Part shown: in pieces, positions 1 to 64,000 of the stretch
How positions within the stretch are numbered: position 1 is the first letter of the stretch
Layout: each line of letters starts with the position of its first letter
Assembly (NCBI RefSeq): GCF_000325705.1
Contig: NC_019904.1
Span: 1,930,001-1,994,000 of the forward strand
From: Echinicola vietnamensis DSM 17526
Lineage (GTDB): Bacteria > Bacteroidota > Bacteroidia > Cytophagales > Cyclobacteriaceae
DNA length: 64,000 bases
Direction: 5' to 3'
Position numbers and translations under genes: made by a program
Notes under the pieces: generated by a model
What the model saw: the letters and a program-made list of their open reading frames with translations, nothing else
The model's database searches: none
Told to the model about the DNA's origin: nothing

Positions 1-2388
1 GATATGAAAGGCAATTGGAAGCTGATGCCTGGAAAAGGGGTTCGCCCGGAGAAGGAAATATCAGTAGAAGAGACTTCTGCATCCATAAAAGTAGATACAG
101 GTGTTATCCAATGCACAGTGGGCAAAAGTGGCAGTGCTTTGCTTAAAAGTGTCACTCGAAATGGCCGGGAGAGCCTCAAGAACGGAAGGTTAGTGCTTTT
201 AAAGCAGAATGGGATCCTAGGCGAAGTCGAACAGATTGCTACCGCGTTATTTGAAGGAGAAATCAACCAAGTGACGGTGGAGCAAGACGGTTCGGTGCGG
301 GCCGTCATCAAAGTAGAAGGAAAGCACCATACTTCCGGCGAGGAGGCTTGGTTGCCGTTTGTGATCCGTTTTTATTTTTATGCAGGAGAAGCCAATATCC
401 GCACCATGCATACGATTATCTATGATGGGGATGAGGAAAAAGATTTCATAAAAGGCTTGGGCGTACGCTTCGAGGTGCCCATGGAGGATGAATTGTACGA
501 CCGTCACGTTCGGTTTGCAGGCAAAGGAGAAGGGGTTTTTGGAGAAGCCGTTCGGGGACTGACGGGATTGAGGAGAGATGCTGGTGAAGCCGTTCGCCAA
601 GCACAAATCAAAGGAGAAAAGACCCCTCCTGAAAGCAGTTTTCCTGATAGTGTTCGATCTAGGTTGCATTATATTCCTGCTTTTGGCGATTATACGTTGT
701 CACAAACCAGTTCCGACGCCTTTTCGATCAGAAAGCGGACAGCATCGGGTCATGCTTGGTTAAAATCAGGCTTTGGCGATCGCAGCAGGGGGACAGGCTA
801 TATTGGTGGTCCTGCTGGGGGAGTGGCCTTTGGCATCCGGAATTTCTGGCAGAGCTACCCGGCCCAGCTGGACATCCGAAATGCCGAGACTGATCGCGCA
901 GAAGTGACCATGTGGTTATGGGCTCCCGATGCACCGGCCATGGATCTGCGGTTTTATCATGACGGTATGGGCCAAGACACCTATGAAAAGCAGTTGGATG
1001 CGCTTAACATCACCTATGAAGATTACGAGCCGGGATTCGGAACAGCCAAAGGAGTGGCCAGGACCAGTGAGATGCAGCTATGGATTTTAGATAAGACCCC
1101 GAGCCACGAGGCCTTTAGTGCTTTGGCCAATGGGGTGGAAACTCCCCCGCAGCTTATGGCCTCGCCGGAATACCTTCACCAGGTGGGGGTGTTTGGAAAA
1201 ATTTGGGACCTGCCGGACACCAGTACGCCCACCAAATCAAAAATCGAAGCCTATCTGAATGACTATTTTGAGTTTTACAAAGGCCAAATCGATGACCACC
1301 GCTGGTATGGCTTTTGGGATTATGGCGATGTAATGCACAGCTACGATTTTGACCGGCATACTTGGCGCTATGATGTCGGAGGCTTTGCCTGGGACAATTC
1401 GGAGCTGTCCACAGACCTATGGTTGTGGTATTATTTTCTCCGTACAGGCAGGGCAGATGTTTACCGTATGGCAGAGGCCATGACCCGCCATACAGGAGAA
1501 GTGGACGTCCACCATTTGGGTAAGTTTGCACCGCTGGGCAGTCGTCATAATGTAATGCACTGGGGCTGTAGTGCCAAGCAGCTGCGGATATCCACGGCTG
1601 CCAATAGGCGCTTCTATTATTTCCTTACCGGAGATGAGCGGGTCGGTGACCTGATGCGTGAGCAGATCAATGCTGTGGCTACCTTGAAAGAAATCCCGCC
1701 TACCAGAAAAGTAAGCCGCAAATCTGAGTGGGAGACTGAAGATGATCCCCACCACGTATATGCAGGTTTTGGTACCGATTATAGTGCCATCGCAGCAGCT
1801 TGGCTGACAGAGTGGGAGCGAACGGGCAGTAAAGAGATGAAGGAAAAGTTGACGAACAGCATGCGCACCATCGCTGCACAGCCAAAAGGATTTTTTACGG
1901 GAGGCAGTCGAATGGACTTGCGGACAGGAGTATTTGAGATCCAAGAGCGTCAACGTGCCGGGGCTTCGCATTTAAGTGCTGTTTTTGGCCTGATGGAAAT
2001 CTGTGCAGAGTTGATTGAAAACATCGATATGCCGGAGTTTAAAGCTGCGTGGCTACAATATTGCACCCTTTATAATGCTACTGATGAGGAGCAAGAGAAG
2101 GCGCTGGGCAATGCCCTCGGCAAGCTCAACTTGGGGCAAGGGCATAGCCGGCTGACCGCCTATGCAGCCAAACAGACCGACGATGCTGCTTTGGCAGAAA
2201 GGGCTTGGAAAGAGTTTTTTGGCGGTGCCGCAGGATACCGTTTCGGAAAGCCAAAAATCTATGAGGTGAAAGGTGCCGAAGTCCTGCATCCTGTAGAAGA
2301 GGGATATATCTCTACCAATGCCACCGCCCAATGGGGCTTGGCTGCGATCCAATGCCTTGGCTTGATCGGTGATCAATTGAAGGAATAG
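1..2388 (+). CDS. PL26-like exo-rhamnogalacturonan lyase (5' partial)
   Basis: The reading frame is open at the left edge, so the true start and probably a signal peptide lie outside the window; the first ATG inside is at 4. The visible 794 residues resemble the PcRGLX/YetA family (PL26), which cleaves rhamnogalacturonan I backbone exolytically by beta-elimination. Supporting sequence includes an N-terminal beta-rich part with a HTIIYDGDEEKDFI stretch (about residues 136-149), a DRHVRF segment (about 165-170), and an aromatic-rich alpha/alpha-barrel-like second half with HWGCSAKQLR (about 520-529). The family call is by recognition of these stretches, not by a search. A rhamnogalacturonan acetylesterase follows directly, which supports a pectin role. 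A generic YetA-like protein of unknown activity is the alternative. Confidence 0.6.
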   Translation, partial: DMKGNWKLMPGKGVRPEKEISVEETSASIKVDTGVIQCTVGKSGSALLKSVTRNGRESLKNGRLVLLKQNGILGEVEQIATALFEGEINQVTVEQDGSVRAVIKVEGKHHTSGEEAWLPFVIRFYFYAGEANIRTMHTIIYDGDEEKDFIKGLGVRFEVPMEDELYDRHVRFAGKGEGVFGEAVRGLTGLRRDAGEAVRQAQIKGEKTPPESSFPDSVRSRLHYIPAFGDYTLSQTSSDAFSIRKRTASGHAWLKSGFGDRSRGTGYIGGPAGGVAFGIRNFWQSYPAQLDIRNAETDRAEVTMWLWAPDAPAMDLRFYHDGMGQDTYEKQLDALNITYEDYEPGFGTAKGVARTSEMQLWILDKTPSHEAFSALANGVETPPQLMASPEYLHQVGVFGKIWDLPDTSTPTKSKIEAYLNDYFEFYKGQIDDHRWYGFWDYGDVMHSYDFDRHTWRYDVGGFAWDNSELSTDLWLWYYFLRTGRADVYRMAEAMTRHTGEVDVHHLGKFAPLGSRHNVMHWGCSAKQLRISTAANRRFYYFLTGDERVGDLMREQINAVATLKEIPPTRKVSRKSEWETEDDPHHVYAGFGTDYSAIAAAWLTEWERTGSKEMKEKLTNSMRTIAAQPKGFFTGGSRMDLRTGVFEIQERQRAGASHLSAVFGLMEICAELIENIDMPEFKAAWLQYCTLYNATDEEQEKALGNALGKLNLGQGHSRLTAYAAKQTDDAALAERAWKEFFGGAAGYRFGKPKIYEVKGAEVLHPVEEGYISTNATAQWGLAAIQCLGLIGDQLKE

Positions 2389-2397
2389 CTATTAAAT

Positions 2398-2420
2398 AGC
2401 CCTCGTTTGTAATGAGGGCT
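2398..2420. repeat. Intergenic hairpin with TGT loop
   Basis: Arms of 10 bp (AGCCCTCGTT and AATGAGGGCT, one G-T pair) enclose a TGT loop 9 bp after the lyase stop codon. It belongs to the family of 3-nt-loop hairpins scattered through this window and may also end transcription, since TTT follows. Confidence 0.6.
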
Positions 2421-2442
2421 TTCGAAAATGTGCATTTGTAAT

Positions 2443-2477
2443 TCGACTATTCCTCGTTGCAAACGAGGAATAGTCGA
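2443..2477. repeat. Perfect 16-bp-arm palindrome with GCA loop
   Basis: The left arm 2443-2458 and right arm 2462-2477 are perfectly complementary, around loop GCA at 2459-2461. The core is ATTCCTCGTT / AACGAGGAAT, also seen at 4088-4110. It is the longest hairpin of this family in the window and lies between the lyase and the acetylesterase. Confidence 0.75.
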
Positions 2478-2590
2478 GCATGTTTTTGAGGCTTACGAGA
2501 TTCTACCACAAACGAGAGCTTTCAAAGCCACCCGTACAGCAACGTACAGTTTTTACGTCTATGACCGTTACTTTTGTGGTAATCTAGTCA

Positions 2591-3925
2591 ATGTTAAAAC
2601 AGAACTTCTTGATGCGTAGTTTTCTCCTTTTGCTTTTGATATTATCCACTTCGGCTTTACGTGGACAATCCTATAAATTTGATTTCGGCAATGGTCCAGT
2701 GGCCAAGGGATATGAACAGGTGCTGCCCTCCATGGCTTACGATGCTGCGAGAGGCTATGGCTTTTTGGAGGGGAAATCTCCAAAAGCCGTGAGCAGAGGA
2801 GGAAATGCGCTAACAGGAGATTTGATTTCCAGCGATAGCCCTTTCTTTTTTACGGTGGATGTCCCAGAAGGTAATTATGATGTGAAGGTGATATTGGGAG
2901 GCTCAGAGGCTCCATCTTCGACGACCATTCGTGTAGAAAATCGCCGATTAATGGTAGATAAGACGGACACAAAAGCCGGAAAGCAGCAAAAGAAACAGTT
3001 TTCGGTGCATGTCCGCTATCCCGAAATTGCCGGTACCGATAAAAAAGTCAGGCTAAAATCCCGTGAACTGGAATACTTTCATTGGGATCATCAGCTGACG
3101 ATCGAATTTAACGGAGAGGCACCCTGTGTAGCATCGGTCGAAATTACCCCAAATACTTCTGCCCCAACGGTCTTTTTAGCCGGAAACAGCACCGTCGTGG
3201 ACCAGGCCAATGAACCTTGGGCCGCTTGGGGTCAGATGTTTCCTGTGTTTTTCAAGCCTGGTAAAGTAGTCATTGCCAACCATGCGGAATCAGGAGAGAC
3301 CCTAAAGGCCTTTAAAGGAGCGAGGAGGTTGGAGAATGTACTCAGTATGATGAAGCCAGGGGATTACCTCTTTATCGAATTTGCACACAACGACCAAAAG
3401 CCGGGAGGGAGCCATGTGGAGCCCTTTACGACCTATCAGGAAATGATCCGTGAATATGTGGCCGCTGCAGAAGCTAAAGGAGGCATTCCGGTGTTGGTGA
3501 CTTCCATGCACCGGAGGAGGTTTGATGAGGACGGTAAAATCATCAATACCTTGGAGGAGTACCCTGAAGCCATGCGCCAATTGGCCCAAGAAGATGGAAT
3601 TGCCCTGATCGATTTGAATGCCATGAGTAAGACGCTTTATGAAGCTTGGGGTGTGGAAGCATCCAAAAAGGCCTTTGTCCACTTTCCTGCGGGAACCTTT
3701 AAAGGGCAGATGGAGGATTTTGCAGATAATACCCACTTTAGTACTTACGGAGCCTACCAGTTGGCACGATGTGTCGTGGAAGGTCTGAGAAAAACCGATT
3801 TAAAACTCAAAAAATACCTAAAGAAAGATATTCCAACTTTCGATCCGGCCCATCCCCCGCGGTTTGAAGATTTTTATTGGCCACTTAGTCCTAATGTTTC
3901 GGTGATCAAACCGGACGGGAATTGA
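2591..3925 (+). CDS. Rhamnogalacturonan acetylesterase, SGNH/CE12 type
   Basis: Predicted to remove O-acetyl groups from galacturonic acid in rhamnogalacturonan, outside the cytoplasm. A signal peptide is visible (MRSFLLLLLILSTSALRGQ); the ATG at 2612 is an equally plausible start to the one at 2591. Residues about 25-185 form a beta-sandwich carbohydrate-binding-like domain (starts YKFDFGNG). The SGNH esterase domain follows: block I GNST with the nucleophile Ser200, a Gly in SGETL, block III Asn in FAHNDQKPGG, and block V Asp379/His382 in DNTHFS. The order and spacing match RhgT/YesT-type rhamnogalacturonan acetylesterases fused to an N-terminal sandwich domain. The neighbouring PL26-like lyase and GH51 fit deacetylation ahead of backbone cleavage. 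Confidence 0.85.
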   Translation: MLKQNFLMRSFLLLLLILSTSALRGQSYKFDFGNGPVAKGYEQVLPSMAYDAARGYGFLEGKSPKAVSRGGNALTGDLISSDSPFFFTVDVPEGNYDVKVILGGSEAPSSTTIRVENRRLMVDKTDTKAGKQQKKQFSVHVRYPEIAGTDKKVRLKSRELEYFHWDHQLTIEFNGEAPCVASVEITPNTSAPTVFLAGNSTVVDQANEPWAAWGQMFPVFFKPGKVVIANHAESGETLKAFKGARRLENVLSMMKPGDYLFIEFAHNDQKPGGSHVEPFTTYQEMIREYVAAAEAKGGIPVLVTSMHRRRFDEDGKIINTLEEYPEAMRQLAQEDGIALIDLNAMSKTLYEAWGVEASKKAFVHFPAGTFKGQMEDFADNTHFSTYGAYQLARCVVEGLRKTDLKLKKYLKKDIPTFDPAHPPRFEDFYWPLSPNVSVIKPDGN

Positions 3926-3950
3926 GTTGCAAGTAGCATGATGATAGATA

Positions 3951-3992
3951 AAAGAGTAAAGAATAAAGAATAAAGAATAAAGAGGAAAGAGA
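3951..3992. repeat. Heptanucleotide tandem repeat, 6 units
   Basis: Six in-phase 7-bp units (three AAAGAAT, with AAAGAGT, AAAGAGG and AAAGAGA) lie 25 bp after the acetylesterase stop. It is one of at least eight such loci in this window. Confidence 0.85.
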
Positions 3993-4028
3993 TATAGCCG
4001 CGCGTTTACAACGAGTCACTATCGAGCT

Positions 4029-4110
4029 GTGCATTTGCAATGCACGCACGCGTGCGCTGACCGGCATTATAAATGCCGTGTTCGTAAATTCCTCGTTGCA
4101 AACGAGGAAT
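4029..4110. repeat. Cluster of four palindromes
   Basis: Four hairpins in a row fill most of the 329-bp gap before the GH51 gene: 4029-4045 (TGCATT TGC AATGCA core), a 12-bp perfect palindrome at 4045-4056, 4062-4078 (CGGCATT ATA AATGCCG) and 4088-4110 (ATTCCTCGTT GCA AACGAGGAAT). The last two, with the following AGTGTAG, form a composite that recurs at 6314-6368 and 41033-41086. The remaining 4111-4254 is AT-rich and probably holds the GH51 promoter; no clear -33/-7 pair was found. Confidence 0.7.
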
Positions 4111-4254
4111 AGTGTAGTGTCCTTTCTAGCGTATAAAATCTGAAATCTATTTTAAGTGTATAAAAAACATTTAATTATTTTTTCTTATATTAGAATCCGT
4201 TAGTTACCACTAGTAACAGCAGCATTAAGTGAATTCTAATCATAACCTAAACCC

Positions 4255-6231
4255 ATGAAGAAATTTAGACCCCTGATGCTTGGGGTAGCCATGGCACTAT
4301 TGCCATTCATTGCCCAAGCCCAAGATGAACCTACCGCATTAAAAGTAGCGCTTAACGAAAAGACCGCTGATATCGCCCCGACCATGTGGGGCCTGTTTTT
4401 TGAGGATATCAATTTTGCCGCAGATGGAGGGCTCTATGCCGAAATGATTAAAAATTACTCCTTTGAATTTGAAAATCCCATGATGGGGTGGAATCGTGTG
4501 GAAGATCATGGGGCAAAGGGCTATGTCTTTAACCAAAACCATGAAGCAGCAGGAGTGAACCACAAATACCTGCGGATGCAACGGCTCAATGAAGCGGGCA
4601 ACTTTGGTCTTCACAATCAAGGCTTCCGCGGGATAGCGGTAAAAGAAGGGCTGAAGTATACCCTGACGTTTTTGGCCAAAGTTGCCAAGGGCCATAACCT
4701 TACCGTCACTGCCAAGCTGCTCGATGAGGATCAAGTGATCGGCGAAGGGTCGGTAAGCGATTTTAGCGATCAATGGGCCGAATATGAAATTGTCATGACG
4801 GCTGGTCAAACGCTTGACGGTGTCAACTTCCAGTTTTTGCTGGAAGGCGAAGGAGAATTGGATGTGGACATGATCAGTATGTTCCCTGAAGATACCTGGA
4901 AAGGACGTAAAAGAGGCCTGAGAAAAGATTTGGTACAGCTTTTGGCCGACATGAACCCCGGCTTTTTGCGTTTTCCAGGTGGGTGTATCGTAGAGGGATT
5001 TGACTTGGAAAACCGTTACCAATGGAAAAAAACGATTGGTGAAATGGAAGACCGGGAAGTGATGAAGAATCGATGGAACATTGAATTTGCCCACCGTACC
5101 ACACCTGATTACTACCAATCATTTGGAATAGGTTTTTTTGAGTACTTCCAGCTTTCCGAGGAAATTGGTGCTGAGCCATTGCCGATTTTAAGTTGTGGCT
5201 TGGCTTGTCAATTCAATACGGGAGAGCAGGTGCCGATCGGCGCCTTGGACCAATATGTGAACGATGCCCTTGATTTGATTGAGTTTGCCAATGGTCCTGT
5301 GGACAGCGAATGGGGTTCCAAGCGGGCAGAAATGGGGCATCCAGAACCGTTTGATCTTAAGTTCATCGGTGTGGGCAACGAAAACTGGGGTCCCCAGTAC
5401 ATCGAACGTGCAAAGATTTTTGAGAAAGCCATTAAGGCCGCTTATCCAGAAATAACCATTGTTTCCACATCAGGTCCTTTCCCTGATGGAAGAGAGTTTG
5501 AATACCTTTGGGGCGAGCTGAAAAAGATGGACGCCGAATTGGTGGATGAACATTACTACCGTCCACCGTCCTGGTTCCGGGAAAATGCTCGAAGATACGA
5601 CGATTATGACCGTAACGGACCCAAAGTTTTTGCCGGTGAATATGCTGCCCACAGTACTACAGTAAGTGAAGATTTCAAGCGAAACAATTGGGAGGCTGCC
5701 ATGTCCGAAGCAGCGTTTATGACGGGATTGGAACGAAATGCAGATATCGTTCGATTGGCATCCTATGCTCCGTTGTTTGCGCATGTGGATGGCTGGCAGT
5801 GGAATCCGGATTTGATCTGGTTTGACAATTTACGTTCTTACGGTACCACCAATTATCATGTGCAGAAATTATTTTCTACCAACCCTGGTACCGCAGTAGT
5901 ACCCATTACGGCTGAAGGAGAAAGCTTGGCAGGGGAAGACGGACTGTACGCTTCTGCTACCATCGATGAAACGACGAATGAGTTGATCTTTAAGGTGGTC
6001 AACATCGCCCCTGAGGCGAAGAAGATCACCATTGCCCTTGACGGGAAATATAAAGGTAACGGTAAAGGCACTTGGCTGGAAATGGCCGATAGGGACTTGG
6101 AAGCGTATAATTCCCTGGATAATCCTACGGCAGTGAGCCCAAAGACGAAATCTTTTGAGGTCAAAAAGAAGACCATCGAACTGACCCTTCAAGGCCAGTC
6201 TGTGAATGTCGGAAAAGTGAAAATTAAGTAA
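4255..6231 (+). CDS. GH51 alpha-L-arabinofuranosidase
   Basis: Exo-acting retaining hydrolase that releases terminal alpha-L-arabinofuranose from arabinan or arabinogalactan side chains. A signal peptide ending AQA (about residue 22) implies export. After an N-terminal sandwich with a carbohydrate-binding-like insert (about 90-210), the TIM barrel carries the GH51 acid/base Glu376 in VGNENWGP and the nucleophile Glu462 in FAGEYAAHS. A C-terminal beta-sandwich closes the protein. FLRFPGGC and TMWGLFFEDIN are further family hallmarks. Length (658 residues) fits the insert-containing Bacteroidota subgroup. A strong terminator follows at 6254, so it is probably the end of a transcript or monocistronic. 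Confidence 0.92.
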   Translation: MKKFRPLMLGVAMALLPFIAQAQDEPTALKVALNEKTADIAPTMWGLFFEDINFAADGGLYAEMIKNYSFEFENPMMGWNRVEDHGAKGYVFNQNHEAAGVNHKYLRMQRLNEAGNFGLHNQGFRGIAVKEGLKYTLTFLAKVAKGHNLTVTAKLLDEDQVIGEGSVSDFSDQWAEYEIVMTAGQTLDGVNFQFLLEGEGELDVDMISMFPEDTWKGRKRGLRKDLVQLLADMNPGFLRFPGGCIVEGFDLENRYQWKKTIGEMEDREVMKNRWNIEFAHRTTPDYYQSFGIGFFEYFQLSEEIGAEPLPILSCGLACQFNTGEQVPIGALDQYVNDALDLIEFANGPVDSEWGSKRAEMGHPEPFDLKFIGVGNENWGPQYIERAKIFEKAIKAAYPEITIVSTSGPFPDGREFEYLWGELKKMDAELVDEHYYRPPSWFRENARRYDDYDRNGPKVFAGEYAAHSTTVSEDFKRNNWEAAMSEAAFMTGLERNADIVRLASYAPLFAHVDGWQWNPDLIWFDNLRSYGTTNYHVQKLFSTNPGTAVVPITAEGESLAGEDGLYASATIDETTNELIFKVVNIAPEAKKITIALDGKYKGNGKGTWLEMADRDLEAYNSLDNPTAVSPKTKSFEVKKKTIELTLQGQSVNVGKVKIK

Positions 6232-6253
6232 ATAGTAACACTAACTGATGAAG

Positions 6254-6296
6254 GCAGCCAATACCCCTCGTTTTAGGGGTGTTGGTTGCTTTTTTT
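6254..6296 (+). terminator. Intrinsic terminator after GH51
   Basis: A 14-bp stem (6254-6267 with 6276-6289, two G-T pairs) and an 8-nt loop are followed by seven T residues, starting 22 bp after the GH51 stop. Confidence 0.85.
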
Positions 6297-6313
6297 ATGC
6301 CCAAATATAGCCC

Positions 6314-6368
6314 ACCTATTACAAATGCCGAGTTTGTAGATTCCTCGTTGCATACGAGGGATAGTGTA
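6314..6368. repeat. Decayed composite double-hairpin repeat
   Basis: Aligned with 4062-4118 and 41033-41086, this copy keeps the right arm of the first hairpin (AATGCCG) but has a mutated left arm, and its second hairpin is reduced to CCTCGT/ACGAGG. The rest of the 324-bp gap (6369-6555) shows nothing recognisable apart from another partial ACGAGGAAT. Confidence 0.6.
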
Positions 6369-6555
6369 GGATTACAGATGAGGAAAAGTGTACGAGGAAT
6401 GGTGGAGGTATCGGGATTCATTTTTAGAAGCATTCCGTAGACTGTTTGACGGGAAGGTACAGGATAGCGTCTTTGCTTGATCTTTCTAACTTGTTCTTGA
6501 ATCTGGGGATATCCCCGTTTATTGTTGGATTATTAACCCAAAAGAAATACCTATC

Positions 6556-7695
6556 ATGAACAAGAAATACCTGTGGATATATTGCCTGTGTGCATTGCCA
6601 ATATTGTTTTCCTGTGCAGGAGAAAAGCAAAAAGAGACATGGAGAGACGGCATAGTGGTGGATGAGTTTATCTATGAAGAAGCTCCATACCCATCCTGTC
6701 ATGCCGCTACCATCGCAGAAACACCAGAAGGACTGGTGGCGGCTTGGTTTGGTGGAACCCATGAGCGAAATCCAGATGTGGGCATTTGGGTCAGTCACCG
6801 AAAGGATGGGAAGTGGACCGAATCCGTGGAAGTCGCCAATGGTGTGATCAATGATACCCTACGCTATCCTACATGGAATCCGGTGCTGTATCAGGTGCCT
6901 GACGGGGACCTTCAGCTCTATTACAAAGTAGGGCCGCATCCTTCCCAATGGTGGGGCATGCTGATCACCTCCGCTGATGGAGGCCATACATGGTCGGCGC
7001 CCAAGGCACTTCCCGACAGTGCCATTGGCCCGGTCAAAAACAAGCCTGTGCTTTTGGATAATGGAGCGTTGATTGCTCCTTCCAGTACGGAAGGTAATGG
7101 CTGGAACATCCATTTTGAAGTGACACCGGATTTTGGTGAGACTTGGGAGAATGTAGGGCCGATCGCCAGAGGAGAGGACGATATCAACGCCATTCAGCCC
7201 AGTGTCCTGGACCATGGAAACGGCAAACTTCAGATCCTTGCCAGAACGCGCAATAGGGCCATTGGCACTTCTTGGTCGGAAGACTATGGAAAAACATGGA
7301 GCCCTATGGAGAAGTCAAATTTGCCTAACAACAACTCCGGAACCGATGCGGTAACCCTACAGGATGGCCGGCACCTTTTGGTGTACAACCATGTGCTGCC
7401 TCCAGGAGAAAAAGCCAAAGGCCCCAGAACACCCCTAAATGTTTCCTTGTCTGACGATGGCATCCACTGGAATGCGTCATTGATCTTGGAGGATTCCGAA
7501 ATCAGCCAATATTCGTATCCATCGGTCATCCAGTCAGCTGATGGCATGGTGCACATTGTATATACGTGGAGGCGTGAGCGGATCAAGTACGTAAAAATCG
7601 ATCCCAGCAAATTGACTTCCCTGCCCATCAAAGATGGGCAATGGCCAAAACTTCCAAAAGAAAACACCGCGGTGGAAGAAGCGGCTGCGGAGTAA
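6556..7695 (+). CDS. Asp-box beta-propeller lipoprotein (sialidase-like fold)
   Basis: A lipoprotein signal (lipobox LFSC, Cys20) precedes a BNR/sialidase-type propeller. Four Asp-box motifs are visible: SADGGHTW, TPDFGETW, SEDYGKTW and SDDGIHW. The N-terminal blade sequence PSCHAATIAETPEG and AWFGGTHE is typical of the BNR_2 group (PF13088) often labelled exo-alpha-sialidase. No sialic acid genes lie nearby and the surroundings are pectin-degrading, so true sialidase activity is doubtful. Other propeller families in pectin loci act on rhamnose or uronic acid linkages. The ATG at 6556 gives a proper lipoprotein signal. Substrate unknown. Confidence 0.75.
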   Translation: MNKKYLWIYCLCALPILFSCAGEKQKETWRDGIVVDEFIYEEAPYPSCHAATIAETPEGLVAAWFGGTHERNPDVGIWVSHRKDGKWTESVEVANGVINDTLRYPTWNPVLYQVPDGDLQLYYKVGPHPSQWWGMLITSADGGHTWSAPKALPDSAIGPVKNKPVLLDNGALIAPSSTEGNGWNIHFEVTPDFGETWENVGPIARGEDDINAIQPSVLDHGNGKLQILARTRNRAIGTSWSEDYGKTWSPMEKSNLPNNNSGTDAVTLQDGRHLLVYNHVLPPGEKAKGPRTPLNVSLSDDGIHWNASLILEDSEISQYSYPSVIQSADGMVHIVYTWRRERIKYVKIDPSKLTSLPIKDGQWPKLPKENTAVEEAAAE

Positions 7696-7802
7696 GGATA
7701 GGGCAAAGAAGCAAGAAAAGAGATGGAAGTGGCACAATCTCTCAATCTTTCAATCTTCCAATTTTACAATTTTAAAATCATCCCATTAACCAACGATAAC
7801 CC

Positions 7803-8723
7803 GTGAACAATACATCCCATAATAGAAGAAATTTTATCAAATCCCTGGCCGTCATTGGTGCTGGGGTGTGGTCAGGTCAAGCACTTTCAGCCTGCTCTTC
7901 CAGCCGCGGAATGGCTGTGACAGGAAAAGAGCGGTATAAAATAGCCGTTTGTGATTGGATGATTCTGAAACGCCAAAAACTAAGTGCCTTTGCCCTGGCC
8001 AATGAAATCAATGCCGACGGTATTGAGCTGGACATGGGAGGACTGGGCAATCGGGATACCTTTGACAGTAAGTTAGGTGATCCAGCGGTAAGGCAGGAAT
8101 TTTTGGCAGAAGCCAAGAAGCAGGGCGTGGGCATCAGCTCCATTGCCATGTCAGGCTTTTATGCGCAATCCTTCGCGGAGCGTCCCACTGTGCCCCAAAT
8201 GGTGCAGGATACGGTAGATACCATGAAAGGAATGGGCGTGAATGTAGCCTATTTGCCGCTAGGTGTTCCTGGTGATTTGGTAAAGCATCCCGAACTCCGA
8301 CCGGCCATTGTGGAAAGGCTTAAAATGGCCGGTGCCAAAGCGCAGGAAATTGGGGGCGTTATTGCCGTAGAAACGGCATTGGATGCCGAAGGGGAAGTAG
8401 CCCTGCTGCAGGAAGTGGATTCTCCAGGCGTAAAAATTTGCTTTAATTTTGCCAATGCCATCAAAAATGGCAAAGATATTCCCAGTGAACTGAAAATCCT
8501 CGGGGCAGACCGTATTGCCCAAATCCACTGTTCGAATACCGATGGAGAGCTGATCGAAAATGATCCGGCACTGGATATGCCCGCCATCAAGGACACCTTG
8601 GACAAGTTGGGCTGGGGAGGTTGGCTGATCATTGAACGTTCCCGCGACACAGATGACGTCCACAACGTCCGTGCAAACTATGGCGGTAATGTGGCCTATT
8701 TGAAGTCCGTGTTCCAAGGCTGA
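7803..8723 (+). CDS. Tat-exported TIM-barrel sugar isomerase/epimerase-like protein
   Basis: A GTG start at 7803 is chosen because it restores a twin-arginine leader (RRNFIKSLAVIGAG); the next internal ATG would delete it. The leader ends near SACSSS, so the mature protein may also be lipid-anchored. The body (about 45-306) is an AP-endonuclease-2/xylose-isomerase-like TIM barrel with ADGIELDMGG, a glutamate in GVIAVETALD, KICFNFANA, and the C-terminal WGGWLIIERSRD. Such barrels interconvert keto-sugars or act as dehydratases using a divalent metal. Export of this fold through Tat is common in Bacteroidota, but substrates are mostly unknown. It sits between two secreted enzymes. Confidence 0.75.
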   Translation: MNNTSHNRRNFIKSLAVIGAGVWSGQALSACSSSRGMAVTGKERYKIAVCDWMILKRQKLSAFALANEINADGIELDMGGLGNRDTFDSKLGDPAVRQEFLAEAKKQGVGISSIAMSGFYAQSFAERPTVPQMVQDTVDTMKGMGVNVAYLPLGVPGDLVKHPELRPAIVERLKMAGAKAQEIGGVIAVETALDAEGEVALLQEVDSPGVKICFNFANAIKNGKDIPSELKILGADRIAQIHCSNTDGELIENDPALDMPAIKDTLDKLGWGGWLIIERSRDTDDVHNVRANYGGNVAYLKSVFQG

Positions 8724-8783
8724 TATATACAATATTTGGCGTATAAAGCTATCGATAATATTGTGGCGATGTACACCGATGTT

Positions 8784-8865
8784 GTTCCTGATTTGTAAAT
8801 AATAATCTTAGGTTTGGCTGTTCCTGATTCCTGTTCTGAGCCTGTCGAAGGGTGCAATCAGGAAC
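8784..8865. repeat. Palindrome with an insert in its loop, plus a partial copy
   Basis: GTTCCTGATT at 8820-8829 pairs perfectly with AATCAGGAAC at 8856-8865. Between them lie 23 bp (8830-8852, containing GAGCCTGTCGAAGG) and then the TGC loop typical of the family. A partial copy, GTTCCTGATTTGTAAAT, begins at 8784. A related degenerate hairpin is at 8876-8893, just before the next gene. Confidence 0.65.
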
Positions 8866-8914
8866 TCCTCATACAGGGGACTTGTAAGCCCCCAAAACCC
8901 AAAATCCAACTGAA

Positions 8915-11662
8915 ATGAAATTACTAGCTCCTGTTTTCCTATTGCTTTCCCTATTGGCATGCCAACAGCCGGAAAAAATCACGATCCTCACTTCCGAAAA
9001 TGCTTCCAAAAGGGTCGTCTTTGGCGCAGAGAAACTCGCCGAAGCGCTGAAGACCTCGGATGTTTACGACTTGCAGCAGAGCAAGCTTGGGGCAACAACT
9101 CCCGAGGGCAAGATCATTGTCATCGGGGAACAGCATGACCCGGCTGTGCGCCAGTGGAAGGAGGGACATGCTTGGGATGCGTCCGAATTGGAAGTGGCGG
9201 GGAAAGAAGCTTTTCAGATCAGGAGTGCTGATGAAAACACGCTGTTGGTAGAAGGGGCGGACCCGTCCGGTGCACTTTATGGTGCCCTAGCGCTGGTGGA
9301 TCAGTTGAACGAAAGAGGAGCGATTGATTTTCACCAGCAACTGAGCGATGGGCCAGAAATGGTGCTTCGTGGGGCGTGCATTGGTCTTCAGAAGACCTCC
9401 TATTTGCCTGGCCGTGGGGTCTATGAGTATCCCTATACGCCCGAGAATTTCCCTTGGTTTTATGACAAGGACCTCTGGATAGATTATCTGGACATGCTGG
9501 TGGAAAACCGGATGAATTCCTTGTACCTGTGGAATGGCCATCCTTTTGCTTCCTTGGTGAAGCTGGAGGATTACCCTTTTGCTGTGGAAGTGGACGAAGA
9601 GACCTTCCAGAAGAACGAAGAAATGTTTCGGTTTATCACCGAGGAAGCCGATAAACGGGGTATTTGGGTGATCCAAATGTTTTATAACATCATCGTATCC
9701 AAACCTTTTGCGGAGCACTATGACATCAAAACCCAAGACCGCAACCGTCCAATCATCCCTTACATAGCCGATTATACCCAAAAGTCCATTGCGGCTTTTA
9801 TAGAAAAGTATCCGAATGTGGGCCTGTTGGTAGCACTGGGAGAGGCCATGTCTGGGGAGGAAAATGACGTGCAATGGTTTACCGAAACGATCATTCCCGG
9901 TGTAAAAGACGGGCTGAAGGCATTGGGCAGGACCGATGAGCCGCCGATTATTTTAAGGGCGCACGATACCAATGCTCCACTGGTCATGGAGAAAGCATTG
10001 CCGCACTATAAAAACCTTTACACTACCCATAAGTACAATGGTGAATCCCTCACCACCTATCAGCCAAGGGGGCCATGGACCGACATCCACAAAAGCTTGA
10101 GCTCCAAAGGCAACATCCATATTTCCAATGTACACATCCTGGCCAATTTGGAGCCTTTCCGCTATGGCTCACCGGATTTTATCCAGAAGAGCGTGCAGGC
10201 CATGCACGACGTCCACGGTGCCAATGCCCTTCATCTTTATCCGCAAGCCTCCTATTGGGACTGGCCTTATACGGCGGATAAAACTGTAAGTGGCGAGCGA
10301 CTGCTACAGATCGACCGGGATTGGATGTGGTACAAGGCTTGGGGACGCTATGCCTGGAATTGCCGGCGAGACCGAGCCGATGAAGTGGCTTATTGGAGTG
10401 AAGTGCTGGGAAAGGAATATGGTACCCATGAGGAGGCAGGCAGGCAAATCCTGACAGCTTATGAGGAAACCGGGGAAATAGCGCCAAAGCTTTTGCGGAA
10501 ATTTGGGATCACGGAAGGAAACCGTCAAACCCTCCTTTTGGGAATGTTTGGGAGCCAATTGGTCAATCCTTACAAATGGCGGGTATATCCGGGCTTTCAT
10601 TCTTCCTGTGGGCCACTGGGAGAAATCCTGATCGAATATGCTGAAAAAGAGCACAAGGGCATTCCACATGAAGGGGAGATTCCGCCGCAACTCATTGCGG
10701 AGGTGGTGGAGCACGGAAGAAAGGCTGTGGAAGCCATAGAGGCGGCGGCTCCAGCAGTGAAAGCGAATAAGGATGAGTTTCTCCGGCTGCAGAATGATGT
10801 GTACAGTTACCATTCCTTTGCCGAGTTTTTTTCGGAAAAGGTAAAAGCGGCCATGAAGGTGTTGGAGTTTAAGTATTCGGGTGATGTGGCAGACTTGGAA
10901 GCGGCCCTTCCACACTTGGAAAAAAGTGTCGTTCATTACCGCGAGTTGGTGGCATTGACCGAGGATGCCTACCACTATGCCAATAGCATGCAAACCTCCA
11001 TGCGTCGGATCCCGATTGGAGGAGATGAAGGCCAAAACAAACATTGGAAAGAATTACTTCCCCATTATGAAAAGGAGTTGGCCAGCTTCAAAAGGAATAT
11101 CGCACTGTTACAGGACACCAAAGATGGCCAGCGCCCAAAGGTTGAGGTGACGCCTTGGGAAGCCGTATCGGTGGACTTGGGACTGGAAGCAGCTCCCTTC
11201 ACGGTCAAAGAAGGCCAAAAGGTATTTACCGATGATCCGGGTAGGATCGCACAATTTGCTCCCGAGCTCCAGCAGCTGAAAGGCTGGATGCTCTCATCAG
11301 AAAAGCTGGATGACGAGGGGATCACCCTCACCTTTAGCAACGACCAGCCGATCAAACTGGTGTTGGGGTATTTTAACACCGGGGACAAGCACTTTCTGAC
11401 ACCGCCCACCTTGGAGACCAATGCCATGGGCAATATGCGTGGCGAAGCGGAAGTCCAGCTGGCCAATGCCCTTCAGATTGAAGGCTTGCCGCCGGTAAAC
11501 ATTCACACGTATGATTTTGAAGCCGGCGAAAATGAACTCACCCTACAGGACGGAAAAGTACTGTTTCTGGGGGCGGTAAAAGGTGATCAAGAAATCGTTT
11601 CCCGTGATGTAGGACTGATCGGGGATGCACAGAAAGTGGCGGTGGATTGGGTGTTTTATTAA
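8915..11662 (+). CDS. Large alpha-uronidase-like lipoprotein (GH67/GH115-type architecture)
   Basis: A lipoprotein signal (Cys16 in LLACQQ) is followed by an N-terminal alpha/beta domain like the alpha-glucuronidase N-domain (about 25-130), recognisable by SGALYGALALVDQL. A TIM barrel follows (about 145-480) with RGACIGLQK, NRMNSLYLWNGHPF, GIWVIQMFYN and ALHLYPQASYWDWPY, then a helical region and a C-terminal sandwich. This architecture is that of GH67/GH115-related proteins annotated in Bacteroidota as alpha-glucuronidase or alpha-galacturonidase. In this setting release of terminal uronic acid from pectin is the natural guess. Catalytic residues could not be assigned with confidence. The long AG-rich repeat after it suggests the transcript may end here. 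Confidence 0.55.
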   Translation: MKLLAPVFLLLSLLACQQPEKITILTSENASKRVVFGAEKLAEALKTSDVYDLQQSKLGATTPEGKIIVIGEQHDPAVRQWKEGHAWDASELEVAGKEAFQIRSADENTLLVEGADPSGALYGALALVDQLNERGAIDFHQQLSDGPEMVLRGACIGLQKTSYLPGRGVYEYPYTPENFPWFYDKDLWIDYLDMLVENRMNSLYLWNGHPFASLVKLEDYPFAVEVDEETFQKNEEMFRFITEEADKRGIWVIQMFYNIIVSKPFAEHYDIKTQDRNRPIIPYIADYTQKSIAAFIEKYPNVGLLVALGEAMSGEENDVQWFTETIIPGVKDGLKALGRTDEPPIILRAHDTNAPLVMEKALPHYKNLYTTHKYNGESLTTYQPRGPWTDIHKSLSSKGNIHISNVHILANLEPFRYGSPDFIQKSVQAMHDVHGANALHLYPQASYWDWPYTADKTVSGERLLQIDRDWMWYKAWGRYAWNCRRDRADEVAYWSEVLGKEYGTHEEAGRQILTAYEETGEIAPKLLRKFGITEGNRQTLLLGMFGSQLVNPYKWRVYPGFHSSCGPLGEILIEYAEKEHKGIPHEGEIPPQLIAEVVEHGRKAVEAIEAAAPAVKANKDEFLRLQNDVYSYHSFAEFFSEKVKAAMKVLEFKYSGDVADLEAALPHLEKSVVHYRELVALTEDAYHYANSMQTSMRRIPIGGDEGQNKHWKELLPHYEKELASFKRNIALLQDTKDGQRPKVEVTPWEAVSVDLGLEAAPFTVKEGQKVFTDDPGRIAQFAPELQQLKGWMLSSEKLDDEGITLTFSNDQPIKLVLGYFNTGDKHFLTPPTLETNAMGNMRGEAEVQLANALQIEGLPPVNIHTYDFEAGENELTLQDGKVLFLGAVKGDQEIVSRDVGLIGDAQKVAVDWVFY

Positions 11663-11680
11663 GATGCGAGAAACTAGTAT

Positions 11681-11729
11681 CAAGTATCAAGTAGTAAGAT
11701 TAGATGAAAGCGCCAAGAGGAAAGATGCT
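11681..11729. repeat. Heptanucleotide tandem repeat, 7 units
   Basis: Seven in-phase 7-bp units, the first two CAAGTAT and CAAGTAG, later ones degenerate (AGAGGAA, AGATGCT). It starts 19 bp after the upstream stop codon. Confidence 0.6.
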
Positions 11730-11762
11730 CAGTTCTCTGGTTCTTCAAGAATCTGGCTGTTA

Positions 11763-11806
11763 GGGATTTGTCATCCCGAACCTGCAATAAAGGGATTTGT
11801 AATCCC
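11763..11806. repeat. Paired 3-nt-loop hairpins
   Basis: The first hairpin (GGGAT / ATCCC, 11763-11777) is slightly decayed and the second (GGGATT TGT AATCCC, 11792-11806) is perfect. They are separated by a CTGCAATAA spacer that resembles the CTAGCAATAA spacer of the pairs at 60461 and 60668. Confidence 0.65.
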
Positions 11807-11823
11807 CAAAAAACAATCACAAG

Positions 11824-14800
11824 ATGAACACGATTAGCACATATATTTCCTTCTTTTTGCTCCTTTTTTGGAGTGCTATTGCTATAGGGAATGCCCAGGA
11901 AGTACGAAAGGAGCTTTCCTTGAACCACGGCTGGAAAACCATTGCCTCTGGTGCATTGCCTTTGGAAGAGAAGGGTTTCGAGAAACCAGCTTTTGACGAC
12001 TCCCAATGGCTACAAGTGGATGTGCCGCATAATTGGGACCAATACGAAGGCTTCCGAAGAATGAAGCACGGCAACCGCCACGGAGCGGCCTGGTACCGCA
12101 AGACCTTCAAGCCTGCGTCCACGGATGAAGGCAAGCGGCATTTCTTGTTTTTTGAAGGAGTGGGATCTTACGCTACGGTGTGGGTAAACGGCCAGCTGGT
12201 GGGCAAGCATGCAGGTGGCAGGACCACTTTCACCTTGGATATTACCGATGCCTTGGCTTTTGGAGCCGAAAACACCATTGCGGTGAAGGCTGACCATCCT
12301 GCATGGATAGCAGATTTGCCTTGGGTGTGTGGGGGATGTTCCGGTGAGTGGGGTTTTTCTGAAGGCTCCCAGCCCATGGGGATCTTTAGGCCGGTGACCT
12401 TGGTTGTGACTGATCCTGTTCGCATAGCACCTTTTGGGGTGCATATCTGGAATGATGAAGCCATATCCGAGAAATCTGCCAAACTGCATTTGACCACAGA
12501 ACTAAAGAATTACGGTAAAGCCCCAAAGGACATCACACTGGTCAACCGACTACTGGATGCAGATGGAAAGGAAATAGATCGGCAAGAGCGTCGACTTTCA
12601 TTGGCAGCAGGCCAATTGGACACCATTCCTCAGACCACTGCTACCATCGAACAGCCCAACCTTTGGTCTCCCGCAAACCCTTACCTCTACAGCATGGTCA
12701 CGGAAGTGTATGAAGGGGACCGTTTAATGGATAAAATAAGCACGCCCTATGGTATTCGTTGGATCAGTTGGCCAGCGGGGCGAAAGGATGGTGACCACCG
12801 GTTTTTTATCAATGGCAAGCCCTTGTTTGTCAATGGGATTTGCGAGTACGAGCACCTGATGGGCCAAAGCCACGCCTTCACCGATCAGCAGGTCATGTCC
12901 CGGGTGGAGCAGATGTTGGCAGCTGGTTTTAATGCGTTTAGAGATGCTCATCAGCCCCATAATTTTACCTACCATGAAGCCTGGGATCGCCATGGAATCC
13001 TTTTCTGGACCCAATTTTCGGCCCATATCTGGTACGATACCCCCGAGTTTAAGGCAAACTTCAAGAAATTGCTGCGCGACTGGGTGAAAGAGCGGCGCAA
13101 CAGCCCTTCAGTGGTTTTATGGGGATTGCAAAATGAAAGCACCATCCCGAAGGCCTTTGCGGAAGAATGCACTGCAATCATCCGGGAAATGGATCCCACC
13201 ACTTCTTCCCAACGGCTGGTGACCACCTGCAATGGCGGCGAAGGGACAGATTGGAATGTAATCCAAAACTGGTCCGGTACTTATGGCGGTGAACCAGAGC
13301 AGTACGGCGAAGAGCTAAGTGAGCAAATTCTGAATGGAGAATATGGGGCTTGGCGTACGTTGGATTTGCATACAACCGGGCCATTTGACCAGAAAGGAGC
13401 CTATAGTGAGGATCGTTTTTACCAACTTATGCAAATCAAAGTCCGAGAGGCGGAACAACATAAAGACAGTTTGGCCGGACAATTCCATTGGCTATTCAAT
13501 TCCCATGAGAACCCCGGGAGAATCCAGAATGGAGAAGCCTTCCGTGACATCGACCGTGTGGGACCGGTAAACTATAAAGGGCTGGTAACGCCTTGGGAAG
13601 AACCCACAGATGCGTATTACATGTATCGGTCGGAATATGCCCCTGAAACCAGCGAGCCCATGGTGTACCTTGTGAGCCATACTTGGCCAGACCGCTGGAT
13701 CGAGCCGGGAATCAAGGACAGCGTAGTGGTATTTTCCAATTGCGAAGAAGTAGAATTGTTCAATAGCGTTAATGGCCATTCCCTTGGCAAAAAAGTAAAT
13801 CCAGGCTTGGGGAGCAATTTCCAATGGGATGATGTGGATATCCGCTATAACGTCCTGAAAGCAGTGGGCTATCGCGATGGAGAAGTTGTGGCAGAGGATA
13901 TGATCTTGCTGCACCATTTGCCGGAAGCGCCTGACTTTGACCAATTGGTAGACCAGACCGATATGCTGAAGTCAGCCCCCGGGTACCATTACCTGTATCG
14001 TGTAAATGCAGGAGGACCGGCCTATACGGACCAGCATGGACAATTCTGGCATGCTGATGTACAGCGCAAAGATAAAAATAGCTGGGGGTCGTTATCATGG
14101 ACGGATGATTTTGAGGATTTGCCGGCTTATTATGCCAGTCAGCGAAGGACCTTTGATCCTATCGGAGGTGTGGCAGACTGGGGACTGCTCCAGACATTCC
14201 GATATGGCAAACACAAGTTGCGGTATGCATTTCCATTACCAGATGGCGAGTATTTGGTCGAGCTCTATTTTGTCGAGCCTTGGTACGGTACCGGAGGGAG
14301 CTTGGAAGCAGCAGGTTGGCGTGATTTTGATGTAGCCATCAGTGGCGATACGGTGTTGCGGAATGTGGATATTTGGCAGTTGGAGGGGCATGATCAAGCC
14401 ATGAAGAAGGTGGTGAAGGGAAGTGCAAAGGATGGTTTATTGACCGTTAGCTTTCCCAAAATCACGGCCGGCCAAGCGGTGATTTCCGCCATTGCCATTG
14501 CCACTAAGGAAGGCGGCATCCACCCGGCACCTCCATCCCCGAAGACCATCACCAACTTCCAATCAAGCCAAAAAGGGGCGAGTGTACAGTCGTGGCTGGA
14601 TACCGGCCAGCCTCAATATGCCGACAAGGAGATTGCTTTTAGCCAATTGCCTTACAATTTGTATGGTGCTGATTGGGTGAGGTTTCCCACGGATGCCCAA
14701 AGCGTTTCAGGTACCTTCCAAGCGTTGGAAAGTGCTACGTTATACGTGCTCATGGACAGTGCCGTGACAGTGCTGCCTGATTGGATGGCGGGATTTGAAC

Positions 14801-15357
14801 GGACAGATCAGCTAGCTGCTAATGGCCAAGGAACGCACTTCCACGTGTACGAAAAAGCATTGAAAAGCGGAGAGGAGGTTGATTTTGGAGAAAATGGAGC
14901 GGTATCGGAAGGCGAAGCATCCATGTACACCTTGGTGCTGGTGCCAGCATATGAGATGGGAGATGGAGAGGAGCAGCGTCCGGTGGAGGCACTGGAAGCA
15001 GAATCGGCCCAAGTCGACGGAAGTTTTACCACTGGAAACTTTAAGAAAAGTGACTATATCGCCTTTGAAAAAGACAATAGCTTCTCCTGGGAGGTTAATC
15101 CAGGGTTGGCAGGGACTTTTTTGATTCGATTTAGGTACATGAACAATGGCGATGATCCGAAAAAGGTGCGACTGCGCATTACGGCGGCCAATGGGGTGGT
15201 CATGCGGGATGATGTGATCGCATTTCCTGTGGCAGATGTCAAATGGAAAATCCTGAACACCACTTCCGGCGGGCAGCTGAATGCCGGCAAATATACCATT
15301 ACCCTTTCTGGAGAAGGACTTGACGGCTTATGGTTGGACCGGGTGGAATTTCAATAA
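11824..15357 (+). CDS. GH2 enzyme with malectin-like and C-terminal binding domains
   Basis: Retaining exo-glycosidase of the beta-galactosidase/beta-glucuronidase family, exported by a signal peptide ending near NAQE (residue 25). The GH2 sugar-binding, Ig-like and TIM-barrel domains span about 27-650. The acid/base is Glu438 in LQNEST and the nucleophile Glu506 in NGEYGAW. A DUF4982-like sandwich follows, then a malectin-type domain that starts at RVNAGGPAYTD (about 728), and a C-terminal domain (about 1060-1177, beginning EALEAESAQ) that looks like a CBM6/35-type sandwich. At 1177 residues it is far longer than a minimal GH2. Natural substrate is probably a beta-galactoside or beta-glucuronide in rhamnogalacturonan side chains. 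The gap to the next GH2 is only 99 bp, so they may be co-transcribed. Confidence 0.85.
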   Translation: MNTISTYISFFLLLFWSAIAIGNAQEVRKELSLNHGWKTIASGALPLEEKGFEKPAFDDSQWLQVDVPHNWDQYEGFRRMKHGNRHGAAWYRKTFKPASTDEGKRHFLFFEGVGSYATVWVNGQLVGKHAGGRTTFTLDITDALAFGAENTIAVKADHPAWIADLPWVCGGCSGEWGFSEGSQPMGIFRPVTLVVTDPVRIAPFGVHIWNDEAISEKSAKLHLTTELKNYGKAPKDITLVNRLLDADGKEIDRQERRLSLAAGQLDTIPQTTATIEQPNLWSPANPYLYSMVTEVYEGDRLMDKISTPYGIRWISWPAGRKDGDHRFFINGKPLFVNGICEYEHLMGQSHAFTDQQVMSRVEQMLAAGFNAFRDAHQPHNFTYHEAWDRHGILFWTQFSAHIWYDTPEFKANFKKLLRDWVKERRNSPSVVLWGLQNESTIPKAFAEECTAIIREMDPTTSSQRLVTTCNGGEGTDWNVIQNWSGTYGGEPEQYGEELSEQILNGEYGAWRTLDLHTTGPFDQKGAYSEDRFYQLMQIKVREAEQHKDSLAGQFHWLFNSHENPGRIQNGEAFRDIDRVGPVNYKGLVTPWEEPTDAYYMYRSEYAPETSEPMVYLVSHTWPDRWIEPGIKDSVVVFSNCEEVELFNSVNGHSLGKKVNPGLGSNFQWDDVDIRYNVLKAVGYRDGEVVAEDMILLHHLPEAPDFDQLVDQTDMLKSAPGYHYLYRVNAGGPAYTDQHGQFWHADVQRKDKNSWGSLSWTDDFEDLPAYYASQRRTFDPIGGVADWGLLQTFRYGKHKLRYAFPLPDGEYLVELYFVEPWYGTGGSLEAAGWRDFDVAISGDTVLRNVDIWQLEGHDQAMKKVVKGSAKDGLLTVSFPKITAGQAVISAIAIATKEGGIHPAPPSPKTITNFQSSQKGASVQSWLDTGQPQYADKEIAFSQLPYNLYGADWVRFPTDAQSVSGTFQALESATLYVLMDSAVTVLPDWMAGFERTDQLAANGQGTHFHVYEKALKSGEEVDFGENGAVSEGEASMYTLVLVPAYEMGDGEEQRPVEALEAESAQVDGSFTTGNFKKSDYIAFEKDNSFSWEVNPGLAGTFLIRFRYMNNGDDPKKVRLRITAANGVVMRDDVIAFPVADVKWKILNTTSGGQLNAGKYTITLSGEGLDGLWLDRVEFQ

Positions 15358-15456
15358 AATGAAATGAATAACGAGCAAAACCTTAAAAAAATGCAGTGAG
15401 TGTCCTATTTTACCTATAACTTTAATGGGACGGTTAAAGGCCAAATAATAAATACC

Positions 15457-17886
15457 ATGCAAAAATTCCTGAGTTTTATCCTTGTGTTTTCCCTGGCAGT
15501 GGTCAGTTGGAATTGTGCTTCTTCTGAAGACAAGGAAAGGCAAGTCATTGACTTTAATTATGGTTGGCGCTTTCAGTTGGGAGACCATCCCAATGCGATC
15601 AGTGAGGACTTTGATGTGTCCAATTGGCGGGAACTGAACCTTCCGCATGATTGGAGCATCGAAGGGGATTTCAGTGAAGATCACCCGACCAAGCCAGAAG
15701 GGGGAGCCCTGCCAGCAGGAATCGGGTGGTACAGGAAGGCCTTTAAGTTGCCCACTGAAGCAAAGGAGCAAAGCATTTGGATTGAGTTTGACGGGGTGTA
15801 TCGCAATGGAGAGGTCTGGATCAATGGTCACCGCCTAGGAAAACGGCCAAACGGTTACAGTTCTTTCAAGTATGACCTAGGGGAACATTTGAATTATGGC
15901 GACAAGGTAAATGTTTTGGCCGTGCGTGTGGACAATTCCGAACAGCCCAACTCCCGTTGGTATACTGGCTCGGGAATTTACCGAAATGTGCGCCTTATCC
16001 GCACCGGAAAAGTTCATGTGGAGCATTGGGGAACCTATGTCACCACGCCGGAAATCACGGATTCTTCTGCTGTGGTAAACTTAGAAGTAATGGTCAAGAA
16101 TGACGGCTTCAATGAGCGGAAGTTAACGGTGCGATCGACCATTTTGGATGCAGATGGTGAAGCGGTCACGGAGGAGGAGCAACCGTTGGTACTCGGCAAA
16201 GGTGAAAGTACTGACGTCACCCAGCGTTTTACCGTACCTTCACCCAAACTATGGTCCACTGACGAGCCTTATTTGTATCAGGTGGTGACACAGGTATATG
16301 CAGGGATGCAATTAATGGATGACTATGTGACCCCCCTGGGGATTCGGTATTTTAATTTTGATGCCCAAAAAGGTTTTTCCCTTAACGGGAAGCGGATGAA
16401 GATCTTGGGCGTTTGTAATCACCATGACCTGGGTGCCTTGGGAGCAGCAGTCAATAAACGGGCGATTGAGCGGCGACTGGAAATCCTGAAGGAAATGGGC
16501 GTCAATGCCATCAGGACCGCGCACAATCCCCCAGCACCAGAGCTGTTGCAGCTATGTGATGAGATGGGCTTCATCGTACAGGACGAGGCTTTTGACGTGT
16601 GGAAAAAGAAAAAAGTGGATGCCGATAGTCATTTGTTTTGGGACCAATGGCACCGCAGGGATTTGGAGGATTTGATCTTGCGGGATAGAAACCATCCGTC
16701 CATCATGATGTGGAGCATTGGCAATGAGATCCGAGAGCAGTTTGACAGCACGGGCATCAGCATTACCAAGGAACTGGTAAGGATCGTAAAAGAACTGGAT
16801 ACGACGCGGGTGGTGACCTGTGCGTTGACCGAGAATATTCCCTCAAAGAACTTTATTTATCAATCAAAAGCACTGGACTTGCTGGGCTTTAATTACAAGC
16901 ACAAAGACCATAAAAACTTTCCAAAATGGTATCCCGGGGAAAAGCTGATTGCCACGGAAAACATGTCTGCGTTGGCGACCCGTGGACATTATGACTTGCC
17001 ATCGGATACCATCATGCGGTGGCCTCAGGCCCATGACAAGCCTTTGGAAACAGGAAATGAAGATTTGACCGTTTCGGCCTATGACCAAGTTTCGGCCTAT
17101 TGGGGCAGTACGCATGAAGAGACCTGGAAATCCATCAAGGACCAAGATTTTATGGCTGGATTGTTTGTTTGGACAGGCTTTGATTACTTGGGCGAGCCAA
17201 TTCCTTACCCTTATCCAGCAAGGAGTTCCTATTTCGGTATCGTGGATTTGGCAGGATTTCCCAAGGATGCCTACTACATGTATCAAAGTGAATGGACAGC
17301 TGATACGGTGCTGCACGTATTTCCGCATTGGAACTGGGAAGCTGGCCAAGAGGTGGACGTATGGGCTTATTATAACCAAGCCGATGAAGTGGAATTGTTC
17401 CTGAACGGAGAATCGTTAGGAATCAAGCAAAAAGAGGGGGACGACCTGCATGTCATGTGGCGTACTCCTTTTGAGCCGGGAACGCTGAAGGCGGTAGCCC
17501 GTAAGGACGGGAAGAAAGTGGCAGAGAAGAAGGTGACTACTGCAGGTGATGCCCAAAAAGTAACCCTTTCACCCGATCGGAAAACCATCAAAGCGGATGG
17601 AAAGGACCTTTCGTTTATCACGGTGAGCATTTGCGATATGGACGGAAATATCGTGCCCAATGCAGATAATATGGTCAATTTTGAAATTCAGGGAGAGGGG
17701 AAGATTATGGGGGTAGACAATGGCTATCAGGCCAGCTTGGAACCGTTTAAGGCAAATTATCGCAAAGCTTTTAAAGGAAAGTGCTTGTTGATCGTCCAGT
17801 CCGCCAGAGAGGCAGGCGAGATTTCCATTCGGGCCACTTCAGAGCATCTCCAGCCAGGGGAGATTGTCTTGGAGACGGTGGATTGA
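15457..17886 (+). CDS. GH2 beta-galactosidase lipoprotein
   Basis: The ATG at 15457 is chosen over a GTG at 15400 because it starts a lipoprotein signal (Cys20 in SWNCASS). The GH2 core is complete: ELNLPHDWSIEGDF, WINGHRLGKRPNG, the acid/base Glu424 in SIGNEIREQ and the nucleophile Glu501 in IATENMSA. This matches the Bacteroidota beta-galactosidase subgroup with DUF4982 plus a C-terminal Ig-like domain (about 640-809, with GTLKAVARKDG). It probably trims beta-1,4-galactan or arabinogalactan side chains at the cell surface or in the periplasm. Length is normal for that subgroup. Confidence 0.87.
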   Translation: MQKFLSFILVFSLAVVSWNCASSEDKERQVIDFNYGWRFQLGDHPNAISEDFDVSNWRELNLPHDWSIEGDFSEDHPTKPEGGALPAGIGWYRKAFKLPTEAKEQSIWIEFDGVYRNGEVWINGHRLGKRPNGYSSFKYDLGEHLNYGDKVNVLAVRVDNSEQPNSRWYTGSGIYRNVRLIRTGKVHVEHWGTYVTTPEITDSSAVVNLEVMVKNDGFNERKLTVRSTILDADGEAVTEEEQPLVLGKGESTDVTQRFTVPSPKLWSTDEPYLYQVVTQVYAGMQLMDDYVTPLGIRYFNFDAQKGFSLNGKRMKILGVCNHHDLGALGAAVNKRAIERRLEILKEMGVNAIRTAHNPPAPELLQLCDEMGFIVQDEAFDVWKKKKVDADSHLFWDQWHRRDLEDLILRDRNHPSIMMWSIGNEIREQFDSTGISITKELVRIVKELDTTRVVTCALTENIPSKNFIYQSKALDLLGFNYKHKDHKNFPKWYPGEKLIATENMSALATRGHYDLPSDTIMRWPQAHDKPLETGNEDLTVSAYDQVSAYWGSTHEETWKSIKDQDFMAGLFVWTGFDYLGEPIPYPYPARSSYFGIVDLAGFPKDAYYMYQSEWTADTVLHVFPHWNWEAGQEVDVWAYYNQADEVELFLNGESLGIKQKEGDDLHVMWRTPFEPGTLKAVARKDGKKVAEKKVTTAGDAQKVTLSPDRKTIKADGKDLSFITVSICDMDGNIVPNADNMVNFEIQGEGKIMGVDNGYQASLEPFKANYRKAFKGKCLLIVQSAREAGEISIRATSEHLQPGEIVLETVD

Positions 17887-18376
17887 TGGAGAAGCGTAAA
17901 GGTGTGTGTTAAAGTTGGAAATTTTCTTCCATTAAGGATTTCGGATCAAGCAATATTTTTGGGGGGATGATTTTCGACATGTTCTTATGAAAGAAAATTG
18001 CACACCGCTAATACGGAAAAAGTTGAATGGGGTAATTTACCATGGGCTTCACCCATGGCTATGAATGTGCCGTGGGGCTAACTTTCGAGTTTACATCATA
18101 CACCATACCTCGGATTTGCAACGCCTTAAGCATCCTAGCTGTGTTTATCAGCGTTCATCCGTGGCCAAATAGCAACCAAAGGTGGCGAAGAACATATTTA
18201 CCCATCGAAATAGGCTACCCCCCCCCATCTTTTCTGCTTGATCCAGGATTCATTGGGGTCTGAGCAGGGAAATCGCTTTAAACTATTAGTAGAAAGATGT
18301 CAGCCTGAGCGCTTGCCTAAATTAAATAACTTCATCGGGTTAAAAGCCATTTCCTTGGGCGTATGAGCTAATGTTT
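17887..18376. other. 490-bp convergent intergenic region
   Basis: It lies between the + strand GH2 and the - strand DUF998 gene. Contents are a perfect 7-bp-arm palindrome at 18040-18058 (CCATGGG / CCCATGG) and a diverged copy of a dispersed repeat at 18128-18217 that matches 25055-25143. A reading frame at 18042-18263 is not convincing. No clear bidirectional terminator was found. Confidence 0.5.
18128..18217. repeat. Dispersed degenerate repeat, copy 1
   Basis: About 90 bp aligning with 25055-25143 from AAGCATCCTA through TTTATCAG and GTTCATCC to ATAGGCTA. The two copies look roughly three-quarters identical by eye, with small indels. Confidence 0.6.
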
Positions 18377-19018
18377 TTATTTACCCGTGGTGTTCCTTTC
18401 AGCAGTGTCATTGGCTCTCGATGCTGTTAAAAGACCTATAGAAGTGATGGTGGTCCAGCCAAAGACCAAACCAAAAACCAACCGGTGGGTAAGGGGCATG
18501 GACCATAGGCCTGCCACATAGCCTATCATGGAAGCCAAAAGCAATAAGGCTATGGTATTGGCCCGATGTCGAATGGTCTTTTTAATGGATGTGTTAAAGC
18601 CTATTCGGGATAATGCTGTTAACCAAGCGGCTAAACCTATGCAAATGGCAAGGATATGAGCTTTGGAAACAGCGCTATTGACCAATTCCATATCCATTGG
18701 TATGGCGGTAAACGCATATCCTACTCCAAACAGGGATAGGCAAAACGCCACAATTTTATCCTTTAACAGAAGGCCATACATGAACCCAAAGCCTACTAAC
18801 CCGATCCCGACCAAGGCAAACCCACAAATATTCCAACCTAAAGCGAAGGGAGCCCCTTTGGCACCCAGGGTGCTGATATAGTCCTTAAAAAAACTAAAGT
18901 CGTTGTTTAAATTTCCAAAGATCAATAGTGCTGTGAGCAGAAGTAGCACGGTAGCCAAGCCAATAATTCCCGTGATTTTTATGCTATTTCCTTTTTTAAA
19001 GGCATTAGGGAGACTCAT
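18377..19018 (-). CDS. DUF998-like integral membrane protein
   Basis: The ATG at 19018 is preferred (MSLPNAFKKGN); an in-frame start 90 bp further out would lie deep in the regulator gene. About six hydrophobic segments are visible, for example IIGLATVLLLLTALLIF and WNICGFALVGIGLVGFGF, and the FFKDYISTLGA segment is typical of DUF998 (PF06197) proteins. Function is unknown. Its start overlaps the end of the AraC-family gene by 14 bp, so the two are probably translationally coupled. It may be a membrane partner or target of that regulator. Confidence 0.7.
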   Translation of the reverse strand: MSLPNAFKKGNSIKITGIIGLATVLLLLTALLIFGNLNNDFSFFKDYISTLGAKGAPFALGWNICGFALVGIGLVGFGFMYGLLLKDKIVAFCLSLFGVGYAFTAIPMDMELVNSAVSKAHILAICIGLAAWLTALSRIGFNTSIKKTIRHRANTIALLLLASMIGYVAGLWSMPLTHRLVFGLVFGWTTITSIGLLTASRANDTAERNTTGK

Positions 19019-19952
19019 GCTTTTTTGACTGACTTTGGTATTTGCCGGGAGTGATGCCGGTGCGGTGGGAAAAGGTAGTGGTGAAATGCTGTAAAGAGGA
19101 GAATCCACAATGATAAGCGATGTCTGACAGGTCCATGCCTTTCGGGTCGAGGATTTGGGCTTTGGCCTTTTCTATTTTGAGGTTGATGATAAAACTGTTT
19201 GGAGGATATCCCGTGAGGCGTTTTACCTCATCGGTAAACTTGGTTTTACCCATTCCGAAATGGCTGGCCATATCGTCGACGATCCATTTTTTGGTCAGGT
19301 CATGTTGGACCATAGAGGTCAATTGTTCGATAAAATGATCATCTTCATCGATCTTTAATTTCCGGTGCTTGAGGTCCCGGTACAGTTCAATCAATAGATT
19401 TTCGATTAGATTGGCGATGATCCTTTCATATCCTTCCCGCTGATGGAGCAGTTCATCCTTTAATTCGGCAAAATACTTTTTGAACACACGGGCTTTTTTG
19501 AGCACCATGCCTTTTTCAGCGGCAATCATATTGCCCAGCTCTTCTTGAAATCCAGATGATAACTTCGACCAGTTGCCCAGCTGCAATGGTGCTCCGGGGG
19601 AAAAGGCTTCGGGCTTAATGATCAGCCAATTGATCTGGCCCATGTCCATTTTACCTGCGGGGCTACCGTTCCAGTGCCATGGGGCCGTGATGGATAAGTC
19701 GTCCGGCAGCAGTTCCACAGACCTGTTTTCGATGACCCAGTCGTATTTGCCACTTTCAATAAAGTGGATTTCAATTCCGTCGTTCAGGTGTGGGCGCATG
19801 TTTTCGTCCATCCGGACTTTAGAGAATTTCATGCTGCCAAATTGGTTGATAAACGGGAGGGAGGCGATGGGGCCGGGGTTTTCCTCATGGTACCACATGC
19901 CTGATTCTCCAGCCTTAAATTTGGGTGAGGTAGTAGCGCTACGTTCGGTCAT
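19005..19952 (-). CDS. AraC-family transcriptional regulator
   Basis: 315 residues. The N-terminal part (about 20-130) is a cupin-like sensory domain (HLNDGIEIHFIESGKY, LPDDLSITAPWHWNG). A helical linker follows, and the C-terminal part (about 215-312) carries two helix-turn-helix motifs, with the family signature DLSDIAYHCGFSSLQHFTTTF ending GITPGKYQ. It is divergent from the first susC gene, 192 bp away, and is therefore the best local candidate regulator of the SusC/SusD genes. It is the only transcription factor recognised in the window. The ligand is unknown; sugars are typical for this fold. Confidence 0.9.
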   Translation of the reverse strand: MTERSATTSPKFKAGESGMWYHEENPGPIASLPFINQFGSMKFSKVRMDENMRPHLNDGIEIHFIESGKYDWVIENRSVELLPDDLSITAPWHWNGSPAGKMDMGQINWLIIKPEAFSPGAPLQLGNWSKLSSGFQEELGNMIAAEKGMVLKKARVFKKYFAELKDELLHQREGYERIIANLIENLLIELYRDLKHRKLKIDEDDHFIEQLTSMVQHDLTKKWIVDDMASHFGMGKTKFTDEVKRLTGYPPNSFIINLKIEKAKAQILDPKGMDLSDIAYHCGFSSLQHFTTTFSHRTGITPGKYQSQSKKHESP

Positions 19953-20030
19953 GGTTTTGGGTTGATTGATGATGATTTTGACTGATTTTTGGGTGTTTTG
20001 CGCAATAAAGTACTAATATAACGACCTTTT

Positions 20031-20072
20031 TATAAAATCGACCGTTGTTTTAATTTTTATTCGGTTTTGGTT
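20031..20072 (+). promoter_or_regulatory. Shared element upstream of susC gene 1
   Basis: TATAAAATCGACCG at 20031-20044, with the T-rich sequence after it, recurs at 25205-25218 upstream of the second susC. A second CGACC lies at 20022, 17 bp upstream of the one inside the motif. It lies in the divergent regulator/susC intergenic region, about 100 bp before the susC start. An operator for the AraC-type regulator or part of the promoter is a reasonable inference. Confidence 0.5.
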
Positions 20073-20144
20073 TGCTCTAGGGATATTTACTTCAGCCCCT
20101 GATGAAGATATTATCTCAATTATCAACCCAAAATTTCCTAACTT

Positions 20145-23100
20145 ATGAAATCAACACTACGCTTTGCCACCTTGGTGGTAGGAAGCAGCATGTTACTCTT
20201 AAATGTAAATGCTGCCACACAACCTGTTTCTATTCACCCAAGCCCTCCACCGCTGGAAATGTCATTTCAGCAGGCAAATGAAGTCGTTCGCGGAACGGTA
20301 AGGGACGCAGAATCGGGTGAGCCCATTCCGGGAGTCAATGTTCGTTTAAAGCAAACCAGCAAAGGAACCGTCACGGACATCGATGGAAAATTCGAAATCA
20401 CCGTTGAAGGTCCAGAAAGTATTTTGACGTTTTCCTTTATCGGTTATGAAGCCCAAGAAGTCACCGTAGGCAACCGAGGGGTCATGGAGATATCCCTGCA
20501 TGCCGACATGGAGAGTTTGGAAGAAGTCGTGGTGGTCGGCTACGGAACGCAGGTAAAGCGAAACGTGACAGGTTCGGTAAGCTCCGTGGAAGTAGATCAG
20601 TTGGAAACACAACCCAACACCAATATAGGTCAGGCACTGCGGGGCCGGGTAGCTGGGGTGCAATTTACCGATAACGGCCGCCCTGGTCAAGGCGGAAATG
20701 TGCTGGTAAGGGGCCAGCGTTCCATTACCGCAAGTAACGATCCCTTGATCATTTTGGATGGGGCATTTTTTAATGGAGAACTATCCGATATTAACCCTTC
20801 TGATGTGGCGTCCATGGAAGTGCTAAAGGACGCAAGTGCCTCGGCTATTTATGGGTCCAGGGCTGCTAACGGGGTGATATTGATTACATCCAAAAAAGGT
20901 ACGTCAGAAAAGCCGCTCATCAGGATCAATTCTTATGCAGGGGTCTCGGATTGGAGCTATAAAATGCCCCTCTATTCCCCGGATGAGTATCTTCAGCGTA
21001 GGCTGGATTTTAGGTCCCAAAATCAGCCGAATGATCCTGAATTGCCTGTGCGGGAACTGTTAACTGCAGAGGAAAGGGAAATGTATGATGCGGGAAGGAC
21101 CGTGGATCCTTGGGAAGAGATTTCGCAAAATGCCTCCCAGAAATCCATTAACCTCAGCGTATCGGGACGGAGCGATAAGACCAATTATTTTATTTCCGGA
21201 AGTTATGTGGATGAAGAAGGCCTGATTTATGGAGACCGGGCCAGCAGGATATCCATGCGCCTAAACCTCACGAATGAAATCACCAATTGGTTAAAGGTGG
21301 GAGCCAATACCCAATATGTCCAGCGAGACCTGTCGGGCGTAGAAGCCTCAGTGCTCAATGGCTACTGGCTTACCCCTTACGCCAAAATGTATTATGACGA
21401 TGCCAAAACAGATCCAGTGCCGTATCCTACAGGCGACAATCTGGTGAGCAATCCGATGTTCAATGCCCTTTTGATGGACAACGAACAGATTTCAAATAAC
21501 CTTATGGCCAATCTGTTTGCGATCATTGATGTCCCTTTTTTGGAAGGCTTAAGTTATCGGTTTAATTATAACCCAAACATTCGCTGGAGCCACGACTATT
21601 CTTTCCAGCCGATTTATCAAAGAAACGGGATCAATAATCCAGGTACCGGCAGGAAATACAATCAAAACCGGATGAATTGGCAGTATGAAAATATTGTGAC
21701 CTATACTAAAGATATCAATGACCATGGCTTTGACCTGACCTTGCTATATGGGCGTAACCATTCTTTTCGTGAAGGAACCTTTGCGGAAGGAAGGGGCTTT
21801 GTCAATGATGCCAATGGTTGGCATAACCTTGAAATAGCCGAAACCCAGCAGATCGAAACAGAGGGAAGCCAGCAGGATGGGGTATCTTCCATGGCCCGGT
21901 TAAACTATCGGTATAAGAACCGCTATATGATTACCCTCACGGCAAGAAGAGATGGCGCCTCGGTATTTGGCGAGGACAAGAAGTTTGGGACGTTCCCTTC
22001 CGTGGCCTTGGGCTGGGTGATGAGTGACGAAGCATTTATGATGAAGCAAAATACCGTCGATATGTTAAAACTGCGGTTGAGCTATGGTGAGGTGGGAAAC
22101 CAAGCCGTTTCAGCGTACCGATCACTGGACCGGTCAAATTCCTTCCAATACGTTTTTGGAGCTGATACGTATACGGCGCTATTCCCCAATCCTGAATACA
22201 TGCCCAATCCCAGCTTGGGCTGGGAAACTACCGAGTCCTTCAATGCTGCAGTAGACTTTGAGCTGTGGAGAGGGAGACTTTCAGGAACGGCTGAGTTTTA
22301 TGACATGACCACGACGGATCTTTTGCTGGCACGAAGCCTTCCTGCCATGACGGGGTTTTGGTCCACCACGGCCAATTTGGGACAAACCAGTAATACCGGA
22401 TTCGAGTTGACCTTGAACGGCGGGATTATCCAAAAGCAGGATTTTTCTTGGAACAGTACCCTGACGTTCTCTACCAATAAAAACCGCATCGATCACCTGT
22501 ATTATGCGGATTCTGATGGGGACGGACGAGAAGATGATGACCTTGGCAACCGGTGGTTCATTGGGCAGCCAATTGGAGTGACCTATGATTATGCTTTTGA
22601 TGGCATCTACCAAGAAGGTGATGAGATCCCTGATGGGTATCAAGCTGGATGGGTCAGGGTAAAAGACCTGAACAATGATGGTCAAATCTCTCCCGAAGAC
22701 AGAACAGTGCTGGGCCAAACCGCTCCAAAATACCGATGGGGAATCAATAATCAATTCAATTATAAAAACTGGTCTTTATCGGTTTTTGTCAATGCCATGA
22801 CCGGTTGGGAGGCACAGTTTAACCTGCTGGATATAAGTACCCAAACGGGAAATAGCTATCCTGGAAGATCAGTGAATTTCCTCAATGCCGGATATTGGAC
22901 ACCCGAAAACCAATCCATTGAACGGCCGGGGCTGACCTATACCAATCCATTGGGACGGGGCTACTACCTCAGCAGGGATTTTGTCAGGATCCAGGACGCG
23001 ACACTCGCTTATAGTTTTCCCGAAGTGATGTTGGAAAAATGGCGGATGTCAGGTTTAAAAGTGTATTTGAGTGGGCGAAACCTTGCCACCTTTACCGATT

Positions 23101-23195
23101 GGATGGGGCCTGATCCCGAAAGTGGAAACAATACCATCACCAATTTGTATCCTACCCCACGCACCATCATCGCTGGGTTGAATATCAGCTTTTAA
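20145..23195 (+). CDS. SusC/RagA-type TonB-dependent outer-membrane transporter (pair 1)
   Basis: Imports oligosaccharides across the outer membrane with the SusD-like lipoprotein encoded 17 bp downstream. Signal peptide about 1-23 (ending NAA). A carboxypeptidase-regulatory-like domain (about 48-125, RGTVRDAESGEPIPGVN) precedes the TonB-box-like LEEVVVVGYGTQ and the plug with VLVRGQRSIT, DPLIILDGAF and the hallmark DASASAIYGSRAANGVILITSK. The 22-strand barrel fills the rest and ends in an aromatic residue (NISF). At 1016 residues the length is normal. There is no STN signalling domain, so it does not itself signal to an anti-sigma factor. Confidence 0.95.
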   Translation: MKSTLRFATLVVGSSMLLLNVNAATQPVSIHPSPPPLEMSFQQANEVVRGTVRDAESGEPIPGVNVRLKQTSKGTVTDIDGKFEITVEGPESILTFSFIGYEAQEVTVGNRGVMEISLHADMESLEEVVVVGYGTQVKRNVTGSVSSVEVDQLETQPNTNIGQALRGRVAGVQFTDNGRPGQGGNVLVRGQRSITASNDPLIILDGAFFNGELSDINPSDVASMEVLKDASASAIYGSRAANGVILITSKKGTSEKPLIRINSYAGVSDWSYKMPLYSPDEYLQRRLDFRSQNQPNDPELPVRELLTAEEREMYDAGRTVDPWEEISQNASQKSINLSVSGRSDKTNYFISGSYVDEEGLIYGDRASRISMRLNLTNEITNWLKVGANTQYVQRDLSGVEASVLNGYWLTPYAKMYYDDAKTDPVPYPTGDNLVSNPMFNALLMDNEQISNNLMANLFAIIDVPFLEGLSYRFNYNPNIRWSHDYSFQPIYQRNGINNPGTGRKYNQNRMNWQYENIVTYTKDINDHGFDLTLLYGRNHSFREGTFAEGRGFVNDANGWHNLEIAETQQIETEGSQQDGVSSMARLNYRYKNRYMITLTARRDGASVFGEDKKFGTFPSVALGWVMSDEAFMMKQNTVDMLKLRLSYGEVGNQAVSAYRSLDRSNSFQYVFGADTYTALFPNPEYMPNPSLGWETTESFNAAVDFELWRGRLSGTAEFYDMTTTDLLLARSLPAMTGFWSTTANLGQTSNTGFELTLNGGIIQKQDFSWNSTLTFSTNKNRIDHLYYADSDGDGREDDDLGNRWFIGQPIGVTYDYAFDGIYQEGDEIPDGYQAGWVRVKDLNNDGQISPEDRTVLGQTAPKYRWGINNQFNYKNWSLSVFVNAMTGWEAQFNLLDISTQTGNSYPGRSVNFLNAGYWTPENQSIERPGLTYTNPLGRGYYLSRDFVRIQDATLAYSFPEVMLEKWRMSGLKVYLSGRNLATFTDWMGPDPESGNNTITNLYPTPRTIIAGLNISF

Positions 23196-23212
23196 CAAAC
23201 AAGCCCAATATC

Positions 23213-24856
23213 ATGAAAAATATAACACATAAATACATCAAAAAAGCAACGCAACTATTGTTTGGAGCATGCATTGTCGGTGCAGTACTGTCATGTGAAA
23301 ATGATTTTTTGGAAGAAAAGCCCTTGGATTTCCTGAACTCTGATGTGGTATTGACCAATCCTGAGGGATTCGAAAGTGCCATTACCGGACTTTATGAATC
23401 TGTCAGGCACCTGTATTTCAGGGAAGATGGTTCGAAAATGCAGGCCATGTACTACGGCACGGACGTGGCCACCACAGGAGATCGGTCGTTGGCAGATTTT
23501 AAAGATTATGGAACGTGGCTTACGCCTACACTTTATGCAGTGGACCATTACTGGAACTGGGGATATCGAAACTTAATGCCCAGGGCAAACACCATTATCC
23601 AATATGCAACTGAGCAGGATTTTTGGGAAAGCGATGCCCAACGGAATGCGGTCATTGCCGAAGCCAGGTTTTTCAGGGCCTATGCGTATAATTTCATGGC
23701 CAATCTATACGGGGATGTCCCCATTGTGGATCAGCTGTACCGCGCACCAAAGGCCGATTTTCAACGAAGCCCTAGGGCCGAGGTATATGACTTTGCCCGT
23801 CAAGACCTAGAGTTTGCCGCCCAATGGCTGCCGGATGAAGCCAGTGTAGATGGACGGGTGACCAAAGCCGCAGCCTATCATTTGCTTTCCGAAGTTTACA
23901 TTAGCCTTGGTGATTTCGATGCGGCCATAGAGGCGGCTACAAGGGTCATTGATGATGGTAACTACGACCTGATGCGGGAACGTTTTGGAAGCTGGGTAGA
24001 TCAGCCGGGAGATGTTATTTCAGACCTGCATGCCCAAGATAACCAAAACCGCTCCACAGGAAACATGGAGACCATCTGGAATTTGCAGTTTGAGCCAAGG
24101 TCTACCCCGGGCGGTACCGTAGAAAACAGTAGATGGAAAGGAGTCACTTGGTTAAGGGCTTGGGGGCCGAAATGGTGGGAAATCACCGATCCTAATGGTG
24201 AACCAGGGATGGAACTTTCGGTGGACAGCCTAGGCCGAGGAGTAGCTTGGGTGAGGCCGACCAATTATTATTCCTATGACATTTGGGAGGACGAAGACGA
24301 TGTTAGAAATTCTTCTTTTAACATTCGAAGAACCTATTACTATAACAATCCGGCCTCAGAATACTTTGGTCAGGAGGTCCAATTGGATCCTAACAGACTG
24401 GATTCGATGGTCCAATTTTATCCTATGCTCACAAAGATCGAAGGAACTGCCGAATACCTGGAGGGAGCCAATTATGGTAGGTCCTTTAAAGATGTATATT
24501 TGATGCGGCTAGCCGAGACGTACTTGTTGCGAGCGGAAGCCTATTTGCTAAATGGCAATCCTGATCTGGCAGCAGCAGATATCAATGAAGTGCGCCAGAG
24601 GGCCAATGCCAGTCCCATTACTGGAGCAGAAGTGGACTTGGATTTTATATTGGACGAACGGGCTCGAGAGCTTATTATTGAAGAGAATAGGCGGTTGACC
24701 TTGAATAGAATGGGGAAATTGGTAGAGCGTACCAAAATGTACAATCCTCAAAGTGGCCCTTCCATTCAGGAGCATCATGAACTGTTCCCTATTCCACAGA
24801 CGACGATAGATGCAAACATAGACGCTCCTTTAAAGCAAAACCCTGGCTATTTATAA
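23213..24856 (+). CDS. SusD/RagB-type glycan-binding lipoprotein (pair 1)
   Basis: Surface lipoprotein (Cys28 in VLSCEND) that caps the SusC barrel and binds glycan. Typical SusD features are FLEEKPLDFLNSD after the lipid anchor, EARFFRAYAYNFMANLYGDVP in the TPR-like core, YLLRAEAYLLNG near residue 430, and a C-terminal ERARELIIEENRR plus LFPIPQTTIDAN. It is 17 bp from the susC stop, in the same operon, and is followed by an inverted repeat with a T-tract that probably ends the transcript. Ligand cannot be read from sequence. Confidence 0.93.
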   Translation: MKNITHKYIKKATQLLFGACIVGAVLSCENDFLEEKPLDFLNSDVVLTNPEGFESAITGLYESVRHLYFREDGSKMQAMYYGTDVATTGDRSLADFKDYGTWLTPTLYAVDHYWNWGYRNLMPRANTIIQYATEQDFWESDAQRNAVIAEARFFRAYAYNFMANLYGDVPIVDQLYRAPKADFQRSPRAEVYDFARQDLEFAAQWLPDEASVDGRVTKAAAYHLLSEVYISLGDFDAAIEAATRVIDDGNYDLMRERFGSWVDQPGDVISDLHAQDNQNRSTGNMETIWNLQFEPRSTPGGTVENSRWKGVTWLRAWGPKWWEITDPNGEPGMELSVDSLGRGVAWVRPTNYYSYDIWEDEDDVRNSSFNIRRTYYYNNPASEYFGQEVQLDPNRLDSMVQFYPMLTKIEGTAEYLEGANYGRSFKDVYLMRLAETYLLRAEAYLLNGNPDLAAADINEVRQRANASPITGAEVDLDFILDERARELIIEENRRLTLNRMGKLVERTKMYNPQSGPSIQEHHELFPIPQTTIDANIDAPLKQNPGYL

Positions 24857-24883
24857 CGATTGATCGGCGATAAAGGCGCTTAG

Positions 24884-24957
24884 GAGGTTGTCTCGAAAGT
24901 TGAATTTGCTGCCATATTTGGAGCGCAAGGGAAACAAACGAGACAACCTCTTTTTTT
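24884..24957 (+). terminator. Inverted repeat with T-tract after SusD 1
   Basis: Perfect 12-bp arms (GAGGTTGTCTCG at 24884-24895, CGAGACAACCTC at 24939-24950) enclose 43 nt and are followed by seven T. The loop is long for a simple terminator. The GAGGTTGTCTC end is shared with the MITE-like element at 40798, so this may be a small element remnant that acts as a terminator. Confidence 0.6.
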
Positions 24958-25054
24958 GGCTTGGATAAGGGTGTTTTTATGGTACTTTTATTTATCCATG
25001 GATTTACCATTTTGCTCCCTGGCCGTCGCAAATTTTTATACTTGAATTCGGATG

Positions 25055-25143
25055 AAGCATCCTATCTGTATTTATCAGTGTTCATCCTTAGCAGAATAGA
25101 AATTACAGGTAATAAAGAATAATTTAGCCATCAAAATAGGCTA
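25055..25143. repeat. Dispersed degenerate repeat, copy 2
   Basis: It matches 18128-18217. The two copies flank the first SusC/SusD pair and its regulator. Beyond this copy, the element at 25205 and the inverted repeat at 24884, the 521-bp gap (24857-25377) holds nothing I recognise. Confidence 0.6.
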
Positions 25144-25204
25144 TTCCCCAACTTTTACCTGGTCTTTATTTGAGTGCTGATATACTTGTTGTAGTGTAAG
25201 TAGT

Positions 25205-25240
25205 TATAAAATCGACCGTCGTTTTTATTTTTCTTTTGGT
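25205..25240 (+). promoter_or_regulatory. Shared element upstream of susC gene 2
   Basis: TATAAAATCGACCG at 25205-25218 is identical to 20031-20044, and the following GTTTT and ATTTTT tracts are also shared. The short leaders just before both susC start codons are alike too (AACCCAAAAT followed by CTAA), which suggests common control of the two SusC/SusD pairs. Confidence 0.5.
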
Positions 25241-25377
25241 AATTTTTTAAAATAGATATTGGGAGTGCAATGCAGTTAAAAGTATTGGTTGTTGTTCATT
25301 CATCCGAATAGAGTTTGGTGAAATAGGACTGATGCTGGTGAGTTGTGTTGAGTCTTTAACCCAAAATACACTAATTT

Positions 25378-28300
25378 ATGAACCCAAAATTACTTGTGAT
25401 GTTAGCCGGTACCTGGCTAGGTACCCATGCGACATCAACGGCCACCGTCGCTGATACGGGGCCGGCCACACATTCGATTTCGGTACCAACCCCGATGGAA
25501 AGAACCATCCGCGGTGTTGTAAAAGATGCCGAAGATGGACAGACGATTCCGGGTGTGAATGTCATGCTTAAAGGAACCCAAAACGGCACCGTTACCGATA
25601 TGGAAGGTGCATTCCAATTGTCCGTTCCGGATGATGCCACTACGTTGGTTGTTTCCTTTGTCGGATACCTTTCCCAAGAGGTGTCCATTACCGCCGAGGA
25701 GAATCTCGAAGTATTCCTGGAACAAGACGTCCAAAACCTCGATGAGGTCATTGTAGTGGGATACGGCACGGCTCGAAAGCGGGACCTTACCGGTGCAGTC
25801 AGCCGTGTAGGGGAAGAGGGCTTTAACAAAGGAGTGAATGTGTCACCTGACCAACTCATCCAAGGCAAAGTCGCTGGAGTAGACATCATCAACAACAGTG
25901 GTGCTCCAGGGGGCCAAGTGACGTTTAGGATCCGGGGTACTTCTTCGGTGCGCTCCGGTAATCAGCCGCTTTTTGTGGTGGATGGAGTGCCGTTGGATGG
26001 CCGAAACACCAAACCTGGCGCCACTGCAGGGGAGCTGGGCAGTACCGAAGGGTCTAACCCGCTTAATTTCATCAATCCCAATGACATCGAATCCATCGAT
26101 GTGCTCAAGGACGCATCGGCGACAGCCATTTACGGCTCTCGCGGTGCCAACGGAGTGGTGATGATCACGACCAAAAAAGGGAAGTCAGGTGCTCCCAAAG
26201 TGACCGTGGATATGAGCACAGCAGTGAGCACCATGGTGCGCCGTCCAAATATTATGAATGGGGATACCTACCGAAGGGCTTTGCAGCATAGGGGCATTGA
26301 AGGGAATAATGGCGGTGGTGCCGTAGATGCATTCGATGAAATCACCCAGACGGCCTTGACCAATCGGCTCAACCTAAGTGTAAGCGGAGGAGGAGAAAAA
26401 AACAACTACCGCCTGTCGTTGGGATACCACGATCAAGAAGGCGTGGTAAAAGAGTCCGGACTAAAGAAATATACGGCCAGTTATACCACCGGCTACCGGT
26501 TTTTGCCGGAAGACCGGGTAAAGCTTGATGTCAGCCTGATTGCTTCCAACACGGTAGAGCAAGGCGCACCCATAGCCGAAAACTCCAATGTCAATGGCAG
26601 TTTGATCGGCAATGCCATCGAATGGAACCCTACCGTGCCTTTTCGATACGCGGACGGGTCATTTGTCCAGCGGATGTACGATCAGGGAGGCAATGGGGTG
26701 GACGGGTTGTCCACCAATCCGGCAGCGCTTTTGGCCTATTACAATGACGAAAGTAATGTGACCAATATATTGGGGAATTTGGCCCTCACCGTCAACATCA
26801 TTGACGGCCTCGATTACCGCTTTAGTATAGGGGTAAACCACGCCAAGGGGAATCGTACCGTGGACACCTCCGGGGAGTTGTTTTTGAGCACCATTACAGA
26901 CTTGGGCTTGGCCCTGTCCAATACCTCTACCTTGACTAGTCAAACCCTGAATCATACCCTGAACTATAAAAAGGAACTGGGGAATGTTCACCTCGATGCC
27001 TTGCTGGGCTATGAATTTCAGGATTATAAAAGCTATGTGAACAATATCTCTGCTCGGGGTTTCACTTCTTTTGATGTGTTTGGGACGGATATCCTCCAGA
27101 ATCCCTCCCGGGACAATGTAGGTGTGAGCTCCTTTCGCGATCCTACCAACCAGCTACAGTCATTCTTCGGACGCTTGAACCTGAACTTTTCCGATCGCTT
27201 TTTGCTGACAGGCACCATGCGGGCGGACGGTTCCACCAAATTTGGGGAAAACAATAAATACGGTTATTTCCCTTCATTTGCCGGGGCGTGGGTACTGAGT
27301 GAAGAAGGTTTCTTGAAGTCCAGCAGTCTTATCGATAACCTGAAGTTGAGAATTGGATGGGGAATTACGGGCAACCAGGAATTTCCTGCGGGCGCTTCAC
27401 AAGAGCGATATGCCTTCGGGAATCAGCAAATTTCTCTGATCAATGTGGCCAATCCGGATTTGAAATGGGAGACGACCGAAACGGTGAATATCGGCCTTGA
27501 TTTTTCCCTTTTCCGCTCTAAAGTAATGGGTTCACTGGAGTATTTTGACAAGGCCACTACCGACTTGCTGTTTCAGTTGCCCACAATCCAGCCGGCTCCT
27601 GCAGCTCAGTTTTGGACCAATGTGCCTGCCACCGTCAGAAACCGGGGGATGGAGCTGATGCTGAGCACCATTGTGGCCGATTCGGAGAAATTGCTTTGGG
27701 AAGTGGGCATGAACGCCACTTACCTCACCAATGAGCTGACCGATTATGATGGTGCTCCTGTTTGGACAGGCCAAATCAATGGCAATGGCCTTGGTGGAGG
27801 ATCCAATTCCCAGCAATTGGTCAATGACCATCCTCTCAATGTCTTTAAGATGCTGGTTTTTGAAGGCCTGGATGAAAATGGGGTGGCCCAATATGCTGAT
27901 CAGGAAGCATTTGTCGGGGATCCAAATCCCAATTTTCTTTTGGGCCTCAATACGCGGGTGGATTATGGGAAATTTGGCTTTAACATGAGCTTAAATGGAG
28001 CCTTTGGGCATCAAATTTACAACAACACCGCCAATGCCTATTTGACGGCGCCCAATTTCGGCCTTGGCAGGAATTCATCGCCAGAAATTGGATTGGGCAA
28101 TGAAAGCTTGTCCAATGCCAATGTCGTCTCTACTCGCTTTTTGGAAGATGGAGATTTTATAAGGCTGCAAAATGCCTCTCTCAGCTACAACCTGGGGGGA
28201 ATAGGGAACGTGATCAGCAACCTCCGCTTCTCCCTCACCGGTCAAAACCTGTTTTTGATCACGAACTACAGTGGTTTTGACCCTGAAGTCAATACCAACA

Positions 28301-28392
28301 GGGCCGTGGATGGTGTACCTTCCTATGGAATCGAATATGCTCCTTACCCAAGGGCCAGGACCTTTTTGTTGGGAGTAAGTGCCTCTTTCTGA
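25378..28392 (+). CDS. SusC/RagA-type TonB-dependent outer-membrane transporter (pair 2)
   Basis: Same architecture as pair 1: carboxypeptidase-regulatory-like domain (about 42-118, RGVVKDAEDGQTIPGVN), TonB-box-like LDEVIVVGYGTA, plug with FRIRGTSSVRSGNQPLFVVDG and DASATAIYGSRGANGVVMITTK, and a barrel ending LLGVSASF. 1004 residues. The signal peptide is short and only mildly hydrophobic (KLLVMLAGTWLGTHA), with no better start nearby. The two SusC proteins differ clearly in their barrels, so they probably import different oligosaccharides. The cognate SusD starts 81 bp after the stop. Confidence 0.95.
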   Translation: MNPKLLVMLAGTWLGTHATSTATVADTGPATHSISVPTPMERTIRGVVKDAEDGQTIPGVNVMLKGTQNGTVTDMEGAFQLSVPDDATTLVVSFVGYLSQEVSITAEENLEVFLEQDVQNLDEVIVVGYGTARKRDLTGAVSRVGEEGFNKGVNVSPDQLIQGKVAGVDIINNSGAPGGQVTFRIRGTSSVRSGNQPLFVVDGVPLDGRNTKPGATAGELGSTEGSNPLNFINPNDIESIDVLKDASATAIYGSRGANGVVMITTKKGKSGAPKVTVDMSTAVSTMVRRPNIMNGDTYRRALQHRGIEGNNGGGAVDAFDEITQTALTNRLNLSVSGGGEKNNYRLSLGYHDQEGVVKESGLKKYTASYTTGYRFLPEDRVKLDVSLIASNTVEQGAPIAENSNVNGSLIGNAIEWNPTVPFRYADGSFVQRMYDQGGNGVDGLSTNPAALLAYYNDESNVTNILGNLALTVNIIDGLDYRFSIGVNHAKGNRTVDTSGELFLSTITDLGLALSNTSTLTSQTLNHTLNYKKELGNVHLDALLGYEFQDYKSYVNNISARGFTSFDVFGTDILQNPSRDNVGVSSFRDPTNQLQSFFGRLNLNFSDRFLLTGTMRADGSTKFGENNKYGYFPSFAGAWVLSEEGFLKSSSLIDNLKLRIGWGITGNQEFPAGASQERYAFGNQQISLINVANPDLKWETTETVNIGLDFSLFRSKVMGSLEYFDKATTDLLFQLPTIQPAPAAQFWTNVPATVRNRGMELMLSTIVADSEKLLWEVGMNATYLTNELTDYDGAPVWTGQINGNGLGGGSNSQQLVNDHPLNVFKMLVFEGLDENGVAQYADQEAFVGDPNPNFLLGLNTRVDYGKFGFNMSLNGAFGHQIYNNTANAYLTAPNFGLGRNSSPEIGLGNESLSNANVVSTRFLEDGDFIRLQNASLSYNLGGIGNVISNLRFSLTGQNLFLITNYSGFDPEVNTNRAVDGVPSYGIEYAPYPRARTFLLGVSASF

Positions 28393-28472
28393 GGTTGAGC
28401 GAGGTGGGGCTTGCCCACTTTCCATGTCCATTTATAGCCTACGATAACCCATAAACGAGTAACCCAATAACC

Positions 28473-29969
28473 ATGAAAAAACAATCATTATTATATACGT
28501 TAGCGCTGACCGCCCTCCTTTCATGTACGGATTTGGAGGAAGAATTGCGTTCAGAGTTGCCCAAGGAAAAGGCAGAAGCTTTTCTGAAAGAGAATGTAGA
28601 CTTCAGCTCCTTGATGGAGACAGTCTACCGGGACTTTGACAGTCGGTATATCCAACATGCGGGGTGCGTGTGGCTGTTTCAGGAAATCAGTGCAGATGCC
28701 GCGGTGGTGCCCTCCCGTCCATCCGGCTGGGATAATGGCGGCGTGTACCGTCAACTGCACACCCACACTTGGGTACCGACCAATCCCTATATCCAATCGC
28801 TTTGGCGAGGCCTGAACAAAGGAATCTTCGATGCCACCAATGTACTCTCTTTTGAGCCTACGGCGGAATTGGCTGCAGAGGCGAGGTTTCTACGGGCGTT
28901 TTTTATGTATTCGGTCTTGGACTTGTTTGACCAAGTACCTTTTCGAGAGCCTGGAGACAATCTTTTGGAACCTTCCACGGTCCTTCGTGGAAAGGCAGCA
29001 GCGGATTTTATCATTCAGGAAGTGGAGGAAGTGCTTCCTGATCTTCCTGCTACGGGCCCCGCTTATCACGCCTCAAAAAATGCCGCCCATGGCCTCTTGG
29101 CCAAACTTTACCTGAACAGAGCAGTCTATGAAAATCGGGCATCACCACAGTTTTCCACTACCGATATGGATCAGGTGATCGCTCATGTGGATGCGGTCGA
29201 AGGAAAAAGTCTGGATTTTTACTGGGACAGTTTTGTGCCAGAAAATAACAGTGCTTCCTCTGAACTGATCTTTACGATCGAAGGCTTGGGCGGTGTCAGG
29301 TCACATTCCCTTTGGGTATGGTGGCATGCCATATTCCCTACGGAAATGACCCTGCCGAATGGTGGAGGCTGGAATGGCTTCTGTTCGACGCCGGAGGTGT
29401 ATGAGCTATTTGAAGAAAATGATGTCAGGAGGTATTATGAACATCCCCTGACAGAAGCACACGGCTATAATGCAGGTTTTCTGACAGGCCAACAAACCGA
29501 TGCCGAAGGGAATCCGCTGCCGGACGTGGTGTTTACGAAGGAAGTGCCTACCATTGTCGGTGCGACCCTCTGGAACGGCTATCGTCCCGTAAAATACATT
29601 CCGGATTATCAATATCCCGGTGCCGCAAACAATGATATCGTATTGCTCCGATATGCGGATCTTTTGCTGATGAAGGCAGAGGCCCAATGGCGTAACGGCG
29701 ATGCGGCCAGTGCCCTGGAAATCATAAACCAGGTGCGGGAGCGAAATAACATTGGGCCATTGGAAGAGGTGAATGCCCAAGTGCTGCTGGACGAGCGAGG
29801 TAGGGAATTGTTTTGGGAAGGCCATCGAAGGCAAGATATGGTTCGTTTCGGGACATTTTTGGGGGAATGGACCCTCAAGGAAGCCTCTGATCCCAAGTAC
29901 CTGATCTTCCCGATCCCTCCAGCCGATGTCCTGTCCAATCCGAATTTAGAGCAAAACCCAGGGTTTTAA
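28473..29969 (+). CDS. SusD/RagB-type glycan-binding lipoprotein (pair 2)
   Basis: Lipoprotein with Cys18 (LLSCTD). SusD-type core features include EARFLRAFFMYSVLDLFDQVPF, GLLAKLYLNRAVY, LLRYADLLLMKAEAQWRNGD and the C-terminal ERGRELFWEGHRRQDMVRFG, IFPIPPADVLSNPNLEQNPG. 498 residues. A small hairpin (GTGGG / CCCAC at 28404-28418) lies between susC and this gene. No SusE/SusF-like surface protein follows, and the next gene is a beta-helix enzyme 272 bp away. Confidence 0.93.
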   Translation: MKKQSLLYTLALTALLSCTDLEEELRSELPKEKAEAFLKENVDFSSLMETVYRDFDSRYIQHAGCVWLFQEISADAAVVPSRPSGWDNGGVYRQLHTHTWVPTNPYIQSLWRGLNKGIFDATNVLSFEPTAELAAEARFLRAFFMYSVLDLFDQVPFREPGDNLLEPSTVLRGKAAADFIIQEVEEVLPDLPATGPAYHASKNAAHGLLAKLYLNRAVYENRASPQFSTTDMDQVIAHVDAVEGKSLDFYWDSFVPENNSASSELIFTIEGLGGVRSHSLWVWWHAIFPTEMTLPNGGGWNGFCSTPEVYELFEENDVRRYYEHPLTEAHGYNAGFLTGQQTDAEGNPLPDVVFTKEVPTIVGATLWNGYRPVKYIPDYQYPGAANNDIVLLRYADLLLMKAEAQWRNGDAASALEIINQVRERNNIGPLEEVNAQVLLDERGRELFWEGHRRQDMVRFGTFLGEWTLKEASDPKYLIFPIPPADVLSNPNLEQNPGF

Positions 29970-30241
29970 TGGAGCCTTGGAAATTGGGAATATCGGTGGA
30001 GGAAGCCCCATGCCTATGGGCAAATAGGTTTTATGCACTACTGCTCAAAAAGGCAACGGGCAGCTCATCCCGAAAGTGCAGGATAGTGTTCAGGGGAGTC
30101 TGCTGTAATATTAGCTTAACGTACAGCCGGAAGCGCCGGAAAAACCGAAGGTGGAAGCAGGAAGCAGACATTACGGCGTCAACGGGGAAAACTTCAACCG
30201 TTCCGATTTCATAAAATTTCAATCAGTTATATCATAACAGC

Positions 30242-32122
30242 ATGCATAAACCAATTATAACCTTATTGATCCTTGGGGTCTTTTTGACCAGTTTGATGTC
30301 CGATGTGATGGCCCTCGATATCTGGGTGGCCAAGAGTGGCGATGATGCCAATGAGGGTTCGAAATCAAGCCCTCTGGCCACAGTTCACATGGCCTTGCGG
30401 AAAGCCCGGGAGTTACGCCGGATACAGGACCCTTCCATTGCAGAGGGGATTAATATTATGGTGGGAGATGGCGTGTATCGCTTCTTTGAGCCCCTTCGTA
30501 TCCGCCCAGAAGATGCCGGGACGGCAGAGAGTCCTACGACCATCATGGCAGCACCCAGTGCCAGCCCTGTTTTTTCGGGGGGCGTTCCAGTGCTCGGTTG
30601 GCAGCGAGCCGAGGCGCTTCCTGATGGTCTCCCTGAGGCGGGAAAGGAGCACCTTTGGGTGGCCGATGTGCCGGTGGTAGGAGGCCAGGAGGTCGGCTTT
30701 CGCCAGCTTTGGATTGATGGTGAAAAAGCCAAAAGGGCTACCAACCTCTATGAGGGAGCATTGGATCGGATCCTTTCGGTAGACAGTGCTCGACAGGAGA
30801 TGTGGGTTCCTACGCCGGAATGGGATTTCAAGAACCTCGATCAGCTGGAGTTTGTCATTCACCAATGGTGGGCGATTGCGAATTTGCGGGTAAAGTCAGT
30901 GGATGTCCAAGGGGACAAAACCAAGCTGACCTTTCACCAACCAGAAAGCCAAATAGAGTTTCAACACCCTTGGCCGGCACCGTTTATCGATGCCAAAAAA
31001 GAATATAATGGCAATTCAGCTTTTTACTGGCAGGGAGCTGCGGAACTGCTGAACCAGCCAGGGGAGTGGTACCATGATAAGCGAGACGGAAAAGTTTACT
31101 ATTGGCCAAAAGCCGGCGAAAATATGGAGACAGCAACGGCCATTGTGCCTTTTTTGGAGACCATCGTTCTGGTGGATGGCACGGCAGACCTTCCAGTCAA
31201 GCATGTACGTTTTGAGGGGATAGGCTTTGAGCATGCGACGTGGATGAGGCCTTCACATCGTGGGCATGTGCCCTTGCAGGCGGGTTGGTATATTTTGGAG
31301 GCTTATAAGTTAAAGCAACCGGGAACTCCAGATAAGGCCAGCTTGGAAAATCAAGCATGGACAGGCCGCCAGCCTGCGGGAGTGGCCGTAAATTATGCAC
31401 AGCATATCCGTTTTGAGCGTTGCCGATTCGAGCACATGGCAGCCACAGGACTGGATTTGGTAGAAGGCGTCAGTGACAGTGAAGTGATTGGCAATGTGTT
31501 TCGCGATATCGGCGGGACCGGCATTCAGGGGGGCTTCTTCGGAGGGCCTGATTTTGAGTCCCATCTGCCATACCATCCGCAGGACCAGCGGGAACTGGTG
31601 CATCACCTTACCATTGCCAACAATTACATTACCAATGTGACCAATGAAGACTGGGGATGTGTCGGCATCAGTATTGGGGCAGCACATGATGTCAACATCG
31701 CGCACAATGAGGTCAGCGATGTCAATTATTCGGGAATCTGTGTCGGCTGGTTCTGGACCAAGACCATCACGGTGACCAAAAACAATCGTATCCATGCCAA
31801 TCGCATCCACAACTTTGCGAAGCAAATGTATGACGTGGGCGGCGTCTATACCCTTTCTGCCCAGCCCAATACAGAGATCAGTGAAAATGCCATTTATGAT
31901 CTTCAGGATGCTCCCTATGCCCATATGCCGCATCATCACCAGTACATTTATTTTGATGAAGGCTCTTCTTATATCCGGGCGATAAACAACTGGACAGAGC
32001 GGGATAAGTTCTTCTCCAACAGCCCCGGTCCTGGCAACAAATGGGAAAATAATGGCCCGGATGTGGATCCAGCGATAAAAGAGAAGGCTGGATTGGAAGA
32101 GGCCTATAGGGATATTAAGTAG
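30242..32122 (+). CDS. Secreted right-handed parallel beta-helix enzyme (GH141-like)
   Basis: Signal peptide about 1-24 (ending VMA). The N-terminus (IWVAKSGDDANEGSKSSPLATV) and the following repeats are typical of parallel beta-helix polysaccharide-active proteins. Helix-coil repeats such as NNYITNVTNEDWGCVGISIG, HNEVSDVNYSGICVG and ENAIYDLQ are spread over about 390-600. The overall form resembles GH141, a family with alpha-L-fucosidase and xylanase members that includes an enzyme acting on rhamnogalacturonan II. Other beta-helix lyases or hydrolases are possible. No catalytic residues can be assigned by eye. The preceding 272-bp gap contains an 81-codon frame (29969-30214) that is not supported. 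Confidence 0.6.
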   Translation: MHKPIITLLILGVFLTSLMSDVMALDIWVAKSGDDANEGSKSSPLATVHMALRKARELRRIQDPSIAEGINIMVGDGVYRFFEPLRIRPEDAGTAESPTTIMAAPSASPVFSGGVPVLGWQRAEALPDGLPEAGKEHLWVADVPVVGGQEVGFRQLWIDGEKAKRATNLYEGALDRILSVDSARQEMWVPTPEWDFKNLDQLEFVIHQWWAIANLRVKSVDVQGDKTKLTFHQPESQIEFQHPWPAPFIDAKKEYNGNSAFYWQGAAELLNQPGEWYHDKRDGKVYYWPKAGENMETATAIVPFLETIVLVDGTADLPVKHVRFEGIGFEHATWMRPSHRGHVPLQAGWYILEAYKLKQPGTPDKASLENQAWTGRQPAGVAVNYAQHIRFERCRFEHMAATGLDLVEGVSDSEVIGNVFRDIGGTGIQGGFFGGPDFESHLPYHPQDQRELVHHLTIANNYITNVTNEDWGCVGISIGAAHDVNIAHNEVSDVNYSGICVGWFWTKTITVTKNNRIHANRIHNFAKQMYDVGGVYTLSAQPNTEISENAIYDLQDAPYAHMPHHHQYIYFDEGSSYIRAINNWTERDKFFSNSPGPGNKWENNGPDVDPAIKEKAGLEEAYRDIK

Positions 32123-32168
32123 CAAGTATCAAGATGAGATGGAAGAGCCAAGAGGAAAGACTTGAGAT
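32120..32168. repeat. Heptanucleotide tandem repeat, degenerate
   Basis: About seven in-phase 7-bp units beginning at the stop codon of the beta-helix gene (TAGCAAG, TATCAAG, then CCAAGAG and GAAAGAC). It is more degenerate than the loci at 38321 and 60569. Confidence 0.5.
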
Positions 32169-32281
32169 GGGCCGCTGAATGGTCATTAAATAATAAGTAT
32201 AGAATGAAAAGAAAGATGAAAGGTCGAAGCCAAGTGGTCATCGGTTTTTCCAATCTTTTAATGTTCTAATTGGATAAATCA

Positions 32282-34552
32282 ATGAAACAAACAAACTACC
32301 AACTTTTTGATTTTTTGGATTTCGATCCAGAGCGACTGGAAGTGTCCGCTGACCGACTTTGGCGAGCGGGCAGACCATTGGCGATCGAATCATTTGACAA
32401 GGGCATTATTGTCCATGTTCCTTTCCATTGCCAAAAACCGGCGGTGGATATCCAGCCTGACTCGGAGGTAGCGCCACAGTCATTTGAAGTGCATATTCGG
32501 GCTTTTGGTGAGCGGGTTTTACGGGTTACGGCGGAGTTGGGCCAAAAGGCATCCAAAGCATCTCCCATGCTGGAGATCGCCGATGACCTGGAGGAGGTTC
32601 CTTTGTCCATAGAAAAAGCGGATAATGAGTGGGTCATCAAAGATGATCGGCAAGTGGTTCGCGCGATCATTGACTTGACAGATCCCGTGACGGACTGGTG
32701 GAGTGACTTGTTGCCGCCACCTGAACCGGTCTTTCAGGCCACTTTTTTTCCTGATGGCAAGAAAGCGGTAAAACTTAACGGTCATGACCAGTTTTTTCCG
32801 GCCCGGGTGGACGCGATGGGCTTGGCCATGATTTCCGAAAATGAGATCCCCACCAAGGCCACCCTTTCTTTTGCTGCTCAGCCCGATGAAAAGTTTGTGG
32901 GTACGGGGGAGCGTTTTACCAAAATGGATTTGTCCGGCAGGACTTTTCAGCTCAAAAACCAAGACGGACAAGGAGTCAATAACAGAAGGACCTATAAAAA
33001 TATCCCATTTTACCTTTCGAGTGAAATGTACGGGCTGTTTCTCCATACCTCGGCATATGGAAAGATTTCTTTGGCCGATCACAGTACGCGATCCGTGCAG
33101 CTGTTGGTAGAAGAGCCGCTGGCAGATGTGTTTTTGCTGGGGGGCGATAATCCCCATGAGATCTTGCACGAATACCGCAGGCTGACGGGCTTTCCGGCCA
33201 TGCCGCCGTTGTGGACCTTTGGGGTTTGGATGAGCAGGATGACCTATTTTTCTGCCGAAGAGGTAGAGGGGATTTGTGACCGGTTGCGGGCCGAGAGATT
33301 TCCCTGTGACGTGATTCATTTGGATACAGGCTGGTTTGAAACGGATTGGCTGTGTGAATGGAAGTTTAATACCGATCGTTTTCCTCATCCCAAGGGTTTT
33401 GTCCAGAAACTAAAAAAACAAGGCTATCGCGTGAGTCTTTGGCAAATGCCGTATATCGCTGCCAACGCCATGCAGCATGAGGAGGCGAAGGCCAATAACT
33501 ATATCGGCCCATTAAAAGAAAGCAAAGTCCAGGGAGGATCCAATTTCAGTGCGCTGGACTATGCCGGAACGATCGATTTTACGTATCCCGCTGCGGTGGA
33601 GTGGTACAAAGGATTACTACGGGAGCTGCTCGAAATGGGCGTGACCTGTATCAAAACAGACTTTGGCGAAGAAATACATTTAGATGCAGCCTACCATGAC
33701 ATGCCCGCACCGCTTTTAAATAACCTTTATGCTTTATTGTATCAAAAAGCTGCTTTTGAGGTGACTGAAGAAGTGGCTGGTGAAGGGGTGGTTTGGGCAC
33801 GTGCCGGTTGGGCAGGGTGTCAGCGATACCCGATCCATTGGGGAGGAGATGCTGCGGCGAGCTGGGACGGAATGGCAGGATCACTCAAAGGTGGACTGCA
33901 CCTGGGACTATCGGGTTTTGGCTTTTGGAGCCATGATGTGCCGGGATTCCATGGAGTGCCCAATTTTATGAATTCTGTGATCCCCGATGACCTGTATGTC
34001 CGATGGACTCAGTTTGGGGTCTTTACTTCCCACATCCGATATCACGGCACTTCCAAAAGAGAACCCTACGAGTATCCCGCCATTGCAGATGTGGTCAGAA
34101 AATGGTGGGAATTACGCTATGTCCTTCTGCCTTATATCCTGGAGCAAAGCCAACAGTCCATCCGCTCCGGAATGCCTATGCTGAGGGCCATGCTCCTGCA
34201 TTTCCCTGACGATCCCATGTGCTGGCACTTGGATGACCAGTATTTCTTTGGAGAGGATTTCTTGGTGGCGCCGGTCATGAACAGTGGAAATGCTCGAAAG
34301 GTTTATCTTCCAGAGGGAAGTTGGGTGGATTTCTTCACAGGGACCTGCCAGGAAGGCCCCAAATGGGTAGCCATGGATCCTATTCCATTGGAGGAAATGC
34401 CCGTGTGGGTAAAGCAAGGTGCTTCGATTCCGATTTATCCTACATCCGTTTCATGCACGGATGAAATGGATTTCAAGAAGACCCAGCCCTTGGTGATCGA
34501 TGGCGGGTTTAATGGAATTTGGCAGGTGCTAAAGGAGAAAGGGATGGATTAA
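32282..34552 (+). CDS. GH31 alpha-xylosidase/alpha-glucosidase, cytoplasmic
   Basis: The ATG at 32282 is preferred to a TTG 12 bp upstream. No signal peptide is present, so it should act in the cytoplasm on imported oligosaccharides. Domain order is N-terminal GH31 sandwich (with GTGERFTKMDLSGR), TIM barrel and C-terminal sandwich. The barrel carries VIHLDTGWF, the nucleophile Asp460 in IKTDFGEE, and the acid/base Asp523 in HWGGDAAASW. KTDFGE is the form typical of YicI-type alpha-xylosidases, but alpha-galactosidase and alpha-glucosidase members also occur. 756 residues, usual for the family. The following Gfo/Idh/MocA gene starts 72 bp after it. Confidence 0.88.
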   Translation: MKQTNYQLFDFLDFDPERLEVSADRLWRAGRPLAIESFDKGIIVHVPFHCQKPAVDIQPDSEVAPQSFEVHIRAFGERVLRVTAELGQKASKASPMLEIADDLEEVPLSIEKADNEWVIKDDRQVVRAIIDLTDPVTDWWSDLLPPPEPVFQATFFPDGKKAVKLNGHDQFFPARVDAMGLAMISENEIPTKATLSFAAQPDEKFVGTGERFTKMDLSGRTFQLKNQDGQGVNNRRTYKNIPFYLSSEMYGLFLHTSAYGKISLADHSTRSVQLLVEEPLADVFLLGGDNPHEILHEYRRLTGFPAMPPLWTFGVWMSRMTYFSAEEVEGICDRLRAERFPCDVIHLDTGWFETDWLCEWKFNTDRFPHPKGFVQKLKKQGYRVSLWQMPYIAANAMQHEEAKANNYIGPLKESKVQGGSNFSALDYAGTIDFTYPAAVEWYKGLLRELLEMGVTCIKTDFGEEIHLDAAYHDMPAPLLNNLYALLYQKAAFEVTEEVAGEGVVWARAGWAGCQRYPIHWGGDAAASWDGMAGSLKGGLHLGLSGFGFWSHDVPGFHGVPNFMNSVIPDDLYVRWTQFGVFTSHIRYHGTSKREPYEYPAIADVVRKWWELRYVLLPYILEQSQQSIRSGMPMLRAMLLHFPDDPMCWHLDDQYFFGEDFLVAPVMNSGNARKVYLPEGSWVDFFTGTCQEGPKWVAMDPIPLEEMPVWVKQGASIPIYPTSVSCTDEMDFKKTQPLVIDGGFNGIWQVLKEKGMD

Positions 34553-34624
34553 TTTGGGGCAGGGATAACCCCATCGACTATCGCATAAGGAGTAGCAAAA
34601 ACGGAAAAAAACATTATAAAATAG

Positions 34625-35722
34625 ATGACAAAAGAAGGAACATTACGGTTAGGGATTTTAGGGCTTGGGGAAGGCCGCAGCACCATTTCTGCGGCATTGA
34701 ACAGTCAGAAAATCCAGCTGGTGCAGATATGTGACCGCAATGAGGCATTGTGCAAGCAGCGGGCAAAGGAATTTGATTTTGCCCACTATACGACACGCTA
34801 TGAAGACATGTTGGAAAACAGTGACATCGACGCCATAGGTATTTATACTCCCGATAAGCTACATGCCAGCCACATCAAAATGGCCATGGAGCATGGCAAG
34901 CACGTCGTATGCACCAAGCCGCTACTCGATGACCTCAAGGATGCCAAGGAGCTGATTGACCTTCAAAAGAAAACAGGTAAGCGTCTTTTTGTGGGGCAAA
35001 GCAGCCGGTTCTTTGAACCAATGAAGCGACAGCGAGCCGATTATAAAAAGGGACTTATCGGAGACCTGATTACCGTGGAGGCTTATTACCATGCGGATCA
35101 CCGGTGGTTTTTGGAGAAACCCTGGGCCTTGGAGCCGGCGTTTAAGTGGCTCTATGGAGGGTTGAGCCATCCCGTGGATTTTATCCGGTGGTATCTGCCC
35201 GAAATAGAGGAGGTAATGGGCTATGGCATGCTCAGTGCCAATGGGAAGCAAGGTGGATTAAAAAATCCCGATACCATGCATTTTATCTATAAAGCTACAG
35301 ATGGCCGTATCGCCAGGGTTTCTGGCGCGTATACCGGACCAGTGCAGCCTGCCCTGCGGGACAGTGAGATGAGTTGTATCCTTCGTGGAACGGAAGGTAG
35401 CAGCCAAGGGGATTATATGGAGTTGCGCTATGCGATCACTGATAATACCGGAGAGGAGCAGGTGGTGACCTGGGAGCATAAGTCCAAGCATTACTTCCGT
35501 TTTGAGGGCAAGAGTCATCATGCGGGGGAGTACAATAACTATTTGGAGCATTTTGCCGATAGTATCAATTACGATTTTGTGGCATATCCTGATTTGATCG
35601 AAGGGGTCGGAACCATCGCCCTGCTGAAAACCATGGAGAAAAGCTTGGCTAGCGGCAAGCCCGAAAAAGTGGCTGAAGTGATTGCTGAATTTGGGCTGGA
35701 GGATTACCTGAAGAGAGGCTGA
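34625..35722 (+). CDS. Gfo/Idh/MocA-family NAD(P)-dependent oxidoreductase
   Basis: A Rossmann fold opens with GILGLGEGRS, then DAIGIYTPDKLHASHIKMAMEHGKHVVCTKPL (residues about 70-101), where TKP replaces the usual EKP. The C-terminal dehydrogenase domain (about 125-360) has a histidine-containing AYYHADHRWFLEKPW and FKWLYGGLSHPVDFIRWY. No signal peptide, so cytoplasmic. It is probably a sugar or cyclitol dehydrogenase, or acts in a keto-sugar oxidation/epimerisation step together with the neighbouring dioxygenase-like protein and symporter. Substrate unknown. Confidence 0.85.
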   Translation: MTKEGTLRLGILGLGEGRSTISAALNSQKIQLVQICDRNEALCKQRAKEFDFAHYTTRYEDMLENSDIDAIGIYTPDKLHASHIKMAMEHGKHVVCTKPLLDDLKDAKELIDLQKKTGKRLFVGQSSRFFEPMKRQRADYKKGLIGDLITVEAYYHADHRWFLEKPWALEPAFKWLYGGLSHPVDFIRWYLPEIEEVMGYGMLSANGKQGGLKNPDTMHFIYKATDGRIARVSGAYTGPVQPALRDSEMSCILRGTEGSSQGDYMELRYAITDNTGEEQVVTWEHKSKHYFRFEGKSHHAGEYNNYLEHFADSINYDFVAYPDLIEGVGTIALLKTMEKSLASGKPEKVAEVIAEFGLEDYLKRG

Positions 35723-35737
35723 ATAGGCAAAAGCCTA

Positions 35738-35779
35738 AGGTCTCATATCTCATATCTCAAGTCTCACATCTCACTACTC
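35738..35779. repeat. Heptanucleotide tandem repeat, 6 units, inverted orientation
   Basis: Six perfect-phase 7-bp units ending CTC (two ATATCTC, with AGGTCTC, AAGTCTC, ACATCTC and ACTACTC). These are the reverse complement of the GAG-type units at 38321, so the array lies in the opposite orientation. Confidence 0.85.
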
Positions 35780-35816
35780 AACAAAAAAATTAACAACCAT
35801 TTAACCAAAACCAATC

Positions 35817-36569
35817 ATGAGCAACATCTTAACAGACGAACAATTAAACCAGTTTAAAGAGGATGGTTTTTGCATTGTCAAAAACGTGATCCCCAAGGAA
35901 CTGCTAAAGCGATTGCAGGACGAGTGTCAACGCTTTATGAAGGAGAAAGACGACGAAATGGACCGGAAGGGTGTGGAAGTAGACGAGATCAACCACAAAG
36001 GCAAGCGGTATTTTATAGCCCTTCGCTATAAGGACAGTGAGACCATGCAGGATTTGATCTTCGGTAAAGAGATGGAAGAGATTACCCGCAAAATTCTGGG
36101 TGAAGATGTGTACCTTTTTTTAGAGCAGTTTGTCGTCAAAGCAGCAGACAAGGGCATGACCTTCAGCTGGCACCAAGATTCAGGATACCTTGATTTTGAG
36201 CACAAGCCTTATTTGTCGGTATGGTGTCCTTTGGATGATGTTACCGAAGAGAATGGCACCGTTTACCTTTTACCCTATAAGGACGCTGGAACCAAGAACC
36301 GGATTGACCATGAGCTTCAAGAAGGCACCAATGACAAGGTAGGCTACTTTGGCGATAACCCTGGAATTCCAGCGATCCTCAAGGCAGGTGATGTGGCCCT
36401 TTTTTCCAGTACTTGCTTCCACCGGAGTGGTTCCAATAAGACAGGGAAGTCCCGTAGGGTGCTCTTGATTCAGTATTCTGCAGAACCCATCATGAAAGGA
36501 GATAAGCCGCTGTACTGGGCAGATCCCTTTGTGGTCAACGGCGACCGTAAAAAAGAAGTGCCGGCTTGA
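35817..36569 (+). CDS. Phytanoyl-CoA dioxygenase-family Fe(II)/2-oxoglutarate oxygenase
   Basis: A double-stranded beta-helix oxygenase of the PhyH family. The iron facial triad is visible: His119 and Asp121 in FSWHQDSGY and His202 in CFHRSGSN, followed by the basic KSRR expected to bind 2-oxoglutarate. 250 residues, a usual length, no signal peptide. Such proteins hydroxylate small molecules and are common next to sugar dehydrogenases in Bacteroidota and Planctomycetes, with substrates rarely known. Here it lies between a Gfo/Idh/MocA enzyme and a sodium symporter, which hints at oxidation of an imported sugar or sugar derivative. Confidence 0.85.
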   Translation: MSNILTDEQLNQFKEDGFCIVKNVIPKELLKRLQDECQRFMKEKDDEMDRKGVEVDEINHKGKRYFIALRYKDSETMQDLIFGKEMEEITRKILGEDVYLFLEQFVVKAADKGMTFSWHQDSGYLDFEHKPYLSVWCPLDDVTEENGTVYLLPYKDAGTKNRIDHELQEGTNDKVGYFGDNPGIPAILKAGDVALFSSTCFHRSGSNKTGKSRRVLLIQYSAEPIMKGDKPLYWADPFVVNGDRKKEVPA

Positions 36570-36731
36570 ATGGGATGTACCACTAATGTCAAGGCACATG
36601 TACTTTGACGCTTTTCCATCGCGCCCCTACCTCCTTAAGTGGATCGAGGGGAGAGCGAAAGGGATCGTCATGTTAGCATTGACTCCCAACTGGTTTTTAA
36701 ATTATGACAACTAAAGTACCCCAAGATACCC

Positions 36732-38318
36732 ATGGAAATACATGAAATACTCCAACCACTGGATTTTGCAGTGCTTGGTCTTTACTTGGTGACCCTGATA
36801 GGCATTGGCTACTGGGTAAGTTTTAAGAAAAAAAGAGATGCCGATGAAAACCTGTTTCTGGCGGGCAACTCCCTGGGATGGCCGAGTATTGGCTTCACCA
36901 TGTGGGGCACCAATGTAGGACCTTCCATGTTGATTGCTTCAGCCAGTATTGGATACACTACAGGGGTAGTTGCCGGTAATTTCGCTTGGTATGCCTTTAT
37001 CTTTATATTCTTGCTGGCAGTGGTCTTTGCACCCCGGTATTTGGGAGCACGGGTGCAGACACTTCCGGAATTTATGGGAAAGCGATTTGGCAGTTCCACC
37101 CAGAACATTCTCGCTTGGTATACCATCGTCACGGTGCTGATAAGCTGGCTTTCCCTGACACTGTTTGCAGGAGGCATTTTGATCCGCCAGATTTTGGATT
37201 TGCCGCTTTGGCTTTCGGTGGTGATCCTCATTCTCATTGCTGCTTTTTTCACGATTGCTGGAGGGCTGAAGGCCATTGCCTACACCAATGTATTTCAGAT
37301 GGTGCTGCTCATTGTCGTTTCCTTGGCATTGACGCTTACGGGACTTTATAAAGTCGGAGGAGTGGGTGAACTCATCGCCAATACCCCCGGGGAATACTGG
37401 AATTTGCTCTTGCCGGCAGATGATCCCAATTATCCATGGGTAGCGATCGCGCTTGGCTATCCCGTAATGGGGGTCTGGTTTTGGTGTACGGACCAGTCGA
37501 TGGTGCAGTCTGTCCTGGGTGCCAAAAACCTTAAAGAAGGGCAGTTGGGAGCTAATTTTACCGGTTGGCTAAAGATACTGGATGTGGCTCTGTTCATTAT
37601 TCCGGGCATTATATGCTATGTGTTGTTTCCGGACTTGGACAATCCCGATGAAGCCTATATGACCATGGTGACCAAGCTGTTTCCGGTAGGAATGACCGGG
37701 CTGGTCATGGCGGTGCTGATCGCGGCGCTGGTGAGCACGATTGATTCGGCATTGAATGCCCTGAGTACGGTGTTTACCATGGATATTTACGTAAAAAAAT
37801 ACAAGCCTGAAGCCACGCAAAAACAGATCGTCACGATCGGTAGGGTGGTGACAGTGTTGGGAGCCGTAATTGCCATTTTCTTGACCTTGGCCATTGACAG
37901 TATCAAAGGGCTTAATCTGTTTGATGTGTTCCAATCCATTTTGGGTTTTATCGCACCACCGATGTCCGTTGTGTTTTTATTTGGCGTGCTTTGGAAGAAA
38001 ACTACGACAAAGGCAGCCAATACCGTGTTGCTTTTCGGTACCATCTTGAGCCTAGGCATAGGGGTGCTGTACCTGTGGGTATTCCCCAATGCTGAATATG
38101 CCTTCTGGCCACATTTCCTGCTGCTTTCCTTCTATATTTTCGTGTTTTTGGCTGCATTGATCGTGGTGATTTCCTATGTGGAGCGTAACCGCAAGGATTT
38201 GCATGTAAGTACTTTGGATTATGGCACTATTCCCAAATTACCGAATAAGGTGAAATGGCTATGGATTGCCCTGATCGTGGTAATGGTGGGGATGTATGTG
38301 GTGTTTAATGGGAATTAG
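36732..38318 (+). CDS. Sodium/solute symporter (SSS family)
   Basis: 528 residues with about 13-14 transmembrane helices. SSS/SGLT hallmarks include the first helix VLGLYLVTLIGIGYWVS, FFLAGNSLGWP-like segment (here LFLAGNSLGWPSIGFTMWG), TLPEFMGKRFG in the amphipathic region, and the core MAVLIAALVSTIDSALNALS. It imports a sugar, sugar acid or similar solute with Na+ across the inner membrane. Placed after the GH31, dehydrogenase and dioxygenase genes, it is likely to import the product those enzymes use. The bordering 162-bp gap upstream holds nothing recognisable. Confidence 0.93.
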   Translation: MEIHEILQPLDFAVLGLYLVTLIGIGYWVSFKKKRDADENLFLAGNSLGWPSIGFTMWGTNVGPSMLIASASIGYTTGVVAGNFAWYAFIFIFLLAVVFAPRYLGARVQTLPEFMGKRFGSSTQNILAWYTIVTVLISWLSLTLFAGGILIRQILDLPLWLSVVILILIAAFFTIAGGLKAIAYTNVFQMVLLIVVSLALTLTGLYKVGGVGELIANTPGEYWNLLLPADDPNYPWVAIALGYPVMGVWFWCTDQSMVQSVLGAKNLKEGQLGANFTGWLKILDVALFIIPGIICYVLFPDLDNPDEAYMTMVTKLFPVGMTGLVMAVLIAALVSTIDSALNALSTVFTMDIYVKKYKPEATQKQIVTIGRVVTVLGAVIAIFLTLAIDSIKGLNLFDVFQSILGFIAPPMSVVFLFGVLWKKTTTKAANTVLLFGTILSLGIGVLYLWVFPNAEYAFWPHFLLLSFYIFVFLAALIVVISYVERNRKDLHVSTLDYGTIPKLPNKVKWLWIALIVVMVGMYVVFNGN

Positions 38319-38320
38319 TT

Positions 38321-38383
38321 TTGAGTCTTTAGTAGTGAGTCTTGAGTCTTGAGTCTTGAGACATGAGACATGAGACATGAGAC
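38321..38383. repeat. Heptanucleotide tandem repeat, 9 units
   Basis: Nine in-phase 7-bp units: mostly TTGAGTC then TTGAGAC and ATGAGAC. They begin just 2 bp after the symporter stop codon and form the clearest array in the window, with a stepwise change of unit along it. Confidence 0.9.
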
Positions 38384-38399
38384 TTTGGTTTTATGCGGA

Positions 38400-38503
38400 A
38401 AAAGCGCAGTGCTAGTCCCCCTTCAGGGGGATATAGGGGGTAAGAAAGTAGTGAGAAGCAAGTAGCAAGATTAAAGAGCCAAGAACCAAGAGCAAAGATT
38501 CAC
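38400..38503. repeat. C-rich hairpin repeat followed by a second heptad array
   Basis: A CCCCC TTCA GGGGG hairpin (38417-38430) and GATATAGGGGG are followed by eight 7-bp units at 38448-38503 (AGTAGTG, AGAAGCA, AGTAGCA and variants). The same order, C-rich hairpin and then heptads beginning AGTAGTGAG, occurs at 60533-60638. Confidence 0.75.
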
Positions 38504-38600
38504 TACTAACAACACGGGAATGTGCAGGATGGAGAATTGGGATTAGGATCCCATTTTTAGAACAAATAACCAAATTGGTATCATAAACAATAAACCTTCA

Positions 38601-40796
38601 ATGGAAACCCAAAAATATATTCCCCTTCTATTACTTTTTATACTCCTCGTCGCTCCAAAGGAAACGTGGGCGCAGGAAAATGAAAATGAGCCATCGGCCA
38701 CCTGGATTTGGTATCCGGGAGATTATGAAATCTGGTTAAGCAATAAAATGCAGGCCAGAAGGACCGAGCGAGGTGCTTTTTTACCACCCCTGTGGCGGTA
38801 TTACAGTCCGTATGCACTGGTGACATTCAGGAAAGAATTTACCCTTCCTGCCGAAGATGAAATCGCTATCTATACTGAGGGGCAGTTTAAGCTCCAGATT
38901 GACGGCAAGCAGCAGCATGGATCATCCAGAAAAATTACCATTCCTCCGGGCGATCACAGCATTGTCGTTAAAGTCTATAATCAAGAACGTGTTCCTGCGG
39001 TGTTTATCGAAGGGGATTATTTGGTGACCGATGATAGCTGGAAGGTGACCTTTGAAGACAAGGAATGGATTGATGAGTCCGGCAAAGCTTCTGACCAATC
39101 CGGTACCAACTGGGAGGCTGTAGGAACTTGGGATTTTAACACACCAGAGGATTTGCCTTCTGAATTTAGCTTAGCCACTACGCCCCAATTTGCAGCGGCG
39201 GTACAGCCTGCCGGTGAGGGGCAGTTGATTGATTTTGGAAAAGAGACGTTTGGATATATTCAGTTTCATGGCCTGAAGGGAGAAGGGAATGTCAATATTT
39301 ATTATGGAGAATCTGAGGAGGAGGCGTTGGATAGCGCTTATTGCGAGACCTTGGATTACCTGAGCTTCGATGGCAGTCAAGCAGAGGATTACACGGTCCA
39401 GAACTCCAAGGCTTTTCGGTACGTACAGGTGCAGCATGATCCTGGGGTAAGCTATGATTCGGTTTCGATGTTATATGAATACTTGCCGGTAGAATACCGT
39501 GGAGAGTGGAATTCTTCCGATGAACTGCTGAACGAAATTTGGGATGTTTCGGCCTATACCATGCACCTCAATACCCGCGAATTTTTCTTGGATGGGATCA
39601 AACGGGACCGCTGGATCTGGTCCGGCGATGCCTACCAAAGCTACTTGATGAACTATTACTTGTTCTTTGACAATGCCTCTGTGCGGAGAACGCTGCTGGC
39701 CTTGCGGGGTAAGGAGCCGGTGTCCAGCCACATGAATACCATTATGGATTATTCCTTTTACTGGTTTGTGGGCATTTATGATTATTACCTGTATTCAGGT
39801 GATGAGGAATTTATCAAAAACTTTTACCCCCGGATGGTCAGCATGATGGATTTTTGCTTGGGCAGGAGAAACGAGCATGGCATGATGGAAGGGCTGCCGG
39901 GAGATTGGATCTTTATTGACTGGGCCGATGGCTTGAGCAAACAGGGAGAGGTGAGTTTTGAGCAGATGCTGTTGGCGAGGAGTTTGGAAGCCATGGCCGT
40001 GAGTGCTGAAATAGCGGGTGATCACGAAGGACATGCCACCTACCAAAAGCTGGCTGATGAGATGAAGGAAAAATTGTTTGAGGTGTTTTGGTCTGAAGAC
40101 CGCGAAGCCATCATGCACCAGCGTGTCGATGGTAAAGTGCTCGACAATGTGACGAGGTATGCGAACATGTTCGGGATATTCTTTGATTACTTCTCAGATG
40201 ATCAAAAAGAGGCCGTCAAACATTCCGTGCTGCTGAACGATGAGGTACAAAAAATCACGACGCCCTATATGCGTTTTTATGAACTGGAAGCCCTCTGTGC
40301 GATGGGCGAGCAAGCATTTGTGCTTGATGAAATTCGTGATTATTGGGGCGGGATGTTGGACTTGGGCGCAACTTCCTTTTGGGAAAAATATGATCCCAAT
40401 GAATCCGGAACAGAGCATTTGTCCATGTATGGGCGACCTTACGGCAAAAGTCTTTGCCATGCTTGGGGAGCCAGTCCTGTTTATCTCTTTGGGAAATATT
40501 ACTTGGGCGTAAAACCCCTGTCAGCTGGATATGAGACCTATGAAATTCGTCCTGAATTGGGTGGGTTGGACTGGATGGAAGGAAAGGTGCCGACACCCAA
40601 CGGAGATGTTTCGGTGTATTGCTCCACCAAGGAGATCAAGGTTTCTTCCGATGAAGGAGAGGGTGTCCTGATATTCAAAAGTAAGTCCAAGCCCCGTACT
40701 GACCAAGGAGAAATTAAGGCCTTGGGCGGTGACGAATATGAGTTGGCCTTGGGAGCAGGGAAGGAGTATGTGGTGAAGTATAAGGCGCTGAAGTAG
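38601..40796 (+). CDS. GH78-like alpha-L-rhamnosidase
   Basis: Secreted (signal peptide about 1-25, ending WAQ). The N-terminal sandwich domains (about 30-300) include a carbohydrate-binding-like fold. The alpha/alpha-toroid begins near ELLNEIWDVSAYTMHLNTREFF, with the GH78 signature DGIKRDRWIWSGD, in which Asp336 matches the general acid, and Glu595 in TSFWEKYDP matches the general base. The enzyme should cleave terminal alpha-L-rhamnose by inversion, as expected for rhamnogalacturonan or arabinogalactan side chains. 731 residues is on the short side for GH78. Unsaturated-linkage or related inverting rhamnosidase families are a less likely alternative. Confidence 0.8.
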   Translation: METQKYIPLLLLFILLVAPKETWAQENENEPSATWIWYPGDYEIWLSNKMQARRTERGAFLPPLWRYYSPYALVTFRKEFTLPAEDEIAIYTEGQFKLQIDGKQQHGSSRKITIPPGDHSIVVKVYNQERVPAVFIEGDYLVTDDSWKVTFEDKEWIDESGKASDQSGTNWEAVGTWDFNTPEDLPSEFSLATTPQFAAAVQPAGEGQLIDFGKETFGYIQFHGLKGEGNVNIYYGESEEEALDSAYCETLDYLSFDGSQAEDYTVQNSKAFRYVQVQHDPGVSYDSVSMLYEYLPVEYRGEWNSSDELLNEIWDVSAYTMHLNTREFFLDGIKRDRWIWSGDAYQSYLMNYYLFFDNASVRRTLLALRGKEPVSSHMNTIMDYSFYWFVGIYDYYLYSGDEEFIKNFYPRMVSMMDFCLGRRNEHGMMEGLPGDWIFIDWADGLSKQGEVSFEQMLLARSLEAMAVSAEIAGDHEGHATYQKLADEMKEKLFEVFWSEDREAIMHQRVDGKVLDNVTRYANMFGIFFDYFSDDQKEAVKHSVLLNDEVQKITTPYMRFYELEALCAMGEQAFVLDEIRDYWGGMLDLGATSFWEKYDPNESGTEHLSMYGRPYGKSLCHAWGASPVYLFGKYYLGVKPLSAGYETYEIRPELGGLDWMEGKVPTPNGDVSVYCSTKEIKVSSDEGEGVLIFKSKSKPRTDQGEIKALGGDEYELALGAGKEYVVKYKALK

Positions 40797-40797
40797 G

Positions 40798-40936
40798 GAG
40801 GTTGTCTCATAAGTCCTCGTCATTGCGATTCCGATGGATATCGTAAGAAGCAATCTCGTCATACGTGAAATGAAAGCACATTGAGATCACTTCACTCCGT
40901 TCGTGATGACGGATTATTTATTTATGAGACAGCCTC
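40798..40936. mobile_element. MITE-like element, 139 bp
   Basis: Terminal inverted repeats of 15 bp with one mismatch (GAGGTTGTCTCATAA at 40798-40812, TTATGAGACAGCCTC at 40922-40936) enclose a non-coding interior. The interior carries a nested imperfect palindrome running from GTCATTGCGA to GTGATGACG. No target-site duplication is obvious. The ends resemble insertion-sequence termini, but no transposase is present. Confidence 0.6.
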
Positions 40937-40976
40937 TTGCTCGTGGAATTTTCGTTACAAACTGATTAGTGTTGCC

Positions 40977-41086
40977 CCTCGTTACAAACGAGGTTATAGG
41001 CAGCGGTGAAGTAGGGAGAGAAGGGCTGTAGGGGCATTACAAATGCCTGGTTTGTGGAATCCTCGTTACAAACGAGGATTAGAGGC
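40977..41086. repeat. Three hairpins with ACA loop before GH2
   Basis: Hairpins at 40977-40993 (CCTCGTT ACA AACGAGG), 41033-41047 (GGCATT ACA AATGCC) and 41058-41080 (AATCCTCGTT ACA AACGAGGATT). The last two form the composite unit also found at 4062 and 6314. With the MITE-like element they account for most of the 327-bp gap. Confidence 0.75.
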
Positions 41087-41123
41087 GAAGGAAAAAAAAT
41101 GAAATAAAAAGAATCAATATAAA

Positions 41124-43976
41124 ATGATCAGATCAAAACGTATCAATAGGCTGTTTTTGGGGTTGGCATCTGTTTTTGTGGTGTGGGGAGTAAAGGCACA
41201 GGAAACAGAAATACAGTACCTCTCCGGTAAAGGCTATCAAGACACCAAAGAATGGGAATTCAAAATTTCCGGCGGCCGCAAGAGTGGTGAGTGGAGCACC
41301 ATCAGCGTGCCTTCTGTGTGGGAGCAAGAAGGCTTTGGGAAGTACCAATATGGGATAAAGTTTTATGGCAAGCCCTTTCCAGATGGGATTGCCGATGAAG
41401 TGGGCCAATACAAATACACCTTTGAAGTGCCCAAAGCATGGGAAAATAAATTGGTGAGAATCGTTTTTGATGGTTCCATGACCGACACCGAAGTACGGGT
41501 CAATGGCCGCTCGGCAGGAGATAAGCATCAGGGAGCTTTTTACCGTTTTAAGTATGACATCACCGACCTGCTGAAATACGGGAAGGAAAACCTCCTGGAG
41601 GTGACGGTAAGCAAAGAGTCTTCCAATGCCAGTGTCAACCTGGCCGAGCGACGGGCCGATTACTGGAACTTTGGCGGGATATTCCGACCGGTGTTCCTTG
41701 AGGCCTTCCCGGCCAAATTCATTGACCGCACGGCCATTGATGCGCAGGCCAATGGCCAATTCAGGGCCGAGGTGTTTTTGGGCCATGCGAGCGCAGATGA
41801 CATGAAGGTGGTGGCGACCGTCAAGGATGAGGAAGGACAGTCTTTGGGACAGCCCATGGAGCAATCCATTACCGCTGGAGGTGACAAGGTCGTGCTGGAA
41901 AGTGCTTTTGAGGGAGTGGATCTTTGGACTGCTGAGACACCAAGTTTATATCACATCCAATTTTCGCTATATGATGGAGATGAGTTGGTTCATCAGGTCG
42001 ACGACCGATTTGGCTTTCGTACCATCGAGTTGAAAGAAAGTGACGGCATATACATTAACGGCCAGCGGGTGCTGATGAAAGGGGTAAACAAGCATAGCTT
42101 CTGGCCCGAATCCGGCAGGACCTTGAACAAGGAATTGAATTATGCTGATGCCAAGCTGATCAAAGAAATGAACATGAATGCGGTGCGCCTTTCGCACTAT
42201 CCTTCTGATCCGGAATTTTTGGATGCCTGTGATGAACTGGGGCTGTATGTGCTTCATGAGCTGGGAGGCTGGCACGGCCACTATGACGAAGCCATCGGCA
42301 TGGAGCTGGTGGAGTCCTTGGTGACCCGCGATGTAAACCACCCCAGCGTGATTTTTTGGGACAATGGCAACGAAGGTGGATGGAATACGGAATTGGACGA
42401 TGAATTTGCGAAGTGGGATCCCCAAAACCGCCCCGTCCTTCATCCCCAGCAGCTGCTCAATGGGGTGGAAACCATGCATTATCGCTCTTATGGTGAGACA
42501 GAAGAATACTTTAGAGGAGACTATATCTTTATGCCGACCGAGTTTTTACATGGCTTGTATGATGGAGGCCATGGAGCAGGTTTGTACGATTATTGGGAAT
42601 TGATGCGCACCCACCCAAGAAGTGGTGGAGGTTTCTTGTGGGTATTTGCCGATGAGGGCATCGCCCGCACCGATCAGGATGGCCGTATCGATAATCAAGG
42701 AAATTATGGTGCCGATGGCATCGTCGGGCCTCATCATGAAAAGGAAGGAAGTTTCTTCACCATCAAGGAGGTTTGGTCTCCCGTGATGGTCATGCAGGAG
42801 GATGAATTGTCGCCTGATTTTGACGGCACCTTTCCAGTGGAAAACAGGTATGATTTCACCAATTTGGATGCCTGTACTTTTGAGTGGTCCTTGGGGGCAT
42901 TTTATGGTCCCGAGACAGGAGAAAGTGGCCACAAGGTCATCAAGTCCGGTGAACTGAATGGCCCGGATGTGGCTCCGCACGAGTCAGGTGAAATCACCCT
43001 TCCCTTGCCGGCCGATTGGGAGGCAGCAGATGTCCTTTATCTGACCGCCAAGGATCCATCGGGCAAGGAGCTATGGACTTGGCACTTCACATGGGAGCAG
43101 CCCACGCAGTACCTGCAGGCAGGCAATGGATCGGTGGAGCTGGAAGAGCAGCAATCCGATTATGTGGTGTCATCAGGAGATTTGAAGGTGACGTTCAGCA
43201 AAGAAAATGGACAAATCGTGGCGGTAAAAGAAGGGGGAAGCACGATTTCCTTCGGCGGAGGCCCTCGTTTTGTGGCGGCCAGAAGAGGTGATAGAACCTT
43301 GGATGGGACAGTAGATCCTGATTTCGAAAAAGGAATGGACAGGATTTACAAAGCACTGGATTTAGAGCAAGAGCTAAGGGCAATTACCGCAGAGGAGAAA
43401 GACGGGCAGGTAACGGTAAAGGCCAGTTATTTTGGTCCTTTGGAAGAAGTGGTTTGGACTATTCAGCCAGGAGGATTGGTGCAGCTCGATTATACGTATA
43501 GGTATAATGGCGTGGTGGAATTGATGGGGGTAAGTTTTGATTATCCTGAGGAGAAGGTAAAAGCCATTCGCTGGTTGGGAGAAGGCCCTTATCGTTCGTG
43601 GCAAAACCGTATTCACGGGACCACTTTGGATATTTGGGGAAATGACTATAATGACCCTATTCCCGGGGAATCCTTTACTTATCCGGAGTTTAAAGGCTAT
43701 TTCCATGACTGGCATTGGGCAGCATTTGAAACCGAGGAAGGTAAAATCTACATGGCCAATGACCGACCTGACAATTACCTGGGTGTATATACTCCCCGCG
43801 ATGGCCGCGACGCACTTTTGTACACCTTGCCTCAGACAGGGCTGGCTGTTTTCGATGTCATTCCTGGGGTGAGAAACAAGGTGAATGCCACTGACTTGGT
43901 TGGTCCTTCTTCCCAGCCACAGCATGTAAGCGGTAAGAAGGAAGGCCGGGTTTACTTTAAATTTAAGGCTCATTGA
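41124..43976 (+). CDS. GH2 family beta-glycosidase
   Basis: Secreted (signal peptide ending VKAQ, about residue 25). A complete GH2 arrangement: N-terminal jelly roll (STISVPSVWEQEGFG), Ig-like domain, TIM barrel with DLYINGQRVLMKG-like sequence (YINGQRVLMKGVNKHSFWP), the acid/base Glu417 in DNGNEGGWN and the nucleophile Glu473 in MPTEFLHG. C-terminal sandwich domains run to 950, with WLGEGPYRSWQNR typical of beta-galactosidase small-chain-like domains. The nucleophile motif differs from those of the other three GH2 proteins in this window, so a different specificity is likely. The exact sugar cannot be read from sequence. Confidence 0.82.
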   Translation: MIRSKRINRLFLGLASVFVVWGVKAQETEIQYLSGKGYQDTKEWEFKISGGRKSGEWSTISVPSVWEQEGFGKYQYGIKFYGKPFPDGIADEVGQYKYTFEVPKAWENKLVRIVFDGSMTDTEVRVNGRSAGDKHQGAFYRFKYDITDLLKYGKENLLEVTVSKESSNASVNLAERRADYWNFGGIFRPVFLEAFPAKFIDRTAIDAQANGQFRAEVFLGHASADDMKVVATVKDEEGQSLGQPMEQSITAGGDKVVLESAFEGVDLWTAETPSLYHIQFSLYDGDELVHQVDDRFGFRTIELKESDGIYINGQRVLMKGVNKHSFWPESGRTLNKELNYADAKLIKEMNMNAVRLSHYPSDPEFLDACDELGLYVLHELGGWHGHYDEAIGMELVESLVTRDVNHPSVIFWDNGNEGGWNTELDDEFAKWDPQNRPVLHPQQLLNGVETMHYRSYGETEEYFRGDYIFMPTEFLHGLYDGGHGAGLYDYWELMRTHPRSGGGFLWVFADEGIARTDQDGRIDNQGNYGADGIVGPHHEKEGSFFTIKEVWSPVMVMQEDELSPDFDGTFPVENRYDFTNLDACTFEWSLGAFYGPETGESGHKVIKSGELNGPDVAPHESGEITLPLPADWEAADVLYLTAKDPSGKELWTWHFTWEQPTQYLQAGNGSVELEEQQSDYVVSSGDLKVTFSKENGQIVAVKEGGSTISFGGGPRFVAARRGDRTLDGTVDPDFEKGMDRIYKALDLEQELRAITAEEKDGQVTVKASYFGPLEEVVWTIQPGGLVQLDYTYRYNGVVELMGVSFDYPEEKVKAIRWLGEGPYRSWQNRIHGTTLDIWGNDYNDPIPGESFTYPEFKGYFHDWHWAAFETEEGKIYMANDRPDNYLGVYTPRDGRDALLYTLPQTGLAVFDVIPGVRNKVNATDLVGPSSQPQHVSGKKEGRVYFKFKAH

Positions 43977-43998
43977 TCCCCGGCGTTAAGGAGTCCTG

Positions 43999-44016
43999 TC
44001 CCGATGACTATCGGGA
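43999..44016. repeat. Hairpin between GH2 and epimerase-like gene
   Basis: TCCCGAT and ATCGGGA arms around a GACT loop, inside a longer imperfect inverted repeat (TCC...GGGAC). No T-tract follows, so it is probably a repeat rather than a terminator. Confidence 0.5.
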
Positions 44017-44099
44017 TTAGGGACTTCGTAAGGCCAGCGTCCTGTGTCAGAGACAGAGGGACGCCCGACAATTTTAAAATCTTTTAATTATCCAATGAT

Positions 44100-44972
44100 A
44101 TGATCAAAAACACCAACGACGGAACGGATAAAGCCCCATACCTCAGGGTGGACATGAATTATGGTGGATGCAATGATTTACCCCCCTTTTCCTCAGGGCC
44201 AAAAGGGGATGATCAGGAAAAGCATGCAGCCATCAGCGAAGCAGGTTTTGGAGGAATTCAAGATGGAGATCCGGCCTTGTGCAAAGCACTAGGTTTGGCA
44301 CTGACGGCCCATGCAAGGATGAACCAAGTGGGGGACTTGGATGCCCTGCTGCCCAAGTGGAAAGACGGTGGTTATAATTGTGCCACCCTCCACGTAGGCT
44401 GGGGTATGGAAAGTGACGATGAGGTGAACCGATTGGTGGAATATGTACTTAACAGCTCGGTAAAATATGATTTGCCCATCTATATCGAAACCCATCGGGC
44501 TACGATCACCCAAGACATGTGGCGGACAGTGGAGCTGACCAAGCGATTTCCAGAGATCCGTTTTAACGGGGACTTTTCCCACTGGTACACTGGTCAGGAA
44601 ATGGTTTATGGAGGAATCGAAAATAAATGGGAGTTTATCCAGCCAGTGTTTGACCGGGTTCGGTTTATGCACGGAAGGATAGGCAACCCCGGCAATATCC
44701 AAGTGGATGTGGGCGACGGCCAAGGTCAATCCTATGTGGATCATTTCAAGGAAATGTGGACGCGGGCTTTTCAGGGCTTTTTACGATCTGCTGATACCGG
44801 TGACTACATCTGTTTTGCGGTGGAGCTGCTCCAAGCGGATATTTTCTATGCCAGGACGTTCAGAAATTCCCAAGGAGTCACCCAAGAAGAAGGGGACCGA
44901 TGGCAGCAAGCCTTACTTTACAAGGAGTTGGCGGCGGCATGTTGGGAGGAAGCATTGAAGCGGGAAGGATAA
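44100..44972 (+). CDS. TIM-barrel sugar isomerase/epimerase-like protein, cytoplasmic
   Basis: 290 residues without a signal peptide. The xylose-isomerase-like TIM barrel is suggested by GYNCATLHVGWG, PIYIETHRATIT, RFNGDFSHWYTG and RFMHGRIGNPGNIQVDVGDG, where the E-x-H, D-x-S-H and H-x-R residues are probable metal or substrate ligands. It is unlike the Tat-exported paralogue at 7803 in both motif set and localisation. Such proteins isomerise or epimerise keto-sugars or sugar acids. It directly precedes the CoA/RuBisCO-like cluster after a 495-bp gap, so it may belong to either that cluster or the GH2 gene upstream. Confidence 0.65.
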   Translation: MIKNTNDGTDKAPYLRVDMNYGGCNDLPPFSSGPKGDDQEKHAAISEAGFGGIQDGDPALCKALGLALTAHARMNQVGDLDALLPKWKDGGYNCATLHVGWGMESDDEVNRLVEYVLNSSVKYDLPIYIETHRATITQDMWRTVELTKRFPEIRFNGDFSHWYTGQEMVYGGIENKWEFIQPVFDRVRFMHGRIGNPGNIQVDVGDGQGQSYVDHFKEMWTRAFQGFLRSADTGDYICFAVELLQADIFYARTFRNSQGVTQEEGDRWQQALLYKELAAACWEEALKREG

Positions 44973-45003
44973 AAACCATAGCGTACTTTCCGCAAGTATT
45001 CAG

Positions 45004-45117
45004 CAGGGCAAACGCATGAACTTATTTTGGGGTGGGAGCGATCTTTGTAAAAGACAGTGATCATCCGTACCGCTCGCCCAAAGTGCTATGCTGACATTTT
45101 AAAATGCGTTTGCCCTG
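45004..45117. mobile_element. MITE-like element, 114 bp
   Basis: Perfect 14-bp terminal inverted repeats (CAGGGCAAACGCAT at 45004-45017, ATGCGTTTGCCCTG at 45104-45117) flank 86 bp with no coding potential. There is no transposase and no clear target duplication. The remainder of the 495-bp gap (45118-45467) shows only CCATGATACCACAGGAAGGT at 45341-45360, which recurs with one mismatch at 59122-59141. Confidence 0.65.
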
Positions 45118-45467
45118 AATTTTCAGGTGCCGGGTTTAAGGTTTTGGGCAATACGTCTACAAGGCAGGTAAGCAATGAGAGGACTCGCAGTGGTTAGGTA
45201 TTTGGCTTTCTTCTTTCATGTGCACATGACCAGATTTTTTCAATAGTATACCCCGCTAATTTTCAGATCCTCAGCGATCAATATCTCCTGAGGTTCCACC
45301 ATCTTTGACTTTCCCATATTTCATATTGCTAGACTGATCCCCATGATACCACAGGAAGGTTTTTGTATGGAGGAACGTAACTTTAATCTCAGATGCGACC
45401 GTTAAGTGCAGCGGCCGACGATTACCTATTGACCACAGAGAAAATGGCTATAAACCAATAACCGATC

Positions 45468-45908
45468 ATGTTTATAAAGAAGTATTACGAAGAATTCGAG
45501 CTGGAAGAGACGAGGGAAACGCTAGGGCGTACCATTACAGAAACGGATATAGTGATGCATGCGGGGCAAACGGGAGACTTTTTTCCGCATCATATGGACG
45601 CAGAATGGTGCAAGACCCAGCCTTTCAAAGAGCGGATTGCCCACGGAACTTTGATCTTTTCCGTGGCGGTAGGGATGACTGCTCAGGTGATCAATGAGGT
45701 GGCCATGACCTATGGCTATGAACGACTCCGCTTTACCAAACCCGTATTTATTGGGGATACCATAAGGGTAAAAGTATCCATAAAGGATAAAAAAGACCAT
45801 AAAAGGCCCGCGTATGGCTTAGTGACGGAGTTGGTAGAGGTGTTTAACCAGAAAGATGAGTTGGTGATGCTTTGCGAGCATATTTTATTGACCGAAAAGA
45901 AACAATAA
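45468..45908 (+). CDS. MaoC-family hydratase/dehydratase
   Basis: A single hot-dog fold of 146 residues. The hydratase motif is present: Asp37 and His42 in [11 protein letters not shown], followed by [15 protein letters not shown], and a C-terminal [18 protein letters not shown]. Such enzymes add water to, or remove it from, 2-enoyl-CoA thioesters, and related members act on mesaconyl- or methylmalyl-type CoA substrates. It begins a close-packed set: 9 bp to the next gene, then two class III CoA-transferases, so it probably acts on a CoA thioester that they make. Confidence 0.88.
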
Positions 45909-45917
45909 ACCTACATC

Positions 45918-47081
45918 ATGGAAAAGAAGATTTTAAAAGGCATGACCTGGGGGCATAGCAGAGGGATTTCTCCCTTGCAGGCATTTGCCCAGCGGTTCAA
46001 CCAGCTTTATCCCGATATTGAAGTGCAATGGCGACAGCGGACCCTACAGGAGTTTGCTGATTACCCCATTGAAAAACTCACTGAAACTTACGATCTGCTC
46101 ATCATTGACCATCCATGGGTAGGCTGTGCTGCCGCAACAAATTGCGTGTTGGCATTGGACGAGCATTTACCGGAACAGTTTCTTGCAAATCAGGCTGAAA
46201 ACCACGTAGGCCGTTCCCATCAGAGCTACCATTATGGTGGCCACCAGTGGGCTTTGGCCATTGATGCGGCCACGCCGGTGCCCAGTTTTAGAAAAGACTT
46301 GTTGGATCAACATGCGGTGGCCGTTCCAAGGAGGTGGGAAGAAGTAATGGCTTTGGCCAAGCAAGGAAAAGTAGCTGCCCCTGCCATTCCCATTGATTTG
46401 CTGATGAACTTCTACATGTTTTGCCAAGCCCATGGCCGAGAGCCTTTTTTAAGTACGGAGGAGGTCATCGATAAATCCACCGGGTTAAAAGCCCTGGAGA
46501 CGATGAAGGCCTTTTACAGTTTATTGGACAGGAAGCTGTTTGACGCCAACCCCATTCGGGTGGCGGAGTACATGTCCATGGGAGATGACTATTGGTACTG
46601 CCCGTTTGCTTACGGATATTCGAATTATGCTCGGGATGGTTACAGCGACCATTTGTTGACCTATGGCAATTTAGTGGATTTTGCCCCCGGCAAAAAATTA
46701 AGAAGTACGATAGGGGGGACAGGATTGGCCGTTTCTGCTTTTAGTGAGCATAAGAAGGAAGCATTACTGTTTGCGCAAATGATCATGTCAGAAAGGTACC
46801 AAGCTACCGAATATGTACTCAACGGCGGCCAGCCCGGCCATCGTAAAGCTTGGCTGAGTGAGCAGGCCAATGCCGTCACGCATCACTATTTTAAAAGCAC
46901 CCTGGAGACTTTAGATGCTTCGTACATGCGACCGCGGTATCATGGCTACCTGCATTTTCAGGATCATGCCGGAGACCCGATCCGGGAATACATGATGGGG
47001 TCAGGAAGCCCGGAGGCCGTCCTCGACCGTGTCAATGAAATCTATCAGATCTCCCAGCGAACCGTTGCCCATGAATCCTGA
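45918..47081 (+). CDS. Solute-binding-protein homologue lacking a signal peptide
   Basis: 387 residues resembling family 1 (maltose/glycerol-3-phosphate type) extracellular solute-binding proteins: TWGHSRGISPLQAFAQRFNQLYPDIEV at the start of lobe 1, DLLIIDHPWVG, VPRRWEEVMALAK, and RSTIGGTGLAVSAFSEHKKEALLFAQMI in lobe 2. The N-terminus (MEKKILKGMTWGH) has no hydrophobic segment, and no upstream start would add one in the 9-bp gap to MaoC. There are no ABC permease or ATPase genes in the window. It should therefore be cytoplasmic and may have an enzymatic, chaperone-like or sensing role tied to the CoA-transferases, whose first gene overlaps its end. Confidence 0.75.
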   Translation: MEKKILKGMTWGHSRGISPLQAFAQRFNQLYPDIEVQWRQRTLQEFADYPIEKLTETYDLLIIDHPWVGCAAATNCVLALDEHLPEQFLANQAENHVGRSHQSYHYGGHQWALAIDAATPVPSFRKDLLDQHAVAVPRRWEEVMALAKQGKVAAPAIPIDLLMNFYMFCQAHGREPFLSTEEVIDKSTGLKALETMKAFYSLLDRKLFDANPIRVAEYMSMGDDYWYCPFAYGYSNYARDGYSDHLLTYGNLVDFAPGKKLRSTIGGTGLAVSAFSEHKKEALLFAQMIMSERYQATEYVLNGGQPGHRKAWLSEQANAVTHHYFKSTLETLDASYMRPRYHGYLHFQDHAGDPIREYMMGSGSPEAVLDRVNEIYQISQRTVAHES

Positions 47082-48234
47082 GTCAAAAAGCACCACTAAA
47101 AGCTTACCGTTGGAAGGGGTGATCGTGTTGGAATTTTGCCAGTACTTATCCGGTCCTTCCGCAGGCTTAAGGCTAGCAGACCTAGGCGCGAGGGTCATCA
47201 AAATTGAAAACCCGGGCAAGGGGGATCTTTGTCGAATTTTACCCATCAAAAACAGGTGGGTGGAAAACGATTCCCTGCTTTTCCATACCATTAACAGAAA
47301 TAAAGAAAGCTATACCGCTAACCTCAAATCCGAGCATGAACTTGCCGAAATCAAGCGACTCATCGGAAAAGCCGATGTGCTCATGCATAACTTTCGCCCA
47401 GGGGTCATGGAGAAGTTGGGGCTGGGCTATGAAGCTGTAAAAGCCCTCAATGCAGGGCTTGTCTATGCTGAAATCAGCGGTTATGGAGCAGAGGGGCCGT
47501 GGGCACGTAAGCCGGGGCAAGACCTTTTGCTACAGGCCATGAGCGGTTTGATGTTTGCCAGTGGCAATCAGAAAGATGGGCCGATGCCTTTTGGATTGGC
47601 CATTGGGGACATGCTTTGTGGAGCCCAAGCAGTGCAGGGGATTTTAGCGGCTTTGGTCCATCGAAAGCGGACCGGGAAAGGAAGCCGGATATCATTGAGC
47701 TTGTTGGAATCGCTGCTGGACATGCAGTTTGAAGTGTTGACGACTTATTTTGCCAGTGGAAAGCGGCCCCTTCGATCTGCGGTGAACAGTGCTCATCCGC
47801 TGCTGGGAGCACCGTACGGGATTTACGCTACCAAGGATAGCCATTTGGCCATAGCGATGATTCCTATAGCACCTCTCCGGGAAGCATTGGGCTGTGGGGA
47901 ATTGGAAAGGTTTGATCAGTCGATGGTGTTTACCCATCGTGATGCGATCAAGCAGGTGTTGGCCGATTTCCTGAAATCAGCGACTACGGATCATTGGCTC
48001 GCCAAGCTTCGTGAAAAAGGCCTATGGGCCATGGATGTGAAAGATTGGAAGCAGCTTAAAGCAACCCAAGGTTACCGACAAAGCAACCTTGAGCAGATCA
48101 TAAAACTCACCAATGGACAGTCCATCAAAACCAACCGCTGCCCGATCCGGATCGACGGAGAAGTGCTCCTCAGTGATAGGCCGGCGCCGACATTGGGCGA
48201 ACATACCGCCTCCATTAAGCAGGAATTTAATTGA
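47071..48234 (+). CDS. Class III CoA-transferase (CaiB/BaiF family), subunit A
   Basis: The ATG at 47071 is preferred over in-frame starts at 47029 and 47035; it overlaps the upstream stop by 11 bp, consistent with coupling. Family III features: FCQYLSGPSAGLRLADLGA, VIKIENPGKGD, HTINRNKES, LMHNFRPGVMEKLGL and AEISGYGAEGPWA. The catalytic Asp180 lies in AIGDMLCG. These enzymes move CoA between carboxylic acids, often using succinyl-CoA as donor. The tandem paralogue starting 40 bp downstream suggests a two-subunit enzyme as in benzylsuccinate CoA-transferase, or two enzymes with different acceptors. Confidence 0.92.
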   Translation: MNPESKSTTKSLPLEGVIVLEFCQYLSGPSAGLRLADLGARVIKIENPGKGDLCRILPIKNRWVENDSLLFHTINRNKESYTANLKSEHELAEIKRLIGKADVLMHNFRPGVMEKLGLGYEAVKALNAGLVYAEISGYGAEGPWARKPGQDLLLQAMSGLMFASGNQKDGPMPFGLAIGDMLCGAQAVQGILAALVHRKRTGKGSRISLSLLESLLDMQFEVLTTYFASGKRPLRSAVNSAHPLLGAPYGIYATKDSHLAIAMIPIAPLREALGCGELERFDQSMVFTHRDAIKQVLADFLKSATTDHWLAKLREKGLWAMDVKDWKQLKATQGYRQSNLEQIIKLTNGQSIKTNRCPIRIDGEVLLSDRPAPTLGEHTASIKQEFN

Positions 48235-48273
48235 TCATTTGCTATTAATCTATCATTCACTCACTAAGTACCC

Positions 48274-49416
48274 ATGCCATTGCTAGAAGGAATAACCATC
48301 GTCGATTTCTCCCAATTTTTGTCAGGACCCTCTGCAAGTTTGAGGTTGGCCGATTTTGGGGCGCGAGTGATCAAGGTAGAGAAACCAAAGACAGGGGATA
48401 TCTGCCGACAGCTCTATGTTTCAGCGGTAGAGATTGCAGAGGAATCCACCATTTTTCATACCATAAACCGGAACAAGGAGAGTTTTACGGCCGATTTAAA
48501 GGAAAAGGCCGATCAGGAAGCCATTTGGAAGTTGATTGGCGCGGCGGATGTGGTGATGCATAATTTTCGGCCGGGAGTGATGGCGCGATTGGGTTTTTCA
48601 TATGATGAGGTAAAAGCCAGGTTTCCACAGATCATCTATGCGGAAATCAGCGGTTATGGCCAAGATGGCCCTTGGGCAGATTTGCCGGGCCAGGACCTAT
48701 TACTCCAATCCCTGACAGGCTTAACTTTTCTCAATGGGGAGGAGTACAAAGCCCCCACACCCATGGGGATATCGGTGGTGGATTTATTGGCAGGCACCCA
48801 ATTGGCACAAGGGATTTTGGCTGCACTGTACCGGAAGGAAGATACCGGGCGGGGCAGTTTGGTACAAGTGAGCATGCTGGAATCCGCCATGGATTTTCAG
48901 TTTGAAGTATTCACCACCTTTTTGAACGACGGAGAAGAGCTCCCCCAGCGAAGTAAGGTCAATCATGGGCATTGTTATATTGCTGCTCCCTACGGAGTTT
49001 ATGAGACAAAGGACGGTTTTTTGGCCTTGGCAATGGGAAATATTGTCACGTTAGGCGATTTATTGGCGTGCGAAGAGCTGGCGGTTTTTGATGACCCCAA
49101 AGGTTGGTTTGACCGTAGGGATGAAATCAAGGCCGTCTTGGCAGCACATTTGGCAAACAATACCACCCAACACTGGCTGGATATATTAGAGCCAGCGGAC
49201 ATTTGGTGTGCAAAGGTGTTGGACATGGAAGCGATGATGGAAGAAGAGGGGTACCAAGTATTGGAAATGGAGATGGAGGTCAGGACCACAAATGGCGATC
49301 GCATCAGGACCACCCGCTGTCCTATTCGGGTAAATGGCGAGCGGATATTGCCGGGACGCGGCGCCCCCTTTTTGGGAGAGCACAATGATGCGCTTGCCCG
49401 GGAGTTTGGCCTGTAA
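48274..49416 (+). CDS. Class III CoA-transferase (CaiB/BaiF family), subunit B
   Basis: 380 residues, closely similar to the preceding gene along the whole length (FSQFLSGPSASLRLADFGA, HTINRNKESFTA, MHNFRPGVMARLGF, AEISGYGQDGPWA). The catalytic position is also Asp, Asp170 in SVVDLLAG, so both copies look competent. The pair probably arose by local duplication. Substrate is unknown; the MaoC hydratase and lactonase-like neighbours suggest a hydroxy- or unsaturated dicarboxylic acid. Confidence 0.92.
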   Translation: MPLLEGITIVDFSQFLSGPSASLRLADFGARVIKVEKPKTGDICRQLYVSAVEIAEESTIFHTINRNKESFTADLKEKADQEAIWKLIGAADVVMHNFRPGVMARLGFSYDEVKARFPQIIYAEISGYGQDGPWADLPGQDLLLQSLTGLTFLNGEEYKAPTPMGISVVDLLAGTQLAQGILAALYRKEDTGRGSLVQVSMLESAMDFQFEVFTTFLNDGEELPQRSKVNHGHCYIAAPYGVYETKDGFLALAMGNIVTLGDLLACEELAVFDDPKGWFDRRDEIKAVLAAHLANNTTQHWLDILEPADIWCAKVLDMEAMMEEEGYQVLEMEMEVRTTNGDRIRTTRCPIRVNGERILPGRGAPFLGEHNDALAREFGL

Positions 49417-49464
49417 GGCAAATGACCAAGCATTTCAGTAGGAAAAAATAACGAATAGCAAGTA

Positions 49465-50319
49465 ATGATGAAGATCATAGATACACATATTCACATTTGG
49501 GATTTTGAAAAGGCGGAGTATGCTTGGCTGGAAAACGATACTTCTATCCTGAAGCAACCTTACCAGTTGAAAGATCTGGAGGATAAGCGAGAAGCGGCAG
49601 GCGTTTCAGAAGGGATATTGGTGCAGGCGGCAAACAATTTTGAAGACACCAATTGGATGCTGGAAAATGCCGCTGCCCATGACTGGATCAAGGGAGTGGT
49701 GGGCTGGTTACCGCTGATGGATCCTTCAGCCACCGCAAGGGCCTTGGAGGATCGTTATCTTAGCAATGGCTATTTCAAGGGAGTACGCCACTTGATCCAT
49801 GACGAGCCCGACCCAAAGTGGCTGCTTCAACCGGCCGTGCTGGAAAGTTTACAGCTGTTGGCAGATCATCACCTCACCTATGACCTGGTGGGGGTATTGC
49901 CAGCACACATCGATACTGCATTGAAGGTGGCCGAGAAAGTGCCCGAGCTGAAGATGGTCTTCGATCATCTCAACCAGCCCCCCATACAGGAAGGGCTTCA
50001 CTTCGGCGCATGGGGCAACAAAATGCGGGAGGCTGCTGAACATCCGATGTTTCATGTGAAGATTTCAGGGATGGGAACCACCACTGGAAAACCATTCGAA
50101 TGGGGAAGGTATGATATTTTGCCTTATGTCGAATTTGCCTTGGATACGTTTGGAATGCATCGCTGTTTTTGCGGCGGAGATTGGCCCGTATCGCTCTTGG
50201 CGGGGAGCTATGAATACTCTTGGAAGCGATACCGTGAAGTGTTGGACACGCTTTTATACGAAAAGGAACAGGGAAAGGTGCTGTATGATAATGCCTTAGC
50301 ATTTTACGGTATCCAATGA
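49465..50319 (+). CDS. Amidohydrolase-2 family protein, probable sugar-acid lactonase
   Basis: A metal-dependent TIM-barrel hydrolase (PF04909) starting MMKIIDTHIHIWD, with the H-x-H metal site at residues 8 and 10 (or one less if the second ATG is used). GVRHLIHDEPDPKWLL and the C-terminal FCGGDWPVSLLAGSYEYSW are typical of the L-fuconolactonase/L-rhamnonolactonase branch, where the Asp in GDWP binds metal. It should open an aldonolactone produced by a sugar dehydrogenase, for which the Gfo/Idh/MocA enzyme at 51687 is a candidate. 284 residues, cytoplasmic. Confidence 0.85.
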   Translation: MMKIIDTHIHIWDFEKAEYAWLENDTSILKQPYQLKDLEDKREAAGVSEGILVQAANNFEDTNWMLENAAAHDWIKGVVGWLPLMDPSATARALEDRYLSNGYFKGVRHLIHDEPDPKWLLQPAVLESLQLLADHHLTYDLVGVLPAHIDTALKVAEKVPELKMVFDHLNQPPIQEGLHFGAWGNKMREAAEHPMFHVKISGMGTTTGKPFEWGRYDILPYVEFALDTFGMHRCFCGGDWPVSLLAGSYEYSWKRYREVLDTLLYEKEQGKVLYDNALAFYGIQ

Positions 50320-50363
50320 AAAAACAAGGAGAGAGAAAAGAAGATAGAGTGCTGAAACTGTTC

Positions 50364-50378
50364 GGGATTTGTAATCCC
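50364..50378. repeat. Single 3-nt-loop hairpin
   Basis: GGGATT TGT AATCCC, identical to the one at 11792, in the 95-bp gap before the RhaT-like permease gene. Confidence 0.6.
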
Positions 50379-50414
50379 AGCATCATGCTAACCTTAAAAC
50401 TAAAATAACCTAAC

Positions 50415-51449
50415 ATGAGTGTCATCGGTGGAGTAATGTTTCATGCTGTCGGGGCTTCCTTTGCAGCACTTTGTTATACCCCGCAGAAAAAAGTGGTCAG
50501 TTGGTCTTGGCAAACTTATTGGCTGGCACAAGCCTTTTTCTGTTGGTTTTTATTGCCCATTATCGGGGCTTGGTTGACGATTCCGGAACTGATGAAAGTA
50601 TTGGATGAGGCCCCCAAGGATGCGATGTGGAAGGCTTTTGGATTGGGCATGGCCTATGGAGTAGGCGGGACTGCTTTTGGAATAGCCATCCGTTATATCG
50701 GATTTTCGCTGACCTATGCCATATCGATCGGTATTTCCTGTGTGGTAGGGACGCTGTTGCCTCCTTTGGTAAAAGGAGAATTGGCGGCTGTTTTACAGCA
50801 AGAAGGATCCGGCTGGATTGTGACCGGCATGGTGTTGGGAGTGTTGGGCATCGCTTTGTGTGGCTTGGCAGGAAGGTACAAGGAACTGGATTTGGCAAAG
50901 CTTGAAATTGGTGCCCAGTCCAGCTTTTCCGTATCCAAAGGCCTTCCGTTATGCATTTTGGCGGGCGTGCTTTCGGCATTGTATGGCTTTTCGATTGATC
51001 AGGGGCAGCCCATTGCGGATGTGGCCGTGAAATACGGTGCTGGCGATTTCCAAAGCAACGTGGTCTATATTTTTTCCAATACCGGAGCATTTTTGGTGAC
51101 CCTTTTTTATTGCCTTTACCTGCACCGGAAGCAAAGGACATTCAGGGAATTTACCCGCAAGGCAAAGGCTCCCCTGACCAAAAATTACTTGCTGGCCATC
51201 ATGACAGGAATGATGTGGTACTCACAGTTTTTCTTTTATGGGCTAGGACACGTTCGCATGGGGGATTATAAATTTACCAGTTGGGCCGTACACATGATCA
51301 TGTTGGTGATGTTCAGCACGGTGGCCGGGTTGGCCATGAAGGAATGGACGCACGCAAAGGGGAAAACGGTTTATGCGCTAGTACTGGCCTTGGCCGTTTT
51401 ACTGGCGGCAGTTTTGGCCTTGACAGTAGGGAATGCTATCGGGGCCTAA
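50415..51449 (+). CDS. RhaT-like sugar permease
   Basis: 344 residues with about ten transmembrane helices. It resembles the L-rhamnose-proton symporter RhaT: an opening HAVGASFAALCYTPQKKV followed by SWSWQTYW, and GMAYGVGGTAFGIAIRYIGFSLTYAISIGIS in the second and third helices, with GALAGRYKE-type loop (here GLAGRYKELDL). It should import L-rhamnose or a similar deoxy or branched sugar across the inner membrane. Placed between a lactonase and a dehydrogenase, it is the likely entry point for the pathway substrate of this cluster. Specificity for L-rhamnose itself is not certain, since no rhamnose isomerase, kinase or aldolase genes are nearby. Confidence 0.85.
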   Translation: MSVIGGVMFHAVGASFAALCYTPQKKVVSWSWQTYWLAQAFFCWFLLPIIGAWLTIPELMKVLDEAPKDAMWKAFGLGMAYGVGGTAFGIAIRYIGFSLTYAISIGISCVVGTLLPPLVKGELAAVLQQEGSGWIVTGMVLGVLGIALCGLAGRYKELDLAKLEIGAQSSFSVSKGLPLCILAGVLSALYGFSIDQGQPIADVAVKYGAGDFQSNVVYIFSNTGAFLVTLFYCLYLHRKQRTFREFTRKAKAPLTKNYLLAIMTGMMWYSQFFFYGLGHVRMGDYKFTSWAVHMIMLVMFSTVAGLAMKEWTHAKGKTVYALVLALAVLLAAVLALTVGNAIGA

Positions 51450-51686
51450 GAAGTTACGCGATGGCGTGCAGGTCACGATAGAATTAAGGTGTTTAGCTGA
51501 AAATGCGGTTATGTTAGCAGCATTTCGGGTTAAAAATATGGAATATCAAAAATTGTTGATAACCTTAAGAAATGAATGTGAATTCGTAAAGCCTTTATAC
51601 CGGAAGGGGTAGGTCTGGAGGGAATGTGAAGTTTGGCCGATACTTTCGCCGTTTTTTGGAGGCGCAGCAAGCGATAAATCAATGAT

Positions 51687-52724
51687 ATGAAAATACTACA
51701 AATCGGAGCGGGCGGAATCGTGAAGGACGCCCATTTGCCGGCCTACAAAATAGCCGGTTTTGAGGTGGAAGGTGTCTATGACCTTGACGAAGAAAATGCT
51801 ATTAGCCTTGCTACTGCGTTTGGGATTCCGCGTGTTTTTGGCTCTCTGGATGAGTTGACAGCCCATGCCACAGAGGATACGGTTTTTGATGTGGCAGTGC
51901 CCGGGAGTGCCGTGTTAGAGGTGTTGGAGAAGCTACCTGATGGAGCCGTGGTCCTGATCCAGAAGCCGATGGGGGAAGATTTGGAGGCTGCCAAAGCCAT
52001 TTTGGCCCTGTGCAGAAAGAAAAAGCTGAAGGCAGGGGTCAATTTTCAGATGCGCTATGCGCCTTACATCCAAAAGGCCCGCGAAATCATCCAAGCGGGC
52101 CACATTGGCGAGGTATGTGATATAGAGGTCAAAATCAACGTTTATACCCCTTGGCACCTGTGGGATTTTCTTTTTACGGCTTCACGAGTGGAGATTTTGT
52201 ACCACAGCATTCATTATGTGGACCTTGTTCGCTCCTTTTTCGGCAATCCTGAAAAAGTATATGCCAAGACCATCAAGCACCCCAAAATGACACAACTGGC
52301 CTCGGTGAAGACCAATATCATCATGGACTATGGAGCACTGAAAGGAGCCAATATTCTCACCAATCATGCGCATGCATTTGGGCTAAAACACCAACAGTCT
52401 TACGTGAAGATTGAAGGCACCAAAGGGGCGATCATGATTGAAATGGGGCTGTTAAAAAATTATCCCCAAGGAACTGCTGACAAATTTGAATATATCATTG
52501 CAGCGGAAGGGAAGGAGGCCGAATGGAAGGAAGTAGAAATAGCGGGAACGTGGTTTCCTCATGCTTTTATAGGCTCCATGACCGAGATGAAAAAAGCACT
52601 GGAAAACCCGGCATATCTTCCCGACAACAGTGTGGAAGACTGCATTTACACCATGGCTTGTGTGGAGGCCGCCCATCAGTCCAGTGAGCAGGGCGGGGTG
52701 GTGTTGCCTACTATCGACCAGTGA
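51687..52724 (+). CDS. Gfo/Idh/MocA-family dehydrogenase
   Basis: Rossmann fold with ILQIGAGGIVKDAHLPAYK, then FDVAVPGSAVLEVLEKLPDGAVVLIQKPMGEDLEAA, where QKP takes the place of EKP. The C-terminal domain has the catalytic-type histidine in ILYHSIHYVDLVRSFFG. 345 residues, cytoplasmic. In published D-apiose pathways the first step is a Gfo/Idh/MocA-type D-apiose dehydrogenase, and this protein is the candidate for an equivalent step here, with the amidohydrolase opening the lactone. That assignment is an inference from context. It is separated from the RuBisCO-like gene by 211 bp that contain a terminator. Confidence 0.87.
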   Translation: MKILQIGAGGIVKDAHLPAYKIAGFEVEGVYDLDEENAISLATAFGIPRVFGSLDELTAHATEDTVFDVAVPGSAVLEVLEKLPDGAVVLIQKPMGEDLEAAKAILALCRKKKLKAGVNFQMRYAPYIQKAREIIQAGHIGEVCDIEVKINVYTPWHLWDFLFTASRVEILYHSIHYVDLVRSFFGNPEKVYAKTIKHPKMTQLASVKTNIIMDYGALKGANILTNHAHAFGLKHQQSYVKIEGTKGAIMIEMGLLKNYPQGTADKFEYIIAAEGKEAEWKEVEIAGTWFPHAFIGSMTEMKKALENPAYLPDNSVEDCIYTMACVEAAHQSSEQGGVVLPTIDQ

Positions 52725-52828
52725 TACGGGTACACTTGGAGACTAACGCATGCCAATTTCCAAATGTCAAAATATTTCAATCCCGCACAAGCAGGTAAGT
52801 TCAGGATGCTGATATAAAGTGTCTTAAT

Positions 52829-52836
52829 TACATTTG
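52829..52836 (+). promoter_or_regulatory. Possible -7 element of the RuBisCO-like operon
   Basis: TACATTTG matches the Bacteroidota -7 consensus TAnnTTTG. No good -33 TTTG is found at the expected distance, so the call is weak. Transcription from it would start near 52843, ahead of the terminator at 52863. Confidence 0.3.
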
Positions 52837-52862
52837 TGTTAATAGGGTTTTATTAGGTTTTT

Positions 52863-52900
52863 AAGTAGGATGGGGGGATTTCTCCCGTCTTACTTTTTTT
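52863..52900 (+). terminator. Intrinsic terminator directly upstream of the RuBisCO-like gene
   Basis: A 12-bp stem (52863-52874 with 52884-52895, two G-T pairs), a 9-nt loop, and a run of seven T. It ends 35 bp before the start codon of the RuBisCO-like gene and 176 bp after the dehydrogenase stop. It either ends the upstream transcript or acts as a leader attenuator. Confidence 0.75.
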
Positions 52901-52935
52901 ATCACCGACCTTATCCCTAATCCCGCCTTCATTTT

Positions 52936-54180
52936 ATGGAAAGAATTTCAGCAACATATTACATCGAAACACCTTTTGAGGTGGAATCAGCAGCAGCGGT
53001 ATTGGCAGGGGAGCAATCCTCAGGAACGTTTGTGGCGGTACCTGGCGAGACGGCCGAGCTGAAGCAGCGTTTTGCTGCCCGGGTAGAATCCATCGAAAAA
53101 CTGGAAACCGTCAGTCAGCCGGCTATCCCCGGGGCAGTGTCTTCTCATGGAAAGTACCATCGGGCGATGATTTCCGTTTCTTGGTCCATCGAAAACTTTG
53201 GCTATAACTTGCCCACCATGATATCAACCCTACAGGGCAACTTATACGAAATTACCCAGTTTACAGGGCTGAAGCTGATGGACTTGGAGGTGCCGGCCTC
53301 TTTTGCACAGCACTTTGCTGGCCCTGCTTTTGGGATCAAGGGTTGTCGGGAGTTGACCGGAGTGGAAGCGGGGAGACCATTGATCGGGACGATCATTAAG
53401 CCAAGCATCGGCATGCGTCCCGAAGAGACCGCGGCCTTGGTGAAGACTTTGGTGGAGGCTGGAATTGATTTTATCAAAGACGATGAATTGATGGGGTCGG
53501 CGGCCAATTCACCCTTTGACAAACGGGTAGAGGCCATCATGAGGGTGATCAATGCCCATGCTGATAAATCAGGCAAAAAAGTGATGTATGCTTTTAACAT
53601 CTCCGATGAAATGGACCGCATGCACGAACATTACGACACGGTGGTGAAGCATGGCGGTACCTGTGCGATGATGAGCATCAACAGCGTCGGGATGGCAGGC
53701 GTAAAGCGCATTTGTGACCGAAGGGAGCTGGCCATTCATGCCCATAGAAATGGCTGGGGAATGCTCAACCGGCATCCACTGCTGGGCATCGATTTTAGGG
53801 CATATCAGAAGCTTTGGCGTTTGGCCGGTGTGGATCAGCTCCATGTAAACGGCATTCAAAATAAATTTTGGGAATCGGATGATTCCGTAGTACGGTCAAT
53901 AGCGGGATGTTTGACCCCTATGCTGGGAGGCTATCAGGTGCTGCCGGTCGTTTCTTCAGGACAATGGGGAGGCCAAGCACCAGAAACCTACCGTCGTACG
54001 GAGACGACCGATTTATTGTACATGGCTGGTGGAGGCATCATGGCGCATCCAGCGGGTCCCGCTGGGGGTGTTAAAGCACTTCAACAAGCTTGGAGGGCTG
54101 CGGTGGACGGGCTTTCTGTCGAAGAAGCAGCCAAGAAGTATGAGGAATTTGGGTTATCTGTACAGAAATTTGGCAAGTAA
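52936..54180 (+). CDS. RuBisCO-like protein (form IV), probable 3-oxo-isoapionate-4-phosphate-type enzyme
   Basis: Aligned by eye with spinach RuBisCO large subunit, 414 residues keep most active-site positions: Glu27 and Thr32 (E60, T65), Asn in FGYNLPT (N123), Lys155 in TIIKPSIG (K175), the metal site Lys181/Asp183/Glu184 in FIKDDE (K201, D203, E204), His268/His270/Arg271 in AIHAHRNG (H292, H294, R295) and Lys310 in QNKFWE (K334). K177 is Ser157 and W66 is Phe33. The phosphate loop GGGIMAHPAGPAGG is intact. Known form IV members include enolases of methionine salvage and 3-oxo-isoapionate-4-phosphate decarboxylase or transcarboxylase/hydrolase of D-apiose catabolism. The DUF1537 kinase 2 bp downstream argues for the apiose-type role. 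CO2 fixation is not expected. Confidence 0.9.
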   Translation: MERISATYYIETPFEVESAAAVLAGEQSSGTFVAVPGETAELKQRFAARVESIEKLETVSQPAIPGAVSSHGKYHRAMISVSWSIENFGYNLPTMISTLQGNLYEITQFTGLKLMDLEVPASFAQHFAGPAFGIKGCRELTGVEAGRPLIGTIIKPSIGMRPEETAALVKTLVEAGIDFIKDDELMGSAANSPFDKRVEAIMRVINAHADKSGKKVMYAFNISDEMDRMHEHYDTVVKHGGTCAMMSINSVGMAGVKRICDRRELAIHAHRNGWGMLNRHPLLGIDFRAYQKLWRLAGVDQLHVNGIQNKFWESDDSVVRSIAGCLTPMLGGYQVLPVVSSGQWGGQAPETYRRTETTDLLYMAGGGIMAHPAGPAGGVKALQQAWRAAVDGLSVEEAAKKYEEFGLSVQKFGK

Positions 54181-54182
54181 AA

Positions 54183-55574
54183 ATGCGTGAGAAAGTATCC
54201 CCGTTATTGTTGGCTTTTTATGGCGATGATTTTACAGGCTCATCCGATGCGCTTGATTTTTTGAGTAAGGCAGGAGTGAAAACCGTCCTGTTTATCGCTC
54301 CCCCCACTTCAGCACAGTTGGCCAAGTACGAAGGCGTACAGGCCATTGGGGTGGCAGGGATGACGCGGTCGATGGTTCCGGAAGCCATGGAACATGAATT
54401 GAGAAACGCTTTTGGGGCCTTGAAGCAGTCGGGAGCCCGCCAAGTACATTATAAGGTTTGTTCCACATTTGATTCTTCTCCAAAAATCGGCAATATCGGC
54501 AAGGCATTGGAGGTGGGGCTGGAGGCATTTCAGGTACCTTATGCCTCGCTGTTGGTGGCAGCGCCTGAACTTGGGCGCTATTGCGCGTTTGGGAATTTGT
54601 TTGCCCGCATGGGCATTGGCAGCCAAGGAAAAATCTATCGTCTCGACAGGCATCCTTCCATGAGCAAGCATCCGACCACCCCCGCCGATGAAAGTGATCT
54701 TCGACTGCATTTGGCCAAACAGACAGATCTAAAAGTAGGGTTAGTGGATGTGTTAGCGGTGGAGACCGGCGGTGAAGTGTTGGCAGAGGCGTTGCAGCAT
54801 GAACTGGAGGCAGGAGCCAAGGCGGTGCTTTTTGATGCCATGTATTCTAGGCAATTGTCCGCAATTGGCGGTTTGATGGACCGAGCAGCAAACGAACGTC
54901 CCCACTTTTCCGTGGGATCCTCGGGGATAGAAATGGCCTTAGGGGCCTATTGGAAGGCCGAGGGACTCCTTCCGAAGGAAATAACTTGGGATAAGCCGGG
55001 CAAGGCAGGGCCCATGTTGGTGCTGTCCGGAAGTTGCTCCCCCATCACAGAAGGGCAGATTACCCATGCTCGCGTCCATGGATTTGGGGAAGTTGCGATA
55101 GATCCTGAGCAACTGGTGTCAGGTCCAAAAGCCGTCCAACAGTATGTTCAGGAAGTGCTGGAAATAATGGAGAAGGGAAAACCGGTAATCGTCCATACCG
55201 CTTGTGGTGCGGAAGATTCGAGGAGGGCCGTTACCCGTAAAATACTGATCAACCAAGGTGTTCCTCCCGAAGATGTCAGTGCCAAAACGGCCGACTTCTT
55301 TGGGCAAGCTTTAGGAGAGATTGCCCGCAAGGTAGCTGAAAAATATCCCTATAAAAGACTTCTGATCGCTGGGGGAGATACTTCCAGCAAAGTGGCGAGA
55401 GTCCTCGGAATAGAAGCCGTGGAGATGATTGCTCCTTTAGTGCCGGGGGCACCATTGTGCGTGGCCCATGCCCCAGCATCACCGATCGATGGTATGGAAG
55501 TAAACTTCAAAGGCGGCCAGGTGGGAGCTGAAGACTATTTCGTAAAAGTGATGGAGGGGAATGTCGGCGGATGA
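54183..55574 (+). CDS. DUF1537/four-carbon-acid-sugar-kinase family, probable 3-oxo-isoapionate-type kinase
   Basis: 463 residues with the two-domain architecture of the family. The N-terminal sugar-acid domain starts LLAFYGDDFTGSSDALDFLSKAG and has HYKVCSTFDSSPKIGNIGKA. The C-terminal nucleotide-binding domain has GSCSPITEGQI and LLIAGGDTSSKVARVLG. Characterised relatives phosphorylate threonate, erythronate, 2-oxotetronate and 3-oxo-isoapionate with ATP. The start codon lies 2 bp after the RuBisCO-like stop, so the two are certainly co-transcribed and probably act in series, the kinase making the phosphorylated substrate of the RuBisCO-like protein. The 3-oxo-isoapionate assignment is by context and recognised motifs, not by experiment. 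Confidence 0.85.
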   Translation: MREKVSPLLLAFYGDDFTGSSDALDFLSKAGVKTVLFIAPPTSAQLAKYEGVQAIGVAGMTRSMVPEAMEHELRNAFGALKQSGARQVHYKVCSTFDSSPKIGNIGKALEVGLEAFQVPYASLLVAAPELGRYCAFGNLFARMGIGSQGKIYRLDRHPSMSKHPTTPADESDLRLHLAKQTDLKVGLVDVLAVETGGEVLAEALQHELEAGAKAVLFDAMYSRQLSAIGGLMDRAANERPHFSVGSSGIEMALGAYWKAEGLLPKEITWDKPGKAGPMLVLSGSCSPITEGQITHARVHGFGEVAIDPEQLVSGPKAVQQYVQEVLEIMEKGKPVIVHTACGAEDSRRAVTRKILINQGVPPEDVSAKTADFFGQALGEIARKVAEKYPYKRLLIAGGDTSSKVARVLGIEAVEMIAPLVPGAPLCVAHAPASPIDGMEVNFKGGQVGAEDYFVKVMEGNVGG

Positions 55575-55683
55575 AAAGGTGATTTAGGACAGCGAGGTAT
55601 TAGAAATGAGACAAGCGCTCACTTCTTTTCATGGGCATGCCCCTTGACAACTGGATAATCTTTCAATTTTAAAATTCAATAAC

Positions 55684-56340
55684 ATGAAAACATTAGGACT
55701 CATACACACATCTGCCACATTGGTGCCGATTTTCCAGGCCCTTTGCGAGGAACATTTGCCAGATGTAAAGGTATTTAATATTGTCGATGACAGCTTGATC
55801 AAAGACGTGATCAGCAAAGGAAAGTTAACGCCCCATACGGCCAGGAGAGTGGTGGATTATGTGGGGTCTGCCGAGGCGGCAGGTGCCGATCAGATCATGG
55901 TGACCTGCTCCTCGATAGGGGCAGCGGTAGAGGCCGCGGCCGACTTGACCCAAGTTCCGGTGTTGCGGGTAGATCAGCCCATGGCAGATTTGGCTGTTCA
56001 GACTGGGGTGAGAATTGGAGTGGTAGCCACTTTGCCGACGACCTTGGAACCTACTTCTGACTTGGTGAGAAGAAGGGCAGACGTGATGGGAAAAGATATT
56101 AAATTGACCTCCAAGCTTTGCGAAGGTGCTTTTGAGGCCTTGATGGGAGGAGCTCCTGACCAGCACGATGAAATGGTTGCCGAAGCACTGAAAGCGCTGG
56201 CCAAAGAAGTAGATGTCATCCTTTTGGCGCAAGCCTCTATGGCCAGGGTAGTGGACAAGCTGGATGAAGCAGATAAAAAAGTGCCCATCGTGGCCAGTCC
56301 GCCTGAATCGGTGAAATACTTGGCGCGGAGCATGAAGTAG
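55684..56340 (+). CDS. Asp/Glu-racemase-superfamily protein with one of two catalytic cysteines
   Basis: 218 residues with the two-domain racemase fold: LGLIHTSATLVPIF at the N-terminus, Cys75 in MVTCSSIG at the first catalytic position, and VRIGVVATLPTTL opening the second domain. At the second catalytic position, about residue 185, the sequence reads ILLAQASMARV, with no cysteine. Amino-acid racemases need both cysteines, so a two-base racemase is unlikely. The same superfamily contains maleate isomerase and arylmalonate decarboxylase. In this operon it may act on an acid intermediate or product. It follows the kinase by 109 bp. Confidence 0.8.
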   Translation: MKTLGLIHTSATLVPIFQALCEEHLPDVKVFNIVDDSLIKDVISKGKLTPHTARRVVDYVGSAEAAGADQIMVTCSSIGAAVEAAADLTQVPVLRVDQPMADLAVQTGVRIGVVATLPTTLEPTSDLVRRRADVMGKDIKLTSKLCEGAFEALMGGAPDQHDEMVAEALKALAKEVDVILLAQASMARVVDKLDEADKKVPIVASPPESVKYLARSMK

Positions 56341-56418
56341 CACCTTTAGCCTGATCCCAATCCTCCAAACCTTACCACCTTAGAACATTCTACCCTTATA
56401 ACCCCCATAACCTAACCC

Positions 56419-57699
56419 ATGCAGCGGACTCGGAAGTTTCTTTTATTCAGTTCACCTGTCATCTTCATCGTTTTTGGTATTGCCTTGGCGATGGGATTTA
56501 CCGATGTCTGGAAAATCAGTGCCGTAGCATGCAGTGTGGTGTTTTCGTTGGGGCTTGGCGCTTCCAAGCGGTTTGGTGGGTATCAGTATACGGCGTGGAT
56601 CATGACCGCCGTGGTAGCCGGGATGATTTACCCAACCGCCTTTTTGCAGTGGGGAGATGTGGATTTGCGAAACAAATGGCTGATATTATTTGTCGTACAG
56701 GCGGTGATGTTTGGCATGGGCATCCAGATGAGTTTACAGGATTTTTCCAATTTGGCCAGCACCGGAAAGGGTGTTGTTGTAGGCTTATTGAGCCAGTTCA
56801 GCATCATGCCGTTAGTAGGTTTTATGCTGACCAATCTGTTTGATTTTGACCCTGAAATAGCCGCGGGGATCATCTTGATGGGGGCGTGCAGCAGCGGTTT
56901 GGCGTCAAACGTGATGGTGTATTTGGCCAGGGCCAATTTGGTTCTTTCAGTGACCGTGACGGCCATGGCGACCATGCTGGCGCCACTGATGACGCCTTTT
57001 TGGATGAAGACATTGGCGGGAACCTTGATCGATATCAAGTTTTTGGACATGATGTTCAATATTATCAAGATTGTACTCGTTCCCATTGGCGCAGCCTTGC
57101 TCCATGACTACCTGAAGAAGGCAGACAAGAACACGAAAAACCGAATTTATGGGGTGGCAGTGAGCTGCGCGGGGTACTTGATGCTTTTGCCATTTGGGCT
57201 TTGGCAGTTTTATGCAAGTCGTCTTTCTCCCGCTGCACTGCAATCCTTGGAATTGATGAATTTTTTTATGGGCGCAGTGGTATTTGGAGTGGCTTATCAC
57301 TTGTGCACCCGCCAATTCAAAAAGTTGGACAAGTTAATGCCGTATATTTCCATGTTTGGCATTGTGTATTTTACTACCGTGACTACGGCGGCAGGTCGGG
57401 ACAATCTCCTCCAGGTAGGCATGCTTTTGTTTTTGGTTGCGGTCATCCATAACGGGTTGGGGTACTTCTTCGGTTATTGGCTCAGCAGGTTGTTGGGTTT
57501 GGACATTCCTTCTGCAAGAGCAATGGCCTTGGAAGTAGGACTTCAAAATGGCGGCATGGCTTCTGGCCTGGCGGGCTCGATGGGCAAGCTGGGGACAGTG
57601 GGCTTGGCACCGGCGGTGTTCAGTCCATGGATGAATATCACCGGCTCCATATTGGCCAATTATTGGCGAAAAAGACCCGCCAATGAAAGGGATAACTGA
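56419..57699 (+). CDS. Bile acid:Na+ symporter-family (SBF) permease
   Basis: 426 residues with about ten transmembrane helices. SBF-family signatures: AVMFGMGIQMSLQDFSNL, GFMLTNLF, GIILMGACSSGLASNVMVYLARAN and a C-terminal ARAMALEVGLQNGGMASGLA. The ILMGACSSGLASN segment is the sodium/substrate crossover region of the family. Members carry organic anions such as bile acids, pantoate or sulfonates. Next to a sugar-acid kinase and RuBisCO-like protein it may import the acid substrate or export a product such as glycolate. It is the last gene of the cluster and is followed by a possible terminator. Confidence 0.88.
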   Translation: MQRTRKFLLFSSPVIFIVFGIALAMGFTDVWKISAVACSVVFSLGLGASKRFGGYQYTAWIMTAVVAGMIYPTAFLQWGDVDLRNKWLILFVVQAVMFGMGIQMSLQDFSNLASTGKGVVVGLLSQFSIMPLVGFMLTNLFDFDPEIAAGIILMGACSSGLASNVMVYLARANLVLSVTVTAMATMLAPLMTPFWMKTLAGTLIDIKFLDMMFNIIKIVLVPIGAALLHDYLKKADKNTKNRIYGVAVSCAGYLMLLPFGLWQFYASRLSPAALQSLELMNFFMGAVVFGVAYHLCTRQFKKLDKLMPYISMFGIVYFTTVTTAAGRDNLLQVGMLLFLVAVIHNGLGYFFGYWLSRLLGLDIPSARAMALEVGLQNGGMASGLAGSMGKLGTVGLAPAVFSPWMNITGSILANYWRKRPANERDN

Positions 57700-57732
57700 T
57701 TTTTTCAGTAATCTTTCGTTTGAATCACCTCT

Positions 57733-57757
57733 ACTGTCTCATGGATGGACAGTTTTT
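57733..57757 (+). terminator. Possible intrinsic terminator after SBF permease
   Basis: ACTGTC (57733-57738) pairs with GACAGT (57748-57753) over a 9-nt loop, followed by a T-tract. The stem is only 6 bp, so moderate support. Confidence 0.5.
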
Positions 57758-57909
57758 ATTTTTTTGGCTGCAGGGAGAGATGAATCACAGATAACTGGTT
57801 GATAGGTTGCTTATTTCGTTAATTTTTACGTTTTTTTAGTGAGCGTTTTTTAATATCCTTAGCACTTAATGTCTTTAGACGTGCATCAGAACAATTTTAA
57901 AACTGAAAA

Positions 57910-59007
57910 ATGAATTCTACACTAAAATTTAGTCAAATGATCCGCATTTTCCTGTTGTCTTTTTGTTTTTTAATCTTTTGTGGGAGCACCATTGCCCAGA
58001 CCGAAAGCGATTCCGTTATCCAAGTAGGATTTACAGGTTCCCAGCCTTTTGTGATCCCGGATTCGGAGGGTGATGGGATATCCGTGGACCTTTGGCGGGA
58101 TATTGCATTTGAGGGAAAATTGGATTACGAACTGACCCATTTCGAAGGGGTGTCTTCTGGTCTGGAGGCCGTTAAGAACCAGTCGATTGATGTTTTGGTG
58201 GGGCCGATTACCATCAATTCTGATCGTGCAGCTGAAGTCACTTTTTCTCAGCCGTTTTTTGAAACCGAGATGGCCATATTGGCACCCAAGATCGAGCAGG
58301 GCTTTTGGGATTACGTAAAACCGATCTTTAGCACCACCTTTTTGTTCGGCGTGTTGGGGCTTTTTTTGTTACTTTCCATTGTAGGGGTCTTGCTGTGGAT
58401 GGTCGAGCGTAAAACCCTTACCCCAGAAGGGAAAAATGGTACCGTCCGTGGAATCGGAAATGGTATCTGGCTGGCCATTGTGACCATGACCACTGTAGGG
58501 TATGGGGATTTTGCTCCTAAAACGCTCTCTGGAAGGGTCATTGTCGGCATTTGGATGATCATTTCCCTGATTACGGCGACCTCGTTTGTGGCGGGCATCG
58601 CCACGACCATTTCCCAGATCAAAGGCGAGGACGAAACCATTACCTCTCTTTTGCATTTGGAAGGAAAAAGAGTAGCTGTCCCCGACAATGAAAAAATCAT
58701 CGATAACATCACTACTGTCGGTGGCAGGCCTGCTCCGGTATCCGATATCCATGAGGGATTTGAGAAGCTTTCCAATGGGGATGTGGATGCCTTGGTGTAC
58801 GATGTCATTGCATTGGAGTATACCTACAGAAGCCATGATGAAGATGATTTTGTGCTTAGCAAAAAGAATATTCTTCCCCAGAATTATGGTTTTGCATTTC
58901 ATGAAGCTTCCAGTTTGAAGAGATTGGTGGACATCGAAATTCTAAAACTCAAAGAATCCGGTGAAATCCAAAAAGTCATCGACCGCTGGGTGAACAGTGG
59001 GGAGTAG
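57910..59007 (+). CDS. GluR0-like ligand-gated potassium channel
   Basis: 365 residues in the ionotropic glutamate receptor order. Signal peptide about 1-30 (ending IAQ); S1 ligand lobe about 36-135, with PITINSDRAAEVTFSQPFF containing the Arg that binds the ligand carboxylate in the family; TM1 about 141-165; P-loop with the potassium selectivity filter Thr195-Val-Gly-Tyr-Gly199 (TTVGYGDF); TM2 about 207-229; S2 lobe about 240-362. This is the arrangement of cyanobacterial GluR0, which is glutamate-gated and K+-selective. The ligand here is unknown but probably an amino acid. A terminator follows, so it is likely monocistronic. There is no obvious link to carbohydrate use. Confidence 0.9.
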   Translation: MNSTLKFSQMIRIFLLSFCFLIFCGSTIAQTESDSVIQVGFTGSQPFVIPDSEGDGISVDLWRDIAFEGKLDYELTHFEGVSSGLEAVKNQSIDVLVGPITINSDRAAEVTFSQPFFETEMAILAPKIEQGFWDYVKPIFSTTFLFGVLGLFLLLSIVGVLLWMVERKTLTPEGKNGTVRGIGNGIWLAIVTMTTVGYGDFAPKTLSGRVIVGIWMIISLITATSFVAGIATTISQIKGEDETITSLLHLEGKRVAVPDNEKIIDNITTVGGRPAPVSDIHEGFEKLSNGDVDALVYDVIALEYTYRSHDEDDFVLSKKNILPQNYGFAFHEASSLKRLVDIEILKLKESGEIQKVIDRWVNSGE

Positions 59008-59012
59008 TTTTA

Positions 59013-59035
59013 GGGGATTTCAAATCCCCTTTTTT
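59013..59035 (+). terminator. Intrinsic terminator after the channel gene
   Basis: GGGGATT / AATCCCC arms with a TCA loop (59013-59029) and six T residues, starting 5 bp after the stop codon. Its form is that of the 3-nt-loop hairpin family. Confidence 0.75.
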
Positions 59036-59121
59036 ATGGATTCAGAATTGTAATTCCTGAAGAGCGATTCTTTTCCAATCTTCTAATCTTTCAATTTTAC
59101 AATCTTCCAACCATCAGCCTA

Positions 59122-59141
59122 CCATGATAGCACAGGAAGGT
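59122..59141 (+). repeat. Short motif shared with 45341-45360
   Basis: CCATGATAGCACAGGAAGGT differs at one base from the copy at 45341. Both lie on the + strand, 70-110 bp before a gene start. Possible leader or operator sequence, or a repeat remnant. Confidence 0.4.
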
Positions 59142-59214
59142 AAAAACAGGGTGTTTTGTAATTTTATTGGACAAAATGAGAAATCTGCTTTGGGCAATTT
59201 CAATAAACGCCAAT

Positions 59215-60363
59215 ATGAAACAACCGATAACCTACCTATGTGCCTGGTCCTTATTGATAGGACTAGGTCTTAGCTGCTCTTCTAAAAATGAAAAAATCGC
59301 CGAAGAAGCTACGGCATCCAAGCCGGTGATAACCGAATCGGTGATGCAGCAGGTCTATGAGGAAATCAAAACGCCCCATAAATATGGTTTGGTAAAAATC
59401 CCGCCAAGCAACGATCTGAAAATGGACTGTCCCAGTATTTTCCGAGAAGGAGACAAGTGGTACATGACGTACCTGATTTATGGGGGGCGCGGTTACGAGA
59501 CATGGCTGGCAGAAAGTGACGATCTTTTGCATTGGGAAGACAAAGGAAAGATCATGTCTTTTTCGGATACCACGGACTGGGACATGAACCAAAAAGCAGG
59601 TTATATTGCCCTTCAGGATATGGAATGGGGCGGAAGTTACCACTGGGGCACGTATGAAGACAAGCATTGGATGAGCTATTTTGGCGGCAATACCCGTGGC
59701 TATGAAGCCGGTGTGTTGTCCATCGGTATGGCCTATACAGACCAAGCCCCCACCACCGCCCATGAATGGCAACGGCTAAAAGAGCCGGTGTTGACACCGC
59801 ATGATGAGGACGCGAGATGGTGGGACAACAGCACCATGTACAAAAACTCCATTATTAGGGACGAGGAAGAATATACCGGACACCCATTTGTCATGTACTA
59901 TAATGCCCGCGGCGACAGCATTAATCCTGGTCGGGGTGCCGAAAGGATAGCCATGGCAGTATCAGATGATATGGTGAATTGGAAGCGATATGGAGAGGCT
60001 CCACTGATCAATCACCATAAGGGGATCTCTGGGGATGCCTATATCCAGCAGATGGGGGAATTGTACGTGATGTTTTACTTTGGGGCTTTTTGGCCTGACA
60101 GGGAAAATACCACAGCTTTTAACCGATTTGCCGTTTCCAACAATTTAGTGGACTGGGTGGATTGGGAAGGAGCCGATTTGATCAGCCCTTCAGAGCCCTA
60201 TGATAATCTTTTTGCCCACAAATCCTTTGTGGTTAAGCACGATGGAGTAGTTTACCATTTCTATTGTGCGGTCAACAAAGATGAACAGCGAGGCATTGCG
60301 GTGGCTACCTCAAAAGACCTTGGCACAAGTGACTTGGATTTTCTTCCTTTGGAAAGGGAATAG
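59215..60363 (+). CDS. GH43-superfamily five-bladed beta-propeller lipoprotein
   Basis: The ATG at 59215 is chosen because it starts a lipoprotein signal (Cys21 in GLGLSCSS); in-frame starts at 59167 and 59176 would precede it. The propeller has acidic residues placed as in GH43/GH117/GH130-type enzymes: MDCPSIFREGDKWYMTYLIYG, WLAESDDLLHWEDKG, WWDNSTMYKNS, MAVSDDMVNWKRYG and GISGDAYIQQMGELYVMFYFG. The repeated S-D-D/N-x-x-x-W blade motif supports the fold. Substrate unknown; arabinose or galactose side chains would fit the surroundings. 382 residues. Confidence 0.7.
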   Translation: MKQPITYLCAWSLLIGLGLSCSSKNEKIAEEATASKPVITESVMQQVYEEIKTPHKYGLVKIPPSNDLKMDCPSIFREGDKWYMTYLIYGGRGYETWLAESDDLLHWEDKGKIMSFSDTTDWDMNQKAGYIALQDMEWGGSYHWGTYEDKHWMSYFGGNTRGYEAGVLSIGMAYTDQAPTTAHEWQRLKEPVLTPHDEDARWWDNSTMYKNSIIRDEEEYTGHPFVMYYNARGDSINPGRGAERIAMAVSDDMVNWKRYGEAPLINHHKGISGDAYIQQMGELYVMFYFGAFWPDRENTTAFNRFAVSNNLVDWVDWEGADLISPSEPYDNLFAHKSFVVKHDGVVYHFYCAVNKDEQRGIAVATSKDLGTSDLDFLPLERE

Positions 60364-60451
60364 AAGTGAGATGCTAGATTTGAGACATGATTATCAAGTA
60401 TTAAGAATCAAGAGGAAAGAACAAAGAATCAAGAGGAAAGATCGGAGAGCA
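60361..60451. repeat. Heptanucleotide tandem repeat, about 13 units
   Basis: In-phase 7-bp units start at the upstream stop codon (TAGAAGT, GAGATGC) and become AAGAATC / AAGAGGA / AAGAACA in the second half. Confidence 0.75.
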
Positions 60452-60508
60452 CGATGTTGTTCCTGGTTTGCAACCAGAAACTAGCAATAAGAGGGATTTG
60501 CAATCCCC
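60444..60508. repeat. Direct repeat copy 1 with two hairpins
   Basis: 65 bp that recur 205 bp downstream with four differences. Hairpin 1 is CTGGTT TGC AACCAG (60463-60477), spacer CTAGCAATAA, hairpin 2 GGGATT TGC AATCCC (60493-60507). Confidence 0.85.
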
Positions 60509-60532
60509 GAAATGCTTCCTAGGGCTACGCTC

Positions 60533-64000
<3,468 letters not shown>

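Follow-up and report, generated by a model that had tools for sequence, protein, structure and literature searches.

The 64,000-nucleotide stretch of Echinicola vietnamensis DSM 17526 DNA analysed here (the window) encodes a RuBisCO-like protein (RLP) followed by a DUF1537 kinase, a pairing that raises the question of which compound the two proteins act upon. The initial annotation had placed the pair in a pectin-degradation region and proposed an apiose-type route, or a similar pathway acting on some other branched sugar acid. Rhamnogalacturonan II (RG-II), the pectin to which the locus is assigned below, ranks with the most complex polysaccharides of plants.

Organization and conservation of the gene block

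The RLP (positions 52936-54180, + strand, 414 aa) and the kinase (54183-55574, + strand, 463 aa) are encoded by intact open reading frames with 2 bp between them, coordinates that bear out the two-gene unit described initially. The RLP, the only copy found in a protein search of its own genome, was classified from Pfam matches (RuBisCO_large, 217.3 bits; RuBisCO_large_N, 36 bits), NCBIfam models, alignment, active-site residues and a tree. The kinase was classified from the Pfam domains SBD_N (200.5 bits) and NBD_C (125.5 bits), the NCBIfam OiaK model and its identity to partner kinases. Two further genes follow on the + strand. The first, 109 bp beyond the kinase, encodes a protein with the Asp/Glu-racemase fold (55684..56340), and the second, after a spacer of 78 bp, encodes a BASS (sodium/bile-acid type) transporter (56419..57699) that scores 108.8 bits on Pfam SBF and 197.9 bits on the PanS model, under the PanS cut-off of 400.

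Genes were clustered over 89 loci: the window itself, eight plasmid loci and 80 related ones that span at least three phyla. This revealed that the four genes form a block conserved in Bacteroidota, Verrucomicrobiota and Balneolota. The racemase-fold protein occurs in 75 loci and the transporter in 74, all of them among the 82 window-type loci, and neither was found in the seven proteobacterial or archaeal plasmid loci (L090-L096). The four genes lie in this order on one strand in 68 of the 82 window-type loci and with the last two genes inverted in four, while several of the remaining loci are short contigs. The RLP of the Echinicola arenosa locus (L009) is 87% identical to that of the window. 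An upstream CoA-transferase/amidohydrolase/RhaT module was rejected as part of the core, CoA-transferases being present in merely five of the 89 loci.

Relationship of the RLP and the kinase to OiaX and OiaK

Among the NCBIfam models, the RLP matches OiaX best (NF042437, 522 bits) and the kinase OiaK (NF042436, 404.9 bits), each under a cut-off of 700 bits. The OiaX cut-off is reached by none of 59 relatives, with the R. etli OiaX scoring 785.5 bits as a reference, and the OiaK cut-off is strict, because the kinase adjoining R. etli OiaX itself scores just 475.7 bits. Identity to the R. etli pair is 51% for the RLP and 41% for the kinase. Against other kinase models the score falls to 218.8 bits for 3-oxo-tetronate kinase and 101.3 bits for D-threonate kinase. 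The methionine-salvage enolase MtnW was rejected (171.4 bits of 409 on NF007095 and 131.7 bits of 513.6 on TIGR03332), and the expectation of chemistry of the OiaX/OiaK type rather than methionine salvage stands. A true RuBisCO carboxylase was also rejected: the type III model gives 231 bits of 497, and K177, W66 and G380 are replaced.

The RLP tree comprised 42 rows, omitting L116 and, for size, 62 of the 80 related-locus RLPs. Its 24 window-type rows form one group (99/95) that lies beside two OiaX proteins (96/97), and the RLPs linked to the D-apionate oxidoisomerase ApnO fall outside this OiaX-plus-window clade. OiaX is tentatively placed as the sister of the window clade, since OiaX and the RuBisCO outgroup are both long branches.

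Active site of the RLP

Residues were compared by alignment to a form I RuBisCO (L105), with numbering and a list of catalytic residues that we take to be the standard ones, anchored on motifs. The RLP retains E60, T65, N123, K175, K201, D203, E204, H294, R295, H327, K334, S379, G381, G403 and G404. It replaces K177 with Ser157, W66 with Phe32 and G380 with Ser341, and differs further at H298 (Trp274) and H325 (Gln301). The retained and replaced catalytic states are identical in all 82 aligned clade members. Near-complete retention and both replacements listed in the initial annotation, K177 (Ser157) and W66, are thus confirmed; the residue at W66 is Phe32 and not Phe33, and the list had missed G380.

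The two annotated OiaX proteins carry D, G, Q and G at E60, N123, H327 and S379, in contrast to E, N, H and S in 82 of 82 members of the window clade. Q301, at the position of RuBisCO H325, and the SGQWGGQAPETY stretch are common to the window RLP and the OiaX proteins compared. Three positions, L23, Q100 and Y233, are specific to the clade, being fixed in at least 97% of its members and absent from 17 other RLPs; Q100 sits two positions ahead of the N123 equivalent. The kept residues, together with these clade-specific positions, would point to a reaction more completely like that of RuBisCO and to a substrate different from that of OiaX. Non-OiaX RLPs linked to ApnO-type genes (L092, L094, L095, L111 and L114), which we guess to be transcarboxylases, have the state of the window protein at all listed catalytic positions and differ from it in retaining H325, as well as in their neighbouring genes. 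The activity of the Xanthobacter 3-oxo-isoapionate-4-phosphate transcarboxylase/hydrolase is described in PMC6302742.

Search for an apiose route

D-apiose catabolism, in which the RLP and the kinase would act on 3-oxo-isoapionate derived from RG-II apiose through unrecognised enzymes, is suggested by the nearest named families, OiaX and OiaK, by the sister position of OiaX in the tree and by an RG-II type locus, apiose being a constituent of RG-II. We nevertheless regard it as improbable. Both proteins remain under the OiaX and OiaK cut-offs. ApnO was found in none of 20 RLP-bearing genomes (19 distinct), whereas the positive-control records were recovered in four of four cases; the query was the phosphogluconate-dehydrogenase-C protein of L096, presumably ApnO. 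The D-apionate lactonase ApnL was found in none of 15 genomes, a set that included 11 with the RLP; the controls of this search were silent, although L092 scores 899 bits with the ApnL model. Candidate apiose dehydrogenases share only ~22% identity with the Gfo/Idh protein encoded nearby. On these three comparisons an oxidative apiose route is unsupported. The clade-specific L23, Q100 and Y233 also argue against apiose, as do the racemase-fold protein and BASS transporter that are in place here and absent from the seven clustered proteobacterial and archaeal loci. The module resembles the OiaX/OiaK system in combining an RLP with a DUF1537 kinase and in the type of substrate proposed; it differs in its sub-cut-off scores and in having these two proteins where ApnO and ApnL were not found. 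Apiose, the first part of the original proposal, fell short in these searches, and the broader part, another branched sugar acid, fits, the acid being most likely aceric acid.

The RG-II locus and its association with aceric acid hydrolase

The window encodes, all on the + strand, an alpha-D-galacturonidase (8915..11662; NF049878, 1519.1 bits, cut-off 1300), the C-terminal, GH2-type part of a glucuronidase/arabinofuranosidase family protein (11824..15357; NF049877, 1560.3 bits over model positions 363-1400, cut-off 1800), a GH141 protein (30242..32122; PF21231 GH141_M, 213 bits) and the N-terminal part of the RG-II glucuronidase/arabinofuranosidase family (59167..60363; NF049877, 535.6 bits over positions 11-358, whole-model cut-off 1800). 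The two parts of the latter family are separate genes, and the product of the N-terminal one is presumably of the GH137 type. GH106, a SASA esterase, a DUF5703 protein and an aceric acid hydrolase are also present in the window and its downstream flank. Most of these families we take to be RG-II enzymes in Bacteroides thetaiotaomicron, and the pectin setting of the initial annotation is thereby sharpened to an RG-II locus.

Aceric acid hydrolase was identified with model NF049879 (cut-off 950 bits), and the co-occurrence counts given here take matches over that cut-off. The E. vietnamensis genome has one such match, of 1123.9 and 1124.1 bits in two scans (G000:C1:2003995-2005956). The idea of aceric acid had come from chemistry, ahead of any match to the hydrolase model. 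It counts against the link to aceric acid that the own-genome hydrolase sits ~20 kb downstream of the RLP and that RG-II contains apiose as well.

Apart from the block genes, the most frequent neighbour of the module is a protein of ~676 aa, assigned by phmmer scores of at least 713 against the L020 protein. It occurs in 35 of the 80 loci and lies directly upstream of the RLP, on the same strand and with a gap of 0-148 bp, in 25; no hydrolase lies within the fetched stretch in 45, which likewise counts against the link. Six of these neighbours were scored on NF049879: the L020 member reaches 1160.3 bits and the five others 917-1102 bits, the lowest, from Pelagicoccus, falling under the cut-off. 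In two cases, Aurantibacter (L081) and Pseudozobellia (L082), SusC, SusD, hydrolase, RLP, kinase, racemase-fold and transporter genes form a compact block, and the hydrolase is the sole glycoside hydrolase between SusC and the transporter. Beyond the L081 block lies a GH92 gene that belongs to the next SusC/SusD unit, and beyond the L082 block lie regulators, an opposite-strand xylose-isomerase-like gene, a small kinase and a heparinase/alginate-lyase-type gene. The GH127-like gene beside the Croceibacterium RLP (L093) was rejected as a second link to aceric acid (87 bits of 950).

Co-occurrence was assessed in named genomes, available for 50 of the 80 loci, some of which are also in the class sample. 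The hydrolase is over cut-off in 49 of these 50 RLP-bearing genomes, and the fiftieth scores 916.9 against 950. Among the 395 genomes of the class sample, E. vietnamensis included, a clade RLP occurs in five, E. vietnamensis being one of them, and the hydrolase in 12. All five RLP genomes have the hydrolase, as do 7 of the 390 that lack the RLP, an association with a Fisher p of 1e-8, uncorrected for ancestry; three weaker RuBisCO-family hits (103-135 bits) were placed in the RLP-negative group. At E 0.001 the hydrolase model matches 53 of the 395 genomes, four of them at 686-729 bits, below the cut-off. The genus sample gives the hydrolase in 7/7 genomes with the RLP and in 1/4 without. Since eight genomes of the class and genus samples together have the hydrolase over cut-off and lack the RLP, aceric acid would have another fate in them.

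The RG-II alpha-D-galacturonidase served as a control. It is over cut-off in 42 of the 50 named genomes and in 11 of the 395 class-sample genomes, again including all five with the RLP. Because this enzyme co-occurs too, the co-occurrence data by themselves do not point to aceric acid in particular, and the association of the RLP clade is first of all with RG-II use. This pattern, and the RG-II enzymes that surround the module, would also be expected if the module served another RG-II acid, such as Dha or Kdo, or a methylated sugar, the hydrolase being linked to it through RG-II loci. The eight genomes without an over-cut-off alpha-galacturonidase speak against this: all match the hydrolase, seven over cut-off, so that discordant pairs divide 7 to 0 in its favour (p = 0.016, a generous value as several are close relatives). 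The compact L081 and L082 blocks, which come from two of these eight genomes, also speak against it, with the hydrolase as their only glycoside hydrolase and the GH92 and heparinase/alginate-lyase-type genes farther off. Dha and Kdo, moreover, are not known to have the beta-keto skeleton that is needed. We consider service of another RG-II compound very unlikely, even more so than apiose.

A candidate pathway for aceric acid

Families, gene order, co-occurrence and residues, the levels at which the sequences provide support, indicate that the RLP and the kinase are probably part of a four-gene module for aceric acid catabolism, a reading to which we assign a probability of roughly 70%. Aceric acid as the substrate is a strong inference that draws on the genomic association with a hydrolase whose name comes from its similarity to BT1003. 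Aceric acid is 3-C-carboxy-5-deoxy-L-xylose, and its 2-ketose is the methyl homologue of 3-oxo-isoapionate. The structure is given in PMC8218411, and PMC11360243 places the sugar in RG-II side chain B, where it can be acetylated. BT1003, the known aceric acid hydrolase, belongs to GH127 (PMC10850190); this already-known enzyme (NF049879) is the partner glycosidase of the module, which it ties to the proposed substrate, and is not itself what is new here.

The order of the steps and the reaction type are inferred as follows. Aceric acid hydrolase would free aceric acid from side chain B, and the BASS protein, predicted to be its importer, would take it up as a symporter. The racemase-fold protein would convert the aldose into the 2-ketose, the least certain step. 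The kinase is predicted to phosphorylate C1 of this ketose, yielding P-O-CH2-CO-C(OH)(COOH)-CHOH-CH3, which corresponds to 3-oxo-isoapionate 4-phosphate with CHOH-CH3 replacing CH2OH. The RLP is predicted to be a 3-C-carboxy-5-deoxy-pentulose-1-phosphate transcarboxylase/hydrolase or decarboxylase. In the slightly preferred version it would move the carboxylate and hydrolyse the product in a RuBisCO-like manner, giving 3-phosphoglycerate and L-lactate; in the other it would merely decarboxylate the beta-keto acid to a 5-deoxy-pentulose 1-phosphate.

The second version is a variant within the aceric acid explanation and does not exclude it. The RLP would be a plain decarboxylase like OiaX, and an aldolase encoded elsewhere would yield dihydroxyacetone phosphate and acetaldehyde. 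The sister position of OiaX and the shared Q301 and SGQWGGQAPETY stretch agree with this variant, whereas the retention of E60, N123, H327 and S379, replaced in the two OiaX proteins, does not, and no aldolase was found among those genes around the L081 and L082 blocks that were annotated. We view plain decarboxylation as conceivable, though short of an even chance. Separately, the placement of the clade beside OiaX, a decarboxylase on a long branch, counts against hydrolysis.

The racemase-fold protein has the fold and belongs to Pfam PF01177, and its role as the aceric acid aldose-ketose isomerase is a guess. C75 is present in 75 of 75 family members and a second conserved cysteine, C146, in 74 of 75; past C146, no alignment column has Cys in five or more of the 75 members, and the catalytic cysteine pair is absent. 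Unlike aspartate/glutamate racemases (PF01177; 1jfl), which have a second catalytic cysteine, the window protein has Ala184 at the corresponding place, within an invariant AQASM motif, according to a weak alignment to 1jfl (E 0.026); the profile alignments end at profile position 183 or earlier. The protein was found in 3/3 genomes with the RLP, in 0/8 hydrolase-positive genomes without it and in 0/3 with neither. A sugar isomerase with this fold is not known to us. Xylose-isomerase-like proteins, encoded near the block in L082 and at 7803-8723 in the window, are rival candidates for the isomerase. The identity of this enzyme and the reaction type are uncertain, and the conservation of C146 and the existence of rival candidates lower the probability of a pathway that runs through a racemase-fold isomerase. 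The full combination of racemase-fold isomerase, DUF1537 kinase, RLP transcarboxylase/hydrolase (3-phosphoglycerate plus L-lactate) and BASS importer is therefore put forward tentatively.

Implications

Overall, the apiose reading of this locus yields, with strong genomic support, to an aceric acid reading. We know of no published catabolic pathway of this kind for aceric acid. In the literature searched, mainly outside subscription papers, RLP-based aceric acid catabolism is not described, though it may be in print, and the portions available of PMC6302742, PMC12168206, PMC12282258, PMC7939467, PMC8218411, PMC10850190 and PMC11360243 contain no RLP route for it. The releasing glycosidase, BT1003, is known, and the freed sugar is without a route in that same accessible literature. 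If the aceric acid reading is true, the RuBisCO superfamily would gain a new substrate beyond CO2 fixation, methionine salvage and apiose use, and, should the racemase-fold protein be the isomerase, that fold would provide, to our knowledge, its first sugar isomerase. A short conserved gene set would then account for the fate of aceric acid, and the racemase-fold family and the BASS transporter gain a testable role.

Gene content of the rhamnogalacturonan II (RG-II) locus

Within the locus that carries the RLP module, window positions 7803-8723 also encode a TIM-barrel protein that resembles xylose isomerases, with a score of 76 bits against PF01261. This protein is a possible rival isomerase candidate, although its N-terminal start resembles a secretion signal by eye. 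The glucuronidase/arabinofuranosidase family model NF049877 matches two separate genes of the window, one part of the model aligning with 59167-60363 and the other with 11824-15357, such that ~44 kb lie between the two halves. In stretch L103 of the RG-II locus, a Fic-domain protein (5908-7065) is encoded between the SASA esterase and DUF5703 genes.

The gene run upstream of the RLP (window 44100-52724) includes two family III CoA-transferase genes, together with genes encoding an amidohydrolase, a RhaT-like transporter, a Gfo/Idh protein, an SBP_bac_1 protein in which no signal peptide was evident on inspection by eye, and a 290-aa protein that has no Pfam or NCBIfam match. The CoA-transferase pair is again located close to the RLP in four compared loci (L010, L021, L045 and L076). 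The run perhaps participates in the use of a different RG-II sugar.

Distribution of the hydrolase, the enzyme pair and the module

Eight of the searched genomes (G004, G046, G130, G158, G226, G231, G244 and G414) possess an aceric acid hydrolase above the cut-off and lack both the RLP and the racemase-fold protein; here aceric acid may have a different fate, or may be freed but remain unused. In the Croceibacterium plasmid region L093 (10175-14528), a GH127-like gene overlaps the start of the RLP; the region also contains GH28, GH2 and fucosidase genes. A score of 87 bits ruled out this GH127-like gene as an aceric acid hydrolase.

RLP and DUF1537 pairs were also observed in other gene neighbourhoods. 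In locus L090 (3949-11630) the pair is close to otnK/otnC, enolase, and PEP carboxylase or pyruvate kinase genes, while VOC proteins and TRAP transporters adjoin the pairs of loci L108 (6454-9503), L109 and L115. In these four loci the enzyme pair probably acts on additional substrates.

Besides Bacteroidota, the module was identified in Verrucomicrobiota and Balneolota records (L061, L077, L078, L084 and L089), and in L089 it is borne by a plasmid typed as mobilizable. This distribution makes horizontal spread of the module likely.
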